From Cytobacillus oceanisediminis 2691 (GTDB lineage Bacteria > Bacillota > Bacilli > Bacillales > Cytobacillaceae), in assembly GCF_000294775.2 (NCBI RefSeq), contig NZ_CP015506.1, forward strand, positions 4,997,501-5,061,500: a stretch of DNA of 64,000 nucleotides. The letters run 5' to 3'. Below the pieces are notes generated by a model, which made no database searches, was not told where the DNA came from, and worked only from the letters and a program-made list of their open reading frames with translations. Below, one piece after another: positions 1-64,000 of the stretch (position 1 is the first letter of the stretch; each line of letters begins with the position of its first letter). The position numbers and the translations under genes were made by a program.

Positions 1-146
1 TTACAACAGCAAAGGTGGCCTTTGAAAAGGGGCTGGATGATTTGGAGAAAAATATTCTGAAGCTTGAAGAATCCGATCCTGCCTGCTTATTTTATCCAAG
101 GTTAAAACAGCACGATGATAAATCAGGCATCTTGATAGAGTTGTAA
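1..146 (+). CDS. C-terminal end of an unidentified protein (5' end outside window)
   Basis: The reading frame is open from base 3 and ends with TAA at 144-146, giving the last 47 residues of a protein whose start is outside the window. The tail is rich in Lys, Glu and Asp with no recognisable motif. It is followed directly by a hairpin with a U-rich flank, which supports a real gene end. No function can be assigned. Confidence 0.6.
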   Translation, partial: TTAKVAFEKGLDDLEKNILKLEESDPACLFYPRLKQHDDKSGILIEL

Positions 147-149
147 AAA

Positions 150-179
150 AAAGCCGTCCGATTGATTGGGTGGCTTTAT
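150..179 (+). terminator. Rho-independent terminator of the partial gene
   Basis: AAAGCC at 150-155 pairs with GGCTTT at 172-177, with inner CC/GG pairs and GU wobbles. The hairpin starts four bases after the stop codon. Confidence 0.6.
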
Positions 180-259
180 TGGCCTATGTATTCCTGACCT
201 GCAGGAAATACCCTTTTTCCATCCGATTATAGACCACGCTATTAACTATTCTTTTATAT

Positions 260-427
260 TTATATTTGGTTGTAATAGATATTAATTTCTTTCAGGTCTC
301 TATGTATCGCTTTTTCACTTACATCGAATAGTTCTGCTGCCTCTTTCTTTTTTATTATTTCCCCTCGATTCAACATCTCAAATAGAGATAAAATCCGAAT
401 CGTTTTCGTTATTGCTTCTTCAATCAC
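260..427 (-). pseudogene. Truncated HTH (WYL/DeoR-type) regulator fragment
   Basis: The 55-residue product contains one winged-helix segment (RILSLFEMLNRGEIIKKKEA, then a typical recognition helix SEKAIHRDLKEI), the pattern of the N-terminus of WYL/DeoR-type regulators, which are usually about 250-320 residues. Here the frame stops directly after the HTH, and further stops follow in the same frame, so the effector domain is missing. GTG at 427 is preferred because AAGGGAG lies 8 bases upstream; an upstream TTG at 448 is the alternative. It is either a remnant or a small DNA-binding protein of its own. No partner gene is next to it. Confidence 0.5.
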
Positions 428-770
428 CTCTTTTACTCCCTTCTCCAAATTGTTTTTAAGGAAAATAATAACATATTTATAGTTATTTTATAATATATTT
501 AACTCTTTTTTTATCTTTTAAACTTTATTTTAATACGAATTTTAAATCAGTTTATGAAACATAATAAATTTTCGAGTGAGTGTACGCCCTAAATTTACTA
601 GTAATCCAAAATATAATTCAAAGATAAATTAAACAGACATCCAATTTAATACCATTTACTTTCACCTAGTAAATCTATTACATTATTATTACAAAATTCT
701 AAATTTTACGTTTGATTTTGCACCGGTTACAGGAATTTAGAACTATTATTTCGCCAAAAAAGGCCCTTTT
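428..770. other. AT-rich intergenic region
   Basis: Very AT-rich sequence between the HTH fragment (minus strand) and the first PlcR-like gene. No credible ORF or RNA was seen. Its right end holds the conserved box at 743-762 described separately. Confidence 0.5.
743..762 (+). promoter_or_regulatory. Conserved box upstream of the first PlcR-like gene
   Basis: CTATTATTTCGCCAAAAAAG lies directly upstream of the -35 element at 771. A close match, CTATTATTCACCAGAAAATG, lies upstream of the second PlcR-like gene at 2463-2482. Two paralogous regulators sharing this box suggests a common operator or auto-/cross-regulation. This is inference from sequence similarity only. Confidence 0.4.
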
Positions 771-798
771 TTGACTCTTTCCGTTAATTATTTATCTT
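771..798 (+). promoter_or_regulatory. Probable sigma-A promoter of the PlcR-like/peptide cassette
   Basis: TTGACT (771-776), a 16-base spacer and TATCTT (793-798). This places a transcript start about 80 bases before the ATG at 889. Confidence 0.5.
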
Positions 799-888
799 CT
801 CTAACAGAACATAAGTCGCAGAGGATTTGAAAAACAGTTGATGAAAGTGGAAATTTTGGCATATTATTATAGGAAAGGAGGGAGAGTT

Positions 889-1776
889 ATGAGCATTGCT
901 GAAATTAGTTTTGGAGAAATACTCCAGGCTCTTCGGGAATACAAAAAGCTGAGCCCTGAGGAGCTGGCTAAGGGAATCTGCACCGTAGAGGACCTTTATT
1001 CATTTGAAAAAGAAAAAAAGTATCCTGCACTCGACCAGCTTTATGAGTTAGCTGAAAAACTGAATGTCGAAGTAAATTACTTTTTTCACTATGCCTCCTC
1101 AAGTACGTTTAATTATGTAACCGCTGTATTTGAACTGATAAAAAAATACAAGCGGGAAAGAAACTACCAGGCTATCTATGACATTATTAAAAGAGAACGG
1201 CAAAATCCCATCTTCAAGCATATTTCCCACAAACAGTTCTTAATGTGGCATGAAGGAATTTGCATCTACTATTTAAGCAAGGATGTCTATAACTCTGTTA
1301 ATACACTTTATACAGCAATCGACTTAACGAACCCTGATCGTACGAATCTTTCAGAACGGGAAATTGAAATCCTGACAAGCATTGCGATTATCAGATTTGA
1401 GGAAGAGGAATTTGCTGTGGCAAATGATATTTTCGAAGAAGCCCTCAAAAACCTCGAATCCTTGCCACATATCCTTGATCCCAAAGCAAAACTAAGGATT
1501 CTCTATGGCCTCTCTCAAACCCTATCAGCCAGAGAACAGTACGAAAGTTCCCTGCAATACAGCAACCAAGGCATCAAGGACTGTATTAACAATGAACTTC
1601 TTTATTTATTTGGGGAATTTTACTATCAGTCTGGGGAAAATTATATAAAGATAGATGATGTGGATAAAGGAATTGAATATATCAATAAGTCTAAAGAAGT
1701 CTTTTTACTCCAAAACAACGAAAGATTCGTAAAATTAGTGGAAGTCGAACTAGAAAAACTACTAGAAAAATGTTAA
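889..1776 (+). CDS. PlcR/NprR-like RRNPP quorum-sensing transcription regulator
   Basis: A 295-residue protein with an N-terminal XRE-type helix-turn-helix (about residues 8-62, ending in the PlcR-like pattern LNVEVNYFF) and a C-terminal all-helical region of TPR-like repeats, the layout and length of PlcR and its relatives. In that family the TPR domain binds a short, re-imported signalling peptide that changes DNA binding. The ATG at 889 is chosen because AAAGGAGGGAGAG lies just before it; an in-frame ATG 17 codons upstream has no such site. The HTH is somewhat degenerate (CTVEDLYSFEKEK where family members have CSQSYISRIEKG-like sequence). A 47-codon pro-peptide gene starts 42 bases downstream on the same strand, almost certainly in the same transcript, which fits the regulator-peptide pairing of this family. 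Confidence 0.85.
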   Translation: MSIAEISFGEILQALREYKKLSPEELAKGICTVEDLYSFEKEKKYPALDQLYELAEKLNVEVNYFFHYASSSTFNYVTAVFELIKKYKRERNYQAIYDIIKRERQNPIFKHISHKQFLMWHEGICIYYLSKDVYNSVNTLYTAIDLTNPDRTNLSEREIEILTSIAIIRFEEEEFAVANDIFEEALKNLESLPHILDPKAKLRILYGLSQTLSAREQYESSLQYSNQGIKDCINNELLYLFGEFYYQSGENYIKIDDVDKGIEYINKSKEVFLLQNNERFVKLVEVELEKLLEKC

Positions 1777-1817
1777 TATTTTCTTGTTGAATATTAAAAA
1801 CTGAAAGGATGGTAGTA

Positions 1818-1961
1818 ATGAAAAAGTTTTTTGCTACTGTAACTTTAGCCCTATCTGTTTTTGCTTTAGGTGCTGTTTTCTCTGGCGGTGCTGCTACTGA
1901 TGGTCTTCCTACACAGCATAGCCCACAATTTTCCACAATGGGGCTGCCTACACAGCACTAA
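1818..1961 (+). CDS. Secreted pro-peptide with two GLPTQH copies (PapR-like signal precursor)
   Basis: A 47-residue ORF with RBS GAAAGGATGG and an ATG at 1818. It has a classic export signal: MKKFF, a hydrophobic core (about residues 5-20), then a small-residue stretch GGAA. The rest is short and polar and carries the hexapeptide GLPTQH twice: once after TD at residues 29-34 and again as the very C-terminus (residues 42-47, preceded by M). PapR, the 48-residue PlcR partner, also has a signal peptide and a C-terminal active peptide (LPFEF); the shared LP and the C-terminal placement support the same role. It follows a PlcR-like gene and precedes a strong terminator. Exact mature peptide and receptor are inference; a small exported peptide of other function is the alternative. 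Confidence 0.8.
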   Translation: MKKFFATVTLALSVFALGAVFSGGAATDGLPTQHSPQFSTMGLPTQH

Positions 1962-1970
1962 TGTTTAGAA

Positions 1971-1999
1971 AAGCACTTTCTTCACGAAAGTGCTTTTTT
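1971..1999 (+). terminator. Terminator of the regulator-peptide cassette
   Basis: AAGCACTTTC (1971-1980) pairs perfectly with GAAAGTGCTT (1986-1995) around a 5-base loop, followed by TTTT. The A-rich left flank means it could also serve the convergent small gene at 2009-2161. Confidence 0.85.
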
Positions 2000-2008
2000 A
2001 TATTATCA

Positions 2009-2161
2009 TCAATCCGCGATAATCTTCCGCAGATCGTCTTCCATGTCCATAAGCAGCTGTTTCACGCTGATTTCCTGTTCTCCAATTCCTTTTTCATAGG
2101 CTTTTGTAATCATGTCCAAGAAAAGATTATGCACGGAATCAGACTCCTCTATTACTTTCAA
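2009..2161 (-). CDS. Small acidic protein, 50 residues, TTG start
   Basis: The minus strand shows TTG at 2161 behind a strong RBS (GGAGGGTAGGGAA) and an open frame of 50 codons ending in TGA at 2009. The product is a charged, probably alpha-helical cytosolic protein (LLMDMEDDLRKIIAD at the C-terminus) with no membrane segment or cysteines. It is convergent with the peptide gene and shares its terminator. No family is recognised; length and helical charge resemble small Bacillus modulators such as Spo0E-like or anti-regulator proteins, but the Spo0E SQELD motif is absent. Confidence 0.55.
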   Translation of the reverse strand: MKVIEESDSVHNLFLDMITKAYEKGIGEQEISVKQLLMDMEDDLRKIIAD

Positions 2162-2534
2162 TTCCCTACCCTCCTATTTACCTAGTATTTCTTAAACATC
2201 ATTTTATTACGTTCATCATCACTTGACAATCTTTTTCCAATTATTTCAAAAAAGGCCACTTCTCTTGGAAGCGGCAAAATGGAGATTTTTAGGATGTTGT
2301 TCCAAAGATAGAAAAACACTCCATGTCCAGGACTTAGAATCGAGACAAGTGTGCTTGTCTTTATAATCCCAAATTAATCCTGTAACATATTAATAGAACC
2401 ATTTAAACATAAAAAATCTTTCTTTGAATTTCCGATTATAAGCCTTTAAATTGTTTTTTGGGCTATTATTCACCAGAAAATGCTTGTTTTCTTAGAAAAT
2501 ATAACTTTAAGAATATTTTAAAGGGTGTGTGGAT
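2162..2534. other. Intergenic region with decayed coding traces and a conserved box
   Basis: On the minus strand, hairpin GCCGCTTC/GAAGTGGC (about 2252-2275) is followed by TTTTTT, and two overlapping stop-free stretches without good starts run through about 2190-2390. A 7-bp inverted repeat (AGACAAG/CTTGTCT, 2343-2360) is also present. It reads like a decayed gene or dispersed repeat. The box at 2463-2482 matches the one at 743-762. Confidence 0.35.
2463..2482 (+). promoter_or_regulatory. Conserved box upstream of the second PlcR-like gene
   Basis: CTATTATTCACCAGAAAATG is the counterpart of the box at 743-762, about 55 bases before the ATG at 2535. Confidence 0.4.
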
Positions 2535-3413
2535 ATGGACTTTTCAGCGATAGGCATGAAGATTAAAGAGTTGAGAAAATCATTGGGATTGTCACAAAAG
2601 GACCTTGCAAAAGATATTTGTACCCAGGCACAAATAAGTAAAATTGAAAATGGCGATGTATTGCCCCTGGCCTCTACTCTATACTTTATATCTCAGCGCC
2701 TCGGAGTCGATATTAATTACTTTTTTGACATTGGCACCACTCCGAGACTGGATTATGTACAGGAAGTCATTAACCAGCTGAAACAGGCCAGAAATAATGT
2801 TAATTATCCACTCATTAAAGAAATTGTCGAAGCAGAAGAAAAGAACCCCCTCTTTGCTGCTAACAAGAAAAATCTGCAGCTGCTTCTCTGGCATAAGGGT
2901 ATTTATCTCTTCCATGTCCATCATGACGCAGAATTGGCTCATTCTTTAATTGATAGGGCTATTGGGCTGACCTTTGATAAGGTATGGACTGAAAGAGAAA
3001 TTGAGATCCTGATGAGCAAGGGGATCTTCTTCTATGAGAATGGGCATTATTATGAGGCAATGGACATTCATCTCTCTGCAAGAGCGCATTTAAACCATAT
3101 CATTTACCTTCAGGATGAAACTATCCGCAGCAGACTGCTATATAATCTGGCAAAAGCTTATACCAAACTCGAAAATTATCAGGAATCGATCCGCTTATGT
3201 GAAGAAGCAATCTCGGTATGCATCGAAAAGGACCTTCTCTTCCTTTTGGGTGAGCTTCACTACCATATTGGATTCAATTATGAGCTTCAAGAGAAGTTCG
3301 TATTGGCGAAGACATATATGTCACGGGCTCTTGAGATTTTTCATCTTCAGAAAAATGACCGATATAACGACTATATCCGGGGAAAAATCCAAAAATTCAA
3401 CAGCAGCAGCTAA
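2535..3413 (+). CDS. Second PlcR/NprR-like RRNPP regulator
   Basis: A 292-residue paralogue of the regulator at 889-1776, with a canonical XRE HTH (about residues 5-60: LRKSLGLSQKDLAKDI, then ISKIENGD) followed by TPR-like helices. The ATG at 2535 is preferred because AAAGGG lies nine bases upstream; the GTG at 2529 would be too close to it. No peptide-precursor ORF was found between its stop and the next gene at 3559, so it is an orphan receptor that could respond to the GLPTQH peptide of the neighbouring cassette or to another signal. It shares an upstream box with the first regulator. Confidence 0.8.
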   Translation: MDFSAIGMKIKELRKSLGLSQKDLAKDICTQAQISKIENGDVLPLASTLYFISQRLGVDINYFFDIGTTPRLDYVQEVINQLKQARNNVNYPLIKEIVEAEEKNPLFAANKKNLQLLLWHKGIYLFHVHHDAELAHSLIDRAIGLTFDKVWTEREIEILMSKGIFFYENGHYYEAMDIHLSARAHLNHIIYLQDETIRSRLLYNLAKAYTKLENYQESIRLCEEAISVCIEKDLLFLLGELHYHIGFNYELQEKFVLAKTYMSRALEIFHLQKNDRYNDYIRGKIQKFNSSS

Positions 3414-3558
3414 AAGTTAGACCGCCGGTCAATTGACATAAATCGACACGAGTATAAAATCCTATATTTTTTGTATAACATTGTAAATATATGATCTTTT
3501 TGGACGATATATGTGGTAGAATTATCTAAAAATGTATATAGGAGAGTGAACCGGAAAA

Positions 3559-4584
3559 GTGAAAAAACAGATGGTCTCCATAGCAGCTGCTGCCATGCTT
3601 TCTTCCGCATTTGCCGCCCAGGCTTCTGCTGATACTCACGTCGTGAAAAAGGGCGATACCCTTTATCAACTTGCAATCAAATACAATACAACGGTTAACG
3701 AGATTAAGAGTCTGAATGGATTACATTCTGATTTCCTTTCTATTAACCAAAAACTTCAAGTTTCCAGCGGGACCAAGCAAACCAGCAAACCAAAACCAGC
3801 TGCTCCTGCTCCTAGTGCCAGTACATATACTGTAAAATCAGGAGACACTCTATCCAAGATTGCTTTACAGCATAATATGAGTTTACAAGATTTAATGAAT
3901 TTGAATAATCTTAGCGGCCACTTAATTTTTCCAGGGCAGTTATTTAAAGTGTCCAAGTCTGCAGGAAGCGCTTCGGAAGAGCAAACATCTGTCTCTGCCC
4001 CCCCTGTTTCTTCTGCACCATCAGGGAATTCGGTATATGTCGTGAAGAGCGGAGACACCCTGAGTGGCATTGCATCCAAACATAAGACAACTGTCAACCA
4101 GTTAAAAGCGCTGAATAACTTAAATTCTGACCTTATTTTAGTTGGACAGAAATTAAAGGTACAAGCTGTTCAGAATTCAAGTGCCAATGATCAGTCAGGC
4201 ACAGGAGTTAAAGAGGAAAATTCCGCTTCATCTTCGGTTCTTGCCGAAGCCCAGAAGCATGTAGGTGTTCCATACCAATGGGGCGGCCAAACTCCTTCAG
4301 GCTTTGACTGCAGCGGTTTCATCTATTATGTCCTAAAGCAAACAGGCTCCAAGATGGGACGGTACTCTTCAGAAGGGTACTACAGCCGCTCTTTTTATGT
4401 GAATACGCCACAGCCTGGCGATTTAGTATTTTTCGAGAATACATATAAGAAAGGCATTTCTCACTTAGGTTTCTATGTAGGAAATAATAAATTTATCCAC
4501 GCTGGCTCATCAGGCGTTGAAGTTTCCAGTCTGGATAATTCGTATTGGAAGAGCCATTTTGATGGATTTAAACGTTTTTACTAG
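3559..4584 (+). CDS. LytE-like LysM-NlpC/P60 cell-wall endopeptidase
   Basis: A 341-residue exported hydrolase: signal peptide (1-24, cleavage after ASA), three LysM domains (about 26-68, 89-131, 159-201) separated by Ser/Pro/Ala linkers, and a C-terminal NlpC/P60 domain (225-341) with catalytic Cys251 (GFDCSGF), His302 (ISHLGFYVG) and His314 (FIHAG). The family cuts the gamma-D-glutamyl-meso-diaminopimelate bond of peptidoglycan. Three LysM plus P60 and this length match B. subtilis LytE (334 aa). The start is GTG at 3559 with GGAGAG upstream. Two TTGTAWA repeats at 3471-3490 recall a WalR site, but the spacing is 10 rather than 11 bases, so that regulation is unproven. Confidence 0.9.
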   Translation: MKKQMVSIAAAAMLSSAFAAQASADTHVVKKGDTLYQLAIKYNTTVNEIKSLNGLHSDFLSINQKLQVSSGTKQTSKPKPAAPAPSASTYTVKSGDTLSKIALQHNMSLQDLMNLNNLSGHLIFPGQLFKVSKSAGSASEEQTSVSAPPVSSAPSGNSVYVVKSGDTLSGIASKHKTTVNQLKALNNLNSDLILVGQKLKVQAVQNSSANDQSGTGVKEENSASSSVLAEAQKHVGVPYQWGGQTPSGFDCSGFIYYVLKQTGSKMGRYSSEGYYSRSFYVNTPQPGDLVFFENTYKKGISHLGFYVGNNKFIHAGSSGVEVSSLDNSYWKSHFDGFKRFY

Positions 4585-4610
4585 GACACCTTTTTACAGG
4601 TGTCTTTTTT
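4585..4610 (+). terminator. Terminator of the LytE-like gene
   Basis: GACACCT pairs with AGGTGTC (4585-4604), followed by TTTTTT, directly after the stop codon. Confidence 0.85.
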
Positions 4611-4681
4611 CATATTTTGGAAGGAGTATACATATATTTTGAAGAATGATATAGATAGCGGGGTCTAAAGGAGGAGATCAG

Positions 4682-4981
4682 ATGAACATCGTAGGTATTA
4701 TTACATTTTTGTCCTTATCTTTATTATTAACGAGTCTTCTTTTAATTTATTCCAAGCTTCAGAATCAGACTCCAGGAAAGCTGGCTGCCATTATTGTTTT
4801 TTTCCTTTTGAATGCAGTACCCCTTGTGTATATCGTCTATACCGAGCAAAGCATGGACTATGCGAGCAACTCTTTTACACTTGGCTCAGCATTTATGATT
4901 GTATGGCTGATTACAGCCGTGATTATGTTTATCGGCATCCTTTTCAGATCCCGATCTGGTAACCAAGATCCTTATTATTAG
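4682..4981 (+). CDS. Small membrane protein, three helices
   Basis: A 99-residue protein with strong RBS (AAAGGAGGAGATC) and three predicted transmembrane segments (about residues 3-24, 34-54, 68-89), ending in a polar tail. No family is recognised. It has its own terminator and is not in an operon with its neighbours. It would sit in the cytoplasmic membrane; function unknown. Confidence 0.7.
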   Translation: MNIVGIITFLSLSLLLTSLLLIYSKLQNQTPGKLAAIIVFFLLNAVPLVYIVYTEQSMDYASNSFTLGSAFMIVWLITAVIMFIGILFRSRSGNQDPYY

Positions 4982-4988
4982 GCATAAA

Positions 4989-5019
4989 AGAACCAGCAGC
5001 ATATATGGCTGCTGGTTCT
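4989..5019. terminator. Bidirectional terminator between convergent genes
   Basis: AGAACCAGCAGC and GCTGCTGGTTCT form a perfect 12-bp stem around ATATATG. It lies between the plus-strand small membrane protein gene and the minus-strand adaptor gene, and can end both. Confidence 0.85.
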
Positions 5020-5021
5020 CT

Positions 5022-6236
5022 CTATCTGGAAAGAAGTCCTCTGGCTGCGTATTTCAGCATGTCTTTCTTTCTTAACTCCTTTAAGTCTTTCTTCTTCAGT
5101 TTTTTCGGTTCCATTGAGGTAATGAAGGGAAATCCTGTTTTTAAAAATGGTGGTCTTTCCAGGAGAATGAATTCTCCATTCTCGACCCCTTCTTTCACTT
5201 CCAGGGTCTGGTTAACCTTGATACCTGTCTCGATTTTTTTTCTTTCCACCCGGCCATTTGTCTGAATCACATATGTATATTTGCCTTTGTTCGCCTTCTT
5301 AACCGCTTCGGCCGGAACAGTCAGGGTATCTATCACTTCATTTGTTACGATTCGAACATCTACATGCTCACCATGGAAGCTTCCAAGCCTGTTTGATTCA
5401 TCTATTGCTATAGAAAATTCATACCGGCTCTCTGCTTCAGCATGTGGTTCTGAAGTAGGGTGGTTTAAAATCTTTTCAATGGTTCCATTAATCTTTTTAT
5501 TGCTGCCTTCCGGTGTGATAAATACCTTCATCCCTTCCGCAGCTTTTTTAATTTCCTGCTCAGAAAAAATCCCGGTGACCTTTTGCTCATTGGATATAAC
5601 AGTTACTACAGGATTAGTGAGGTCATGCTTAATGCTTTTTACTGTCCCGTCAATTTCACTAGCAACTGTAAGATTTAAAAGACTTTCATCTGCAGCCTCG
5701 ATCAGGTCCTCGTACTTTTCAATTTCAGTATCAATTCTGCTGATTTGCAGCTCTTTTTCATAAATATCCCGTTCAATTGTTTGTATCATATATTCATTCG
5801 GATTTGGCTGATCCTCTTCAACGATTGCACTGGAAAGGGTTCTTTGCATTCCTTCCAGATCACTAATATGGCTTTCAAGATTTTCTTGTTCGTTTTCCAG
5901 CGTTTCCTTTTCAATTTGGAATTCTTCTTTTGTGAGTGTAATGTCATCCGGAGAATACTCAAATAACCCTGTACCCTGCTGTACTTCATCACCTTTTTCG
6001 ACGAGAAATCCTTTGAATGTGCCGGTTGAATTTTCATAGTAAAAATGCTGTTCTTCTTTTGGGGCCAATACACCTCTTGCTGGCATGGTCTCAAGAAGAT
6101 CCTGTTTTTTTACAGATGTCCATTCATCAACATGGTAAGTCCTGTTTATTTTATCATTTTTAAGAAATAGCAGGGTGATGTTACAAGCCAAAAAGAGAAC
6201 CACAGCACCTGCTAACAATCTTGCCTTCCAAGTCAT
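5022..6236 (-). CDS. YknX-like membrane-fusion/efflux adaptor
   Basis: A 404-residue protein with an N-terminal membrane anchor (about residues 5-26), a biotinyl-lipoyl-like half (FYYENSTGTFKGFLVEKGDE), a long coiled coil (about 105-190), the second lipoyl half (EIDGTVKSIKHD) and a beta-barrel region. This is the HlyD/RND adaptor fold. The lipoyl segment resembles B. subtilis YknX, which works with YknW and the ABC transporter YknYZ against the SdpC toxin. The gene is 16 bases downstream of a YknW-like gene, supporting the assignment. A Lys-rich C-terminal extension (after about residue 360) is longer than in YknX. No ABC ATPase/permease gene is next to the pair. Confidence 0.75.
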   Translation of the reverse strand: MTWKARLLAGAVVLFLACNITLLFLKNDKINRTYHVDEWTSVKKQDLLETMPARGVLAPKEEQHFYYENSTGTFKGFLVEKGDEVQQGTGLFEYSPDDITLTKEEFQIEKETLENEQENLESHISDLEGMQRTLSSAIVEEDQPNPNEYMIQTIERDIYEKELQISRIDTEIEKYEDLIEAADESLLNLTVASEIDGTVKSIKHDLTNPVVTVISNEQKVTGIFSEQEIKKAAEGMKVFITPEGSNKKINGTIEKILNHPTSEPHAEAESRYEFSIAIDESNRLGSFHGEHVDVRIVTNEVIDTLTVPAEAVKKANKGKYTYVIQTNGRVERKKIETGIKVNQTLEVKEGVENGEFILLERPPFLKTGFPFITSMEPKKLKKKDLKELRKKDMLKYAARGLLSR

Positions 6237-6252
6237 TAAAGAATCCCCTCAC

Positions 6253-6915
6253 TTATATAAGCTTTTCCAGGTGGATGGATGAGAGTAAAGCTGAAACAAT
6301 CACAAAAAACAGATGCGTTCCGAGTAACACCAAAATAAGAAAGCGGGGGCTTCTTTCGGATACGACTTTTAAGTACTTATATTGCAGGACAAGTGTCCAG
6401 ATTTTAAATAATGTTATTGCAGAAAGAGTATAGATTATTAACTCAGGGAAAGCTGAGGCTTGAGCAATAATACCGAATGAGAATATAGAAGAGTTAGTAT
6501 TTAATCCCAAAAACAAAAAGATTGGAATATTGATTATCTTTTCAGTTAATAGAATCAGCAAAACCATTAATTGAATGCTTATCAGTTTTTTGTACTCAAC
6601 CTCGACAAGGGTCCAAAAGAACAGGGAAGGCACAAAAATGACCAAAATGGCATAGACAATCCCCCAAATAACCTGCCCTGCTCCAAAGAAAAGCTTATAC
6701 AGTTCATATTCGCTTCTCGAAAGGTCTAAAAGGCTTCTCGATGCTTGTTCACTTCCAATGCCAAAGAAGGCACTAAACCCAAAAACAAGCGCACTTAAAA
6801 GGATTAATAGCAAAACTTGTTTCCATAAACCAGTCAGACTTTCCTCTTTCCTCAACTGATGCGAAATTGTATATGGCTCCTTCAATCCTCTCAGAAGCGG
6901 TACCCGATAGCCCAT
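6253..6915 (-). CDS. YknW-like (Yip1-type) membrane protein
   Basis: A 220-residue polytopic protein with five to six hydrophobic segments from about residue 33 on and a short polar N-terminus. Size, topology and the adaptor gene downstream match the YknW/YknX pair; B. subtilis YknW is a Yip1-domain protein of similar length that helps assemble the YknXYZ complex. The family call rests mainly on gene order and topology. It is the first gene of a two-gene operon. Confidence 0.6.
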   Translation of the reverse strand: MGYRVPLLRGLKEPYTISHQLRKEESLTGLWKQVLLLILLSALVFGFSAFFGIGSEQASRSLLDLSRSEYELYKLFFGAGQVIWGIVYAILVIFVPSLFFWTLVEVEYKKLISIQLMVLLILLTEKIINIPIFLFLGLNTNSSIFSFGIIAQASAFPELIIYTLSAITLFKIWTLVLQYKYLKVVSERSPRFLILVLLGTHLFFVIVSALLSSIHLEKLI

Positions 6916-7112
6916 AAAGAATCCTCCAACACTGTAATCTACTATTCTTTTATCTTACATCAAAATCAAAATTTTGGGAAATGGGTAGAAATGTGCAGAA
7001 TTGGGGCTAAATCTTCTTAAAGGATTGTCGAAAAGGCGTAGAGATACGTATTTTCTTTATTTTTCTCCTTTTTTCAAAAAAAAGCGTGTCAGAATTTGCA
7101 AAAACTTTTGTT

Positions 7113-7138
7113 GTTTCAAGTTACCAGAAAGGCGGTAT
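7113..7138 (+). promoter_or_regulatory. Possible sigma-B-like promoter
   Basis: GTTTCA, 14 bases, CGGTAT, resembling the sigma-B pattern GTTTAA-N12-14-GGGTAT. It lies about 70 bases before the 34-codon ORF at 7206. Confidence 0.3.
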
Positions 7139-7205
7139 AGATAAGTAAGAATTTTACAACTATGTCCTTGTCACGAGAGAATTAAAAATCGAGGAGGGCT
7201 TACAA

Positions 7206-7310
7206 ATGAAAATAAAAGCTGGAAACTGGAGAATGCTGAGTGAGCAGGAGAAGTTATTTATTTTGGAAGCGGTCAGCTTTTTTCAGTCTAGAACGAAGAA
7301 GCGGCAATAA
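7206..7310 (+). CDS. Small basic protein, 34 residues
   Basis: ATG at 7206 follows a strong RBS (GAGGAGGGC, 6 bases before the start). The product (MKIKAGNWRMLSEQEKLFIL at the N-terminus, RTKKRQ at the end) is amphipathic and basic with no signal peptide. A 7-bp inverted repeat (AGGCACC/GGTGCCT, 7356-7391) follows. It sits alone in an otherwise empty 600-base region. Function unknown; the RBS is the main support. Confidence 0.5.
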   Translation: MKIKAGNWRMLSEQEKLFILEAVSFFQSRTKKRQ

Positions 7311-7490
7311 TGCCAAATGATCTAAATATATTTACATTAATCAGTTCGATATAGAAGGCACCTTGCCAGGTAACATAAGGTGATGGTGCCTAAATAACTC
7401 GTAAGATTGGCTCAGACAAGAAATTTCCACCCTCTCATAATTTAAATGTTAGGGTTTTTGGATAAATTTCATTTTAAAGTTTACTAAAAA

Positions 7491-7519
7491 AGTGCCTGCA
7501 TCATATAGATGCAAACACT
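7491..7519 (-). terminator. Probable terminator of pbpC
   Basis: Imperfect hairpin AGTGCCTGCATC...GATGCAAACACT; on the minus strand it is followed by TTTTTTAG, just after the pbpC stop. Confidence 0.6.
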
Positions 7520-7534
7520 TGATTAGTTCCGGCA

Positions 7535-9541
7535 TTAAAAACGCCCTTTATGCTCCTCAAATACCTTCTTCACCTTTTCCACTACTACTTTCGACCCGCC
7601 GCTCTTTTCAACGCCTTCTATCATCATCGCAATAAGCAGCTTCGGAGACTGGGGATTGTATGCAACAAACAGGCCATTTTCCTGCCCCTTTTCGTTTGCA
7701 CTTTTTTTCAGCTCAGCTGTCCCTGTTTTCCCAGCCAAAGGGTAATCTTTCATATAAGCCGGCCGGCCGGTTCCGCTTGGATTCTGGATGACTTTAGCCA
7801 TTGCGGCTGCCACCGTATTCGCAGTTTCTTCGCTCATCACGCCTTCTTTTAGCACCTGGCTTTTTTCCTCTTCTTCCAGAAGAACAGGTTTGATCATGGA
7901 TCCCTTATTGATGAAAGGTGTGTAAGACGCTGCAAGATGAACAATGCTCATTTCCACCTGGCCCTGGCCGTAGCCCGAATCAGCGAGCAGAATCTCTGTG
8001 TCCAGGCCGCCAATCTTGGATGGTTCAAGCGGGAACGCGTATGGAATTTCCTCTTCAAACGCAAATTTCTTGAGCCCTGCTGAAAACTTTTCTTTTCCCA
8101 GCTCCAGGGCTTGCTGGGCAAAATAGATATTATCCGAATACATCATCGCTTTTTCAAAGTTGACCGGCCCGCCGGGGTCTTTAACACGAGTGACTTTATA
8201 GCCACCCCATGAACTGTCTTTTTGCCATTGAAGGCCCTTAACATTAATCGTTTCATCAAGCGTTAATGTTCCTTCTGTCAGTCCGACTGCGCCTGTCAGC
8301 GGCTTCATCACTGAACCTGGCGCATAGGTTTGCTTAAATCGTGTCAGAAGCGGCATGTCCTTATTGCCTTCAATTGCCTTCCACTCATCAGCTGTAAACC
8401 CGAGTGAAGCCTGGTTCGGATCAAAGCTCGGGCTGCTGACGAGCGCCAGCGTATTTCCGGTAATTGGGTCAATTGCTGCTGCGGTTCCCGGCTTTCCTCC
8501 CAGCTCTGTGTAGAGTGACTTCTGCAGGTTCATGTCGATGGTAAGCTGAATAGTTTCACCGTTCTCTACCGGTTTTTCAGAGAGGACCACTTCAGAGCCG
8601 TCCTTCTTTTGGATGCCGATTTTAATTCCGTTCGAACCCTTCAAACGCTCCTCAAGCACCTGTTCGAGTCCTCTTTTCCCAATTATATCAGTACTTGAAT
8701 AGCCTTCACGCTCTTTCATTTCATCAGCTGTAATCGTTCCAACATATCCGATTAGATGGGCTGCTGATTCCCCCATCGGGTAGACTCTGCCTTTGACATC
8801 CTGTTTCAGGACACCTTTTAGTGCGAACACTTTATCTAATGTTGTCCTATCATCCGGGGAAACCTTCTTAATTGGCACAAAGTAACCTGGCTGCACCCAG
8901 CTGGCATTCAAGCTTTTATTAATCTGCTCTTCTGACATTCCCAGGGCTGCTGACAAACCTTTGACAGTCTGCTCCTTCTGATCACCCATTTGTTCTGGTA
9001 CAACACCAATTTCATATAGGGTGCCGTTTAAAGCAAGCGGGTCACCTGTTCGGTCCACAATATCCCCGCGCTGCGCCGGAACAGTTGAATAGCTGATTTT
9101 ATCCTCTGGCCCCAGCTCCGGGAAAATATAAGTCGTATCCCAGGCAACAAACCAATTGTCTTCCTCTTCCTTTTCCTCCTTCACAAGCTTGGCATCATGG
9201 GTAAATTCAATCTTGCCGGCTGCACTGTCCATGCTTGCTGAAAAAGGAAAACTTGCATTTTCTTCTTTTTTGTATTCCTTTTCCATATCCGGCTTGTATG
9301 TTACCTTCAGATTATCTATCTCTAAATCCTTATAAATCTTTTCATAACGGGCTGCAAAGTCCTCTTTGCTGATTGACTGCTTCGCACCCTTTGACAGGTA
9401 TTCGTACATCTTCTCAAACTCTTGCTTATTCCAATGCTCCACATACTGCTTAAAGCGATCCTGCGGCTTAATTTCCTTATTGCACCCGCTCAACGCGGCC
9501 AAAACCAGGACAGCAAAAACAAAAAACAATACCTTTCTCAT
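7535..9541 (-). CDS. pbpC: Penicillin-binding protein 3 (MecA-type class B transpeptidase)
   Basis: A 668-residue lipoprotein, exactly the length of B. subtilis PbpC. The signal peptide ends in lipobox LSGC (Cys20). Next come an NTF2-like MecA N-terminal domain (about 24-140), the PBP dimerisation domain (about 155-320) and the transpeptidase domain (about 350-665) with active-site motifs S410-V-M-K, S469-D-N and K605-T-G. It cross-links septal or lateral peptidoglycan outside the membrane. Related PBP3/PBP2a enzymes have low beta-lactam affinity; whether that holds here cannot be read from sequence alone. It is a single-gene unit. Confidence 0.93.
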   Translation of the reverse strand: MRKVLFFVFAVLVLAALSGCNKEIKPQDRFKQYVEHWNKQEFEKMYEYLSKGAKQSISKEDFAARYEKIYKDLEIDNLKVTYKPDMEKEYKKEENASFPFSASMDSAAGKIEFTHDAKLVKEEKEEEDNWFVAWDTTYIFPELGPEDKISYSTVPAQRGDIVDRTGDPLALNGTLYEIGVVPEQMGDQKEQTVKGLSAALGMSEEQINKSLNASWVQPGYFVPIKKVSPDDRTTLDKVFALKGVLKQDVKGRVYPMGESAAHLIGYVGTITADEMKEREGYSSTDIIGKRGLEQVLEERLKGSNGIKIGIQKKDGSEVVLSEKPVENGETIQLTIDMNLQKSLYTELGGKPGTAAAIDPITGNTLALVSSPSFDPNQASLGFTADEWKAIEGNKDMPLLTRFKQTYAPGSVMKPLTGAVGLTEGTLTLDETINVKGLQWQKDSSWGGYKVTRVKDPGGPVNFEKAMMYSDNIYFAQQALELGKEKFSAGLKKFAFEEEIPYAFPLEPSKIGGLDTEILLADSGYGQGQVEMSIVHLAASYTPFINKGSMIKPVLLEEEEKSQVLKEGVMSEETANTVAAAMAKVIQNPSGTGRPAYMKDYPLAGKTGTAELKKSANEKGQENGLFVAYNPQSPKLLIAMMIEGVEKSGGSKVVVEKVKKVFEEHKGRF

Positions 9542-9612
9542 AACTCACCCTCCCTATTACTATATTATCATTTAATTGGAGAAATTTCCTAGCGGCAGTT
9601 ACCACCTAAATT

Positions 9613-9636
9613 TTGCCGAATGTGAACTTTGCAAAT
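9613..9636 (+). repeat. Solo copy of the phased-array leader
   Basis: The 24 bases starting TTGCCGAATGTGAAC match the start of the TGCAAATA array at 53501-53524 with one mismatch. Only one TGCAAAT unit follows here. As in the full arrays, it lies between the 5' end of one minus-strand gene and the terminator of the next. Confidence 0.6.
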
Positions 9637-9681
9637 TTAGATTGTCACTTGAGAGTTATACATCGTCTATCAAATAAAAAT

Positions 9682-9709
9682 GGATGCAAACGATATAGGT
9701 TCGCATCCT
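9682..9709 (-). terminator. Terminator of the long sigma-54 operon
   Basis: GGATGCAAAC pairs with GTTCGCATCC with one mismatch around a 7-base loop; on the minus strand it is followed by ATTTTTATTTG. It lies just past the permease stop codon. Confidence 0.8.
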
Positions 9710-9732
9710 TCTATTAATTTAACCAAATTTTT

Positions 9733-11079
9733 TCAAAACCAATTCAGTATATAAACATACAAAAAGGCCATCCCTGTAACAGAGATAAAGTATACACCAT
9801 TCCATCTGAATGCAACGGTCAGCCCGTTTTTTTGAACACATTGGCTGATGATGATATTCAGGGCGTTAAGTGGTGAAATGGAAGAAGAAAGCATCCAGGT
9901 GAAAATGCACATAAATGCCACACTGACTACCGTAATACCAGGCATTTCGGCAAAGTTCAGCGAGGTTAGGATCAGCGGAATGACGATAATTTGATGGACT
10001 CCAAGAAAGGCCATTAACGTAACAAACAGGATGATGAACGAGAACAAAGTTCCGATAGACTGCTGTGCTGACCATTGCATGGACTTCTCCAGCAGCTGTT
10101 TTACAGGTGTGTGTGAAACAGCGTTGCCAAAAAGACCCGCGCTTAGAAAAAGGCAAATTTCCATCCTCTGTGCCAGTATCTTGCTCTTATAGAGGGAAAC
10201 TTCTTCCTTTACGGCCTTTTTTTGCTTCCGCAGGACCATCCAGCCTGCCGGCACAATGAAACAGACCATGCTTACCAGCAATAGCATTGATTTGTGGGAA
10301 ACCTGCTCCATGACAATCAAGAGGAGCACCAGGCCAAGTACAAAGCCGGCCAGCGTGTACAAATCCTTTTTTCTGCCTTTATCAGCTGCCGCGTCTCCAG
10401 TTTCCTCCTCAAGTGCAGCTGCCGTCTCCACAGCTCCAGCCGGTCGGAACAGAATCATTCCTGCTGCCATCTGCAATATGGCAAAAACCACACCAAACGC
10501 TACATAAGAAAGATACGTGATCTCTAAATAAAACAAAACAATTCCTACTGAAGCAAAGAATGGCGACCAAATAACAGCCGGTGTAAATCCTACATAGTAC
10601 GACCTTGATAATAACTTGGATGGAATTTTGATGTTTTCCACAAAGCCGTGTACAATCCTTAAGGCCCCCATGTTCAATATAGGAGCCAGAGTCAGCATAA
10701 ATGAGCTTATGCCATAAAAAGTATGGGCAGGGCTGTTTTTCAGTTCATTTAAATAAGTTATAACTGTATCAATAATTCCTTCCCTTCTTAAGGGAATGGA
10801 CAGAAGCGGAGCCAGAATGAGAATGGCCAACAGGGCCATATTCTGAGTGATGCCCTCGATCAGCAGCAGGCCCCTATCCCCGACTGCATAATGAATGAAA
10901 ATCCCCGCAGAGAATAGGCCCAGTGTAAATATCCTGCCCTTCCTATCCAATAACGGCACCATGGTGAAAAAGACCGCTGCAGCCGCCATATTAAAAATAA
11001 AGCTAATGTACATATTCGGCACAAATGCCTCAAGAATATAAAGAAAACACATGCTTAATACGAGAGAAAACCGTATCAT
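9733..11079 (-). CDS. Putative organic-anion permease, about 12 helices
   Basis: A 448-residue integral membrane protein with evenly spaced hydrophobic segments, a central polar loop (about residues 218-240) and a re-entrant-like segment (SSSISPLNALNII), features of the ion-transporter superfamily (DASS/CitM-like). It is the last gene of the 15-gene operon that begins with the sigma-54 activator, starting 17 bases after the dehydrogenase gene upstream. A second transporter besides the TRAP system suggests import of a related acid or export of a product. The exact family and substrate are not resolved. Confidence 0.55.
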   Translation of the reverse strand: MIRFSLVLSMCFLYILEAFVPNMYISFIFNMAAAAVFFTMVPLLDRKGRIFTLGLFSAGIFIHYAVGDRGLLLIEGITQNMALLAILILAPLLSIPLRREGIIDTVITYLNELKNSPAHTFYGISSFMLTLAPILNMGALRIVHGFVENIKIPSKLLSRSYYVGFTPAVIWSPFFASVGIVLFYLEITYLSYVAFGVVFAILQMAAGMILFRPAGAVETAAALEEETGDAAADKGRKKDLYTLAGFVLGLVLLLIVMEQVSHKSMLLLVSMVCFIVPAGWMVLRKQKKAVKEEVSLYKSKILAQRMEICLFLSAGLFGNAVSHTPVKQLLEKSMQWSAQQSIGTLFSFIILFVTLMAFLGVHQIIVIPLILTSLNFAEMPGITVVSVAFMCIFTWMLSSSISPLNALNIIISQCVQKNGLTVAFRWNGVYFISVTGMAFLYVYILNWF

Positions 11080-11096
11080 AGGAACCCTTCTCTCTA

Positions 11097-12203
11097 TTAT
11101 TTAACTCCACTGGAAGGACTTTTAACCTTAGCCGGAGCATAACTGCTTAAAAGCTCCATAAACTCATTGCCAAGCTGATCCGTTGAAGCTTTTCCGCCCA
11201 GATCCGGAGTTAGTGAACTCTTATGCTGAAGCAGGTCTTTCATCGTTTTCAGGATGGCGCTTCCCCAGGCCGGTTCTCCAAAATGATCCATCATCTGGCT
11301 GACGGACCAGATGGCAGCCAGCGGGTTGGCAAGACCTTTCCCGGCAATGTCCGGTGCGGATCCGTGAATAGGCTCGAACATGGATGGAAACTCCCTTTCA
11401 GGATTGATATTCGCTCCCGCAGCCAGCCCGAGTCCCCCTGTAATCGCAGCCCCCAGATCGGTTAGAATGTCCCCGAATAAATTGGAGGTAACGACAATCT
11501 CAAATCTTTCCGGCTGCAGAACAAAGTAGAGGCTTGCAGCATCCACCAAATAGGAGTAAGTTTTGACATCCGGATATTCTTTCCCCACTTCATCAAATAC
11601 CTCATCCCAGAACACCATGGAGTAATTCAGTGCATTTGCTTTACTGATGCTTGTTAATGTCTTTTTCTGTTTGCGGGCTTCTTCATATGCATAGCGAATA
11701 ATGCGTTCTGTTCCTTTCCTTGAAAACACACCGGTCTGCAGGACTACCTCCTCAGGCTTTCCTTTGAAGAGCCAATCCCCTGCTCCAGCATACTCACCTT
11801 CACTATTCTCCCTGATAACCAAAAAGTCGATCTCTTTTTCCCCTTTGTTTTTTAGCGGTGTCAGCTCCGGATGCAGAAGTTTAATTGGGCGAATGTTTAC
11901 ATACTGATCAAATTCCTTCCGGATCTTCAGGAGCAGGTCCCACAGTGAAATATGGTCAGGCACACCAGGATAGCCTACTGCCCCCAAATAGATGGCATCG
12001 AATCCCTTTAATTGTTCGATTCCATCATCAGCCATCATCTTTCCTTTATCCAAATAATATTGGCAGCCCCATGGGAACTCTGTAAAAGAAAAGGATAAAC
12101 CGAGATCAAGTTCCTCTATTTTTTTTAATACTTTTACTCCTTCTGCCACCACCTCCGGGCCTATTCCATCTCCAGGGATCAGTGCAATATTCCAATGCTT
12201 CAT
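11097..12203 (-). CDS. Tartrate/D-malate-type NAD-dependent oxidative decarboxylase
   Basis: A 368-residue member of the isopropylmalate/isocitrate/tartrate dehydrogenase family. It begins ALIPGDGIGPEV, carries the substrate/metal-binding segment TSNLFGDILTDLGAAITGG and the NAD-binding segment PIHGSAPDIAGKG. The sequence resembles the TtuC/DmlA/YcsA group (tartrate or D-malate dehydrogenase) more than LeuB, because no leu genes are near. Likely reaction: oxidation and decarboxylation of a 2-hydroxy dicarboxylate. Its place in a catabolic operon suggests it handles a (methyl)malate-type intermediate; that is inference. Confidence 0.8.
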   Translation of the reverse strand: MKHWNIALIPGDGIGPEVVAEGVKVLKKIEELDLGLSFSFTEFPWGCQYYLDKGKMMADDGIEQLKGFDAIYLGAVGYPGVPDHISLWDLLLKIRKEFDQYVNIRPIKLLHPELTPLKNKGEKEIDFLVIRENSEGEYAGAGDWLFKGKPEEVVLQTGVFSRKGTERIIRYAYEEARKQKKTLTSISKANALNYSMVFWDEVFDEVGKEYPDVKTYSYLVDAASLYFVLQPERFEIVVTSNLFGDILTDLGAAITGGLGLAAGANINPEREFPSMFEPIHGSAPDIAGKGLANPLAAIWSVSQMMDHFGEPAWGSAILKTMKDLLQHKSSLTPDLGGKASTDQLGNEFMELLSSYAPAKVKSPSSGVK

Positions 12204-12214
12204 ATCATAACCTC

Positions 12215-12976
12215 CTATGCTTTTGGGCCTCCGGCAACATATAAGACCTGACCGCTAATAAATGAGGATGCGGGACTGGCAAAAAAGCTTGCCGCCTGTG
12301 CGATATCCTCTGGAGATCCTGCTCTATTTACCGGAATTTGCTTTACTTTGGATTCAATTAATTCCTGAAAGGAAATGCCAAGCTGTTCTGCGACTGCTTT
12401 TGTCATTTCTGTCTTAATAAACCCAGGTGCAATGGCATTAACGGTAATATTGTATTTTCCCAGTTCAATAGCCAGTGTTTTCGTAAATCCCTGGATCCCT
12501 GCTTTTGCCGCTGCGTAATTGGCCTGCCCCCTGCTTCCCAGAGCTGATACGGAAGATAGATTGATGATTCTTCCATATTTGTTCTGAACCATTAATTTCT
12601 GGGCATATTTACTGCAGAGGAAAGTTCCCTTCAAGTGAACATTCATGACACTGTCCCAATCATCGGCATTCATCTTAAATAACAGGTTATCCCGGATGAT
12701 CCCGGCATTATTGACTAAAATGTCCGCCCTTCCATGCCTTTCCTCTATATAGGAAAAAAGCCTTTCCACTTCCTGTTCATTGGTGATATCAGCCTTGAGC
12801 ATTTCTGCATCAAAGCCTTTTTCCAGCAGTTCATGTCGGGTATCAGCTAAGGCTTCTTCATTAATGTCGACTAAATAGACATATGCACCTTCCGAGGCCA
12901 GTCTTCTGGATATTTCCTTTCCTATCCCCCTGCTTGCGCCAGTAACAACAGCCACCTGGTTTTCTTGATTAAACAA
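12215..12976 (-). CDS. FabG-like short-chain dehydrogenase
   Basis: A 253-residue SDR with cofactor motif TGASRGIG, NNAG, catalytic Ser (SSVSALG) and YxxxK (YAAAK). The C-terminus (SGQVLYVAGGPKA) is typical of acetoacetyl-CoA/3-oxoacyl reductases. Start TTG at 12976 follows TAGGAGCG. In this operon it probably interconverts a 3-hydroxyacyl and 3-oxoacyl intermediate rather than serving fatty-acid synthesis. Confidence 0.8.
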   Translation of the reverse strand: MFNQENQVAVVTGASRGIGKEISRRLASEGAYVYLVDINEEALADTRHELLEKGFDAEMLKADITNEQEVERLFSYIEERHGRADILVNNAGIIRDNLLFKMNADDWDSVMNVHLKGTFLCSKYAQKLMVQNKYGRIINLSSVSALGSRGQANYAAAKAGIQGFTKTLAIELGKYNITVNAIAPGFIKTEMTKAVAEQLGISFQELIESKVKQIPVNRAGSPEDIAQAASFFASPASSFISGQVLYVAGGPKA

Positions 12977-12987
12977 TGACTTCGCTC

Positions 12988-13950
12988 CTATCTATTCAAA
13001 TTCCTGTACAAACATTCAAGCTGCTGTTCGTATTCCTGCACAATATCCTTGATAATCTCTTCTGTCTTTTTTATTTCATCTATTAATCCGATGGTCTGCC
13101 CTAATGAGATGACACCGGAATGTTCATTGCCATTTTTAATTAATTCCATATAGGCTTCTCCGCTTATATATGGAAAGATCTCCTCTAAAACTGCTCCGTC
13201 TTCTTCCTTTTTCAGCAGCTCCAGCGCACGGTCTGTTTTCATCACTCTCATGGCTTTCCCGATTGATTTTTTCACAAGCACGGTATCTGTTTCCTGAAGC
13301 TTTATCAATTTGTCTTTGATCGACTCATGGAGTGCTGTTTCCCTGGAAGCCAAAAACCTTGTTCCCATCTGCACACCTTGTGCCCCTAAAGCAAAAGCAG
13401 CAAGAGCAGATTTTCCTGTTGAAAACCCTCCTGCTGCAATGACAGGTATCGAAAGCTCCTTTACAGCCTTTTGAATCAAGGTAAGGCTGGTTACATCCTC
13501 TTTGCCCGGATGGCCCCCGCACTCATATCCAACCACGACCACTGCGTCGCAGCCAATCGATTCTGCTTTTTTGGCAAATCTTACTGAAGGCACGACATGA
13601 ACGACTTTTATTCCGTTTGCTTTAAGGCTCTCCATATACTTCTCGGGGTTATTTCCTGAGGTGAAAACAACGGGAACACGGGCTTCGATTGCCCCTTCCA
13701 CATATTCATCCATTGGCTTGCGGATTCCAAGAGCGATATTTACACCAAATGGTTTGGAGGTGAGCTTTCTTGCCGACTCAATATCCTCCAGCATTTCTTC
13801 CTTGGACGAAAAGCTTCCAGCTGTTATCAGGCCGAGTCCGCCTGCATTCGATACGGCGGACACAAGCGGGGATGTTCCAAGTCCTTGAAGCCCCCCCTGG
13901 ATAATGGGATAGCGGATGTTAAACATCTCTGTAATAGCTGTGTGCATCAT
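12988..13950 (-). CDS. Nitronate monooxygenase/FabK-like FMN enzyme
   Basis: A 320-residue TIM-barrel flavoprotein of the NMO/FabK group: N-terminal RYPIIQGGLQGLGT, FMN-binding segments PVIAAGGFSTG and GAQGVQMGTRF. It could oxidise nitronates or act as an enoyl-thioester reductase; the family cannot be split reliably from sequence alone. It starts with an ATGA overlap with the thioesterase gene, so it is translationally coupled in the acid-catabolic operon. Confidence 0.75.
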   Translation of the reverse strand: MMHTAITEMFNIRYPIIQGGLQGLGTSPLVSAVSNAGGLGLITAGSFSSKEEMLEDIESARKLTSKPFGVNIALGIRKPMDEYVEGAIEARVPVVFTSGNNPEKYMESLKANGIKVVHVVPSVRFAKKAESIGCDAVVVVGYECGGHPGKEDVTSLTLIQKAVKELSIPVIAAGGFSTGKSALAAFALGAQGVQMGTRFLASRETALHESIKDKLIKLQETDTVLVKKSIGKAMRVMKTDRALELLKKEEDGAVLEEIFPYISGEAYMELIKNGNEHSGVISLGQTIGLIDEIKKTEEIIKDIVQEYEQQLECLYRNLNR

Positions 13951-14360
13951 CCCTTTTCACCTTTTGATAGCTTAAAGGTTCCGGTGCAATGTCCAATCAG
14001 TTCACCGTCTTCATTCTTTAGCCTGCCTTCAATCAATACCGTGCTGCGATTTTGATGAACAATCTCTGCCTCGGAGTAAACCGTACCGTCCATCACAGAC
14101 TTAAGATATTGAATGTTTAGATGGAGTGTCGCAACCTCATCATATCCCAGAGACCTGCCTGCCATGCCCATTGCTGTATCCAGTATGGATGCATAGATGC
14201 CGCCGTGGACAGAATTTCTTACATTTATGAACTCCTTCTGGAGGGGAAGGGCTAATAGAACATGCCCTTCTCTTAATTCCCTTAATTCCAATCCGATAAA
14301 GTTCCAGAATGGGCTGCTTTCAAAATCTGTTATGACTTTCTTCAAATGTTCTGGTGTCAT
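13947..14360 (-). CDS. PaaI-type hotdog thioesterase
   Basis: A 137-residue hotdog-fold protein with the family pattern HGGIYASILDTAMG (HGG and Asp at the expected place). PaaI-like enzymes hydrolyse acyl-CoA thioesters and rescue stalled CoA intermediates. ATGA overlaps at both ends couple it to the hydroxyacid dehydrogenase upstream and the FMN enzyme downstream. Confidence 0.85.
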   Translation of the reverse strand: MTPEHLKKVITDFESSPFWNFIGLELRELREGHVLLALPLQKEFINVRNSVHGGIYASILDTAMGMAGRSLGYDEVATLHLNIQYLKSVMDGTVYSEAEIVHQNRSTVLIEGRLKNEDGELIGHCTGTFKLSKGEKG

Positions 14361-15367
14361 GAAAATAACCCCTTCCCTGCTTCGGTCAGTTCAACTCGAT
14401 TGGCTATTACAGAAAGCTTTTGACCTTGAATGGCACGAATTAAGTTCTCTGCAATCAGCATGGAGGTTTTCCTTGCCGCCTCAAGACTGATTCCGCCAAT
14501 GTGCGGACTCACGGTTACTTGTTTAAGCTGAAAAAACGGGTGATCAGAAGGCGGCGGCTCATCTGCAAAAACATCGATCCCTGCACCCAGAATTCGATTC
14601 TGTTTCAATGCTTCTGCCAAATCTTCCTCGTTGATCACGCCGCCCCTGGCAGTGTTTATCAGTACAGCCCTTTCTTTCATAAGCGACAGTAATTGATAAT
14701 CTACTAGTTTGTCTGTTTCTATGGTTAATGGAATATGTAAGCTTACAACATCACTTTTAGTAAAAACATTTTCTATAGACGTAGTTAGTTCCACTCCTAT
14801 TCGGTCAGCCGCTTGCTGTTTTTCTGCATTGACTGTTCTGACATACGCCATAGCTTTCATGCCGAAGCCCTGGACTAAAATCCTGGCCGCTTTTTGCGCT
14901 ATACTCCCAAAGCCAACAAGCCCCAGCTGCTTTCCTTCCAATTCAAGTGTAATATCCCCATCCCTTGACTGAAAGTTCCCACTCCTGGTTTCCCTGTCAA
15001 AATAAGCCGTTTTTTTCATCACCGCTAAAAGCAGGCTCACTGCATGTTCTGCCGTGGCGGTACTGTTGAGCTTTGGTGCATGCAAAACGGGTATTCCCTT
15101 TTTCGTTGCATATCCGACATCAATATTATCAAGTCCGACTCCCGCACCCGAAATGGCCTTTACCTGCCGGCAGCAGTCCAGAATGGCCGGAGTGATCCTT
15201 GCCGGAGCCCGAAGGATGATTCCGTCGACATGATGAATCTGGAGGTAATCAGATATCTCCTGTTCGTTAAATTCGGTAAACTTCTTCACATCAGCATGTT
15301 TGTTCAGCAGATTCTCCCCATCCGCATGATACATGGGGAGAATCTGAACAATATGAGGCCTGTTCAT
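14357..15367 (-). CDS. D-2-hydroxyacid dehydrogenase (NAD)
   Basis: About 336 residues with the NAD-binding motif VGFGSIAQKA, the RGGVINEEDL segment bearing the substrate-binding Arg, and catalytic His in SPHIGGIS. This is the D-isomer-specific 2-hydroxyacid dehydrogenase family (SerA/VanH-like) without the C-terminal ACT domain of SerA. The ATG at 15367 fits the RBS GGAAG better than the GTG one codon before. It likely links a 2-hydroxy acid with its 2-oxo acid in this operon. Confidence 0.85.
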   Translation of the reverse strand: MNRPHIVQILPMYHADGENLLNKHADVKKFTEFNEQEISDYLQIHHVDGIILRAPARITPAILDCCRQVKAISGAGVGLDNIDVGYATKKGIPVLHAPKLNSTATAEHAVSLLLAVMKKTAYFDRETRSGNFQSRDGDITLELEGKQLGLVGFGSIAQKAARILVQGFGMKAMAYVRTVNAEKQQAADRIGVELTTSIENVFTKSDVVSLHIPLTIETDKLVDYQLLSLMKERAVLINTARGGVINEEDLAEALKQNRILGAGIDVFADEPPPSDHPFFQLKQVTVSPHIGGISLEAARKTSMLIAENLIRAIQGQKLSVIANRVELTEAGKGLFS

Positions 15368-15392
15368 CACAACACTTCCTTCATGAATATTA

Positions 15393-16583
15393 TTAAACTT
15401 GAAGGTTTTCGATTATGGTGGTAATTCCCTGTCCGCCGCCAATACATAGAGTGACCAGTCCATATTTTTCGCCTCTAAGTTCCATCTCGTGCAGCAGCTT
15501 TGTCATCAAAATCGCTCCTGTAGCCCCTATCGGATGGCCTAAAGCAATGGCACCGCCGTTTACATTCACCTTATTCATATCCATTCCGGATTCACGGATG
15601 ACTGAAAGTGCCTGAGCTGCAAATGCTTCATTCAGCTCAATCAATCCAATGTCATCCATCGATAAACCACATTGCTTTAACGCTTTAAATGTGGAGGTGA
15701 CAGGACCAATCCCCATAATCTCAGGAGATACTCCGCTCACAGCCTGGGCAATGATTTTCGCTTTTGGTCTTAAGCTATATTCATTGACCTTTGCTTCATT
15801 CATCATCAAAATGACGGAAGCACCGTCATTGCGGCCGCTGGCATTTCCTGCTGTCACGGTTCCATTTTCCTTAAAAACCGCCTTAAGCTTAGAGAGCTTC
15901 TCAATATTTGTACTGCGCGGATGCTCATCCACACTAAAAAGCTTTGTTTCTCTTTTTTGCTTATATTCAACCGGGATGATTTCCTTTTCGAAACGGCCAG
16001 ATTCAATGGCAGCATGCGCAAGCTCCTGGCTGCGAAGCGCAAATTCATCCTGTTCTTCCCTTGAAATAGCATACTTTTCTGCCAGATTTTCAGCGGTTAA
16101 TCCCATTGTCAGGTTTCCGTATTTTTCGATTGGCTGGGAACAAGGCTGGCTTTCGGTATTCGGGTCCAGAATTTGTGCATTTCCGGCCTGGAAGCCATAA
16201 CGGGCGTTCCGGATATAGTAAGGCGCTGTGCTCATGCTTTCAGCTCCTCCCGCCACGACTACATCAGAATAGCCGAGCCTGATTTGCATATCCGCATTAT
16301 TGATGGCCTGAAGACCGGATCCGCATTGGCGGTGAACTGTATAGCCTGTAACCTCAATAGGCAGCTCCGCTCTTAAGGCGGCCAGACGTGCAAGATTGGA
16401 TGTATCCGCACTTTGCTTAGCCTGGCCAAGAATCACCTCATCCACTTGTACATCCCTATGAGAGCGGTTTAATACTTCCCGAATGACCTTCTCTGCAAGA
16501 TGATCTACTGGGACGTCTTTTATCGTTCCTCCCATTCTGCCAATAGCTGTCCGGACAGATTCCACAATATAGGGCTGATTCAT
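15393..16583 (-). CDS. Acetyl-CoA acetyltransferase (thiolase)
   Basis: A 396-residue thiolase with nucleophilic Cys in VHRQCGSGLQAI, the GHPIGATGA histidine loop and the C-terminal CIGGGQG cysteine. It performs thiolytic cleavage of a 3-oxoacyl-CoA, the last step of the beta-oxidation set encoded just upstream. It follows the acyl-CoA dehydrogenase gene by 3 bases. Confidence 0.92.
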   Translation of the reverse strand: MNQPYIVESVRTAIGRMGGTIKDVPVDHLAEKVIREVLNRSHRDVQVDEVILGQAKQSADTSNLARLAALRAELPIEVTGYTVHRQCGSGLQAINNADMQIRLGYSDVVVAGGAESMSTAPYYIRNARYGFQAGNAQILDPNTESQPCSQPIEKYGNLTMGLTAENLAEKYAISREEQDEFALRSQELAHAAIESGRFEKEIIPVEYKQKRETKLFSVDEHPRSTNIEKLSKLKAVFKENGTVTAGNASGRNDGASVILMMNEAKVNEYSLRPKAKIIAQAVSGVSPEIMGIGPVTSTFKALKQCGLSMDDIGLIELNEAFAAQALSVIRESGMDMNKVNVNGGAIALGHPIGATGAILMTKLLHEMELRGEKYGLVTLCIGGGQGITTIIENLQV

Positions 16584-16586
16584 GCC

Positions 16587-17747
16587 TTACACCCCCACAT
16601 AGGAAGATTCCCGCTTAAGCTCATTCGCAATGATATTGCGCTGAATCTCAGAGGTTCCTTCGTAGATTTTTGTAATTCTCGCATCCCTGTAGTAGCGTTC
16701 AATTGGATAGTCTCTCATATATCCGATTCCGCCATGGATTTGCACAGCTAAGTCTGCCACTTTGTTATATACCTCTGAAGCAAATAGCTTCGCAATGGCA
16801 GCCTCTTTCACAACCCTCATTTTTTGATCGGTCATCCAGGCAACTCTGAAAGTCATGGATCTAAGCACTTCGATTTGCATACTGATTTCTGCCAGCATAT
16901 GCTGAACAGCCTGCACCTCGATGATCGGCTTGCCGAATTGCTCCCGTTCCTGCGTATATTGCAGGCAATGCTCAAGAAGCTTTTCGCAGGAGCCAAGGTT
17001 TCTGGCAGCCAGGCCAGCTCGGCCATTGGCGAGGATTTTCAGTGCATTGATATATCCCTGTCCTTCTGTACCAAGGACGTTCTCGGCGGGAACCTCCATG
17101 TTTTCAAAGAAAAGCTCAGCCGAATGGGATCCTCTTAACCCCATTTTTTGTTCAACACTCCCAAGGATAAAGCCGGGGAAGTCTTTTTCAACTATAAAGG
17201 AAGTAATTCCTTTCGCTCCTTTTGCCCGGTCCGTTACTGCCATTACGGTAAAGACATGGCCGTCAACTGCATTAGTAATATAATGCTTGGATCCATTTAA
17301 AATATATTTGTCCCCTTTTCTGACAGCAGTCGTTTTCAATGCCGCAGCGTTCGAGCCGGCGCTCGGTTCCGTTAAAGCAAAAGCGCCAATCCATTCCCCC
17401 GTTGCCATTTTCGGCAAATATTTTTGCTTTTGCTCTCCTGTACCAAGCTCCACTATTCCGACAGAGCCGATTCCCGTATGTGCCCCTATTAAAGTGGTAT
17501 AGCCATTATGTGTTTTGCCAAGCTCTTCATAAATGGCGCACTTTCCGACCATGTCAAGCCCGAGCCCGCCATATTCTTCGGGAATGCTTAATCCGAATAA
17601 GCCCATTTCCTTGGACATCTCCACCAGCTTCTCCGGTATCATATCCTTCTCTTCAATTTCCATCGCCAACGGCTCTGCTTCTTCTTTTACAAATTTACGC
17701 ACATTTTCTCTTAAAAAATTTATATCTTCTGAAAAATTAAAGTCCAT
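16587..17747 (-). CDS. Short-chain acyl-CoA dehydrogenase
   Basis: A 386-residue FAD enzyme with the signature segments [14 protein letters not shown] and the C-terminal [14 protein letters not shown], in which the Glu of YEGTSE is the usual catalytic base of short-chain acyl-CoA dehydrogenases. It introduces the trans-2 double bond in an acyl-CoA and passes electrons to ETF; no etf genes are in the window. Confidence 0.92.
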
Positions 17748-17760
17748 TTCTGTCTCTCCC

Positions 17761-18540
17761 TTATTGGTTAGTAAATGCTGCCGTTCTTTTTTCTAGGAAT
17801 GCTAATGTACCTTCTCTTTTATCCTCTGTTCCAAAGGCTACAGCCTGTGAAAGCTTCTCAATCAGCATGGCTGTCTCCAGATCAATATCAAAGCCTTTAT
17901 GTACGGCAAGCTTTGCCAGCTTGATAGCAACCGGGCCTTTTTTAAGAATCTGAGAGGCAACCTCCTCTGCTTTCCTTTCCAGTTCATCATCTGCTGTAAG
18001 GTAAGTTGCAAGCCCGATTCTTTCGGCTTCTTCTCCATCAACGATTTTGCCGGTTAGGATCATATCAAGTGCCCTTCCCTTGCCAACCACCCTGGACAGG
18101 CGCTGTGTCCCGCCTGCACCAGGAATGATGCCCAGGTTAAGCTCTGGCAAGCCGAATTTTGCTTTTTTCGCTGCGATTCGAATATCGCAGGCAAGGGCCA
18201 GCTCGCAACCTCCACCCAGTGCATACCCCTTTACCGCCGCAATCGTTACTTTGCTGGACTGTTCAATTTTCTTGTAGAGCCCCTGCATGCCCGGAATCAA
18301 TGCCTCAAGCATTTTTCTTTCATGAAGCTGCTTTATGTCCGCTCCCGCTGCAAAGGACTTTTCCCCTGCTCCCTGGATGATGATGCATCTCACCTCATCA
18401 TTTGCTTCTGCCCAGCTAAAGGCATCTCCGAGCTCCTGGAGCGTCTCCTGATTTAATGCATTACGCTGTTCAGGACGGTTAATGGTCAGCCACATAACCC
18501 CCTGTTCGATTTGAACAAGCAGATTTTCGTATTGATGCAC
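17761..18540 (-). CDS. Enoyl-CoA hydratase
   Basis: A 259-residue crotonase-family protein with both catalytic glutamates in place: [11 protein letters not shown] and [15 protein letters not shown], plus the oxyanion-hole segment AAGADI. It hydrates trans-2-enoyl-CoA to 3-hydroxyacyl-CoA. GTG at 18540 is chosen since AAGGGGTGAG lies just upstream and length then matches the family; a longer frame reaching 18630 would overlap the preceding gene by 79 bases. Confidence 0.9.
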
Positions 18541-18551
18541 GTTCTCACCCC

Positions 18552-19397
18552 TTAAGAATATTGATAGAATCCGCTGCCGCTCTTTTTCCCCAGCCGTCCG
18601 GCTTTTACATATTTGATAAGCAGCGGACAAGGGCGGTACTTTTCTCCAAGTGTCTGATATAAATACTCCATATTGCGCAGCCGGGTATCCAAGCCTACTA
18701 AATCCGCCAGAGCAAGAGGGCCCATCGGGTGATTAAGCCCCAGCTTCAGGGCTTTATCGATATCTTCAGCAGAGGCTACTCCTTCCATCAGCATGTTCAT
18801 GGCTTCATTGCCGATCAGGCAATTCATCCGGGAAGTCACAAATCCCGGAAATTCATTCACTTCAACGGTTTCCTTCTTAAGCTTTTCACCGACTTCTTTC
18901 ACCATGCGGACCGTATCATCAGATGTTTCCAGTCCACGGATAATTTCAATCAGCTTCATCTTGTGGACCGGATTAAAGAAGTGCATGGCCACCACCTTAT
19001 CGGGCCGTGATGTTTGTGCCCCAATTTCCGTTGGACTCATTGTTGAAGTATTGGTGGCCAGAATGGTTTCCGGAGAACAGATGCTGTCCAGCTTTTTAAA
19101 AATATCAATCTTCAATTCTATCTTTTCCAGGACTGCTTCAATAACAAGGTCTGCATTTTCCGCAGCAGCCTCTAAATCTGTTTCAAAATGAAGCCGGTCT
19201 TTTGCCTTCCCATATTGGTCTTCTGAAATAAACCCTTTTTGAAGGCTGCCTTCCAATAAGCTATAAATATCGTTTTTGGCTTTATCTATTATTTCCAGAT
19301 TAATGTCATTCAAGTAAACTTCAAATCCCGAAATGGCACAGGTATAAGCAATCCCTTTTCCCATAACACCTGAACCTACTACTGTGATGGTGTTCAT
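18552..19397 (-). CDS. 3-hydroxybutyryl-CoA dehydrogenase
   Basis: A 281-residue protein with Rossmann motif VVGSGVMGKGIA and catalytic His in MHFFNPVHKMKLIEI, and length equal to bacterial Hbd/MmgB. It oxidises 3-hydroxyacyl-CoA to 3-oxoacyl-CoA with NAD. It lies between the TRAP permease and the hydratase in the same operon. Confidence 0.9.
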   Translation of the reverse strand: MNTITVVGSGVMGKGIAYTCAISGFEVYLNDINLEIIDKAKNDIYSLLEGSLQKGFISEDQYGKAKDRLHFETDLEAAAENADLVIEAVLEKIELKIDIFKKLDSICSPETILATNTSTMSPTEIGAQTSRPDKVVAMHFFNPVHKMKLIEIIRGLETSDDTVRMVKEVGEKLKKETVEVNEFPGFVTSRMNCLIGNEAMNMLMEGVASAEDIDKALKLGLNHPMGPLALADLVGLDTRLRNMEYLYQTLGEKYRPCPLLIKYVKAGRLGKKSGSGFYQYS

Positions 19398-19408
19398 TCT
19401 GTTCCCCC

Positions 19409-21376
19409 TTAGTTTGATAATGTATTGGCCACTGTATTTCTAGGTACAAACTTTTGATATAAAAACATTGCCGCCAGGATGGCAAAGCCGATGATGTCTG
19501 ATAAAAATCCCGGGTTGACCATCAGAAGAGCCCCGATAAAAAGAACGGCTCTTTCATACCAATATGAATGGCGGAACAGCCATCCTTCTGCAGCCCAGGC
19601 AATCCCAATAATTCCAATGATGGAGGTTGCAACAGATAGAATAATATCCGGAACGTCTCCAACAAGAAGCAAGGTTTCCCCGTATACAAACATATAAGGG
19701 ACAATAAATGCCGCGAGGCCAAGCTTTACTGCAGTTAAGCCTGTTTTCATCGGCTCGGAACCGGCAAGCCCCGCCGCCGCAAATGCAGCCAGTGCTACTG
19801 GCGGTGTTATGGCAGATAGTGCTGCAAAATAGAAAACAAACATATGGGCTGCAAGCGGGGATACACCCAGCTCGATTAATGCAGGGATGGTAAGCGGAAC
19901 CTGTACGATGTATGCCGCAACAGTCGGGAGCCCCATTCCAAGAATGATGCTCGTGATCATCGTGAATACAAGCGTAATGATTAAAATGCCGCCGGATAAT
20001 TCAATGATCAAACTGCTGAATTTAAGGCCAATCCCGGTAAGCCCAATAATTCCGATGATAAAACCGGATGCCGCACAGGCAATAGCTGTCTCAATGGCAG
20101 CTCTGGCTCCTAAGTCCAATGCCTTGAAAATCTTTGAAAAAGATAATCTTGTTGCCCCTTTTAAAGCTGCAACCAATATCGTCACGCCGATAGAGTAAAG
20201 ACCAGCCTTCATTGGTGAAGAGCCGGATGCAAGCATGACCACAATCACTACTAAGGGGATAAAGAACATGAATCCGGTTTTCAAAACACTCGAAACCTTG
20301 GGAAGTTCTTCTTTCTTTAAACCAACAAGCCCCAAACGCCTTGCCCTCATATCGACCTGGAAATACAGGCAGCAGTAATAAAGGACTGCAGGAATTAACG
20401 CAGCTACGGCTATGTCCATATAAGGCACACCTAAATAGGAAGCAATGATGAAAGCCGAAGCCCCCATGATCGGCGGCATGATCTGGCCTCCAGTAGAGGA
20501 AACCGCTTCAACCGCAGCTGCAAAGTGGCTTCTATAGCCGGTTTTCTTCATTAATGGAATCGTAAAGGCACCAGTTGTAACCGTATTTGCAACAGCGCTC
20601 CCTGAAATGGTTCCCAAAATGGAGCTGGCCACGATAGCCGTTTTGGCAGGACCTCCACGATATTTCCCCATACCAGCCACTGATAAATCGATAAAAAATT
20701 GACCTGCTCCCGAAACCTCCAGGAACTTTCCGAAGAGGATAAATAGGAAAATAAAAGTTGCAGATACCCCCAAAGGAGTACTGAAAATACCAGTTACCGT
20801 ATAAAAGAGGTGATCAATAATCCACATCATGGTAAATTCTCGGTGGGAAAGAGACCCCGTAATCAGATGACCCCAAACTCCGTAAACGATGCAGATGAAA
20901 ATAATAATCACCAGTGTATTTCCAATCACGCGGCGTGTTGCCTCAATCAGCAGCAGACCGGATATGATTCCTATGGCAATTTCCAGTGCTGTCAGCGGCT
21001 CTATATAACTCATCCGCGATGAAATGACCTGTGAATTCATCACATAATAGGAATAACAAGCAATGGACAAAATCATAAACAGCCAATCATACCAGGGGAT
21101 GCTTTCATTTTTTGCCGCTTTCTTGGAAGGCTTATAAATGGCAAATGTTAAAGCCAGCGCAAAGGCCAAGTGTGCCGACCGCTGCAGGATCGATTCGAAT
21201 ACCCCAAAGAAAGCTGTATACAAATGAAAAAGAGACATTAAAACGGCAATAATGGAAATGATTTTGGCAGCTGCGCCCTTTAATAGGCGCAGCTTGCTGT
21301 TCAGATTTCCATCTTCATCATATTCCGCAATCACTTTTGAAGCTTCTGCTTCCGTTACGTCGTGTTTAGACATCAT
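19409..21376 (-). CDS. TRAP transporter fused permease (TAXI type)
   Basis: A 655-residue protein with about 16-18 hydrophobic segments, joining the small (DctQ-like) and large (DctM-like) TRAP membrane subunits, as is usual for TAXI-TRAP systems. DctM-type signatures include GTISGSAVANTVTTGAFTIP and ILGMGLPTVAAYI. The solute-binding lipoprotein gene is directly upstream. It drives uptake of an organic acid using an ion gradient. Confidence 0.9.
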   Translation of the reverse strand: MMSKHDVTEAEASKVIAEYDEDGNLNSKLRLLKGAAAKIISIIAVLMSLFHLYTAFFGVFESILQRSAHLAFALALTFAIYKPSKKAAKNESIPWYDWLFMILSIACYSYYVMNSQVISSRMSYIEPLTALEIAIGIISGLLLIEATRRVIGNTLVIIIFICIVYGVWGHLITGSLSHREFTMMWIIDHLFYTVTGIFSTPLGVSATFIFLFILFGKFLEVSGAGQFFIDLSVAGMGKYRGGPAKTAIVASSILGTISGSAVANTVTTGAFTIPLMKKTGYRSHFAAAVEAVSSTGGQIMPPIMGASAFIIASYLGVPYMDIAVAALIPAVLYYCCLYFQVDMRARRLGLVGLKKEELPKVSSVLKTGFMFFIPLVVIVVMLASGSSPMKAGLYSIGVTILVAALKGATRLSFSKIFKALDLGARAAIETAIACAASGFIIGIIGLTGIGLKFSSLIIELSGGILIITLVFTMITSIILGMGLPTVAAYIVQVPLTIPALIELGVSPLAAHMFVFYFAALSAITPPVALAAFAAAGLAGSEPMKTGLTAVKLGLAAFIVPYMFVYGETLLLVGDVPDIILSVATSIIGIIGIAWAAEGWLFRHSYWYERAVLFIGALLMVNPGFLSDIIGFAILAAMFLYQKFVPRNTVANTLSN

Positions 21377-21407
21377 TTCACCTTCTTTTTAAAAGGATTA
21401 TTTAGGT

Positions 21408-22406
21408 TTATTTAAGTGCCCCGACTTCCTTGTAATATTTCTCTGCTCCCGGATGCAGCTTGCCCACATTGTTTTGCACTGAATACTCTGCATTAAAGTC
21501 TTTCATAATCGGGGATAATGTCGTCCATGTATCTTTTTCTTCTACCATCATTTTTGTCAGCTTATAAACTGACTCTTCGTCCATTAGATCATCATTAACC
21601 AGCAGAACCGTATAGCCAGCAACCGTTTTAACATCTTCTTTCACATTAGAATAAGTGCCGCCTTCAATGTCATATTCCAAATATCCTTCATTTAACTCAT
21701 GAAGGCCTTTAACTGTTTCATCATCCAAAGGAATCAGACGAATTCCGAGGGTTGTATCCAGCTCCTGGAATGTGGAAACCGGTGCAGAAACCATTCCGAC
21801 AATCGCATCGATGTGTCCGTCACGCAGAAGGTCGGCTCCATCTGCCGTTCCGATATATTCAATGCCGCCAAGATCGTCGTAGCTCATGTCATTCAGTTTT
21901 AAAATATCCAGGAATGCCAGCTCTCCGCTGTATCCTTTAATTCCCGGGCTAACCTTCTTGCCCTTTAAGTCCTTTACGGATTTAATATCAGAGTCTGCCC
22001 GAACAACGATATGGAATACATTTGGATACAGGGTTGCAACGGTGCTGACATTATCGACTTTTTCTTTAAATGCATTGATTCCATTCAATGCCTCAGGTAC
22101 CGTTTGTCCATTACTGAATCCAAGAGCAAATGTGCCCTGGGCTAAGCCCAAAAGATTGGAAACAGAGCCGCCCTCCACTACCGTAACGGAGGATTCCGGG
22201 TAAACTTCCTTCATTTTCTCTCCCATCGCCCCTGACAATGTGTACCAGAAACCGCCAACTGTTGCAGATCCGAAGGCCATATCCCGCGGGGCTCCCTCTG
22301 CTCCTCCGCCTCCGCTTGCTTCACCGCTGCTTCCCGCCTCATCCGAAGAACAGGCTGCCAATACGACTAACATAAAAGCCATCAACACTGCCAATAATTT
22401 TTTCAC
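21408..22406 (-). CDS. TAXI-family TRAP solute-binding lipoprotein
   Basis: A 332-residue lipoprotein: signal peptide with lipobox VLAAC, a Gly/Ser-rich linker, then the TAXI domain (FGSATVGGFWYTLSGAMGE, SNLLGLAQG, the usual start of this family). GTG at 22406 follows AGGGGGAAAA and gives a proper signal peptide; the frame open to 22466 would add 20 residues overlapping the upstream gene. It presents the substrate to the fused permease encoded next. Confidence 0.9.
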   Translation of the reverse strand: MKKLLAVLMAFMLVVLAACSSDEAGSSGEASGGGGAEGAPRDMAFGSATVGGFWYTLSGAMGEKMKEVYPESSVTVVEGGSVSNLLGLAQGTFALGFSNGQTVPEALNGINAFKEKVDNVSTVATLYPNVFHIVVRADSDIKSVKDLKGKKVSPGIKGYSGELAFLDILKLNDMSYDDLGGIEYIGTADGADLLRDGHIDAIVGMVSAPVSTFQELDTTLGIRLIPLDDETVKGLHELNEGYLEYDIEGGTYSNVKEDVKTVAGYTVLLVNDDLMDEESVYKLTKMMVEEKDTWTTLSPIMKDFNAEYSVQNNVGKLHPGAEKYYKEVGALK

Positions 22407-22419
22407 CTTATTTTCCCCC

Positions 22420-23076
22420 TTAGTTTGTTTCCATTTTGGTTTTTTCCAGCACATGAAATTCAGCATCTGTCATCTCCCGCAACGCTTCGATCGAAACATC
22501 GGAGAGCCTTTCTATGAGGTACATTTTTCCTTCAAGAAACTTAAATACAGCATGTTCGGTGACAATCATATCTGCTTTTCTTGTACCGCTGCTTGGAAAG
22601 GATAATTTTTTCACAATTTTCGGACTACCGTCTTTAGACAAGTGCATGGAAGCAATAATCATCCGCCTGGCTCCCGCAACTAAATCCATGGCCCCTCCCA
22701 CTCCAAGAATGGTTTTTCCGGGCACTGCCCAATTGGCGACTTCTCCCGTTTCATCGACCTGTAAAGCTCCCAATACAGCAGTATCGATATGTCCTCCGCG
22801 AATCATCAGGAAAGAATCCGAACTATCAAAGAGTGATGCCCCTGTGTCCATGGAAACGGGCTTCTTGCTGGCACTGATCAAATCCATATCAATATCGTCA
22901 TCAGACGGAGTCGGACCCATCCCGAGAAGACCGTTTTCTGATTGAAGGTAAACCTTTTTGTCATCGAGGTAATCCGGAATAATGGTTGGAATGCCTACTC
23001 CCAGATTGACAATTTCTCCTTCCTTCAATTCCTGTGCTACCCTTTTGGCGATTTTAATTCTGTCAGATAGACTCAA
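22420..23076 (-). CDS. 3-oxoacid CoA-transferase, subunit B
   Basis: A 218-residue protein with the catalytic glutamate motif SENGLLGMGP and GVGGAMDL, typical of ScoB/AtoA. It swaps CoA from a donor thioester to an incoming acid. Start TTG at 23076 follows AGGAGGGAG and overlaps the subunit A gene end by 14 bases, which supports coupled synthesis. Confidence 0.9.
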   Translation of the reverse strand: MSLSDRIKIAKRVAQELKEGEIVNLGVGIPTIIPDYLDDKKVYLQSENGLLGMGPTPSDDDIDMDLISASKKPVSMDTGASLFDSSDSFLMIRGGHIDTAVLGALQVDETGEVANWAVPGKTILGVGGAMDLVAGARRMIIASMHLSKDGSPKIVKKLSFPSSGTRKADMIVTEHAVFKFLEGKMYLIERLSDVSIEALREMTDAEFHVLEKTKMETN

Positions 23077-23749
23077 TGTATCTCCCTCCTTTTTTTACAT
23101 ATTGATTGATTACGACATAATCTACGTATAAGTGAGGGGTTACCACTTCTTCCGGTGCAAATGAACCAGCTTCCACAACCTCATCCACTTCAGCTATAAC
23201 TACCTTCGCTGCCGTTGCCATAACCGGATTGAAGTTCCTCGCTGTTTTGTCATAAATCAGATTTCCCAGTGTATCAGCCTTAAGTGCTTTAATAATGGCT
23301 ACATCCCCTTTAATTGCTTTTTCAAAAATGTAGGATTCGCCATCGATCACTTTCTCTTCCTTCCCTTCAGCAAGCTTGGTCCCGGCACCTGTCTTCGTAT
23401 AGAAGCCGCCGATGCCTGCCCCGCCGCACCGGATGGCTTCTGCCAATGTGCCCTGAGGAATTAATTCAATCTCCAGTTCACCTTTTGACCAGGCCTTAAC
23501 GGCATCTCGATTAGTGGTAAAATAAGAGCCTTTCGCTTTTTTCAGCTTCCCTGCCACCAGCAGTTTTCCGAGCCCCTTCCCTTCCTCACCTAAATTGTTG
23601 CTGATGACTGTAAGGTTTTCTTTATCGGATTTCACCAGCTCATCAATTAAAGTAAGCGGTGTTCCCGATAGGCCGAATCCTCCTACAAGCAATGTGTCGC
23701 CGCTTTTAATGAACTGCAGTGCATCAGCAGGATTTAATTGTTTTTTCAT
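23063..23749 (-). CDS. 3-oxoacid CoA-transferase, subunit A
   Basis: A 228-residue protein with the family glycine loop VGGFGLSGTP and GIGGFYTKTGAGT, as in ScoA/AtoD. It forms the CoA transferase with the next gene. The ATG at 23749 lies inside the end of the upstream gene (26-base overlap) behind AGAGGAGG. Confidence 0.9.
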   Translation of the reverse strand: MKKQLNPADALQFIKSGDTLLVGGFGLSGTPLTLIDELVKSDKENLTVISNNLGEEGKGLGKLLVAGKLKKAKGSYFTTNRDAVKAWSKGELEIELIPQGTLAEAIRCGGAGIGGFYTKTGAGTKLAEGKEEKVIDGESYIFEKAIKGDVAIIKALKADTLGNLIYDKTARNFNPVMATAAKVVIAEVDEVVEAGSFAPEEVVTPHLYVDYVVINQYVKKGGRYIESI

Positions 23750-25142
23750 TATGTTCCTCCTCTTGTCTCTGGGTTTCCGAGTAATTTATATAAGCAGACA
23801 ATGATTTGATGGCTGTATTTTCATGAAAGAAGTAAGGTTTCTTTGTTTCCTTTAATATGTCAATGGCCAGCTCCCCCTGGTATCCCTGCGACATGAAAAT
23901 CGGAATAAAAATACTATCTCCTTCCTCCATCAGCTTTTTCATTTGTTCCGAAAGAATTTCATTTTGATAGTCTACCTGGAAAGGGAAAGGAACAATGATA
24001 TTATCAAAGTCACCCGATTTATGAAGCACCTCCAGACAGGTTGTCAATTTTGACAGATCATCGTATACAATGGTGGTCAAATCTATAGGATTCATGAATG
24101 ACTTCTCTATACCTGTAATTGTTTTCATTTTCTGCTGAAGTTCTGATGACAGGGGCTGAAGCGGAATCCCGTACTTATCGCATAAATCCGCCAGATAAAT
24201 GGAAGTAGCCCCTGCCCAGGAAAAGATAGCCGTACGCTTTCCTGCTGCCTTTTGGTATGTATCAAACAGCCATGAAAGAGCAACCACTTCATCAATGCTT
24301 TCGGCTTTTACCAGTCCTGGGTGATTGACCATATCCCAGGGAATGGAGTAATCATTGTTTCTTCCAAGGTGATATTTAACGGCAATTCTTGAAATCTCCG
24401 AATGGCCGATTGGCAGCAGGATCACCGGCTTCTGTTCGATATAGGCCTGGTGCAGCAGCCGGAAAAAACGCTCCTCCTCAGAAATAGATTCAATGATTAA
24501 TAGAATGGTTTCTGTTGATGGGTCACTAATTAAAAATTCAAAGCAGTCATTAATCGTGATATCCATCTCATTTCCAGGTGACAGCCAATAGGAAAAACCG
24601 AGGCCTTTTTCATTGGCATCAAGTACAGCCCGGCCTAAACTTCCTCCATGACTGATCAATCCAACAGATCCCTTATGAAAATTCTTAGGTTCAAAACGGG
24701 GTGAAAAAGAGATTCCCCAGTTTCCTATAAAATGATAAAATCCGGGTGAGTTTGGCCCATAAACCGCCGTTTCTGTACCTTTAACAATTTCCTTCAGCTC
24801 TTCTTCCCTGTAAATTCCATCCGGCCCGCTTTCAGAAAAGCCGGAGCTGATGATGATGACACTCTTCACTTGTTTTTTTACACATTCTCTTAGGATGTCA
24901 GGGGTATGTTTGAAAGGAACAATTACACATGCCAAATCGACTTCTTCACTGATCTCCAGCACACTCGGATAGCAGTGAATTCCCGAAATGGTGTCATGGT
25001 TTGGGTTTACAAGATAAATCTCCCCGGAAAACTTTGATTTTTGAAGATTGACCATGACACGTCCCGCATTTTGATGGAACCTTTCCGAAGCTCCTATTAT
25101 GGCAATGCTTTTAGGGGAAACAAGCGTCTGCAATGATCTCAT
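23724..25142 (-). CDS. CoA-binding (ADP-forming acyl-CoA synthetase alpha-like) protein
   Basis: A 472-residue protein with an N-terminal CoA-binding Rossmann domain (SPKSIAIIGAS, about 8-130) and succinyl-CoA-synthetase-like flavodoxin domains (GLISHGGSLGRAVLD, about 165-450). This equals the alpha part of ADP-forming acetyl-CoA synthetases. The ATP-grasp (beta) part is absent and no separate beta gene is in the operon, so it may not act as a complete ligase here; it may be a CoA-thioester-binding or acyl-transfer protein. The ATG overlaps the activator gene's stop by four bases. Confidence 0.7.
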   Translation of the reverse strand: MRSLQTLVSPKSIAIIGASERFHQNAGRVMVNLQKSKFSGEIYLVNPNHDTISGIHCYPSVLEISEEVDLACVIVPFKHTPDILRECVKKQVKSVIIISSGFSESGPDGIYREEELKEIVKGTETAVYGPNSPGFYHFIGNWGISFSPRFEPKNFHKGSVGLISHGGSLGRAVLDANEKGLGFSYWLSPGNEMDITINDCFEFLISDPSTETILLIIESISEEERFFRLLHQAYIEQKPVILLPIGHSEISRIAVKYHLGRNNDYSIPWDMVNHPGLVKAESIDEVVALSWLFDTYQKAAGKRTAIFSWAGATSIYLADLCDKYGIPLQPLSSELQQKMKTITGIEKSFMNPIDLTTIVYDDLSKLTTCLEVLHKSGDFDNIIVPFPFQVDYQNEILSEQMKKLMEEGDSIFIPIFMSQGYQGELAIDILKETKKPYFFHENTAIKSLSAYINYSETQRQEEEHNEKTIKSC

Positions 25143-27178
25143 GATTTTAATAATCCCCCTTCTAATTTTTTTACCTTTCGAACAATGGTAGAAGGATTCA
25201 CTTCCAGCACACGGGCAATGCCCCGATAGGATTTCTCTGACTGTGACGCCTTATAGATCAGCTCTCTTTCAAGCAGATCTACAGCTTCTTTTAGCGGTAA
25301 TAACTGATTTACGACAATGGCTTGATCCTGACTCATTCCTTGGTTATCGCCTTTGCTAAATAAAGAAAGAACCTCCTGCTCCCCCACTTCGGGATTCGAA
25401 GCTGTTACGTATATTCTTTCAATCATATTGACGAGTTCCCTTACATTCCCTGGCCACTGATAATTAGTCAGAACCTGTATGGCTTTCTTGGTGAATTTGA
25501 GATGTTTGTGGTATTTTGCTGCAAACATCCTTGCATACGCATCAATTAGGATTGGAATATCTTCGACCCTTCTTCTTAATGGCGGAATTGCTATGGGGAT
25601 AACATTCAGCCTGTAAAATAAGTCCTCCCGAAAACTTCCTTCCACAACCAATTCTTTAAGATCCCTGTTGGTAGCTGCTATTACCCGCACATCAATCTTT
25701 GTCGTTTTGGATGATCCTACCCTGTTAATCTCCATTTCCTGCAATACCCTTAGAAGCTTGACCTGCAGGTGGTTTGGGATTTCCCCAATCTCGTCCAGAA
25801 AGATGGTTCCATTATCTGCTTGTTCAAATAAACCGGCTTTTCCCTTTTTTAAGGCACCTGTAAAGGCACCGCCTTCGTATCCAAAAAGCTCAGACTCCAT
25901 CAGTGATTCAGGAATAGCCCCACAATTCACCTTAATAAATGGCCCTTCCGACCTCGGACTCGACTGCTGGATCAGCTTGGCGATTTCCTCTTTCCCCACT
26001 CCCGATTCACCTGATAATAGAACCGTTACATCCACCTTTGCCACCTGCTGAACGGTCTCAAGCAGCCTTTCCATTTCAGGTGATTTGGCTATGAACGTCT
26101 CCGATCTCTCGGAAAGATGCATATGCTCCAATATCGACTTTGTTTTTGCCAGCTCACTTCTGAGCGCATCGAATTCAGTCATGTCCTTCACATTGATAAC
26201 AACTCTATCAATTTGATTGCTGCTGTTCTTAATGGGATTTGCCGTTATAATTAATGAATTTTTATTGTCTTTGCTTGTTTCCATGATGTTATGCGATCTG
26301 CCCTTAGCTTCTACCTGCCGGGCGATATCTTTTATGTAGTCAGGACTCTCATTTCTTACATCAAAAAGCTGCCTGAAGCTCTGGTTGCATTTAATAATGG
26401 CTCCTTCCCCATCGGTAATGCAGATTCCGTCTGTAGAGTTATCCAGTATCGTTTCCTGTTCCTTCAAGAGCTGCTTGACGGATTCAAGTTCACTCGATAC
26501 AAATTCGATTTCTGAAATATCCTGAAAGACACCAACCGCTCCCACAAGAGTTTTGCCATCATAGAGCGGTGTTCGATGGGTTAAATATTTTCTTTTTCCT
26601 ACCCGGTACTTTTCTGTATGTCCCTTTCCTGTACGGATAACATTCAATAACCCGCTTGGAGTGACAACATCTGTCAAAAACTTGCCAAGGGCTTTCTCCT
26701 TAGTTGTCATAGCCATTTTTTCTGCCGGAGGATTCATTGAGGTAATCCTTCCCTCCAAATCGATGGAAAGAATCCCATTATGTGCCGAATTAAAAATAGC
26801 ATCCATTCGATTGAGCTCCACCTGAGAAGTTCTGGCATAGGCGGCCAGATACTGTTCTTTTGTCAGGAAACCGGTGATCTGCCTGCTTTTATTAAGGATT
26901 GGCCAGATTTCCTGATCATTGAGCTTTATATTGTTTAATTCATCCATTTCGTTAAGGAAACAAAAGTCAGTCTGGTAAATTTCTGATAGTACCTTATGTT
27001 GATTTAACAAACCTTCTAATAGATTATGCTCTGTAAAGCATCCCGCTAACTCATCTCTAACGTTATAGACCAGCCCGCCTTTCATATGGGATTCAAGTAA
27101 GGTTTTTGCAGCTCTATCGATGTAATCGTTTTCAAAAAATTTAATAGAAGTACGAGTCATCGCGTCTTTTACTAACAA
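25139..27178 (-). CDS. Sigma-54-dependent activator (CBS-PAS-PAS-AAA-HTH)
   Basis: A bacterial enhancer-binding protein of about 679 residues. In order: CBS-like domain (about 1-115), two PAS domains (about 125-225 and 240-340), the AAA+ domain with Walker A GESGVGKE, the sigma-54 contact loop GAFTGA and Walker B TIFLDEIGE, and a C-terminal HTH (GIARVLEVNPSTIVRKV). No receiver domain, so it senses a ligand directly. TTG at 27178 is preferred: AGGGAGCGGG precedes it, and the ATG at 27205 would lie only about 5 bases after the start predicted from the -12 element. It heads the 15-gene acid-degradation operon and so should autoregulate. Confidence 0.88.
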   Translation of the reverse strand: MLVKDAMTRTSIKFFENDYIDRAAKTLLESHMKGGLVYNVRDELAGCFTEHNLLEGLLNQHKVLSEIYQTDFCFLNEMDELNNIKLNDQEIWPILNKSRQITGFLTKEQYLAAYARTSQVELNRMDAIFNSAHNGILSIDLEGRITSMNPPAEKMAMTTKEKALGKFLTDVVTPSGLLNVIRTGKGHTEKYRVGKRKYLTHRTPLYDGKTLVGAVGVFQDISEIEFVSSELESVKQLLKEQETILDNSTDGICITDGEGAIIKCNQSFRQLFDVRNESPDYIKDIARQVEAKGRSHNIMETSKDNKNSLIITANPIKNSSNQIDRVVINVKDMTEFDALRSELAKTKSILEHMHLSERSETFIAKSPEMERLLETVQQVAKVDVTVLLSGESGVGKEEIAKLIQQSSPRSEGPFIKVNCGAIPESLMESELFGYEGGAFTGALKKGKAGLFEQADNGTIFLDEIGEIPNHLQVKLLRVLQEMEINRVGSSKTTKIDVRVIAATNRDLKELVVEGSFREDLFYRLNVIPIAIPPLRRRVEDIPILIDAYARMFAAKYHKHLKFTKKAIQVLTNYQWPGNVRELVNMIERIYVTASNPEVGEQEVLSLFSKGDNQGMSQDQAIVVNQLLPLKEAVDLLERELIYKASQSEKSYRGIARVLEVNPSTIVRKVKKLEGGLLKS

Positions 27179-27219
27179 TTTTCCCGCTCCCTCTGAGTGA
27201 TTCACTCATAAATTATTAA

Positions 27220-27235
27220 TGCAAGAAGTATGCCA
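27220..27235 (-). promoter_or_regulatory. Sigma-54 (-24/-12) promoter of the long operon
   Basis: On the minus strand TGGCATACTTCTTGCA matches the consensus TGGCAC-N5-TTGCW except for one base, with exact GG-to-GC spacing. It lies 42 bases before the chosen activator start. Confidence 0.88.
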
Positions 27236-27309
27236 ACATTAGAAAATTAATAAAATGCTGATATTTCTCACATTTTGTAATATTTAAACTATATATCCAC
27301 TAAAAAAAT

Positions 27310-27340
27310 GTTGCAATACCGCAACAGGTGTTGCGGCAAC
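27310..27340 (-). promoter_or_regulatory. Upstream activator sites (GTTGC/GCAAC palindromes)
   Basis: GTTGC-N6-GCAAC at 27310-27325 is followed by GTTGC-N1-GCAAC at 27330-27340. They lie about 100-130 bases upstream of the predicted sigma-54 transcription start, the usual position for enhancer sites. Confidence 0.7.
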
Positions 27341-27413
27341 GCATTAAAGGTTGAATAAAACAAGTTTGCAAAAGGGAAAAGCACCTATTTATCCTGTTTA
27401 TCCTTTTAATTTC

Positions 27414-27429
27414 GTTGCGTTTTAGCAAC
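27414..27429 (-). promoter_or_regulatory. Distal activator site
   Basis: A third GTTGC-N6-GCAAC palindrome, identical in arm and spacing to the one at 27310-27325, about 205-220 bases upstream of the sigma-54 start. Confidence 0.6.
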
Positions 27430-27507
27430 ACTACTTGAATTTAATAAATAGAAAGGAGAGCCTCGTTGGCGACAGGCCTGGTACAATTTTTTCAAAAAAA
27501 ACAAAAA

Positions 27508-27534
27508 GGGACTCCACATCAAAGTGAAGTCCCC
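27508..27534 (-). terminator. Terminator of the ascorbate-type PTS operon
   Basis: GGGACT and AGTCCC arms with an inner CAC/GTG pairing form a hairpin; on the minus strand it is followed by TTTTTGTTTTTTTT. Confidence 0.85.
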
Positions 27535-27546
27535 ATAATAACTAGA

Positions 27547-28809
27547 TTAAGAAAATAGTTTAATAAGGAAGCTCAATAAAATCCCCACAACCCCAAAGTC
27601 CGAGTCTCCAAAAGTAGTTCCTTCAAACCCTAGTGATCCCAGAACCGGCAGCAATAAGGCCGGAAGGAATGAGATTAATAGACCGTTGGCAAATGCTCCG
27701 ATCATTGCTCCTCGTCTGCCTCCAGTGGCATTTCCGAAAACCCCTGCCGCTGCACCTGTGAAGAAGTGCGGAATCAGGCCTGGCACAATTATTTTCAGGC
27801 CGAATAATGGAAGAAGGAACATGGAAAGCAAACCAGCTACGAAGCTGAATAGGAATCCGATAATAACTGCATTTGGAGCAAAAGGGAACACTGCCGGGCA
27901 ATCAAGGGCAGGCTTCGCATCTTTAACCACTTTATCAGCGATTCCTTTAAAAGCTGGAACGATTTCTGCAATCAGCATCCGCACACCGGCAAGGACTACA
28001 TATACACCAGCTGCAAACGTAATGGCCTGCATGAGCGAGAATACAAGGAAGTTAACTCCGCCGCTCAATTCAGATTCTACATAGCCTTTTCCGGCGATCG
28101 GCGCCACAACCAGGAAGAGAATCGTCATTGTGAGAGACATCGCAACAGATGTATCGCGCAGGAATCCAAGTGATTTTGGCACTTTGATATCCTCCGTCGA
28201 TTTGGATTTATCCCCTACACGCTTTCCAATAAAGCCGGAAACAAAGTAGCCGAAAGATCCAAAGTGGCCGACAGCTATGCTGTCATTGCCAGTGATTTCG
28301 CGTACATACGGCTGGACAAGCGCAGGCATGAATACCATTAATAATCCCAGAATAATAGACCCGATAATGATCAGCGGAAGCCCTGTTACTCCGCCAGTTG
28401 CGAATACAGCTGAGATCAGGCAAGCCATGAATAAAGTATGATGGCCGGTAAGGAAAATATATTTAAACGGTGTAAAACGGGCAATTATTATGTTCATGAC
28501 CATCCCGAAAAGCATGATCATCGCAGTTTCTTTCCCAAATGTCTGCTGGGCAATCGCTACGATGGCTTCGTTGTTCGGAATAACGCCCTGGATATGAAAA
28601 GCCTTTTCAAACATTTTTCCGAAAATATCAAGTGAGCCTATTAAGATGCTTGCTCCTCCATTCAGGATGAGAAAGCCCATAATCGTTTTAAGCGTACCTG
28701 ATATAACATCGGCAATGCCCTTCTTCTGCAGAAGCAAGCCAAACAAGGCGAATAAACCAACCAGGATGGCGGGCGTGCCCAGTATATCATTCATGATAAA
28801 ATCAAACAT
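27547..28809 (-). CDS. ulaA: PTS ascorbate-type transporter, IIC component
   Basis: A 420-residue polytopic protein of the UlaA/SgaT PTS IIC family, with family segments such as TGHHTLFMACLISAVFATGG and GAAAGVFGNATGGRRGA. It forms the membrane channel that takes up and helps phosphorylate its sugar. The substrate may be L-ascorbate or a related sugar acid; no ascorbate-6-phosphate catabolic genes (ulaD-F, ulaG) are next to it, so the substrate is uncertain. Confidence 0.85.
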   Translation of the reverse strand: MFDFIMNDILGTPAILVGLFALFGLLLQKKGIADVISGTLKTIMGFLILNGGASILIGSLDIFGKMFEKAFHIQGVIPNNEAIVAIAQQTFGKETAMIMLFGMVMNIIIARFTPFKYIFLTGHHTLFMACLISAVFATGGVTGLPLIIIGSIILGLLMVFMPALVQPYVREITGNDSIAVGHFGSFGYFVSGFIGKRVGDKSKSTEDIKVPKSLGFLRDTSVAMSLTMTILFLVVAPIAGKGYVESELSGGVNFLVFSLMQAITFAAGVYVVLAGVRMLIAEIVPAFKGIADKVVKDAKPALDCPAVFPFAPNAVIIGFLFSFVAGLLSMFLLPLFGLKIIVPGLIPHFFTGAAAGVFGNATGGRRGAMIGAFANGLLISFLPALLLPVLGSLGFEGTTFGDSDFGVVGILLSFLIKLFS

Positions 28810-28895
28810 GTTTACCCCTCCTTTTAAATCCTCTGTATCTATCTTTCATCTAACAGTTTTTCAGGTTATACTGTATTTGTTCTTTTTATTTTTCA

Positions 28896-28924
28896 GCGGG
28901 CGAGTCTATCGCCTGCTCTTTTTT
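28896..28924. other. Hairpin between IIB and IIC genes
   Basis: GCGGGCGA and TCGCCTGC form an 8-bp stem with a 5-base loop. The T-run is on the plus strand side, so for the minus-strand operon it is not an ordinary terminator. It may protect or separate the IIC part of the mRNA, or be a relic. Confidence 0.35.
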
Positions 28925-28930
28925 TCTCTA

Positions 28931-29200
28931 TTATGATAAATGGGATTCCAATGCAGCTTTTAGCTCGTTTTGGTCAAGGATGTTTGTCAAACCAATGATC
29001 GTTCTTGTTCCGTCATCCAAAGTGGAAATCAGGTCTTTAGATCCCAGGTAGATATCCGCTTTTTCAGATTTAGCCGTAGTTAAATCAGTATGTGAAACAT
29101 CTGCTTCCACTCCCAGTTGGCTTAAAACTGTTTTCACGTTCATTTCTACGATAAAGCTGCTTCCAAGTCCGTTTCCGCACACTACCAGAATTTTTTTCAT
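28931..29200 (-). CDS. ulaB: PTS ascorbate-type IIB component
   Basis: An 89-residue cytosolic phosphocarrier with the active-site loop VVCGNGLGSS (Cys8 is the phosphorylation site). It passes phosphate from the IIA domain (found here fused to the regulator encoded upstream) to the incoming sugar bound by IIC. Confidence 0.88.
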   Translation of the reverse strand: MKKILVVCGNGLGSSFIVEMNVKTVLSQLGVEADVSHTDLTTAKSEKADIYLGSKDLISTLDDGTRTIIGLTNILDQNELKAALESHLS

Positions 29201-29213
29201 TTTTATTTCCTCC

Positions 29214-31331
29214 TTAGTCTTGTGAATATTGGTTAATAATTTCTAATACGTCAGCTTGAGTATCAGCATTCTGCAGTTTTTCAAGGTTATCGCTGTCAGA
29301 CAGCATTTTAGACAGCTGGGATAATGCTTTTAAATGGGTTTCATTATCGATGGCTGCCAGCACAAAGAATAATCTTACCTGATGCTCCGGCTTTTCCGAA
29401 AAAGCACAGCTTTCCTTTAATTGCAGGAAGCTCATTCCCAGCTTGTTCACGCCAGCTTCAGGGCGGGCATGAGGAAGGGCTATTCCCGGCGCGATGACAA
29501 TATATGGTCCCATTTCATTCACGTTTTCAATCATGGCATCAATATAATGCTGGCTGATGGATTGATCGGCCAATAGCGGCTGTGATGCCATTTGCAGTGC
29601 TTCCTGCCAGCTTGCAGCCGAATCTGCAAATTGAATTTTATCGGCGGTTAGAACTTCATTTAACATTGGCTTTTGATCCACCTCACTTTTTGCTTCTTTA
29701 TTTGATTGATAGTAAACCTTCAATTCCTGGATCAGCATGCTTTCGTCATTTATATCTGCATGCTTCCGGATAATGTCCATCAATGCGTCTATGTTTTCTG
29801 ATTTCGGCCTTTTTTCTGATGCCTGAACCTGCTTAAGCAGAGATTCCTTCTCAGACGGGTTAAGAATCGGATTTACAATAAGCACCGGTACATGTTTCCG
29901 AGATACTGGCGCTGTCGAAATGACAAAGTCCAAATCTGCCAGGGACGCTTTCTCATATTCACGGACGGTGTATACATTCGCCACATCGACAAACGGCATG
30001 AGATCTTCAATTTGTTTCTGAAGGATTCGGGACGTGCCGATTCCGCTGGCACACACCACAGCTGCTTTTTTGCGGGCTTCCACCCTGACGCCTTCTTTAT
30101 CAATCCATCCTCCAAAGTGCATCGCAATATAGGCCGCTTCATCATCAGATACTTTTTTGCCCAGCACGTATTCAAAATGATGAACCACTTTTTTGGTTAG
30201 GATAAACAGATCCTGATAAGACTCCTGTACAGATTTGGATAATGGATTCTCCAGTTCGATCCCATATTTGATTCGAAAGTAAGCGGGCTTTAAATGAATC
30301 AATAAATTCCGTTCAAGCTCCTTCCGATTTTGAAAAAATACGCACGCATATTTTTGAAAATCATCGACCATTCTTACTGCCATTGATTTAAGGATATCAA
30401 GGTCCTGGTTTTCCAGCTCATGTGTATCATAGTCGCTTATTTTCGCACCCAACAGGTAGGTTGCAAGATAACAGGCTTCATCATCAGGAACTTCAAGCTG
30501 GAAACCGCTTTCAATTTTCCGGCAAATAAATCGAGCAGCGGTGTACTCTTTTGTTTCTTTAATGACCTGTTTTTCAACAGGATCCATCTTGATGTATTTT
30601 TCCTGGTTAAACCTTTTGATCAGCATAAATATATGGGCACTCAGCGTCTCCATTACTTCATCTGTGTAATGAACACCGGAAAATGATTCACTTTCATTCA
30701 GAATCTCATAGATCGTTTCTAAATCAGTACGCTGAAACATTTCAGGTGACAGTCCAGGCGTGTCCTGGATGGTTAACTGAACTTCGGATAATAGATCATT
30801 CCAGCCGCGATTGGTTAAAACCTGTGATAGGCAGTAAATCAGCATTTTCCGCTTATCCTGCTCCTCACCGGCAATAAAGTAGCCTGAAGATTTATGGAAA
30901 TTCAACTGAACCTGGAACTGGTTAAGCTGCTTTTTTAATTCCTTGATATCTGCCAGAAGCGTACTTCTGCTGACACCCAGCTTATCCATCAGATCCTGCA
31001 GATAAATGGTTTTCTCGCGGGTCAGGATGAGTATGGCAGTCCAGGCCATTCTTTCTTTTCGTGAAAACTCATAACCGGCAGCTTTATCAAACGAATGCAG
31101 CCGCTGTTTAACCTGCTGCTTTTCTTCTTCATCAAGAAAAAATCCAGCAGCACGGATATACTTCAGCTCATCTAAACCCTGGTCTTTGAGCCAGCTATTA
31201 ATTTTGTCAACATCATAATAAACGGTCCGCTTGGAAATCTGTAATTCTTCCATAAGCTCCTGCGGAGAAACATGTGTAGGCGCATGGACCATTTTCGTCA
31301 AGATCGTCATGCAGCGCTGGTCAAGAATCAT
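29214..31331 (-). CDS. PRD-containing transcription activator with IIB-like and IIA domains
   Basis: A 705-residue MtlR/LicR-type regulator: two N-terminal HTH segments (about 1-160), PRD1 and PRD2 (about 180-400, with conserved histidines such as IAMHFGGW), a IIB-like domain (AAVVCASGIGTSRIL, Cys near 427) and a C-terminal EIIA-2 domain (GIALPHARPE, active His). Phosphorylation by the PTS controls activity. As no separate IIA gene is seen, its IIA domain may also supply phosphate to the IIB protein. It is the first gene of the PTS operon. Confidence 0.88.
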   Translation of the reverse strand: MILDQRCMTILTKMVHAPTHVSPQELMEELQISKRTVYYDVDKINSWLKDQGLDELKYIRAAGFFLDEEEKQQVKQRLHSFDKAAGYEFSRKERMAWTAILILTREKTIYLQDLMDKLGVSRSTLLADIKELKKQLNQFQVQLNFHKSSGYFIAGEEQDKRKMLIYCLSQVLTNRGWNDLLSEVQLTIQDTPGLSPEMFQRTDLETIYEILNESESFSGVHYTDEVMETLSAHIFMLIKRFNQEKYIKMDPVEKQVIKETKEYTAARFICRKIESGFQLEVPDDEACYLATYLLGAKISDYDTHELENQDLDILKSMAVRMVDDFQKYACVFFQNRKELERNLLIHLKPAYFRIKYGIELENPLSKSVQESYQDLFILTKKVVHHFEYVLGKKVSDDEAAYIAMHFGGWIDKEGVRVEARKKAAVVCASGIGTSRILQKQIEDLMPFVDVANVYTVREYEKASLADLDFVISTAPVSRKHVPVLIVNPILNPSEKESLLKQVQASEKRPKSENIDALMDIIRKHADINDESMLIQELKVYYQSNKEAKSEVDQKPMLNEVLTADKIQFADSAASWQEALQMASQPLLADQSISQHYIDAMIENVNEMGPYIVIAPGIALPHARPEAGVNKLGMSFLQLKESCAFSEKPEHQVRLFFVLAAIDNETHLKALSQLSKMLSDSDNLEKLQNADTQADVLEIINQYSQD

Positions 31332-31514
31332 CGGGAGCGCTCCCTCCTTTAACTGATTCTATAATAGTAAGTTTGCAAAAAGTCAGACTCTAAATTCATC
31401 GAATTGTCTGCTTACTACGTATTATACTCCTGTATTACACAAATTGAAGTCCGAATTCTGTAAGGTGGTTTTTGCAAGGATTGGACTCATGGATAATCAG
31501 CTGAAAAAAAAAAA

Positions 31515-31536
31515 ACTTCCTGATTGAATAGGAAGT
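31515..31536 (-). terminator. Terminator of the anchored protein gene
   Basis: ACTTCC/GGAAGT arms around TGATTGAATA; on the minus strand followed by about eleven T residues. Confidence 0.8.
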
Positions 31537-31547
31537 GGAGGATATGC

Positions 31548-32111
31548 TTATTCATTTCCCTTAACAATGTGTCCATCTGCATCATAAACTGTAACCTCAA
31601 CCGGCAATTTAATTTCATCTTTCTCGAAAACAGCATACCAAACCCACAAGTTATCCCGAACAAGAAAGCGGGTTGGCTGGATATTTCCCTCACTGTTAAT
31701 TATGATGGTCTTGGCATCATCTTCAGCAAATCCATATAGGATGGCAAAATCCTTCTCAGATTTATTATCTGCCCGCCAGTCGATGGCTCCCCTATCTCCT
31801 TTTTCTTCGCTGAATTCCTGGAAATCCATCATCGGATATATGAACTTCTTAAATTCTGTAAATTCCTGATTGGTCAGAACAGGGATAATTCCCGAATTGG
31901 TTTCTGCAAAAACCAAGCGTGAATGGGGGTCAACCAAAAGAATCCGCTGGCAGTCTTCGCCAAATTGTTCTGAAACTCTTTCACAGATATCCTTTTCCAG
32001 GGAAACAGCAGGGATAACTGGCTTTGCAGGTTCTGCGGTGTATGAAGCCAAAAAATAAATTACACCGAATATTAATCCTAAGCTGAGTACTGCCAGTAAA
32101 CTTTTTTTCAT
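31548..32111 (-). CDS. Membrane-anchored or secreted protein of unknown function
   Basis: A 187-residue protein with an uncleaved or cleaved N-terminal signal (MKKSLLAVLSLGLIFGVIYF) and a soluble part carrying two cysteines close together (KDICERVSEQFGEDC), which could form a disulfide outside the cell. No family is recognised. ATG at 32111 is chosen since AGGGGGG lies 8 bases upstream; GTG at 32120 would be too close. It is a single gene with its own terminator. Confidence 0.65.
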   Translation of the reverse strand: MKKSLLAVLSLGLIFGVIYFLASYTAEPAKPVIPAVSLEKDICERVSEQFGEDCQRILLVDPHSRLVFAETNSGIIPVLTNQEFTEFKKFIYPMMDFQEFSEEKGDRGAIDWRADNKSEKDFAILYGFAEDDAKTIIINSEGNIQPTRFLVRDNLWVWYAVFEKDEIKLPVEVTVYDADGHIVKGNE

Positions 32112-32173
32112 CTCACTCACCCCCCTCTAATTCTTATCATATTATATTTTTCAAGAAATAAAAGATAAAAAGA

Positions 32174-32212
32174 AAAAGCGAATCCCGCATATGCTCAGCG
32201 AAATTCGCTTTT
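32174..32212 (-). terminator. Terminator of the ROK-ABC-lyase operon
   Basis: AAAAGCGAAT and ATTCGCTTTT form a 10-bp stem with a large internal loop; on the minus strand the right flank is TTCTTTTTATC. Confidence 0.7.
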
Positions 32213-32216
32213 CAAA

Positions 32217-33707
32217 TTAAAATGTAAAGTTAATCAAATTCTCCCGCTTCTCCTTAAGCCCTCTCACAGTCCCCTCATAGCTCAGCAGATCCCCTGTGAG
32301 GGTTTCATTCCGATCCTTGATCATTCTCGAGACCTCATCCGGATTCGGTCCTCCCTGAAGGCTGCGGATCTGCACAAAGTATTCAGGAGAAATGATTTTC
32401 TTCCACTCTTCCTCTGACAGGGCAACAGGGACATATCCCTGAATGACTTCATTTACGTCCGCCACTTTCCAGTCGCACAGTTCTTTCTGATCCTTCACGG
32501 TTTGTTTTGAAATATAGCTGGCAATGGAGTGAGCCTTCCGGAACGGTATGCTGTAGTCTCTTGCCAGAGTGTCCGCCAGTTCGGTGATCGTGATGCACGA
32601 CTTTTTGGCCATTTCTTTTGCATGGTCTTTATTGACTTTTAAAGTGGCAATCACTGCGTACATCAGCTTTAATACCCGATTGGCATTCGTAAAAGCGCGA
32701 TACAGATGAGGCTGGAGATCATCTTCTGTATCAACGATATCCCCAAATGGCGTATTATGAACCATGTTCATGGCTGCATATGCTTCACCGTAGGCGCTGC
32801 TGGCAATGGATCTGGAGTGCTCAATGGAAACCGGGTTCCTTTTTTGAGGCATAATGCTGCTTACCTGCACGTAAGGATCCGCCACCTGGAAGGTGCCAAA
32901 CTCTCTTGTTACATGCTGAAGGAAGTCCTGGATCCACCGGCCGGTATTCACCATGCAGGTCATCAGGGCTGATGAGGTTTCCAGCAGGTAATCTGCTCCC
33001 GCAATCGAGTCATACGAGTTTTCAATAATTCCTTCAAATCCCAATAGGTCACGGGTGCGGTCCCTGCAAATCGGAAAACCGGTCGTCGTAAGAGCCGCTG
33101 CACCGAGCGAGGATTTGTTAACGGTTTTATAAGCAGCCCAAAGCCGTTTAATATCCCTTTGGAGAACATCATAAACAGCCAGGAGATAATGCCCCAAAGT
33201 GGTCGGCTGGGCCGGCTGTGTATGGGTATAGCCGGTCATATAGGTCTCTTTATGCTCTTCAGCCTGCTCCAGCAATGCCTCACTAAGCTGATAAGCACTT
33301 CCAAGGAGCTGCAGCAAATGTTCTCTAAGCACCAGCCTGTACATCGCGATCCCCATATCATTCCGGCTCCGGGCAATGTGGATTTTTCCGGCCAATTCAT
33401 CGCCAATCTCTTCTCCTATTTTCGCTTCCATCATAAAAAAGAGATCTTCAAATTGAGGCTGGTAGGATAATGAGCTGGTGTCTGACATTGCCACTTTATT
33501 AATTCCTTCCAGCATGGTTCTTGCTTCTTCTTCAGGAATGATCCCCTTTTCTGCCAGCATGATCACATGTGCCCGATGAATATCGAACATGACATGGAAC
33601 AGATAGTCCCGCTGGTCATTAAAAACGGGCATCAGCAGTTCTTCTGCATATGTTTTGCCGGGAAAGACAAGGCCTTCATTTTTAATAAACTCTTCTAATT
33701 TGCTCAT
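32217..33707 (-). CDS. Argininosuccinate-lyase-family C-N lyase (not ArgH)
   Basis: A 496-residue member of the aspartase/fumarase/argininosuccinate lyase superfamily, with THTQPAQPTT and the signature SSIMPQKRNPV carrying the catalytic loop. It eliminates an amine to leave fumarate or a similar unsaturated acid. The gene closes an operon with an Fe/polyamine-type ABC importer and a ROK regulator, with no argG or other arginine genes, so a catabolic role on an imported N-substituted aspartate-like compound (as for EDDS lyase in the same family) is more likely than arginine synthesis. That substrate is inference. Confidence 0.75.
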   Translation of the reverse strand: MSKLEEFIKNEGLVFPGKTYAEELLMPVFNDQRDYLFHVMFDIHRAHVIMLAEKGIIPEEEARTMLEGINKVAMSDTSSLSYQPQFEDLFFMMEAKIGEEIGDELAGKIHIARSRNDMGIAMYRLVLREHLLQLLGSAYQLSEALLEQAEEHKETYMTGYTHTQPAQPTTLGHYLLAVYDVLQRDIKRLWAAYKTVNKSSLGAAALTTTGFPICRDRTRDLLGFEGIIENSYDSIAGADYLLETSSALMTCMVNTGRWIQDFLQHVTREFGTFQVADPYVQVSSIMPQKRNPVSIEHSRSIASSAYGEAYAAMNMVHNTPFGDIVDTEDDLQPHLYRAFTNANRVLKLMYAVIATLKVNKDHAKEMAKKSCITITELADTLARDYSIPFRKAHSIASYISKQTVKDQKELCDWKVADVNEVIQGYVPVALSEEEWKKIISPEYFVQIRSLQGGPNPDEVSRMIKDRNETLTGDLLSYEGTVRGLKEKRENLINFTF

Positions 33708-33722
33708 TTTTTCAACTCCGTT

Positions 33723-35414
33723 TTAAGACAATGATTTTTCAGCCTTAACTCCAAAAAACTTGTTTGATATGAACAGAACCAGTGCGATTAAAGTAATCTG
33801 GATCATACCGTAAGCTGCCGCCTGGCCCATATTGAACATTCTCAGCTGATTCATAATCTCGATGGAAATAGGGCGGTTTGAAAGGGTATACAGCAATACC
33901 GAAGTCGGAAATTCACCGACTGACTCAACAAATGCCAGTAATGTTCCTGATAAAACCCCTGGCATAATAATCGGAAGGATTACTTTTCTGAACGTATAGA
34001 ACCACTTTGCCCCAAGGCTTCTTGAGGCTTCTTCTATGGAATCATCCAATTGCTCCAGTACAGCATTGGTGGATCTGACGACCAATGGAATATGGCGGAT
34101 AAAATAGGCCAGAGGCAAAATCCAGAATGTGCCGACGAGAATGTTGCCAAATGAGAAGATGGTAGGCTCATTAAAAGCAAAAATCAAATTCATCCCGATA
34201 ACGGTAGCCGGCAAAGCCCATGGAATCATAACTAAAATATCCACAAAGCTTTTTCCGACAAATTTCCGTTTAACGAGCACATAGGATGCCAATACCCCAA
34301 AGACCAGGTTCCCTGCTGTAGCGATAACCGACAGGATCAAGCTATTTTTCAATGGCCTGAATATGTTCGGATCCTGGAACAATAAACGATAATTTTCAAA
34401 ATTAAATACCGATGGATAGGTCTGCCACGTCCAAGTTCCGTCCGGTACGAGCGATAGAAGGAGAATCGTGAAATGCGGAAGCAGCAGAATGATGACTCCC
34501 ACGATTCCTGTAAAGACCAGTATCCACTTCAAAACAGGATTATTGACTTCACTGCGATGGGCGCCAATTCCTTTAGATGCCATCCGGTAATCCTTGCGGT
34601 TTTGGTACCAGCGCATAAACAGCAGGAAGCTGATCGATACAACCGATAATATAACCGATTGTGTGGCGGCCACTTCCATATCGCCATTAATCTTCGAAAA
34701 ATAAATCTGCAGGCTCAGCACCCTGAATCCTCCTGCCAGGAGAAACGGCGCACTGAAGGATGCCATTGAGATCATAAACACCAATAAAGATGCGGCTACA
34801 ATAGCCGGTGTCAATAATGGAAAGGTTACTTTCCAAAACACTTTAAAACGATTGGCCCCCAGATTATACGCAGCTTCTTCAAGAGATGGATCAATTTTAT
34901 TAATGGCTGATGAAACAGTCATATAGAAATACACATACATAGTATATGCATGGACTATCAAAATGCCTGATATACCGCCTATTTTGAAAGGCACTTCATC
35001 CAGCCCGAATAGGTCTTTAATGGCATTGGGAATCAATCCGGTTTCCCCATACAGGAACATGAACGCCATTACCCCTACCAATGACGGCAAGACGATCGGC
35101 ATAATGGCAGCCGATGCAAAGAAGCCTCTGCCCGGAAAATCATACCGGTTGAAAATGAATGCCAGCGGGATGCCGATCAGTGCACTGGCCAGGACACTTA
35201 ATACCGAAATATATACAGAATTCCACAGGGCTTCCAGATTGGTCTTGGATTCCTGGGTAAAGAAGTCACTGTAATTCCCGAACGTCATGCTGCCTTCTTT
35301 TTGAAGGCTCTCCATTATGGTGCGTAAAGAGGGGTATAGAACATAAGCTATGAGAACCAGCAGGACCGGAATAAGGAGGAGCAGAGTCAGCCTTGTATCC
35401 CGATTCTTAATCAT
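33723..35414 (-). CDS. ABC importer fused permease (FbpB/PotBC type)
   Basis: A 563-residue membrane protein made of two permease halves, each with about six helices and an EAA loop (EEAAYNLGANRFKVFWKV and EEASRSLGAKWFYTFRKV). This is the fused arrangement of Fe3+/thiamine/phosphonate-type importers. The start overlaps the ATPase stop codon (ATGA), so the two are coupled. Confidence 0.9.
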   Translation of the reverse strand: MIKNRDTRLTLLLLIPVLLVLIAYVLYPSLRTIMESLQKEGSMTFGNYSDFFTQESKTNLEALWNSVYISVLSVLASALIGIPLAFIFNRYDFPGRGFFASAAIMPIVLPSLVGVMAFMFLYGETGLIPNAIKDLFGLDEVPFKIGGISGILIVHAYTMYVYFYMTVSSAINKIDPSLEEAAYNLGANRFKVFWKVTFPLLTPAIVAASLLVFMISMASFSAPFLLAGGFRVLSLQIYFSKINGDMEVAATQSVILSVVSISFLLFMRWYQNRKDYRMASKGIGAHRSEVNNPVLKWILVFTGIVGVIILLLPHFTILLLSLVPDGTWTWQTYPSVFNFENYRLLFQDPNIFRPLKNSLILSVIATAGNLVFGVLASYVLVKRKFVGKSFVDILVMIPWALPATVIGMNLIFAFNEPTIFSFGNILVGTFWILPLAYFIRHIPLVVRSTNAVLEQLDDSIEEASRSLGAKWFYTFRKVILPIIMPGVLSGTLLAFVESVGEFPTSVLLYTLSNRPISIEIMNQLRMFNMGQAAAYGMIQITLIALVLFISNKFFGVKAEKSLS

Positions 35415-36517
35415 GATGCATCACCAGTCACCACAGGAATGATCCGCATCTGCTCTTCAGGCAATTCCACCCAAACCTCTGCACCCGCCTGCAGGTTTCT
35501 GGATAAGCCGCTATTCAGGGCATTCACCTGGAGCTTAAGGCCTGCAGCCCTGACCACAACATTGATGAGGGAGCCAAAGAAATGAACTTCCTCAACCATT
35601 CCTTTGAAGATATTTTTCCCTTCCGTCTCTTTTTCCAGTATTTTAATAGATTCAGGACGAATGGATAACGCCAGGTTCCCTTTGTTTTCCTGATTATAAT
35701 TAAATGGGGCATTCCGGACGGAAAGCTCACTGGCACTTTCACCGTTCTGCACTTGTACAAGAATGTTTTCATCTTCTATCCTGCTGATCTTCACAGGAAG
35801 CAGATTGATTTCCCCGATAAACCCCGCTACGAAATCATTGGCTGGTTCATTATAGATTTCCGAGGGTGTTCCCACCTGGTGGCAGACCCCAAAGTTAAAT
35901 ACCGCAATCCGATCGCTCATGGATAGAGCTTCTGCCTGATCATGAGTAACATAGATTGTGGTGATATTATAATCTTTTTGCAATCTCAGTATTTCGCTTC
36001 TCATTTCATCGCGCAGCTTGGCATCCAGGTTACTGAGTGGCTCATCCAGGAGCAAAATCTCCGGTTCAATCACCAATGCCCTTGCCAGCGCGACACGCTG
36101 CTGCTGACCTCCGCTTAACTGGCTCACCTGACGATCGGCGTACTGCTCAAGCCTCACCTTTTGCAATACAGCCTTGACTTTTATATTGAGCTCCTTGGAG
36201 CCAAGTTTTCTAACCCTTAATCCAAAAGCGACATTCTCAAACACCGTCATGTGAGGAAAAAGGGCATAGTTTTGGAAAACCATGCCCGTATTTCTCTTTT
36301 CAGGAGGTACACGCGTCATATCCTTATCGCCGAAACGGACAACACCTTTAGTAGGATAATAGAATCCAGCAATCATCCGAAGTGTGGTGGTCTTGCCGCA
36401 TCCACTTGGTCCAAGGAAGGTAAAGAATTCCCCATCCTTTATATCCAGATTTAAATGATCGACTGCAATAACCTTTCCAAAGGCTTTTTGGACATTATCT
36501 ATGTTTATGGACGCCAT
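35411..36517 (-). CDS. ABC importer ATPase (FbpC/PotA type)
   Basis: A 368-residue ATP-binding subunit: Walker A GPSGCGKTT, signature LSGGQQQR, Walker B EILLLDEPLSNLD, then a C-terminal TOBE-like domain (about 245-365). It powers the importer formed with the fused permease and the lipoprotein encoded on either side. Confidence 0.93.
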   Translation of the reverse strand: MASINIDNVQKAFGKVIAVDHLNLDIKDGEFFTFLGPSGCGKTTTLRMIAGFYYPTKGVVRFGDKDMTRVPPEKRNTGMVFQNYALFPHMTVFENVAFGLRVRKLGSKELNIKVKAVLQKVRLEQYADRQVSQLSGGQQQRVALARALVIEPEILLLDEPLSNLDAKLRDEMRSEILRLQKDYNITTIYVTHDQAEALSMSDRIAVFNFGVCHQVGTPSEIYNEPANDFVAGFIGEINLLPVKISRIEDENILVQVQNGESASELSVRNAPFNYNQENKGNLALSIRPESIKILEKETEGKNIFKGMVEEVHFFGSLINVVVRAAGLKLQVNALNSGLSRNLQAGAEVWVELPEEQMRIIPVVTGDAS

Positions 36518-36531
36518 ACCTATTACACTTC

Positions 36532-37626
36532 CTATTCTTTAATTTCTTTTTCTCCGCTCTTAATGTTTTCATCCCAATACTTCATCCAGCTGTCGCTGTT
36601 CTCCTGGAATACCTTCCAGTCGATATCCATGCTCTTAATCTCTGTTTCTGTAATCCACTCAGGCAGTCCCTCTACGTCATCCCTTGTTGGAATGCGGTAG
36701 AATTCCTCTGCAAGGATTTTGGCTGCTTCAGACGTGTTGACAAACTCATAGAATGCTTCAGCCGCCTTCGGATGCGGAGCATCATTCACAACGGCAATCC
36801 CTTCTGTCAGGACGGGTGTTCCGCTTTCCGGAATGATGAATTCAAATGGATAATTTTTATTTTCTTTTAACATGACAACGTCAGGCATTGCCCAGACAGA
36901 TAGCTTTCCTTCCCCTTTGGCCACCTTGTTGTACATCATTTCAGGATTTGCTGCGTATTCTTTCGTGTTGGCATCCAATTTCTCAAGCCATTCGTAACCG
37001 GCCGCTGTATCCTTGGAGTCCTTAAAGTCACGGTAAATCATCGCTGAAAAAATCGTTCTCATTGTTCCGGATGCCAGCGGGTAGCGGATGATGATTTCAT
37101 CCTTCCACTTCGGATCGAGAAGCTCATCCCAGTCTTTTGGCGCTTCATCTTCTGATAATTCTTTGCTGTTATACATAATGACTTCCGGTGTTTGACTTGT
37201 TCCGGACCAGTGCCACTCAGGATCATGGAAGCCTTCTGCCAGACTTCCTGCATATGAAGGCTCATATGGCTTTAATAATCCTTCATCCTTTGCCTGATCG
37301 AAGTTTACAGATGGCGCTCCCCACCAGACATCAGCCTGTGGATTGTTTTTCTCGGAGCGGATCCGGTCCAGGATTTCCTGTGATCCCATATCAAGCCATT
37401 CCACATCAATCTGATATTTTTCCTCGAATTGCTGTTCAAACTTTGATAGAATATCCTTTCCATGCGGTGAATAGATAACTACCTTTTCTTCCAGCTTATT
37501 CTCTTTCTCTCCCTGCTCATTCTCAGAGCTTGAGCTGGATCCCTGTTCAGAACTGCAAGCTGAAAGCATTAGTGCAGCCGAAATGGATAAAGTGGTTAAA
37601 ATCGATGCCCTTTTCTTATTTTTCAT
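36532..37626 (-). CDS. ABC importer solute-binding lipoprotein
   Basis: A 364-residue lipoprotein (lipobox MLSACSSEQ) followed by a Ser/Glu-rich linker and a type II periplasmic-binding fold related to Fe3+, 2-aminoethylphosphonate, thiamine and polyamine binders (VVIYSPHGKDILSKFEQQFE). The substrate cannot be named from sequence. The gene follows the ROK regulator by 17 bases. Confidence 0.88.
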   Translation of the reverse strand: MKNKKRASILTTLSISAALMLSACSSEQGSSSSSENEQGEKENKLEEKVVIYSPHGKDILSKFEQQFEEKYQIDVEWLDMGSQEILDRIRSEKNNPQADVWWGAPSVNFDQAKDEGLLKPYEPSYAGSLAEGFHDPEWHWSGTSQTPEVIMYNSKELSEDEAPKDWDELLDPKWKDEIIIRYPLASGTMRTIFSAMIYRDFKDSKDTAAGYEWLEKLDANTKEYAANPEMMYNKVAKGEGKLSVWAMPDVVMLKENKNYPFEFIIPESGTPVLTEGIAVVNDAPHPKAAEAFYEFVNTSEAAKILAEEFYRIPTRDDVEGLPEWITETEIKSMDIDWKVFQENSDSWMKYWDENIKSGEKEIKE

Positions 37627-37643
37627 TGAAAAATCCCCCTCGT

Positions 37644-38858
37644 TTAAGAAAATTTGATAATACTATCATGCTCCCGCAAAAAGAGTGAAACAGCACCCAG
37701 GACTCCCGCATTATCACCTAATCTTGAAATCTTTAATTCTACTGAACTTGGAAGATAGTGATTCACGATCCTGTCCAATTTAGGCAAAATGTAATCAGAT
37801 GATTTTAGAACACCACCTCCTAAAATAATGACTTCAGGATTCAATAAGCTCGCGGCATTAATGATTCCATAGGCCAGATGTTCAATGGCTTCTTCAATGA
37901 CCGTAATGGCTAATTTGTCGCCTTTTTTCGCAAGCGCAAAGGCCATTTCCCCCGGCAGTTCTCCCTTTATTGCCTGAGAATAGGCAGGGTGGTCCGGATC
38001 CTGCTGAATGACTTCCGTCAGTTTTTTTCCGATTGATTTTCCGCCGGCGACACTTTCCAAATAACCGTAGCGGTGAAAGATTGGCTTAAAGTCTTTTTTC
38101 ATGTCTGTTTTATCCGTCACCATATAGCCCATCTCGCCAGCAGCATTTGCATACCCGCGGTATAGCTGATTATTGATAATAATTCCGCTTCCAACACCTG
38201 TTCCGACCGCCATAAACAGAACATTCTGTTTATTTTTTGCATTTCCGAGCCATTGCTCCCCAAGTGCTCCAACATTCACATCATTGTCCACATGAACCGG
38301 GAAAGAGAAGTATTTGTTCGCTTCCGCTAAGAACGGGTATCGAATCCAGTTGAGGCTTGGTGCTTCCAAGACGACTCCGCTGGATGTTTGTGTAATCCCC
38401 GGAACCCCTGCTCCCATTCCAAGCACTTGATCCAGGGGGATTTGGCATTCCTCCAGCATGGACTGCACTTCTTTGGCGATTTGTTTTAAAAGTCCAGATT
38501 CTAAAAATTGACAGGTTGAAAAACTGCTGGAATGGACAATGTTGCCTCCGAGATCGCTAATGACTGTCTTTACTTTCGTGCCGCCGATATCTGTTCCGAT
38601 TACATAAGCCGCTTTTTCATTGAAATATAGATGTATCGGTCTCCTTCCGCCTTGTGAAGACGATTCGCCTATCCCCTTTTCATACACCCACTTTTCCCCT
38701 ATCAATTCATCTACCAGTAAAGAAACAGTCGGCTTGCTTATGGAAATCTTCGCAGCAATCTCGGCCCTTGAAGTCGGTGAATTTTCCTGAATCCATTGAA
38801 GTACTCTCTTTTTATTGATTGATTTCATTTGCATCGGTGTCCCATTAAAATTCATCAC
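37644..38858 (-). CDS. ROK-family repressor
   Basis: A 404-residue regulator with an N-terminal winged HTH (SRAEIAAKISISKPTVSLL) and a ROK sugar-kinase-like domain (VIGTDIGGTKVKTVISDLGG, then AVGTGVGSGIII). The usual ROK zinc motif (CxCGxxGCxE) is replaced by FHRYGYLES, so zinc-dependent sugar binding is likely changed. It heads the ABC-lyase operon. Its promoter carries a cre-like box over the -35 element and a TTAGTAA palindrome after the -10, consistent with autorepression. Confidence 0.85.
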   Translation of the reverse strand: MMNFNGTPMQMKSINKKRVLQWIQENSPTSRAEIAAKISISKPTVSLLVDELIGEKWVYEKGIGESSSQGGRRPIHLYFNEKAAYVIGTDIGGTKVKTVISDLGGNIVHSSSFSTCQFLESGLLKQIAKEVQSMLEECQIPLDQVLGMGAGVPGITQTSSGVVLEAPSLNWIRYPFLAEANKYFSFPVHVDNDVNVGALGEQWLGNAKNKQNVLFMAVGTGVGSGIIINNQLYRGYANAAGEMGYMVTDKTDMKKDFKPIFHRYGYLESVAGGKSIGKKLTEVIQQDPDHPAYSQAIKGELPGEMAFALAKKGDKLAITVIEEAIEHLAYGIINAASLLNPEVIILGGGVLKSSDYILPKLDRIVNHYLPSSVELKISRLGDNAGVLGAVSLFLREHDSIIKFS

Positions 38859-38880
38859 ATCACGGCCTTAATTGATTTGG

Positions 38881-38897
38881 TTAGTAAATATTACTAA
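38881..38897 (-). promoter_or_regulatory. Probable ROK operator 1
   Basis: Perfect palindrome TTAGTAA-N3-TTACTAA, just downstream of the -10 element at 38906-38911. Half-sites resemble XylR/ROK operators (TTAGTTT). Confidence 0.65.
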
Positions 38898-38905
38898 TTA
38901 ACTTC

Positions 38906-38934
38906 AATATAACCTACCTGGTAATCGTTTACAA
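38906..38934 (-). promoter_or_regulatory. Sigma-A promoter of the ROK operon with cre-like box
   Basis: On the minus strand TTGTAA (38929-38934), 17 bases, TATATT (38906-38911). GGTAATCGTTTACA (38920-38933) fits the cre consensus TGWAANCGNTNWCA at 13 of 14 positions and overlaps the -35, so CcpA repression is likely. Confidence 0.65.
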
Positions 38935-39073
38935 CCCATCATTTTTAATTTTATGATAATTGCGATTATTTATATGACTAAAGGAGGATTTTAATTAAAT
39001 TAATTTTTAGAATATTGAATTATTAGCAGATTTACCCTATTATGAAATTTATTAGGCGGGTAGTTGTAGGTAG

Positions 39074-39094
39074 TTAGTTAGGATGTTTAACTAA
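39074..39094 (+). promoter_or_regulatory. Probable ROK operator 2, upstream of the deacetylase gene
   Basis: Perfect inverted repeat TTAGTTA-N7-TAACTAA about 70 bases before the start of the divergent gene. Half-sites match operator 1, so the ROK protein may control both directions. Confidence 0.55.
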
Positions 39095-39166
39095 CCTGCT
39101 TTAGACCCATGATGAAAGGAGTGTAAGAGTAGCGCTGTTAAACCATTTCGAAAGGGGTTACACGAA

Positions 39167-41674
39167 TTGAAAAAAATCTTTATTTATTTTTTGTCCTTAG
39201 CGTTAATTCTCTCCCTTCTGCCTCTTAGCGGAAGTGCCCAGTCAGAAGAGCATGACCCCGACCTATGGAGTGCAGTGAAGCCGCTGGACACAACAGTCAG
39301 CTTTTTGAATACAGGAGCACATCCTGACGATGAGCGCAGTGACTTTCTTGCTTACTTATCAAGAGGACTTGGTGTTAAAACCTCAAGCCTGATTGCCAAC
39401 CGCGGCGAGGGCGGCCAGAATGAAATCGGGCAGGAGCTTGGGAACGGCCTTGGAATTATCCGCTCCCGGGAAATGATTGAAGCAGCAAAGATCACCGGAG
39501 TTAAAGCCTACCATTTGAGTGAAACAACCTCTGATACCATCTATGATTTCGGCTTTTCCAAAACAAAGGATGAAACCTTAAGCCACTGGGGCAAGGACCT
39601 TACTTATGAAAGATTAATTCGTTTTATTCGTACTTACCAGCCAGATATCGTCATGCCATCCTTCAGAGACTCGGATACCCAGCACGGACACCACCGCACA
39701 ATGACCATTCTCAGCCAGGAAGCCTTCAAAGATGCCGCAGATCCTAACATTTTTCCTGAACAATTAAAAGAGGGATTATCCGTCTGGCAGACAAAGAAGT
39801 TCTATTTGCCGGCAGACAGTAAAGATACAGCAGATACATCGATTGAAATAGGCATGCTTGATCCTATCTACGGCATGTCCTATCCGCAAATCGGCGAGGA
39901 ATCACGCTATATGCACAAAAGCCAGGGAATGGGCAATGACATCCCTGTCGCGCCAAGACAAACGCATCTGGAGTTAGTAGATAGTGCGGTTGAAACAAAT
40001 GGCAGCAATGATCTTTTTGCCGGTATCCCATATGACTTTAACGAATGGGCAAAAACGTTTCCTAAGAAAGAAAAAGCATTGCAGGTGTATTTTACAAAAT
40101 TCCAAAAAAGCCTGGATGGAATTATCTCCAGCTACCCTAGCCATAGCCAGGTATTCAGTAAGACGCAGCAAGCATTAAAAGAAGCAGACCGTTTAGTAAA
40201 GAAAACGGAGAAATCCAAGCTTGATTCCCAGCTGAAGTCTGATCTTCTTCATAAGCTGGAAGTGAAAAAAGAACAGCTGCTGAATGTGAGCCTGGTATCC
40301 TCCGACCTTGAGATTAATGCACAGGCGGAGACCAATATCCTGACAAAAGGGCAGAAAACGGCTGTTACTGTTACCTTAACGAATAATGGCAGTCAGAAGC
40401 TGAAGAATGCTGATGTTGAACTGATCACTCCTGAGGGCTGGAAGGTTTCTAATAAGTCCAAGGCTGCTGACCTTGCACCCGGTAAAACGGCTGAAGTTAC
40501 TTTTAAGGTCCAAGTTCCAGCTGATGCAGCGTATTATCACGCATACGAAACCCCTGCCATACAGGCAAAGGTCAGCTATGAATCAGCCGGTGCAAAGACA
40601 GTGACTGTCTCTGAACTGGATGGCACCATTGCCGTTCTGCCGGACGTTGGCCTTACCCTTTCTCCTGAAGATCTGGTTATAAATACCGCTGACGTTCAGG
40701 AAGAAGTGCCTGTAAATGTAAAAGTGAAAAATTACCGTGAAGGAGCTGCACAGGCTTCCGTATCCTTAAATGTTCCGGAAGGATGGTCAGTAAGCCCGGA
40801 AAAGGCTGAAGTTAACTTCGAAGCCTCATTGGAGGAAAAAGAGGTTACCTTTACACTGAGCCCGCCTGCGGATATTCAGGAAGGTGACTTTAAACTATCC
40901 GCCGAGGCAGCCGTAAATGGAAAGAGCTTTGATTCAACAGTTCAGGAAATTCAATATGACCATATCGGAACATTTTATTACCTGTATCCAGCCCAGGTCA
41001 ATGGGGTCGCCTTTGAATTGCTGGCACCAGAAGGCCTAAAGGTCGGCTACATTGAAAGCGGTTTTGATAAAGTGGCAGATTACTTGTCCAATGCAGGACT
41101 TGATGTGACGAAGCTTACTGAGACCGATCTTTCTTCAGGGGACTTAAGCCAATACGATACAATCGTGGTTGGTATCCGTGCCTACCTGTCGCGTGAAGAC
41201 TTAACAGCAAATAATGAACGTTTAAAGGAATACGTCGCAAATGGCGGGCACATGGTGGTCCAATACCATAAGCCAAACGATGGCTGGGTAACGGAAGACA
41301 CTGCGCCATACCCGCTGACTATCGGAAATCCATCCATCAGGTGGAGGGTAACCGATGAAAATGCACCTGTTACCGTTCTGCAGCCTGAATCGCCGCTCTT
41401 CAACTATCCAAATAACATTACTGAAGACGACTGGGCCAACTGGATACAGGAAAGAGGATTATACTATCCAATGCAGTGGGATGACCGCTTTGAAACCTTC
41501 ATTCGCATGGGTGATCCGAACGAGGAGCCATTTGATGGCGGCATTCTCATGGCCGATTACGGAGAAGGCACCTACCTTTATACCAACCTGGTATTCTATC
41601 GCCAGATTCAAGGCCAGGTCCCGGGAGGCTACCGCATTTTTACAAACTTGATCAGCTATGGCCAAAATAAATAA
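39167..41674 (+). CDS. Secreted PIG-L-family deacetylase with C-terminal extra domains
   Basis: An 835-residue exported protein: signal peptide (1-24), PIG-L deacetylase domain (about 40-250) with zinc motif AHPDDE and HGHH, then two NPCBM/NEW3-like beta domains (about 385-600) and a C-terminal glutamine-amidotransferase-like Rossmann domain (about 625-830). PIG-L enzymes remove acetyl from N-acetylglucosamine-type sugars; BshB of bacillithiol synthesis is a small cytosolic member. Here the large, secreted form points to a surface or extracellular glycan. Start TTG at 39167 follows AAAGGGG. It is divergent from the ROK operon. Confidence 0.85.
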   Translation: MKKIFIYFLSLALILSLLPLSGSAQSEEHDPDLWSAVKPLDTTVSFLNTGAHPDDERSDFLAYLSRGLGVKTSSLIANRGEGGQNEIGQELGNGLGIIRSREMIEAAKITGVKAYHLSETTSDTIYDFGFSKTKDETLSHWGKDLTYERLIRFIRTYQPDIVMPSFRDSDTQHGHHRTMTILSQEAFKDAADPNIFPEQLKEGLSVWQTKKFYLPADSKDTADTSIEIGMLDPIYGMSYPQIGEESRYMHKSQGMGNDIPVAPRQTHLELVDSAVETNGSNDLFAGIPYDFNEWAKTFPKKEKALQVYFTKFQKSLDGIISSYPSHSQVFSKTQQALKEADRLVKKTEKSKLDSQLKSDLLHKLEVKKEQLLNVSLVSSDLEINAQAETNILTKGQKTAVTVTLTNNGSQKLKNADVELITPEGWKVSNKSKAADLAPGKTAEVTFKVQVPADAAYYHAYETPAIQAKVSYESAGAKTVTVSELDGTIAVLPDVGLTLSPEDLVINTADVQEEVPVNVKVKNYREGAAQASVSLNVPEGWSVSPEKAEVNFEASLEEKEVTFTLSPPADIQEGDFKLSAEAAVNGKSFDSTVQEIQYDHIGTFYYLYPAQVNGVAFELLAPEGLKVGYIESGFDKVADYLSNAGLDVTKLTETDLSSGDLSQYDTIVVGIRAYLSREDLTANNERLKEYVANGGHMVVQYHKPNDGWVTEDTAPYPLTIGNPSIRWRVTDENAPVTVLQPESPLFNYPNNITEDDWANWIQERGLYYPMQWDDRFETFIRMGDPNEEPFDGGILMADYGEGTYLYTNLVFYRQIQGQVPGGYRIFTNLISYGQNK

Positions 41675-41682
41675 CATATTAG

Positions 41683-41712
41683 GAACAGCTGCGGATGCGG
41701 CTGTTCTTTTTT
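41683..41712 (+). terminator. Terminator of the deacetylase gene
   Basis: GAACAGC and GCTGTTC arms around a 10-base loop, followed by TTTTTT. Confidence 0.85.
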
Positions 41713-41785
41713 AATGCCCATGTGATTCAACTCACTTCATTCATTTTCCATGTATTGTAAGATATAGCTGAAGAGAGGTGCAATC

Positions 41786-42106
41786 ATGGAAAAGAACTGG
41801 TCTGTTCCCCTGGAGCATGGTGAGTATGTAAATAACCTAGGGCTGCTGATCAATGATGCTATGGCAGCTGTCAGCCAGACAGGATACTATGTCAATATTG
41901 TCACACCGGGTAAGCTAGAAAATCCAGATGACTACTTAACAGATGGCACTTCGGAAATGTGGAGGGTATGTTCTGAGGATGGGACATGTGGACTGTGCAA
42001 ATTAAGTGGGAAAGCTGCAAATAGCAAGGGTCGTTTTGCAAATAGCAGCCTACTTTCTGCTAATAAAATATTCGGGAAACAGCCATTGTCTAATACTTTC
42101 ATATAG
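41786..42106 (+). pseudogene. Decayed copy of the CGCGG-motif small protein gene
   Basis: The first 52 residues are a clear paralogue of the gene at 43248-43508 (both contain LEHG, LLINDAMAAVSQT, YYVNIVTP and NPD-YLT). After that a deletion of roughly 50 bases removes the middle of the family sequence, the frame is lost (the DNA still shows GGAGGGTATGTTCTGAGG, matching the intact copy's GGGGGGTATGTTTTGAGG in another frame), and the remaining open frame runs into the TGCAAATA array. The RBS (GAGAGGTG) is intact, so a fusion product might still be made. Confidence 0.65.
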
Positions 42107-42149
42107 AGTTGGATAATATGCAAATAGAGCACAAAAACCTGCAAATAAA
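41996..42149 (+). repeat. Phased TGCAAATA array A
   Basis: TGCAAAT units begin at 41996, 42016, 42037, 42058 (TGCTAATAAA), 42119 and 42140, i.e. 20-21 bases apart with the phase kept across a gap of three degenerate units. It overlaps the tail of the decayed gene and runs up to the NERD gene. Confidence 0.6.
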
Positions 42150-42219
42150 CTCCTATATAAAAAAATAAATTAAGATTACTATCGAAAATAACTTATTATC
42201 ATAGAAAGGAGAGACATAC

Positions 42220-43184
42220 TTGATTATTAAAAGCCTGAAAGTCCCCGAAATTAACCTACAGCTTGAAGCGTTGTTAAGAAGAACGCCCGAACAGCATCCC
42301 GCGCGAGAAAAAATGACCTCAGATTATAAAATGAGAAGCGCTGGCTTTAAGGGAGAAGAAAGATTATTTTATTACTTAAGCTTTCTAGATCCTAAAAAAT
42401 ATTGGATTTTTCATAACCTGCGGCTATCAAGCGGAACACACTTCTTCCAGATCGATGCATTGCTGATAACTACGAACTTCGCTCTCATTTTAGAAGTTAA
42501 AAATTGGACAGGAACTTTGATTTTCGACCATCATTTTCAGCAGCTCCTCCGCATTCACAATGACAAAGAGGAAGGGTTTCACGACCCCATTTCACAAGCC
42601 CGACATCAGACGAATCAGTTTAGAACGTGGCTCAATTTTAATGGATTTCCCGGGATTCCTGTAGAATTCTTAGTTGTGATCAGCCATCCTTCCACCATAA
42701 TTAAAACCGATAAAGATCCACTGAGTATATCTAACAAAGTTCTACACTCCCATCATCTTTTATACAGAATTAATGAGATTGAAAATAAGTACCATCAAGA
42801 AAAAACTGACCTTAAAGAGATACGGAAGCTGTGCCGAACTTTGTTAAAAAAACATAATCCTTCACCATCCGAGATTCTCGAGCACTTCAATGTCTCAGCT
42901 GAGGAAGTTCTCACTGGTGTTAGCTGTCCTAAATGCACTTCCCTTCCGATGATTTTCCATTGGGGGAAATGGCACTGCCCAATGTGTATGTTTTCCTCTC
43001 TCTGGCACATGAAGCGGCTATCCAAGACTACTTCCGGCTTATTAAGCCGTCAATTACCAACTGGGAATTCCGCTCATTTACCCATATACCCTCCCCCTAT
43101 ACGGCTTCAAGATTACTCTCCAGAATGAACCTTTCTTTTAAAAGAAATAAAAGACACCGAATTTACGAAAAATCCCCTGAATAG
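42220..43184 (+). pseudogene. NERD-domain protein gene with a frameshift near its 3' end
   Basis: TTG at 42220 with AGAAAGGAGAG upstream opens a frame with a nuclease-related (NERD) domain (about 40-155: FQIDALLITTNFALILEVKNW, holding the D-ExK-type residues) and a zinc ribbon (CPKC...CPMC). After CPMC the frame becomes proline-rich nonsense and ends at 43128, while the next frame shows the expected C-terminus (AHEAAIQDYFRLIKPSITN and onwards) to a stop at 43184. So a -1 shift lies near 42985-43010, in a CT-rich run. It may be a real mutation, a sequencing error or, less likely, programmed frameshifting. NERD proteins are thought to act on nucleic acids. Confidence 0.75.
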
Positions 43185-43247
43185 TGATTAACTGCACAAA
43201 TATTTCTATTCAATTATTTTATAATCAGGCTGAATTGAGGTGCTAAT

Positions 43248-43508
43248 ATGGAACAGAACTGGTCTATTTCACTTGAGCATGGTAATTACGCTAGTGATTT
43301 GGAGCTTCTGATCAACGATGCGATGGCGGCAGTAAGCCAGACAGCTAAAGGATATTATGTCAATATAGTCACACCAGCTGAGTTAGGTAATCCCGATAAC
43401 TATCTAACTGAAGCGCTGCTCATATACTTCGGAAATAAAGCAGACACTCAATTTATCGATCAATGCGGATGCGGGGGGTATGTTTTGAGGGTATGGAAAA
43501 ACAAGTGA
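43248..43508 (+). CDS. Small CGCGG-motif protein
   Basis: An 86-residue soluble protein ending in a cysteine-glycine motif (QCGCGGYVLRVWKNK) that could bind metal. It is the intact version of the decayed copy at 41786. RBS TGAGGTG precedes the ATG. The following gene begins inside its last codons. No named family or function is recognised. Confidence 0.7.
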   Translation: MEQNWSISLEHGNYASDLELLINDAMAAVSQTAKGYYVNIVTPAELGNPDNYLTEALLIYFGNKADTQFIDQCGCGGYVLRVWKNK

Positions 43509-43768
43509 GGGACCTGACGATTTTGTGTGATTATAAGAACAGGCATGTCATCTTGAATTATTATTATGAAGAGGGGCTTATTGATCGGGATGGTATCAGC
43601 TTTAATGAGATTTACGTCCACGAGGGGACGATATATTTTATCAAAAACAGAAAGCGGATCGTAACCATCAACTCGAAGAAGTATCGTAATATATTGATAG
43701 GCGAGGATTTTCAAAATTACTATATTATGCGGAGAGATAAAAATCGTCTTGATATCTATTTTCCTTAA
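43493..43768 (+). CDS. Hypothetical protein, 91 residues
   Basis: An open frame overlapping the CGCGG gene by 16 bases. The part from ATG 43493 (MEKQVRDLTILCDYKNRHVI) is a compact, beta-rich, charged protein; an earlier ATG at 43463 is possible but would lie deep in the upstream gene. It is followed by a strong terminator, which supports it as the end of a two-gene unit. No family recognised. Confidence 0.55.
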   Translation: MEKQVRDLTILCDYKNRHVILNYYYEEGLIDRDGISFNEIYVHEGTIYFIKNRKRIVTINSKKYRNILIGEDFQNYYIMRRDKNRLDIYFP

Positions 43769-43772
43769 ACGG

Positions 43773-43810
43773 AGCTGCGAAAGCGCTGGATACGCTTTTG
43801 CAGCTTTTTT
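43773..43810 (+). terminator. Terminator of the small-protein operon
   Basis: AGCTGCGAAAGCG and CGCTTTTGCAGCT pair over 13 positions with one mismatch, followed by TTTTTTT. Confidence 0.85.
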
Positions 43811-43828
43811 TATTTGGGAGGAATATAT

Positions 43829-44208
43829 CTATTTGCAAGAAGCCTGAATCTATTTGCGAGCTCCCAGTTCTTTTTCCAAAATCTAAGATTCTATTTGCAA
43901 TTTGATCATCCTAGACTGATCCCAGATCTATTGCTGCTCGTCTATTTGCAGGTAGCAGCCTGGTATTTGCATTTTTCCCCGGTCTATTTGCAGAATTCAT
44001 CCTGCTATTTGCAGCATACTCCGGTTTATTTGCAGAATCCCCGGTTCTATTTGCAAATCAACTAAGCGAGCCGTTTCCCGTTCTTATGCAGTTTACCTAT
44101 TTGCAGAATCCAGCTAACTATTTGTAAATTACCTATTCTATTTGCAGAATTTCCAGCCCTATTTGCAGGGTTAAGCATCTATTTGTATGTTTCCGTGCTC
44201 TTTTTGCA
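43829..44208 (+). repeat. Phased CTATTTGCA array B (largest)
   Basis: CTATTTGCA-like units begin at 43829, 43850, 43891, 43942, 43963, 43984, 44005, 44026, 44047, 44097, 44118, 44138, 44159, 44179 and 44200, mostly exactly 21 bases apart; weaker units lie at 43870, 43928 and 44083. The 12-base spacers are all different. Twice the phase jumps by 50-51 bases. The array fills the space between two terminators of convergent genes. It is the reverse complement of the TGCAAATAG unit in arrays A, C and D. Confidence 0.8.
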
Positions 44209-44244
44209 GGGTTCACATTCTGAACCTGCGGCCACATAAAAACA

Positions 44245-44265
44245 GACCCGCCAAACCGGCGGGTC
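44245..44265 (-). terminator. Terminator of the chemoreceptor gene
   Basis: GACCCGCC and GGCGGGTC form an 8-bp GC-rich stem; on the minus strand TGTTTTTATG follows. Confidence 0.85.
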
Positions 44266-44272
44266 CTTTAAT

Positions 44273-46270
44273 TTAATTCACTTTAAACTTCTTAATAGAA
44301 TCCAGCAGCTCCTCCGCCATCCCCGAAAGCGAAGCCGCAGATGCCGCAATTTCTTCCATGGACGCCAGCTGCTCTTCTGTAGCAGCGGATACATCCTGGC
44401 TTTCGGCTGTGGTGACAGCGGCAATTTCTTCGATTGCGCTTACGAGTTCCACCACCTGGTCGGCACCTTCGGCCATGTCCTTGATGGATGAGGAAACTTC
44501 CGCTATCTGGCCCGAAACGGTGTCGGCAAATTGCTGGATGTGGCTGAAGGCATCTCCTGCATTGTTAACCAGGTCAATTCCTTTTTCCACTTCAGCTGTT
44601 CCTTTTTCCATTGAAGTGATGGCCTTGCTTGTGTCCGTTTGAATCGTTGAGATCAGTTCGCGGATGCTTTCCGTCGATTTGGATGATTGTTCCGCCAGCT
44701 TGCGGACTTCATCGGCTACAACGGCGAAGCCTCTCCCGTGCTCACCTGCCCTTGCTGCTTCAATCGCTGCGTTTAGCGCGAGCAGATTCGTCTGGTCGGC
44801 AATTTCAGAAATGACATTGACAATCTGGCCAATTTCCTCTGAACGCTTCCCTAATGTATGAACAATTGAACCTAGTTCAGAGACTGTTAGATTAATATTT
44901 TTCATCTGGTTTGTTGAAAGGTCGATCGCTTCATTTCCTTTTACAACCACCTCATTTGTTTCATTAGCTGTTTGGGCAACCACATTTGTGTTGAGCATGA
45001 TTCTCTGAATGCGGCCGGACATCTCTTTTACGACAGAAGTGCTTTCTTTCACCTTTTCCGTCTGCTGCTCAGTAGCTGTTGCTACTTCTTGGATGGAGTT
45101 GGCGACCTGCTCTGTTGCCATGTTATTCTGTTCGGAGCTTGCCGTCAGCTGTTCCGATGATGAAGCAAGGTGAACCGCTTTTTCACCTACCTGGTTGATT
45201 AATTGCTGAAGCGAAGCAACCATCTTATTGAAGCTGATGCCCAGTTTGCTGATTTCATCGTTATTTTTAACATCAAATTTCTGAGTCAGGTCTCCCTCGC
45301 TGACTTTATCAGTTGCTGCGATCAGCTGATTGAGCGGACGGGTAATCGAACGGACAATAAAATAAGAAATAAGTGCACCAATAAGTACGAAAATGGCGAT
45401 GAATATAATCGTCGACATTAAGATAGGCTGTACGGCTGATGTTACTTCTTCCAGATTCATTGTGCCAAGCACCTTCATGCCTGTCAGCCCATTGGTGGTA
45501 AAGTGCATTTCTTTCTTTTCGCCATCAAGAGTGTATTCTACCTGCCCTTTTTCCTTTTCCAGGACTTCCGGCAGCCAGCTTCCCTCTGCCTCTGTGCCTG
45601 GCTTCTCCTGCGGGTGCACTAAAAAGCTTCCCTCCGCACTTAAGATAGCGGGATAGCCTTCTTTCCCAATCTTAATGTTATTGGATAGTTCACTTAGAGC
45701 AGAGAGACTTAAGTCAATCCCGATAACACCGGAGCTGTCGCCAAGCTTTTGGGCTACTGTGATTAGGATATTTCCGCTTACAGCATCAACATATGGCTCC
45801 GTGATGAAGGCTTTTCCCTTTGCCTCCATGGCACCCTGGTACCAGGGGCGTGTGGTTGCATCAAAGTCAGCCGGCAAATCTGCACGCGGATAAATAACTA
45901 AATCTCCATTTTCAGAGCCTGCATAAATGGCAACTGCCTCCGGATTCAGCTCTTTATATTGACTAAAGGCTTTATTCGTCTCGTCTAATTCTTCCGCAGT
46001 ATAAAAATTCTTCTGTATCCGCTTTGAAAAATAATTCGTATCTTCCATTTTTGTTTTAATAAAATCCATGATAAATTGGTCAAGGATTTTTACATTGTCA
46101 TCCGCACTCATTTCAATCTGGCCTGTTATTTCGTCTTGAGCCTTCTGATAGGAAATGTATCCAATTGAGGTGGATGGAATTAATAGAATAATAATAAATG
46201 AGAGCAATAATTTCTTTCTAATAGTAAATGAAAACAGCGACCCTTTTTCTTTCTGTTTTTTCTTTTTCAT
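44273..46270 (-). CDS. Methyl-accepting chemotaxis protein (dCache, membrane)
   Basis: A 665-residue receptor: membrane helix about 18-38, extracellular dCache sensor (about 40-280, with [20 protein letters not shown], a pattern typical of amino-acid or organic-acid binders), second helix about 285-307, HAMP (about 308-360), and the cytoplasmic signalling domain with the hairpin tip [37 protein letters not shown]. It controls CheA and flagellar rotation in response to an external ligand. Confidence 0.93.
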
Positions 46271-46290
46271 AATTGACCCCTTTTGAAAAG

Positions 46291-47247
46291 TTAGTAATTT
46301 ACCGCCTTAACCTGCGAGATGGCACCTTCGAGCTTCTCGTCAACTACCCTTGCATCGTCAATATGCCTCTGGATCAGCTCGTTCACTTGATCAAAAACAG
46401 ACTTCGTCTCCGAAATCTCATCGGCCACCTCCTGGGAATATCCCTTCTGAGCGTTTATCATTTCTATCACTTCACTGACTTCTGTTTCAACCGTATGGAT
46501 AAGGCTTGTGATCGAATCAATTTTGCTGGTAGTTTGGCCACTGAGGGACATGCCATCTTTAATTAATTCGGTGCTTGCGACTGTGGAGTTCAGTGTTGCT
46601 TCAATATCGTCCTGAATATTTTTCGTCAGGGAACTAATATTAGCCGTACTCGTCGCTGTACTTTCAGCCAGTTTCCGGACCTCATCCGCAACGACAGCAA
46701 ATCCTTTGCCCTGCTCGCCTGCGCGTGCCGCTTCGATGGATGCATTCAAAGCCAGGAGATTTGTTTGTTCCGCGATATCTTTTATGACCTGAACAATCAT
46801 CTCAATTTCTTTTGACCTTTTGCTCAGCGCCTCCATCTTCTGTGAATTCACTTCTAATTGCTCACCCAGCTGCTTAATAAGCTGTTCAGACTTGCTCACG
46901 GATCCACGGCCTTCCTCCGAGCTTTTTACCATCTCTTTTGCAGACTGGATCAGATTTTCCCCCTTATCAGATAAAGTGAGACTGTTTGTAAAAGTAGCTT
47001 CACTATGTCTTTTTACGTTTTCAAAACCGTCTTTAATCTTCAAAACCAAATCCCCCAGCATGTAATGCTGTCCATTGACCATTTCATGCTGGCTCACCGT
47101 ATTCGTCAAATCTTCATTGAATGAATGAATCAGTGTCTGATAATATTTTTCCCTGCGCTGAAATTCTTCTTCAGCAGCCTGAATTTTTGATTCCAGCTCC
47201 CGCTTTTCTACCTCCAGCTGCTTCAACTTTCCTTTTCCAAACATCAT
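46291..47247 (-). CDS. Soluble methyl-accepting chemotaxis-type receptor
   Basis: A protein of about 318 residues with an N-terminal coiled coil, no membrane helix and a C-terminal MCP signalling domain ([20 protein letters not shown], then [16 protein letters not shown]). Soluble receptors of this kind (e.g. B. subtilis YfmS) sense intracellular states. It is 20 bases upstream of the membrane receptor gene, so the two are probably co-transcribed. The start is uncertain: ATGs at 47247 and 47244 fit the GGGGAG site better than the ATG at 47259. Confidence 0.85.
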
Positions 47248-47360
47248 TGATCTCCCCATCTCATATATACTCTTCTATTATATCGACAGAAAACGTGAAA
47301 TTTTGTGACCTTTTGCACTCTTTTTAAAAATATATGGGTCTTTCTAATCAACAAAAAAGA

Positions 47361-47385
47361 AGCACCCGCATTTCATTGCAGGTGC
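47361..47385 (-). terminator. Terminator of the alcohol dehydrogenase-GntP-semialdehyde dehydrogenase operon
   Basis: AGCACCCGCA pairs with TGCAGGTGCC-side bases (one mismatch inside), loop TTTCAT; on the minus strand TTCTTTTTTG follows. Confidence 0.8.
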
Positions 47386-47401
47386 CTCATCTCTCTTATT
47401 T

Positions 47402-48859
47402 TTACCAGCGTGCAGTCAGCATCTTTCTCCTCGTATAGAATTCCACACCATCTGTTCCGTTGGCGTGAAGGTCTCCATAGAACGAATTCTTCCAGCCGGA
47501 GAATGGGAAGAAGGCCATTGGAGCCGGTACGCCGATGTTGACGCCGAGCATGCCTACTTCAATGTTTTCTCTGAAGTAGCGGACGCTGCTTCCATTTTGA
47601 GTAAACAGGCAGGCGCCATTACCAAAGTCGGATTTGTTGGTGAGCTCGATTGCTTCTTCCAGGCTCTTCACACGTACGATGGATAAAACTGGTGCGAAAA
47701 TTTCTTCTTTCCAGATTTTCATGGATGGGTTTACATTGTCAAAGATCGTTGGTCCAATGAAATAGCCATTTTCGTGATATGCTTCGTCTTTGCGGCCATC
47801 GCGGACAAGGGTTGCTCCTTCTTTTTCGCCAATTTCAATATAACCGCTTGTACGCTCCTTGTTTTCCTGGCGAATGACTGGCCCTAAGAAAACTTCTTCG
47901 TCCAGCCCGTTTCCAATAGTCAGCTGGCTTGCCTGCTCATTCAATTTCTCAACAAGCTCGTCGGCAACAGAATCCACAGCTACTACTACAGAGCAGGCCA
48001 TGCACCTTTCACCTGCTGACCCGTAAGCGGCAGCAATTATTTCTTTAACAGCTCCATCAAGGTCTGCATCAGGCATAACGATAGAGTGATTTTTTGCTCC
48101 AGCAAGCGCCTGTACGCGTTTGCCGTTCGCTGTTGCTGACTTGTATATATACTCGGCAACAGGCTGGGAGCCAACGAAAGAAATAGCCGGTACATCCTTA
48201 TGGTCGATCAGGCTGTTCACCACATCATGCGCACCATGGACGATATTGAATACCCCAGCCGGCAGGCCTGCTTCTGTGAACAGCTCTGCCAGGCGGTTAG
48301 CCAGGATTGGTGTTCTTTCAGACGGCTTTAAGACGAATGTGTTTCCGCAGGCAATCGCAAGCGGAAACATCCAGCAAGGTACCATCATCGGGAAGTTGAA
48401 AGGTGTGATGCCGCCGATGACGCCAACCGGGTAGCGGTACATGCCCGATTCTATATTCGTCGCAATGTCAGGAAGCTGCTTACCCATCATAAGAGATGGC
48501 GCGCCTGCAGCAAATTCCACACATTCAATTCCGCGCTGAACCTCACCGTAAGCTTCTTTATAGTTTTTGCCGTTTTCCTGTGTAATCAGCTTTGCCAGAT
48601 CGTCCCAGTTGTCTACTAAAAGCTGCTGATATTTAAATAGTACTCTGGCTCTTTTTGGCACCGGCGTTTTGCTCCAGGTTTTAAACGCTTCTTTGGCAGC
48701 CTGAACAGCTTTATCGACATCTTCGCGGGTTGAGATTGGAGTGCGTGCAAGCTCCTCGCCCGTTGCCGGGTTTGGCACCAATTCGAATTTATCCGTGTTT
48801 GCATCCACCCATTCGCCATTGATAAAGTTCTTTAATACCTTTGCTGTTGTCGCTGTCAT
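47402..48859 (-). CDS. mmsA: CoA-acylating methylmalonate/malonate semialdehyde dehydrogenase
   Basis: A 485-residue aldehyde dehydrogenase of the MmsA/IolA type, with the nucleophile in [14 protein letters not shown] and the family start FINGEWVDA. It converts (methyl)malonate semialdehyde to propionyl- or acetyl-CoA with loss of CO2. It is the last gene of a sigma-54 operon with an iron-type alcohol dehydrogenase and GntP permease, not of an inositol or valine operon, so the likely route is 3-hydroxypropionate or 3-hydroxyisobutyrate to acyl-CoA. Confidence 0.9.
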
Positions 48860-48896
48860 AAGTAAAATCCCCTTTCAAAATTAGAAGTCTATTATT

Positions 48897-50249
48897 TTAA
48901 AAAATTGAATATAAGATCACAGCCAGGAATAACACAGCCGTTGGCATTGCTGCACTCAGGATAAAAATTGGCCAGTAGGAACGCTTATGGGTTTCCCCGC
49001 ATATTGCCCGGATCGTCGTAACGACATAGCCATTATGCGGAAGTGAATCCAGACCGCCCGAAGCAAGTGCTGAAATCCTGTGCATCGCCCCAGGATCGAG
49101 GCCTTGGGCCATATACATAGGCGCCAGAATCGGAAGGGCAATCCCCAAACCGCCTGAAGCCGAGCCTGTAATCCCGCAAATCAGCGTAACGGCTATCGCC
49201 AGTCCCATTAAGGGAGGTCCAGGAATATTGACCAGAGCATCGACGAATGTATCAAAGGCAGCAACCTGGGCGGCAACACTTCCGAAGCCCACAACCGCAC
49301 ACGTATTAGCCGCAGCGACTAAAGCATCCTGGGCACCTTTTGCCAAAGCCTCCCAAAATCCAACCAGATATTTAATCATCAATACACATGCCAAAATGAT
49401 CCCGCTCGTCAGGGAAATTAAAGCGGCCGCCGTTGACGAAGTAAAGTTGGCTGCTGTGTTTAAAATGGCAATAACGGAAGCCAGCGGCAATATCGCCATC
49501 AATACATTCGGGAAGTCCTTCCCTGCAGGGGCAGCATCAGGCCTTTGCAGGGACAGCTCCGTTTCCAGAGCAGCCGCCGACTCATTTGGAGCACCGGACT
49601 GCTGATTCGGCAAAGAAAATACCTCTCCATTTTGAACCGCTTTTTTCACCATCCGGCTTAGTAATATACCGCCTGTTACCATTATGATTAATGCCATTAA
49701 CACTCCAATGATTCCACCTGCAGTCGGCTTTGTTCCGAAAAACTCAGTTGGAATCAGGTTTTGGATTTCCGGCGAGCCCGGTGCTGTCATCGTAAACGAA
49801 ATCGACCCGAACACCAAAGCAGCCGGGATAAAGCGATGCGGCAGATTGGCCACTTTAAATAAGGAGACAGCGATTGGGTACACTGCGAAGCCTACGACAA
49901 ACAAGCTGACGCCGCCATATGTCATAATCGCTGCTGCGGCCACGACAGCAAATACAGCTCTCGATGGGCCCAGTGTATCCTTAACCCAATTCGCAATACT
50001 GTCAGCCGCCTTGGTTACCTGCATAATTTTTCCGAAAACTGCCCCAAGCAGGAAGATTAGAAACCATGAGTAAAAATAATTTGTAAAGCCTGTCATATAA
50101 TGCTCTGTCAGGGCAGTCTCAAGATTAAGTCCTCCTGAAAGAGCAACCACAACGGCGCTGATGATGGCGGCAATAATTATATTTACGCCTTTCATTGTTA
50201 AATACATTAATAGAATCAGTGAAGCGATTAAGCCCAGCATTCCAAGCAT
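48897..50249 (-). CDS. GntP-family permease
   Basis: A 450-residue permease with about 12-14 hydrophobic segments and GntP signatures (TGSASGGLGIALPILAPMY, SLPHNGYVVTTIRAICGETH). The family imports gluconate, other sugar acids and short hydroxy acids such as 3-hydroxybutyrate by proton symport. Position between the alcohol dehydrogenase and the semialdehyde dehydrogenase suggests it brings in the hydroxy acid they oxidise. It is a diverged paralogue of the permease at 53705. Confidence 0.88.
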   Translation of the reverse strand: MLGMLGLIASLILLMYLTMKGVNIIIAAIISAVVVALSGGLNLETALTEHYMTGFTNYFYSWFLIFLLGAVFGKIMQVTKAADSIANWVKDTLGPSRAVFAVVAAAAIMTYGGVSLFVVGFAVYPIAVSLFKVANLPHRFIPAALVFGSISFTMTAPGSPEIQNLIPTEFFGTKPTAGGIIGVLMALIIMVTGGILLSRMVKKAVQNGEVFSLPNQQSGAPNESAAALETELSLQRPDAAPAGKDFPNVLMAILPLASVIAILNTAANFTSSTAAALISLTSGIILACVLMIKYLVGFWEALAKGAQDALVAAANTCAVVGFGSVAAQVAAFDTFVDALVNIPGPPLMGLAIAVTLICGITGSASGGLGIALPILAPMYMAQGLDPGAMHRISALASGGLDSLPHNGYVVTTIRAICGETHKRSYWPIFILSAAMPTAVLFLAVILYSIF

Positions 50250-50264
50250 CTGATTGTCCCCCTG

Positions 50265-51461
50265 TTACACTTTTTCTGTTTCAGAGGAAAACTGATATTC
50301 ATAGCAAACATGGTATAGCTCTTCCAGCTCGCTCTGAGTCGGGACTCTTGGATTGTTGCCAGGGCTGCCGCTGTCAATCGCATCAGTTGCCATTTTACTT
50401 ATCGCAGCCTTAAACGCTTCTTCGTCAATTCCCCATCCTCTTAAGTTAGGAATATTTAATTTCAAACACAAATCCTTAACAGATTGAACAGCGATTTCAG
50501 CTGCTTCTTCTCTGGTAAGGCTTTCATTATCAGGCTGAAAAATTCGTCCGATATCTGCTAAGCGATCAATACATGCTTCCTGGCTGAATTCCAATACGGC
50601 CGGCAAGAGCATGGCATTCGAGATTCCATGCGGTACATGGAATAAAGCTCCAATGGGACGGCTCATTCCGTGCACAAGGCATACGGATGCGTTTGAGAAC
50701 GCCATTCCAGCCTGGAGAGAACCAAGGCTCATCGCCTCACGGGCATCGACGTTTTCCCCCTCATTGTAAGCGGTTAAAATATTTTCCACGATCAGTTTCA
50801 TAGCTGATACCGCTATCGTATCGGTCATTGGATGTGCTTTTTTAGACAGATATGCTTCAATGGCATGGCTTAATGCATCCACCCCTGTTGCAGATGTAAC
50901 ATTCTTCGGTGAGGATATCGTGAGCAAAGGATCCACAATTGCTACACTCGGCATGAAGGCAGGCTGCTTAATCATCATTTTTACATCATTGGATGAGTTC
51001 GTAATGACTGTTACATCTGTTGCCTCTGAGCCTGTCCCGGCTGTCGTCGGAATGGCAATGTGAGGTACAGGCGCATTCTTAGCCAGTTTCCTTCCTCCCA
51101 TATAATCGCCGATATAGCCGCCATTCGTTGCGAGAACGGCGATGGCTTTCGCCGTATCAATACAGCTGCCGCCTCCTACTGAGATGACCATGTCGCATTG
51201 CTCTTTTTGAAAAAGCGTCAATGCTTCTACTACATACTCATCAGTTGGTTCAGAGGTTACCCCAAGGTATACCTCGCTATTTACTCCGGCTTCCTGAAGA
51301 AGAGTTCTGCATTCGCTTACATAACCGAGCTGATCCATTATTTTGTCACTGATTATTAATGCCTTTTTCCCTCTAAGCGCCGCTTCAGCACCAACTTTTT
51401 CGGAAGATCCCCTTCCATAAAAGATCGGTTCCGGCACACGGAAAACTGCTGGTTTCTCCAT
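50265..51461 (-). CDS. Iron-containing (type III) alcohol dehydrogenase
   Basis: About 398 residues with NAD motif GGGSCIDTAKA and the metal-binding histidines in DALSHAIEAY and HGMSRPIGALFHVPHG. In this context it most likely oxidises the terminal hydroxyl of an imported 3-hydroxy acid to the semialdehyde used by the last gene. ATG at 51461 is preferred: AAGGGG lies 11 bases upstream, while the GTG at 51473 would touch it. The sigma-54 promoter lies 39 bases upstream. Confidence 0.88.
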   Translation of the reverse strand: MEKPAVFRVPEPIFYGRGSSEKVGAEAALRGKKALIISDKIMDQLGYVSECRTLLQEAGVNSEVYLGVTSEPTDEYVVEALTLFQKEQCDMVISVGGGSCIDTAKAIAVLATNGGYIGDYMGGRKLAKNAPVPHIAIPTTAGTGSEATDVTVITNSSNDVKMMIKQPAFMPSVAIVDPLLTISSPKNVTSATGVDALSHAIEAYLSKKAHPMTDTIAVSAMKLIVENILTAYNEGENVDAREAMSLGSLQAGMAFSNASVCLVHGMSRPIGALFHVPHGISNAMLLPAVLEFSQEACIDRLADIGRIFQPDNESLTREEAAEIAVQSVKDLCLKLNIPNLRGWGIDEEAFKAAISKMATDAIDSGSPGNNPRVPTQSELEELYHVCYEYQFSSETEKV

Positions 51462-51499
51462 TGAACATTCCACCCCTTTTGCTTCGTTACTACTATACT

Positions 51500-51515
51500 T
51501 GCAAGGAGTGTGCCA
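51500..51515 (-). promoter_or_regulatory. Sigma-54 promoter of the 3-hydroxy-acid operon
   Basis: On the minus strand TGGCACACTCCTTGCA is a perfect match to TGGCAC-N5-TTGCW. Confidence 0.92.
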
Positions 51516-51557
51516 ACTATGAAACCCAGTAAAGTCAGTGTTCTATTTCTGCCAAAG

Positions 51558-51606
51558 TGTAGCTGCTACACTACAACTGTAGATATTTTGTAGCGAAACC
51601 ACTACA
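51558..51606 (-). promoter_or_regulatory. Activator sites: TGTAG/CTACA palindromes
   Basis: Perfect palindrome TGTAGCTGCTACA (51558-51570), then CTACA-AC-TGTAG (51571-51582) and TGTAG-N8-CTACA (51589-51606). They fill the gap between the activator's stop codon and the sigma-54 promoter, about 70-115 bases upstream of the predicted transcript start. Confidence 0.75.
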
Positions 51607-51612
51607 CTACAT

Positions 51613-53397
51613 TCACGTTATTCCATGCTTCTTCAGCTTTTGGTAGAGGGTCGTCCGATGTATTCCCAGTAAATCAGCAGCCTTCGATTTATTCCCGCCT
51701 GCCTTTCTTAAAGCATCAAGAATTAATTCCGATTCTCTTTGATTTCCCAGAAACCTGGCTTCCTCAATGGATCCGACAGCTAATGAGGAAGCTTTCCCTT
51801 TTTTAGTGGAAGGTTCAGGCCTTTTCAACATCTCCGGCAAATGGTGATAGTCAATAATCTTCCCATCCACCAGGGTAACCAGCTGCTCCACGGTATTGAC
51901 CATCTCGCGAATATTTCCCCTCCATGGATGCCGTACAAATGCATTCACCGCTTCAGAGGTGAAGATTTTCCCCGGTACCTGATACCTCTCACAAATCTCT
52001 CTCAGATAATGGATCAGCAGGACGGGGATATCCTTTTTCCGTTCACGCAGCGGCGGGATGTGAAGCTGGATAATGTTCAGCCGGTAGTATAGATCCTCCC
52101 GGAACTCCCCTGTTTCGATCATTTGCATAAGGTCACGGTTTGTCGCTGCGACTACTCTGACATTGATCCGATACTTCTTCACCCCGCCGACACGTTCGGC
52201 TTCTTTTTCCTGCAGAACCCGCAGGAGTTTGGTCTGCATGACAAGCGGCATCTCCCCGATTTCATCGAGAAAAATAGTACCGTTGTCTGCCAGTTCGAAT
52301 TTTCCGGGCTTGCCTCCCTTTTTCGCGCCGGTAAATGCACCTTCTTCATAGCCGAACAGTTCAGATTCGAATAAGTGCTCTGGAATGGCCCCGCAGTTTA
52401 CACTGATGAACGGCCCGGTCGAAAAGGGGCTGAGATGGTGGATGCTTTTTGCGAACATCTCTTTACCCGTCCCGCTCTCACCCGTAATCAGAACAGTTGC
52501 CGCAGTCCTTGCCGCCTTCCGTGCCAGCCGCTTTACATCTGCAATGCCTTCGCTTGTCCCAATGATCTGATCAATTGTAATCCGGCTATCGCTTTCCTTT
52601 TTCTTTGTGAAAAGATCTGGCTTAGCCGTTTGATTTTCCTGCAGTCTTTCATAGATTTTATAAACCTCCGAGACCCCTTCAAAAATCAGCATTCCTATCG
52701 CCCCGACAATCTTGCCTTCTTTCCTGAGCGGAATCCGGTGCACCACCATGTCATGCCCCTGGATGTTCTGGAGAACCCCGCGTTCGGCTATTCCGGTCTT
52801 TACCGTCTCATGAAGATGGGTGTTATCGATTACTTCTGTCACATGCCTGCCAATCGCATCCTCCCGGTTAACTCCGGTAAAACGGCTGTATGCTTCATTG
52901 AATTCCTGCAGGATGCCGTTTTGATCAACAACGGCTATCCCCTCATAGGCACTTTCCAAAATTGCTCCAAGAGCACCATCTGAATTTTGCTTTTGCCTCA
53001 GGTTATGCAGGTATTTGGAAAGCCCGTCAAGCATATCCCTGGTTGTCAGGATTCCAAGCAATTTGCCATTTTCACCTATGACAGGAAGCTGATCATATGG
53101 AAGCGACAAAATATCAAGGATCAAATCATCTGGCCGGACAGCAGCCAGATTCGATTTGGGGATACTGCCAATCAAAGTGTCCCCTGAGTTGCCCTGGGCA
53201 AAGTAGTTAAGCAGCTTTCTTGATGTAATCATACCGACTAACCCATTCTGCTCATCCAATACTGGCAGGCTTTCCAGATGAAGATCCACCATCATTTTTG
53301 CAGCTTCACCCAGTGTTTGCCCCGGCTGAATACAAAAAGGGCTGGGTGTCATCCAGTTTTTCACATAGAGAAGCTCATCAATATGTAATTGCGGCAC
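51613..53397 (-). CDS. Sigma-54-dependent activator (two CBS, PAS, AAA, Fis-type HTH)
   Basis: A 594-residue enhancer-binding protein: paired CBS domains (about 12-125), PAS domain (about 140-250), AAA+ with GESGTGKE (306-313), GAFTGA (353-358) and TIFLDEIGE, and a Fis-type HTH at the C-terminus (NKSKAADLLGIHRTTLYQKL). It lies upstream of the operon it should switch on, and its target palindromes start directly after its stop. The GTG start follows AAGGAGGAATCC. A TATAAT box at 53430-53435 suggests constitutive sigma-A transcription. CBS domains point to sensing of adenylates or CoA-type ligands; that is inference. Confidence 0.9.
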   Translation of the reverse strand: MPQLHIDELLYVKNWMTPSPFCIQPGQTLGEAAKMMVDLHLESLPVLDEQNGLVGMITSRKLLNYFAQGNSGDTLIGSIPKSNLAAVRPDDLILDILSLPYDQLPVIGENGKLLGILTTRDMLDGLSKYLHNLRQKQNSDGALGAILESAYEGIAVVDQNGILQEFNEAYSRFTGVNREDAIGRHVTEVIDNTHLHETVKTGIAERGVLQNIQGHDMVVHRIPLRKEGKIVGAIGMLIFEGVSEVYKIYERLQENQTAKPDLFTKKKESDSRITIDQIIGTSEGIADVKRLARKAARTAATVLITGESGTGKEMFAKSIHHLSPFSTGPFISVNCGAIPEHLFESELFGYEEGAFTGAKKGGKPGKFELADNGTIFLDEIGEMPLVMQTKLLRVLQEKEAERVGGVKKYRINVRVVAATNRDLMQMIETGEFREDLYYRLNIIQLHIPPLRERKKDIPVLLIHYLREICERYQVPGKIFTSEAVNAFVRHPWRGNIREMVNTVEQLVTLVDGKIIDYHHLPEMLKRPEPSTKKGKASSLAVGSIEEARFLGNQRESELILDALRKAGGNKSKAADLLGIHRTTLYQKLKKHGIT

Positions 53398-53660
53398 AAA
53401 GGATTCCTCCTTCTATCGTAATTTTCTAAATTATATCATTATTAGAAAAAATAAAGGGGTTAGGTCAATTGCGAACTGCGCAGGAGCGTAGCTTTCTGTG
53501 TTGCCGATTGTGAACTTTGCAAATAAAAGCGGGTAACCTGCAAATAAAGATGTTAATTTGCAAATAAACTGTTAGAACCTGCAAATCAATGGCCAATGCT
53601 GCAAATAAAGGTGGGATTTTTGCAAATAAACCACTGCACACAGCGGCTTTTTATAAAAAG
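53398..53660. other. Intergenic region with array C
   Basis: Between the activator gene and the GntP gene terminator. It holds the activator's -10 box (53430-53435) and the TGCAAATA array; no gene seen. Confidence 0.6.
53501..53630 (+). repeat. Phased TGCAAATAAA array C with leader
   Basis: TGCAAATAAA units begin at 53518, 53539, 53559, 53580 (TGCAAATCAA), 53600 and 53621, 20-21 bases apart, with unrelated 10-12 base spacers. The leader at 53501-53524 matches 9613-9636 at 23 of 24 bases. After the last unit the sequence runs into an A-rich stretch and the GntP terminator, the same layout as array D. Confidence 0.8.
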
Positions 53661-53691
53661 AAAGACAGAGAGACTAAACCCCTCTGTCTTT
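53661..53691 (-). terminator. Terminator of the LacI-GntP operon
   Basis: AAAGACAGAG and CTCTGTCTTT form a perfect 10-bp stem; on the minus strand it is followed by CTTTTTATAAAAAG. Confidence 0.85.
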
Positions 53692-53704
53692 CCGCTAAAG
53701 CCAT

Positions 53705-55015
53705 TTAGAAAATCGAAAATAAAATGACCGCTAAAATCACACCAAGTATCGGAACAATTACTGTCAATGCACCAAATGCCGGATAGGCATCCTTATGCGA
53801 TTCACCGCAGATGGCACGGATGGTTGTCACAACGTAGCCGCCATGCGGCAAGGAATCAATCGATCCGGATGATATCGCCACAACACGATGGAGTTCACTT
53901 GCATTGACACCCATATCCAGATAATGCGGGGCAAGCAGCGGCAGTGCGATGGATTGGCCACCTGAAGCAGAGCCGGTCAGTCCGGCAATGACAGCAACAG
54001 CCAGAGCTCCGCCGATTAATGGGCTTCCCGGAATGCTTGTCATGGCATCAACTGCACTTGCAAAGGCAGGTGTTACTTTAGCCACACCGCCAAAGCCTAC
54101 AACCGCAGATGTATTGGCAATGGCAATCAATGCGCCAATCGTTCCTTCAGACACGGCTCCCCATACATTTGTAAAATACTTGCGGTTAAGAAAATAGGTT
54201 GCAAAGCAGCCGCTCAATAACGCGATAATAAGGGCTGACTGTGCCAATGAATCATGGAAGATAAATGAAATCACAAGGACGACCAAGAGCGGGATCATAC
54301 TTAACATCGGGCTTGGCAGGTTTTCGCGGATCAACGCAGAATCCGTTTCTCTTGCCTCAAATTTTTCTCCATTGCGGATCGCTTTGTTAATCATTTTCTT
54401 CAGCCACCAGTATCCAAATGCCATCATAAAGACAGCAACAATAAAGCTGACTTCCCAGGCGGCATATGGGGAAGTTCCCAGGAATTCAATCGGAATCCAG
54501 TTCTGGATTTCCGGTGAACCCGCTGACGTCATGGTAAATGTAGTCGAACCGAAGGCAAGAGCTGCCGGTATGAACCTTCTTGGCAGGTTGGCTTCCTTAA
54601 ATAGGCTCAAGGCCATTGGATAGACGGAAAATGCAACAACAAACAGACTTACACCGCCATAGGTTAAGACCGCACAGGCAATGACAACAGCCAACGCTGC
54701 CCGTTTCATGCCAATCTTGTCGATAATCCATTTGGAAACACTATCTGCTGCTCCGCTATCCTCCATTAGTTTTCCAAAAATGGCACCGAATAAGAACATC
54801 AAATACCAGGATGTAATAAACCCGGCAAACCCGTTCATATAGTTGGTTAGAAAATTGACTTCACCCTCGCCTGCCAGCTGAGGAAAAATCGGTAATCCAC
54901 TGAATATTGCAACAATAAATGCAGCAAGAGGGGCAGCAAGCAGCAGGTTCATCCCTCTCATCGTTAAATAGATGAGAAGCCCAATCCCCCCAAGCAATCC
55001 AATCATACTTAGCAT
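53705..55015 (-). CDS. GntP-family permease (second copy)
   Basis: A 436-residue GntP permease with the family segments TGSASGGQSIALPLLAPHY and SLPHGGYVVTTIRAICGESH. It is the last gene of the operon starting at 59320 and most likely imports the substrate of the three dehydrogenases encoded there. A repeat element lies between it and the LacI gene, so it might also be transcribed separately. Confidence 0.88.
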   Translation of the reverse strand: MLSMIGLLGGIGLLIYLTMRGMNLLLAAPLAAFIVAIFSGLPIFPQLAGEGEVNFLTNYMNGFAGFITSWYLMFLFGAIFGKLMEDSGAADSVSKWIIDKIGMKRAALAVVIACAVLTYGGVSLFVVAFSVYPMALSLFKEANLPRRFIPAALAFGSTTFTMTSAGSPEIQNWIPIEFLGTSPYAAWEVSFIVAVFMMAFGYWWLKKMINKAIRNGEKFEARETDSALIRENLPSPMLSMIPLLVVLVISFIFHDSLAQSALIIALLSGCFATYFLNRKYFTNVWGAVSEGTIGALIAIANTSAVVGFGGVAKVTPAFASAVDAMTSIPGSPLIGGALAVAVIAGLTGSASGGQSIALPLLAPHYLDMGVNASELHRVVAISSGSIDSLPHGGYVVTTIRAICGESHKDAYPAFGALTVIVPILGVILAVILFSIF

Positions 55016-55031
55016 AAGATCCTCCTATCAG

Positions 55032-55157
55032 AAAAGCGCAAGGCGCCCGCTTTCGGCGACAAGCATAAGACAAGCCGGCTGAAAGGTTGTTCTTTAACCT
55101 TTTGGACGGATTGGCTTATGACCTCGAGCCGATGGCGCCTGGAGCTAGACACTTATC
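55032..55157. repeat. Imperfect palindromic repeat element
   Basis: About 125 bases with inverted ends (AAGGCGCC near 55041 and GGCGCCT near 55136-55142) and inner arms (ACAAGCATAAGACAAGCC and GGCTTATGACCTCGAGCC). Its form and GC content differ from the surroundings. It resembles a short intergenic palindromic repeat seen widely in Bacillaceae genomes; only one full copy is in this window. Confidence 0.6.
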
Positions 55158-55208
55158 GAACTTCAAAGATGTAAAATTGGTTTTACTAAAACCCCTGCCT
55201 TCTCTCCA

Positions 55209-56213
55209 TCACCTTCTGTCCGCTACCGATCCTCTTTCCACCAAATGCCCTTCTATTCTTTGAATTTCAGGGGTGTCCATATCCCCGTTAATGTGCTCTA
55301 AAAGGAGGTTAATCGAATAATCGACCATTTCATCGACCGGCTGATGCCAGGTGGTTAATTCATAGGATGACCAATCCGACATAGCCACATTGTCAAAGCC
55401 TATGACCGAAATATCCTCAGGGATTCTGATACCCTGTTTTTTCAGATAATCCATTGCGCCAAAAGCGGATATATCATTTGCACAGAAGATGGCATCTATC
55501 TTTTTATCCTGTTCCAGCAATCTATGGGCAGCTGCAAATCCTCCTTCATACGAATAAAGACCATTTTCGGTTAAAAAGGCAGAGATGCCGTGTTCTTTCA
55601 AAGCTTCCTGGAACCCATTTTTCCGATCCACTGTTGTTGATGTATTCATCGGTCCGGAGATAAAGGCGAGATTTTCATGTCCTTTTTCTATCAAGTAGTG
55701 CCCTATCCTTTTACCGGCAGCAAAGTTATCGCACACAACAGCACTGCTTAAGGAATCGTTCACATATCGGTTAAACAGGACGACCGAGATGCCATTACGG
55801 GTAAACTTCTGTACAGTCGAAGAGGTCAAAAGCGCATCTGTGATGATGGCTCCCTCCACGCTGTACTCTATTAAATGGCTCACTTCATCCTCTTGGATTT
55901 CGTTATTCTGGGAGTTGATAAACATTACCTTGTACCCTTTTTCAGCCAGCCTGCTGTAGAACTTATCGAGGATTTCCGGATAAAAAGGGTTCTGGATATT
56001 CCGCATGACAATCCCAATGATGCGGGACTGATTCGTGATCAGGCCGCGGGCAATGGCATTCGGCTGATAGCCCAGCTGTTCAGCAGCCTCCAGAATAAGC
56101 TTTTTCTTTTTTGATGAGATACTTGAATTTTCACTAAAAGCCCTGGACACACTCGATTGCGAAACGCCTGCCAGCCGAGCGACATCCATGGCTGTCACTT
56201 TTTTATTTTTCAA
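55209..56213 (-). CDS. LacI-family repressor
   Basis: A 334-residue LacI/GalR regulator: N-terminal HTH (VTAMDVARLAGVSQSSVSRAF), hinge, and a periplasmic-binding-like effector domain. Start TTG at 56213 follows CAGGAGG. It is inside the operon of hydroxy-compound dehydrogenases; the likely operators are the TTGAATACGTATTCAA palindrome at 59352 and its near-copy at 57575. Confidence 0.92.
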   Translation of the reverse strand: MKNKKVTAMDVARLAGVSQSSVSRAFSENSSISSKKKKLILEAAEQLGYQPNAIARGLITNQSRIIGIVMRNIQNPFYPEILDKFYSRLAEKGYKVMFINSQNNEIQEDEVSHLIEYSVEGAIITDALLTSSTVQKFTRNGISVVLFNRYVNDSLSSAVVCDNFAAGKRIGHYLIEKGHENLAFISGPMNTSTTVDRKNGFQEALKEHGISAFLTENGLYSYEGGFAAAHRLLEQDKKIDAIFCANDISAFGAMDYLKKQGIRIPEDISVIGFDNVAMSDWSSYELTTWHQPVDEMVDYSINLLLEHINGDMDTPEIQRIEGHLVERGSVADRR

Positions 56214-56264
56214 CGCATGTTCCTCCTGCCTGAATCTAGACAGAGAAATTATAACAGATTTTGC

Positions 56265-57548
56265 TTACTTCACGAGGCTGCCATATCGCTTCACACGAAG
56301 GTCAGCTTGTGCCTGGTGTCCTTTAAAGCCTTCAAGGTCGCATAGACGGGATGCATATTCACCGATTTTTGCACTTGCTTCAGGCGTTGTTCTCTGGTAT
56401 GTGCATGTTTTCAGGAACTTGCCAACCCATAGGCCGCCAGTGTAGCGTGCTGCCTTTTTGGTAGGAAGCGTGTGGTTTGTACCAATGACTTTATCCCCGT
56501 AAGCAACATTCGTTTCCGGCCCAAGGAAAAGCGCTCCATAGTTGGTCATGTTTTCAAGGAAGTAGTTTGGATCCTCAGTTAATACCTCCACGTGCTCATA
56601 AGCCAATTTATCCGCTTCCACTACGGCTTCTTCCAGGCTGTCAACAAGAATGATAGAACCGTAATCTTTCCATGCCGCGCCTGCAACATCTGCTGTTGGA
56701 AGAGTCTCAAGCTGGCGTTCAATTTCTGCCACTGTTTCGTTCGCCAGTTTCTCTGAAGTTGTAATCAGGCATGCCGGAGAGTTAGGTCCATGCTCAGCCT
56801 GTCCTAATAAATCGGTTGCAATTATTTCAGCATCCGATGTTTCATCTGCAATGACAAGAACCTCAGTTGGTCCTGCAAACAGGTCGATTCCCACTCTGCC
56901 ATATAATTGACGCTTCGCTTCTGCAACAAATGCATTACCAGGGCCAACCAGCATATCAACCGGCTCGATTGTTTCCGTTCCGATTGCCATTGCACCCATC
57001 GCCTGGATTCCGCCAAGAAGGTAAATCTCGTCAGCGCCTGCAAGATGCATCGCGGCTACGGTTGCGGAAGGAATTTCTCCTTTAATCGGAGGTGTACATG
57101 CAATTACGCGCTTAACGCCTGCCACTTTCGCTGTCAAAACACTCATGTGGGAGGAAGCAACCATCGGGTAGCGTCCGCCGGGAATATAGCATCCTACACT
57201 GTTTACCGGAATGTTTTTATGGCCAAGGAACACGCCAGGCAATGTTTCTACTTCAATATCCTGTAATGCTGCTTTCTGGTGCTCGGCAAAATTGCGGATT
57301 TGCTCCTGAGCAAATTTGATGTCATTGATCGTTTGTTCAGGTACAGATGCCACAATCTCCTGAATTTGCTCATCACTTAATCTGAATTGTTCCGGTGACC
57401 ATTTATCAAACTGCTCAGAAAGCTTGCGGACCTCTGAATCGCCGTTCTCTTCAATATTTTTAAGAACCGCGCTTACAGCTTCCCTTACTTTTACGTCAGC
57501 TTCCTGTACTTCTTGATCATTTTTCCCCTGTTTTAAGAAAGTTGCCAT
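56265..57548 (-). CDS. HisD-family dehydrogenase (likely catabolic, HpsN-like)
   Basis: A 427-residue protein of the histidinol dehydrogenase family ([44 protein letters not shown]). HisD enzymes oxidise a primary alcohol in two steps to a carboxylate. No other histidine genes are near; the neighbours are LacI, an SDR, a 3-hydroxyacyl-CoA-dehydrogenase-like enzyme and GntP, so it is a catabolic paralogue. HpsN, which oxidises 2,3-dihydroxypropanesulfonate to sulfolactate, is a known family member in such contexts. The actual substrate, a compound with a CH(OH)-CH2OH end, is inference. Confidence 0.8.
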
Positions 57549-57574
57549 TTGATATCACTCCAAGTTATTTATTT

Positions 57575-57590
57575 TTGAATACGTATGCAA
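57575..57590 (-). promoter_or_regulatory. Second LacI operator
   Basis: TTGAATACGTATGCAA differs from the perfect palindrome at 59352-59367 by one base. It lies in front of the HisD-like gene, inside the operon. Confidence 0.7.
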
Positions 57591-57604
57591 AAATCTGTAA
57601 ATAA

Positions 57605-58366
57605 TTAAATGGCTGTCCATCCGCCATCTACTTTTATCGTATCACCCGTAATAAACTTTGATAGATTGGAAGAAAGGAATAGTGTGGCTGCCGAAACATC
57701 ACCTGCATCCGCAAGCTTTCCAAGCGGAATTCTGCTGTAGACTTCCTTTTCGAATTCCTTGTCTTCGAACATTTTTGAAGTCAGCTCCGTTTCAATAAAG
57801 GTCGGAGCCACTGCGTTCACATTAATCCCATGGGAGGCCCATTCCACCGCAAGTGCTTTCGTCAGCTGTACCATGCCGCCTTTGCTGGCACAATAAGCCG
57901 CCCGGTTGTAATAGCCGACAAAGGCCATCTGGGAAGCAATGTTGATAATTTTGCCGGATTGATTCGGGATCATATATTCGGCTGCTTTCTGGCTGCAGAA
58001 GAAAGCCGCTTTCAAATTGGTATCAAGCGTCAGATCCCAATCCTCTTCCGTCACTTCCATGGCAGGCTTGGCCCGGTTAATTCCCGCGTTATTGACCAGC
58101 ACATCGAGAGAGCCCATATAATCTGCGGCCGCTTCTGTCATTCTTTGAATCTCTGAAACATTGTTTAAATCAGCGGAAACATAGAAGCTGCTGCGATTGA
58201 ATTTTCTCAGTTCTTCGGTTGTCTGCTGCAGAGCCTCTTCATCTCTCCCCACGATCACAACCTTAGCTCCGTTTTTGGCAAAGGAAAGGGCGATATCCCT
58301 TCCGATTCCTTTGCTTCCGCCTGTGACAAGCACCGATTTATTCTCCAGATCGGGAAAGTTCTTCAT
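57605..58366 (-). CDS. Short-chain dehydrogenase/reductase
   Basis: A 253-residue classical SDR: TGGSKGIG, NNAG, catalytic S (ASQMAF) and YCASKGG. The end (GDTIKVDGGWTAI) is typical of sugar-alcohol/gluconate dehydrogenases. It probably oxidises a secondary hydroxyl of the compound imported by GntP, working with the HisD-like and 3-hydroxyacyl-CoA-dehydrogenase-like proteins. Confidence 0.85.
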   Translation of the reverse strand: MKNFPDLENKSVLVTGGSKGIGRDIALSFAKNGAKVVIVGRDEEALQQTTEELRKFNRSSFYVSADLNNVSEIQRMTEAAADYMGSLDVLVNNAGINRAKPAMEVTEEDWDLTLDTNLKAAFFCSQKAAEYMIPNQSGKIINIASQMAFVGYYNRAAYCASKGGMVQLTKALAVEWASHGINVNAVAPTFIETELTSKMFEDKEFEKEVYSRIPLGKLADAGDVSAATLFLSSNLSKFITGDTIKVDGGWTAI

Positions 58367-58378
58367 ACCATTCCTCCA

Positions 58379-59320
58379 TCAGATTAATTGGATTCCCAGA
58401 TCCTTTTTCAAAAAGCGGATCAGCTCTTCTTCCCTCTTCTGGTTGTATTGTTTGGAAAAATCCTCATCCCACTTGTAGTAGCCTTCACCCGATTTATCGC
58501 CGAGCTTCTGTTCTTCTACAAGCTTCTTTAAAATTGGCAGGGATCCCTCAGCACTGGATAAATGCTGGAACAGATAATCAGAGATGGCCGAGAAGACATC
58601 CAGTCCGCCCATATCGGCCGTCATCAGCGGGCCAGAAACCGGCAGCCTGCGTCCAATTCCGTAAGTAACTGCATCATCAATATCTTCTTTGCTCGCGATG
58701 CCTTCCTCCAGGAGATACTGGGCTTCGCGGAAGAGTGCATATTGAAGGCGATTGCCGACAAAACCGGGAATTTCTTTTTTCACTTCAATCGGCTTTTTCT
58801 TCATTTGCTTTAAAAGCTGAAAAGATCTTTCCACAGCTTCATCGCCAGTCTTCTCACCCCGTACGACCTCTACGAGAGGAATCAGATGAGCCGGGTTCCA
58901 GAAGTGCGTCACCACTGTCCGTTCCGGATATACTGTCTCGGAGGCAATCTCCGTTGGACTGAGGCCGGAAGTATTGCTGGCCAGAATGACATCTGGAGCA
59001 CAAAGAGCGTCAAGACGCTTAAATAAGTCAACCTTTAATTGAATGTTTTCCGGTACAGCTTCAATTACAAAAGTAGCATCCGTGACCGCTTCTTCAACAG
59101 ATACGGTCATTTTAATATTTTCCTGAATTTGGGCAGCTTCCGAATCGGATAAAATACCGTTATTGAGCATAACCTCAAGCTTCTTCAGCATATTGGTCCA
59201 GCCCTGTTCCAGGTCGGCGTCACTGATGCCCTGCATTTTCACACTCAGTCCGGCCCAGGCCGCATTAAGCGCAATGGAATGGCCCATCGTGCCGCACCCA
59301 AGTACAGCTATTCTCTCCAT
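58379..59320 (-). CDS. 3-hydroxyacyl-CoA-dehydrogenase-family enzyme
   Basis: A 313-residue protein with NAD motif VLGCGTMGHSI and catalytic His in THFWNPAHLIPLVEVV. The WNPAH sequence, where true CoA enzymes have FNPVH, and a longer C-terminus point toward the L-gulonate/lambda-crystallin or carnitine dehydrogenase type branch acting on free hydroxy acids. It is the first gene of the LacI-controlled operon. The substrate is not determined. Confidence 0.8.
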   Translation of the reverse strand: MERIAVLGCGTMGHSIALNAAWAGLSVKMQGISDADLEQGWTNMLKKLEVMLNNGILSDSEAAQIQENIKMTVSVEEAVTDATFVIEAVPENIQLKVDLFKRLDALCAPDVILASNTSGLSPTEIASETVYPERTVVTHFWNPAHLIPLVEVVRGEKTGDEAVERSFQLLKQMKKKPIEVKKEIPGFVGNRLQYALFREAQYLLEEGIASKEDIDDAVTYGIGRRLPVSGPLMTADMGGLDVFSAISDYLFQHLSSAEGSLPILKKLVEEQKLGDKSGEGYYKWDEDFSKQYNQKREEELIRFLKKDLGIQLI

Positions 59321-59351
59321 TCGCTCACCAACTTTCTGAAATTTCTACCTT

Positions 59352-59367
59352 TTGAATACGTATTCAA
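59352..59367 (-). promoter_or_regulatory. LacI operator at the operon promoter
   Basis: Perfect 16-base palindrome TTGAATACGTATTCAA starting at the -10 box, so a bound repressor would block RNA polymerase. Confidence 0.8.
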
Positions 59368-59394
59368 TATACTATGTAAGCGCTATAATTTCAA
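59366..59394 (-). promoter_or_regulatory. Sigma-A promoter with cre-like box
   Basis: On the minus strand TTGAAA (59389-59394), 17 bases, TATATT (59366-59371). TGTAAGCGCTATAA (59375-59388), between the two boxes, fits the cre consensus at 13 of 14 positions. Confidence 0.75.
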
Positions 59395-59470
59395 GTTGAA
59401 ATACTAAATTATGAAATTATTTTGTGTTTGTCTCATCCGGGAATGCAGTGTTTACAGGGGTTTCCCGGGT

Positions 59471-59490
59471 TCAATCAAACGTTTGATTGA
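59471..59490. promoter_or_regulatory. Perfect 20-base palindrome (TetR-type operator?)
   Basis: TCAATCAAACGTTTGATTGA is fully symmetrical and lies about 105 bases upstream of the sigma-A promoter of the dehydrogenase operon. Its form is typical of TetR-family operators, but no TetR gene is in the window. Confidence 0.55.
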
Positions 59491-59537
59491 TTTTAACAAA
59501 ATGACTTAGAGACCAATCCCTGCCAGGCCGCTGCTTG

Positions 59538-59558
59538 GGGGACAGGTTGACTGTCCCC
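59538..59558. repeat. Short GC-rich palindrome
   Basis: Arms GGGGACAG and CTGTCCCC around a 5-base loop. It lies directly before array D and has no T-run, so it is not a clear terminator. Similar elements occur widely in Bacillaceae intergenic DNA. Confidence 0.45.
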
Positions 59559-59578
59559 TTTCCCGTGAATGTGAACAT

Positions 59579-59693
59579 TACTAATAGAAACGGGAAACCC
59601 GCAAATAGAATAGCTCATTTTGCAAATAGATTGCTTGAATCTGCATATAGAATGACCAAACCTGCATATAGAGGGGAGAATTCCGCAATTAGG
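59579..59693 (+). repeat. Phased TGCAAATAGA array D
   Basis: Units at 59579 (TACTAATAGA), 59600, 59621, 59642 (TGCATATAGA), 59663 (TGCATATAGA) and 59684 (degenerate) are exactly 21 bases apart. A GTGAATGTGAACATT stretch before the first unit matches the leader of array C. The sequence after it runs into an A-rich stretch and a terminator, as in array C. Confidence 0.75.
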
Positions 59694-59722
59694 CCGTTTC
59701 GCACGACTGCTTTTATAAAAAA

Positions 59723-59750
59723 AAGACAGAGAGCTTGATCCCCCTGTCTT
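59723..59750 (-). terminator. Terminator of the M42 peptidase gene
   Basis: AAGACAG and CTGTCTT arms; on the minus strand TTTTTTTATAAAAG follows. The sequence is similar to the terminator at 53661-53691. Confidence 0.75.
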
Positions 59751-59761
59751 CTCTTATATGA

Positions 59762-60829
59762 TTATGTATCTAAAAACGTCTTTCCCTTCAGCTGATCCAA
59801 TGTCACAACAAAGTCGTGCAGCAGTTTGTAGGAGTTCTCCATATCATCCAGGTCGACTACTTCTATAGGAGTATGAGTATAACGGGATGGGATTGAGATA
59901 ACACCCGCTGTGACGCCTTTATTGGTCATATGTATGGCTCCGGCATCAGTTCCAATTCCCATGAAGACTTCATGCTGATATGGAATATTCCCTTCTATCG
60001 CCACTTTTTCGAGGTGCTGCGTGACAAGCGGATGGGCAATCAGTGATTTATCAGCGATTTTGATGCAAGGGCCGCTGCCAAGGCTTCTCGTGCCTGTCAT
60101 TAGGACATCAAATGTGTCGCTGGTTGGGGTTGTGTCAAGTGCCAGCGCAAAGTCAGGATCTACGGCAGCAGATACAACGGAAGCCCCTCTCAATCCTACT
60201 TCCTCCTGAACCGTAAATGCTCCGTAGATGTCGCCATGCTGTGTCCCATTTCCTCCGATGTTTTGAAGTAAGCGGATCAGTAGTGCGCAGCCTGCCCGGT
60301 CGTCCAAGGCTTTGCCAATAACACGGTTATTTCCTATTTTTTTGAACTCTGTGCCATAGCTGATGGGCTGTCCAACCTTTATTCCCATTTCCGCGGCTTC
60401 TTCTGCTGTGCGGGCTCCAATATCAATATAAAGATCACGGTGGCTGGAAATGCGTTTTGGATCATCCCATTTCACATAGTGGGCTGAAATGGTTCCGATC
60501 ACTCCATCCACAGTGCCATTTTCAGAACGGATCTTAATTGGCAATGATAAAAGGATCCGGTCATCGAATCCGCCTAGTTTTTCAAATCGGATTAACCCAT
60601 TGTCTTCAATCTTTTTTACAATAAATCCAATTTCATCGGTGTGAGCTGCAATGACTAAAGAAGGGAAATCCGCGCTGTTCCCTTTCTTTTTCACAATCAG
60701 GTTTCCTACCGGATCGACGTGGTATTCATCTACATAATCCTTCACTTCATTTAAGATAAATCTTTGAACATCCTGTTCAAAACCGCTGGGACCCACAATA
60801 TCACACAGGCCTTTCAATAATTCATACAC
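59762..60829 (-). CDS. M42-family metallo-aminopeptidase
   Basis: A 355-residue peptidase of the M42 (glutamyl aminopeptidase/FrvX-YsdC) family. Metal ligands are visible: IAAHTDEIGF, ALDDRAGCAL, the catalytic EE in VQEEVGLRG and ALDTTPTSDT. It forms large cytosolic particles that trim peptides from the N-terminus. GTG at 60829 follows GGGAGGG. It lies 60 bases downstream of an oligopeptide-binding protein gene, which suggests use of imported peptides, though a terminator-like hairpin lies between. Confidence 0.9.
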   Translation of the reverse strand: MYELLKGLCDIVGPSGFEQDVQRFILNEVKDYVDEYHVDPVGNLIVKKKGNSADFPSLVIAAHTDEIGFIVKKIEDNGLIRFEKLGGFDDRILLSLPIKIRSENGTVDGVIGTISAHYVKWDDPKRISSHRDLYIDIGARTAEEAAEMGIKVGQPISYGTEFKKIGNNRVIGKALDDRAGCALLIRLLQNIGGNGTQHGDIYGAFTVQEEVGLRGASVVSAAVDPDFALALDTTPTSDTFDVLMTGTRSLGSGPCIKIADKSLIAHPLVTQHLEKVAIEGNIPYQHEVFMGIGTDAGAIHMTNKGVTAGVISIPSRYTHTPIEVVDLDDMENSYKLLHDFVVTLDQLKGKTFLDT

Positions 60830-60861
60830 AGTGAAACCCTCCCATTAATTTGAAAAGAAAT

Positions 60862-60885
60862 CCCCCGCGTTTGCAGGGGCTTCTT
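60862..60885 (-). terminator. Terminator of the peptide-binding protein gene
   Basis: CCCCTGC-AAAC-GCGGGG hairpin (one GU pair) on the minus strand, followed by ATTTCTTTTC. Confidence 0.65.
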
Positions 60886-60889
60886 GCTG

Positions 60890-62506
60890 TTAATTCGTCA
60901 GGTAAACCTTCGTAAAATCATCATCCTCCATTGGGTGTGCAGTGAATCCCTGGACATAGCCTGCCATTGCGATTGGCGGTGTTGTATGTGCAAGAGTCAC
61001 CCATGGGGCATCCTTGTGGAAAATTTCCTGAGCCTGCTCGTAAAGCTTTGCACGTTCGTCCTGATCAAATGTTACACGGGCATCCTGCAAAAGCTTCGTG
61101 AATTCTTCGTTTTCATAGAACGCACGGTTGCTGGCAGGTTTAGCAGTATTCGTTGCACTCAGGTTCGGGAAAAGGAAGTTATCCGGATCGGCCATAACGC
61201 CTGTCCAGCCGTATAATCCCATTGGGTGTTCCCCGTTTCCTGACTTTTGAAGGTACGTTGCCCATTCATAGGTAACGATTTCTGCTTCAATGCCGATTTT
61301 CTTCAGGTCTGCCTGAATAGCTTCTGCCACCTTCATTGGCTGCGGCATATATGGTCTTGGATTGCTCATTGCCCAAAGCTGGGTTTTGAATCCATCTGGA
61401 TATCCTGCTTCTGCCAATAGTTTTTTCGCTTCTTCCACATTGAATTTGTAGTCTTCAATGCTGTCATTATAGCCCCACAGCACAGATGGGAATGGATTTT
61501 TTGCTACCTCTGCATAACCATTATAGAAAGCATCCACAATGGCTTGTTTATCAATTGCCATATTGACCGCCTGACGTACTTTTACATCATCGAAAGGTGC
61601 CATTTGCGTATTGAGAACCATGTAGCCAATGTTAAAGCTTGGGCGCTTTACAAGACTAAGCTGTGAATCGGCTTCTATAGTTGTTGCATCATCGGGGTTT
61701 AAGCCATCGATGATATCTACTTCACCAGCTTGAAGTGCAGTCAGGCGTGAAGAATTCTCAGGGATAACCCTGAAGATCAGCTCATCAAGATATGGCCCTT
61801 CACCTGCATAATTTTCATTTTTCTTCAGTACTATTTTGTCATTGTGCTTCCAGCTATCAAATACGAAAGGACCTGTTCCTACTGGATTTTCTGAGAACTT
61901 GTCACCGTGCTTTTCAATCGCGGCCGGACTGGCAATTCCAAACATAGGAATAGCTAAGTAGCTGATAAACGGAGCTGTCTTTTCAGTTAATTTAAACTCA
62001 ACTGTGGATTCATCCACTGCTTTTACATACTCGATTTTATGGTTTGGATCGCCTTTAAAGCCCCCATATAAGAACGGATAGTATGGAAAATCCCCTTTAT
62101 GGTAGGGGTTTTCGGGATCCATCCATCGGTCGAAATTAAACACGACTGCATCTGCATTAAAATCTGTTCCATCCTGGAACTTAATGCCCTTTTTAAGGGT
62201 AATGGTCCAGGTCATTCCATCATCAGAGACTTTGTAAGACTCCGCTAATCCTGGCTGGACTTCAAGATTTTCGTCATATACAAACAAGGTTTCAAAGATA
62301 TTGCTTGTTACACGGATGGACTCTCCATCTGTTACATTGATTGGGTCCAGCCCAATAGCGTCAGCACCCCGGGCATAAATTAATGAACCTCCCTCTTTTG
62401 GTTCACTGCTGTTGCCTGATGCTTCTTCACCGCCTCCGGAACATGCTGAAAGCAGCAATGAAAGAATCAGTAAAATGCTTAATGCTAGTGAAGATTTGCC
62501 TTTCAT
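60890..62506 (-). CDS. Oligopeptide/dipeptide ABC solute-binding lipoprotein
   Basis: A 538-residue type-C binding protein (DppE/OppA/GsiB family): lipobox LLLSACSGGG, linker, then the SBP_bac_5 fold (IRVTSNIFETLFVYDENLEV, FNFDRWMDPENPYHKGD). No permease or ATPase genes are adjacent, so it must share a transporter encoded elsewhere. A perfect cre site lies about 210 bases upstream, so it is likely under carbon catabolite control. Confidence 0.88.
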   Translation of the reverse strand: MKGKSSLALSILLILSLLLSACSGGGEEASGNSSEPKEGGSLIYARGADAIGLDPINVTDGESIRVTSNIFETLFVYDENLEVQPGLAESYKVSDDGMTWTITLKKGIKFQDGTDFNADAVVFNFDRWMDPENPYHKGDFPYYPFLYGGFKGDPNHKIEYVKAVDESTVEFKLTEKTAPFISYLAIPMFGIASPAAIEKHGDKFSENPVGTGPFVFDSWKHNDKIVLKKNENYAGEGPYLDELIFRVIPENSSRLTALQAGEVDIIDGLNPDDATTIEADSQLSLVKRPSFNIGYMVLNTQMAPFDDVKVRQAVNMAIDKQAIVDAFYNGYAEVAKNPFPSVLWGYNDSIEDYKFNVEEAKKLLAEAGYPDGFKTQLWAMSNPRPYMPQPMKVAEAIQADLKKIGIEAEIVTYEWATYLQKSGNGEHPMGLYGWTGVMADPDNFLFPNLSATNTAKPASNRAFYENEEFTKLLQDARVTFDQDERAKLYEQAQEIFHKDAPWVTLAHTTPPIAMAGYVQGFTAHPMEDDDFTKVYLTN

Positions 62507-62825
62507 CGTTATTTTCCCCCTTGTGTTTTTTATGTAAGTGGAGCTGAAAAATCAGATGCCGCTATTTCCAATAGCAAAAGATGACTGACTAAATTTTATA
62601 TATTTTGATTTTTCATATTTTTAATAAAAATTAGTATATCTTAGATTAACGAAATATTCTACTATATTTTCAGAGTCGAAATATATAGTATCGGGATTTA
62701 TCCTTTGTTACTCTATTTGTAAACGTTTACATTCAATTCCTGTGTTTTATAATAATTTTTTTTACATTTAATAGTAAAAGAAAACTATTAATATAAAAAT
62801 ATATTCATTTCCCTCACAACATAAA
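62507..62825. other. AT-rich intergenic region with cre
   Basis: Leader of the peptide-binding protein gene. Apart from the cre palindrome at 62718-62731 it is AT-rich and shows no ORF or clear RNA structure. Confidence 0.6.
62718..62731 (-). promoter_or_regulatory. Perfect cre (CcpA) site
   Basis: TGTAAACGTTTACA is a full palindrome and matches the cre consensus TGWAANCGNTNWCA at every position. Confidence 0.8.
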
Positions 62826-62856
62826 AAGACTGACCCAGTCAGCCTGAGCCAGTCTT
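62826..62856 (-). terminator. Terminator of codA
   Basis: AAGACTG and CAGTCTT arms; on the minus strand TTTTATG follows, just past the stop codon. Confidence 0.75.
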
Positions 62857-62863
62857 CTAGCTA

Positions 62864-64000
62864 TCATTTATGAAAGTTTACTTTCTCTTTTATCTCCCCA
62901 AACATCACAGATGTCTCGCTTGGTTTCGTTTCAGCAATTACTTTTCCATTTCTTATGGAATACTTGACAGCCGCCTGACGCCTGATCGCTTCATACTCAT
63001 TTTCCTCATCAAGAATGATCAGGTTGGCCGGTTTCCCCTCTTCAATTCCATATTTCTCTTCAATATTTAATGTTTTGGCACTATTATTTGTAATCAGGTC
63101 GAAGGAGTTAACAATTTGTTCGTAGCCCATCAGCTGTGACACATGGATGCCCATGTGGAGCACCTGCAGCATATTGCCGGTGCCAAGCGGATACCATGGA
63201 TCAAAGATGTCGTCATGGCCGAAGCTTACGTTAAGCCCTGCTTCAAGCAGTTCTTTTACTCTTGTAATCCCTCTGCGCTTCGGATACGTATCAAAGCGCC
63301 CCTGAAGATGGATGTTTACGAGCGGGTTGGCGACAAAATTAATGTTTGATAGCTTTAACAGTCTGAACAGCTTGTAGGTATAAGCATCATTATACGAGCC
63401 CATTGCCGTTGTATGGCTGGCTGTTACCCGGCTGCCCAATCCGCGTTCATAGGCTTCCGCAGCCACTACTTCCACAAAACGCGACTGCTCATCATCGATT
63501 TCATCGCAATGGATGTCGACAAGGCGGTCATATTTTTCAGCAAGGTCAAAGGCAGTTTTCATAGAAGCAACGCCGTATTCTCTTGTGAATTCGAAATGAG
63601 GAATGCCTCCTACCACATCTGCGCCCATTTTCAGTGCTTCCTCCATGAGCTCCGCACCGCTTGGATAGGAATTGATCCCTTCCTGCGGAAAGGCTACAAG
63701 CTGGAGGTCCACATATTCAGACATTTCTTCTTTAACTTCTAAAAGGGCTTTTAAAGCAGTCAGAGTGGGATCTGTTACATCCACATGGGTGCGGACATGC
63801 TGAATCCCCTGGGCGATCTGCCATTTCAATGCTGTTTTTGCCCTTGTTTTTACATCTTCATGTGTGAGGGTTTCTTTTCTTTGTGCCCATCTTTGAATGC
63901 CTTCAAATAACGTTCCGCTCTGGTTCCATTCCGGCTCTCCGGCTGTCAGGGTTGTATCTAAATGAATATGGGGCTCGATGAAGGGTGCCGAAGCCAGGGA
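62864..64000 (-). CDS. codA: Cytosine deaminase-like amidohydrolase (5' end outside window)
   Basis: The frame is open from the window edge at 64000, so the N-terminus is missing; an internal ATG at 63829 is not the true start because EPHIHLDTT, the metal-binding HxH motif, lies upstream of it at about 63950-63975. Further matches to the CodA family: [26 protein letters not shown] and [20 protein letters not shown]. The metal-dependent enzyme deaminates cytosine to uracil or a related substrate in the cytosol. About 379 residues are visible of roughly 415-430 expected. Confidence 0.9.

Follow-up and report, generated by a model that had tools for sequence, protein, structure and literature searches.

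A PlcR-type receptor and an adjoining multi-copy pheromone precursor in Cytobacillus oceanisediminis 2691: a putative quorum-sensing pair and its relatives

In Cytobacillus oceanisediminis 2691, the gene for a PlcR-type receptor (R1) is directly followed by a small gene whose product carries two copies of the hexapeptide GLPTQH. Judged by sequence, the two very probably constitute a quorum-sensing pair of the PlcR/PapR type (RRNPP) with a multi-copy signal precursor. The stretch of DNA analysed, a window of 64,000 nucleotides, lies on the larger contig of the 5.85-Mb genome. Within the genus, every R1-type receptor found is accompanied by such a precursor, with 2–16 copies of the signal.

Receptor, precursor and surroundings

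The preliminary description of this DNA had reported a regulator gene and then a 47-codon gene with a ribosome-binding site, a predicted signal peptide and two GLPTQH hexapeptides, and all of these are present (Table 1). It had also placed a strong terminator after the precursor gene; the hairpin found there was equalled in score by 0 of 200 shuffles, and was absent from the output of a simple terminator scan. In translation the precursor begins MKKFFATVTLALSVFALGAVF and ends ...DGLPTQHSPQFSTMGLPTQH, and its first residues, MKK followed by a run that a simple hydrophobicity score marks as hydrophobic, are those of a predicted Sec-exported propeptide as expected for RRNPP(A) systems. The gene starts 41 nt downstream of R1, and because of this short gap and the hairpin behind the precursor, R1 and the precursor probably share one transcript. 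A degenerate DNA pattern for G-L-P-T-Q-H (GGNYTNCCNACNCARCAY) matched only the two copies in the whole genome (reversed control, 0), and these differ from each other at three synonymous and zero amino-acid positions.

Table 1. Features of the R1 locus, in window coordinates
Feature	Position	Strand	Description	Basis
Promoter-like site of R1, putative function	838..867	+	TTGATG, 18 nt, TATTAT	Consensus scan
R1, PlcR-type receptor/regulator	889..1776	+	295 aa; N-terminal HTH and TPR-like C-terminal domain	
Ribosome-binding site of precursor	1804..1809	+	AAAGGA	Sequence reading
Pheromone precursor	1818..1961	+	47 aa; MKK, hydrophobic stretch, two GLPTQH copies	
Internal signal copy	1902..1919	+	GLPTQH; differs from second copy synonymously only	DNA pattern match
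C-terminal signal copy	1941..1958	+	GLPTQH	DNA pattern match
Terminator-like hairpin	1959..2006	+	T-run on 3' side	-18.4 kcal/mol, z -7.75
R2, second RNPP-type receptor	2535..3413	+	31% identical to R1	Pfam RNPP_C 28.7 bits, cut-off 26.5
LysM-NlpC/P60 cell-wall hydrolase gene	3559..4584	+		Pfam

The promoter-like site of R1 was one of 19 such sites that the consensus scan gave in positions 400–3600, against 12.3 expected by chance; in an alignment with four relatives its TTGAT and TATTAT were invariant and the spacing was 17–18 nt. Upstream of R1, within a variable stretch, positions 260–448 of the minus strand encode a short DeoR-type HTH protein of 62 aa. Between the precursor and R2 lies a small minus-strand ORF (2009–2161) with no Pfam match, and the region around it (2004–2298) keeps about 70% DNA identity in three other loci (L044, L048 and L051). 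Farther away, the window contains tandem 20–42-nt repeats with CTATTTGCAG units (43940–44150), with similar DNA in the R2 loci L062 and L064, and a stretch (55060–55175) without an Rfam match that recurs at 90–96% identity in two loci of other genomes, L063 and L064.

R1 and R2 are the only RNPP_C matches in the whole genome at E 0.001, R1 scoring 76 bits against the cut-off of 26.5. The best full-length match of R1 in the PDB is PlcR (phmmer, E 4e-14). A profile search gave PlcR 85 bits, the next matches spanning just the HTH or the TPR part, and Foldseek with the R1 model returned PlcR at ranks 1–5, with a loose whole-chain superposition (query TM 0.61–0.64, rmsd 10.5–11.9). The model is all-helical (pLDDT 90.9), and the 295-aa length falls within the 250–500 aa of RRNPP(A) TPR receptors. 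PlcR is thus the closest characterised receptor by phmmer, profile and predicted fold, in agreement with the PlcR-PapR-like identity first proposed.

Signal copies and the spread of the multi-copy precursor

R1-type receptors (at least 46% identical, or R1 itself) were present in 25 of 36 Cytobacillus genomes, at 29 loci including the window; genus matches of at most 37% identity, retrieved in part, were treated as R2-type receptors or as other paralogues. At all 29 loci a multi-copy precursor lies 22–59 nt downstream of the receptor. The arrangement is not a matter of chance, since it recurs with each of the 28 further R1-type receptors in the genus; the preliminary description had let its proposal depend on the small ORF being conserved beside homologous regulators, and so it is. 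GLPTQH is repeated 16 times in C. purgationiresistens and six times in C. horneckiae, PLPTQH eight times in C. stercorigallinarum and six times in C. kochii, GIPSEH three to four times in the C. firmus/C. oceanisediminis group, WYPSQH ten times in C. depressus and DYPVQH 11 times in Bacillus sp. FJAT-29937.

Contigs were searched with an alignment query, which found relatives where the single R1 sequence gave none. A family-wide profile search gave matches in 99 of 193 genomes, precursors being inspected for a minority of the matches outside the genus, and no R1 relatives were found in phage records at E 1e-8. Among the 58 named loci from the family profile, 31 have a multi-copy precursor, 14 a single-copy precursor and 13 no recognisable precursor. 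A receptor tree of 55 rows was built with 46 of these loci, 12 loci without a recognisable precursor being omitted and L132 being included though it has none; the tree was rooted at its midpoint and carries a long-branch warning, L113, L106, L120 and L132 being among the rows concerned. All 40 multi-copy rows fall into a single clade (support 100/98), outside which stand 14 single-copy rows (Priestia, Metabacillus, Thermoactinomyces-like genera and others) and the one precursor-less row, so that a single change from the single- to the multi-copy state suffices. Signals of the single-copy relatives include LPNQH, LPDQH and LPFQH, the distant TLPFQH being close to the PapR signals LPFEF and LPFEH. 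The gap between receptor and precursor is 98–303 nt in single-copy and 22–63 nt in multi-copy loci, suggesting that linkage to the receptor transcript tightened. Across the tree, the signal type follows the receptor clade.

Copies were chosen by the motif.[LIYVM]P..H, which requires Pro3 and His6, so that decayed copies are invisible to the counts; two possible ones can be seen, AIPASK in L112 and DIPSLY in L108. All 197 copies have Leu, Ile or Tyr at position 2, and position 5 is Gln in 132 (the window included) and Glu in 50. Compared with the C-terminal x-P-x-E-(F/Y/H) core of the PlcR subfamily, 168 of the 197 copies are internal and Gln is the commonest residue at position 5. Between copies of the same precursor, the proportion of synonymous differences (pS) averaged 0.638 and that of non-synonymous differences (pN) 0.008, as counted in the 29 precursors of the genus and not in the full 40 multi-copy precursors of the tree.

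These counts bear on the alternative that only the C-terminal copy is the signal and the internal copies are by-products of repeat slippage. A C-terminal copy is indeed present in 29 of the 40 multi-copy precursors (window included) and in all 14 single-copy relatives, and some arrays look recently expanded, such as that of L045 with ten copies in three DNA versions. However, slippage alone would not give many synonymous and almost no amino-acid differences between copies, two-copy Phr precursors are reported to yield more than one mature pheromone (PMC11343458), and the remaining 11 of the 40 precursors have no C-terminal copy at all, the array ending in a spacer or tail. We therefore regard this alternative as very unlikely; internal copies are probably used and, provided that the system works, must serve as the signal in those 11 precursors.

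The residue before a copy is Ala in 124 of 197 cases, and an internal copy is followed by Ser or Gly in 151 of 168. It had been suggested that the precursor yields two related ligands, for example DGLPTQH and MGLPTQH with different activities, and the residue before the hexapeptide does differ between the internal copy and the last one (in the window, D and M). This seems highly improbable to us, because the hexapeptide is kept while the flanks vary, 38 of the 40 precursors show no amino-acid difference among their motif copies, and in C. horneckiae and C. purgationiresistens GLPTQH abuts GLPTQH with no spacer. A single ligand is what the copies resemble, and the abutting copies in two species fix the repeated unit at six residues.

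For the quorum-sensing pair that we prefer, we infer export, cleavage sites, re-import, binding, direction of regulation and targets along the following lines. The precursor would be exported through Sec, and extracellular proteases would excise every copy, as GLPTQH or as the pentapeptide LPTQH. The latter is a possible final form, since aminopeptidases as a rule halt ahead of an X-Pro bond. An oligopeptide permease would bring the peptide back into the cell, where it would dock in R1's TPR groove; its His carboxylate would lie close to R203 and its Gln close to R91 and E243, and docking would change the DNA binding of R1. Several identical copies would provide more signal molecules per transcript.

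Fit of receptor and signal, and the second receptor

When PlcR residues were mapped onto R1 through the phmmer alignment, K87, K89, N201 and Q237 corresponded to R89, R91, G207 and E243 of the window receptor, so that basic character is retained at two contact sites and the two others are changed. K197 corresponds to R203 by the same offset of the ungapped stretch, and R203 is nearly invariant. N201 of PlcR, a peptide-contact residue, is replaced by Gly in 27 of 29 R1 rows, and Asn stands at the 207 position in the three TLPFQH relatives. The PlcRa counterpart of N201, N205, is reported to bind the main chain of the peptide in a docking model (PMC3519770). PlcR Lys89 and Gln237 are reported to contact the Glu of PapR (PMC6568020), and Lys197 is reported to hold the PapR C-terminus (PMC5007282).

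The structure-based alignment consisted of 37 rows, with L108, L113 and other loci omitted. Considering the 54 receptors with a precursor, all 34 whose signal has Gln at position 5 carry R91 and E243, all 14 whose signal has Glu carry W91 and N or S243, and the remaining six keep R91 with E or D243. Only six of the 295 columns separate the Gln from the Glu receptors with no overlap, and two of these are the contact sites 91 and 243. R89, at the position of PlcR K87 (reported near the PapR Glu), is unchanged between the two sets, and PlcR Y275 lies beyond the alignment. All 14 Glu rows belong to one clade, and the co-change therefore counts as one event; it supports the binding register proposed above and is not statistical evidence.

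The lack of PlcR Asn201 in R1 could be taken to favour the view that the small ORF encodes a secreted peptide unrelated to R1 (bacteriocin-like, for example) and merely adjoining it. We consider this extremely unlikely, given that the two genes are adjacent at 29 of 29 loci, that signal type tracks receptor clade, that receptor positions follow signal position 5, and that receptor and precursor differ together between two genomes of one species (see below).

The PlcR box TATGNAN4TNCATA was not found at the locus, and the 64 kb contain one match with one mismatch (9331) against 2.4 expected by chance; nor has this palindrome been found for PlcRa (PMC3519770). No shared operator emerged among the palindromes in the receptor–precursor gaps of the 14 single-copy relatives. 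The LysM-NlpC/P60 gene, present with a conserved upstream region in 16 of 41 locus stretches searched (window included), is a candidate target of the system. The stretch upstream of it (window 3430–3558), conserved across the 16 loci, is a possible regulatory site; as an operator it was assignable to neither R1 nor R2.

No signal precursor other than that of R1 turned up within 1.5 kb of R2, nor any beside R2 in the 14 loci that have both R1 and R2; both results come from a small-ORF scan covering ORFs of 22–90 aa that have a ribosome-site-like motif, to which long arrays are invisible. Of 12 R2-type loci with no adjoining R1, 11 have a divergent single-copy precursor ending LELPSMH, LELPSVH, ELPTIF or similar, and two of the 12 belong to genomes with R1 elsewhere (G006 and G027). 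At the R2 position equivalent to E243, eight of 11 GIPSEH loci have His and the other R2 rows Glu or Asp (one gap), the His rows forming one clade. R2 may have been left without a signal of its own and may respond to that of R1. The divergent precursors (L061–L071) lie antisense, about 170–200 nt upstream of the R2-type genes, L068 reading KDFPDQH, and they appear to be a further PlcR-like signal family. In C. horneckiae, the reading frame of R2 (L034) is broken by stops, beside an R1 with six GLPTQH copies.

Exchange of the locus and relation to known systems

Comparison with another genome, labelled as the same species (G020), revealed 98.6% identity to the window over 9735–27430 and 98.3% over 27496–55890, whereas from about 175 to 9735 only pieces of 70–77% identical DNA align, partly rearranged. 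The R1 of G020 is 49% identical to that of the window, its precursor carries four GIPSEH, and neither genome shows a second R1. Because the flank is about 98% identical yet receptor and signal differ, the locus has been exchanged within the species: on the sequence comparison, it is replaced between the two genomes. To the left of the exchanged segment the match is weaker (about 89–94%, in short pieces), and farther upstream there is mostly no match, indicating that the locus sits in a variable region.

The window R1 takes its place beside the receptors of C. horneckiae and C. purgationiresistens, and its grouping with receptors of its own species group was rejected (p 4.7e-9). The window R2, by contrast, groups with receptors of its own species group (support 99/96), the AU test not rejecting its placement with the C. 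horneckiae type (p 0.23). R1 and R2 thus appear to have different histories, with this R2 alternative left standing. In C. oceanisediminis YPW-V2 an R1 relative with two copies of GYPTQH lies on a plasmid, the annotation giving a regulator and a hypothetical protein, and such cassettes can therefore travel. Further R1 relatives are plasmid-borne (the L158/L159 pair): one in Priestia megaterium, followed by a single-copy ORF ending DLPYQH, and one in Bacillus arachidis, near transposase genes and with no precursor seen.

The nearest known system is PlcR-PapR of the Bacillus cereus group, which likewise combines an HTH and TPR receptor with an adjoining small secreted precursor and the core L-P-x-E-(F/H), and which has four pherotypes, PapR IV being LPFEH (PMC5007282). 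R1 is 21–24% identical to PlcR in fold alignments, most receptors of its type have Gly in place of N201, and no PlcR box was found at the R1 locus; the signals end in His, preceded in most by Gln or Glu, and come in 2–16 copies per precursor. PlcRa-PapRa of B. cereus, whose receptor is a PlcR paralogue, provides a precedent for a signal inside the precursor (CSIPYEY; PMC3519770), but there papRa precedes the receptor gene, its product has a single copy and the core is different.

Repeated signals, held to be unusual for the family in the preliminary description, are not so in the wider family and are already known in RRNPP precursors (PMC5199041, PMC9765709, PMC11343458). Felipe-Ruiz et al. 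(2022, PMC9765709) describe identical pheromone copies in one propeptide for the AimR, NprR, Rap and PlcR types, and among atypically large PlcR propeptides the same survey gives repeats in three of 15; these three may belong to the R1-type family. The Bacillus phage precursor Phr105 has two identical copies (Felipe-Ruiz et al. 2024, PMC11343458), and the Phr105/Phr3T study reports that extracellular proteases mature multiple pheromones (PMC11343458). Those are two-copy systems with phage Rap-type receptors, whereas the R1 family has an HTH receptor and is chromosomal, once plasmid-borne. RRNPPA propeptides are reported with up to six (PMC9765709) or eight copies (PMC11343458), against up to 16 in the R1 family; relative to the 2022 survey, the family is multi-copy in all 40 clade rows, with 11 lacking a C-terminal copy. 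Propeptides above 100 (default) or 120 residues fell outside the limits of two surveys; nine of our 40 multi-copy precursors exceed 100 residues, and eight exceed 120, the limit in PMC9765709. We found no reports on R1-family signal sequences in the open-licence literature, nor any on Cytobacillus quorum-sensing propeptides, looser matches concerning other systems or taxonomy. From these comparisons, what we judge to be new is the form that this known arrangement takes here: a clade of PlcR type whose members, as far as seen, are all multi-copy, with up to 16 copies and with arrays that lack a terminal copy.

A bolder reading, possible but on the whole doubtful to us, is that one Bacillaceae clade has an obligate polyprotein-like array from which two-sided cuts release all copies, with copy number (2–16) setting the signal gain, receptor and precursor passing from strain to strain as one pherotype cassette and the neighbouring orphan R2 listening to that signal too. 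The processing of multi-signal precursors has been called a mystery (PMC9765709), and arrays with no C-terminal copy at all isolate internal processing. With one copy in Priestia and Metabacillus rows and 2–16 in Cytobacillus and its kin, the family offers a natural dose series for one receptor type. The change of the signal from Gln to Glu, together with that of the receptor from R91/E243 to W91/N243, is a candidate specificity switch, and at this locus one pherotype has replaced another within a species.
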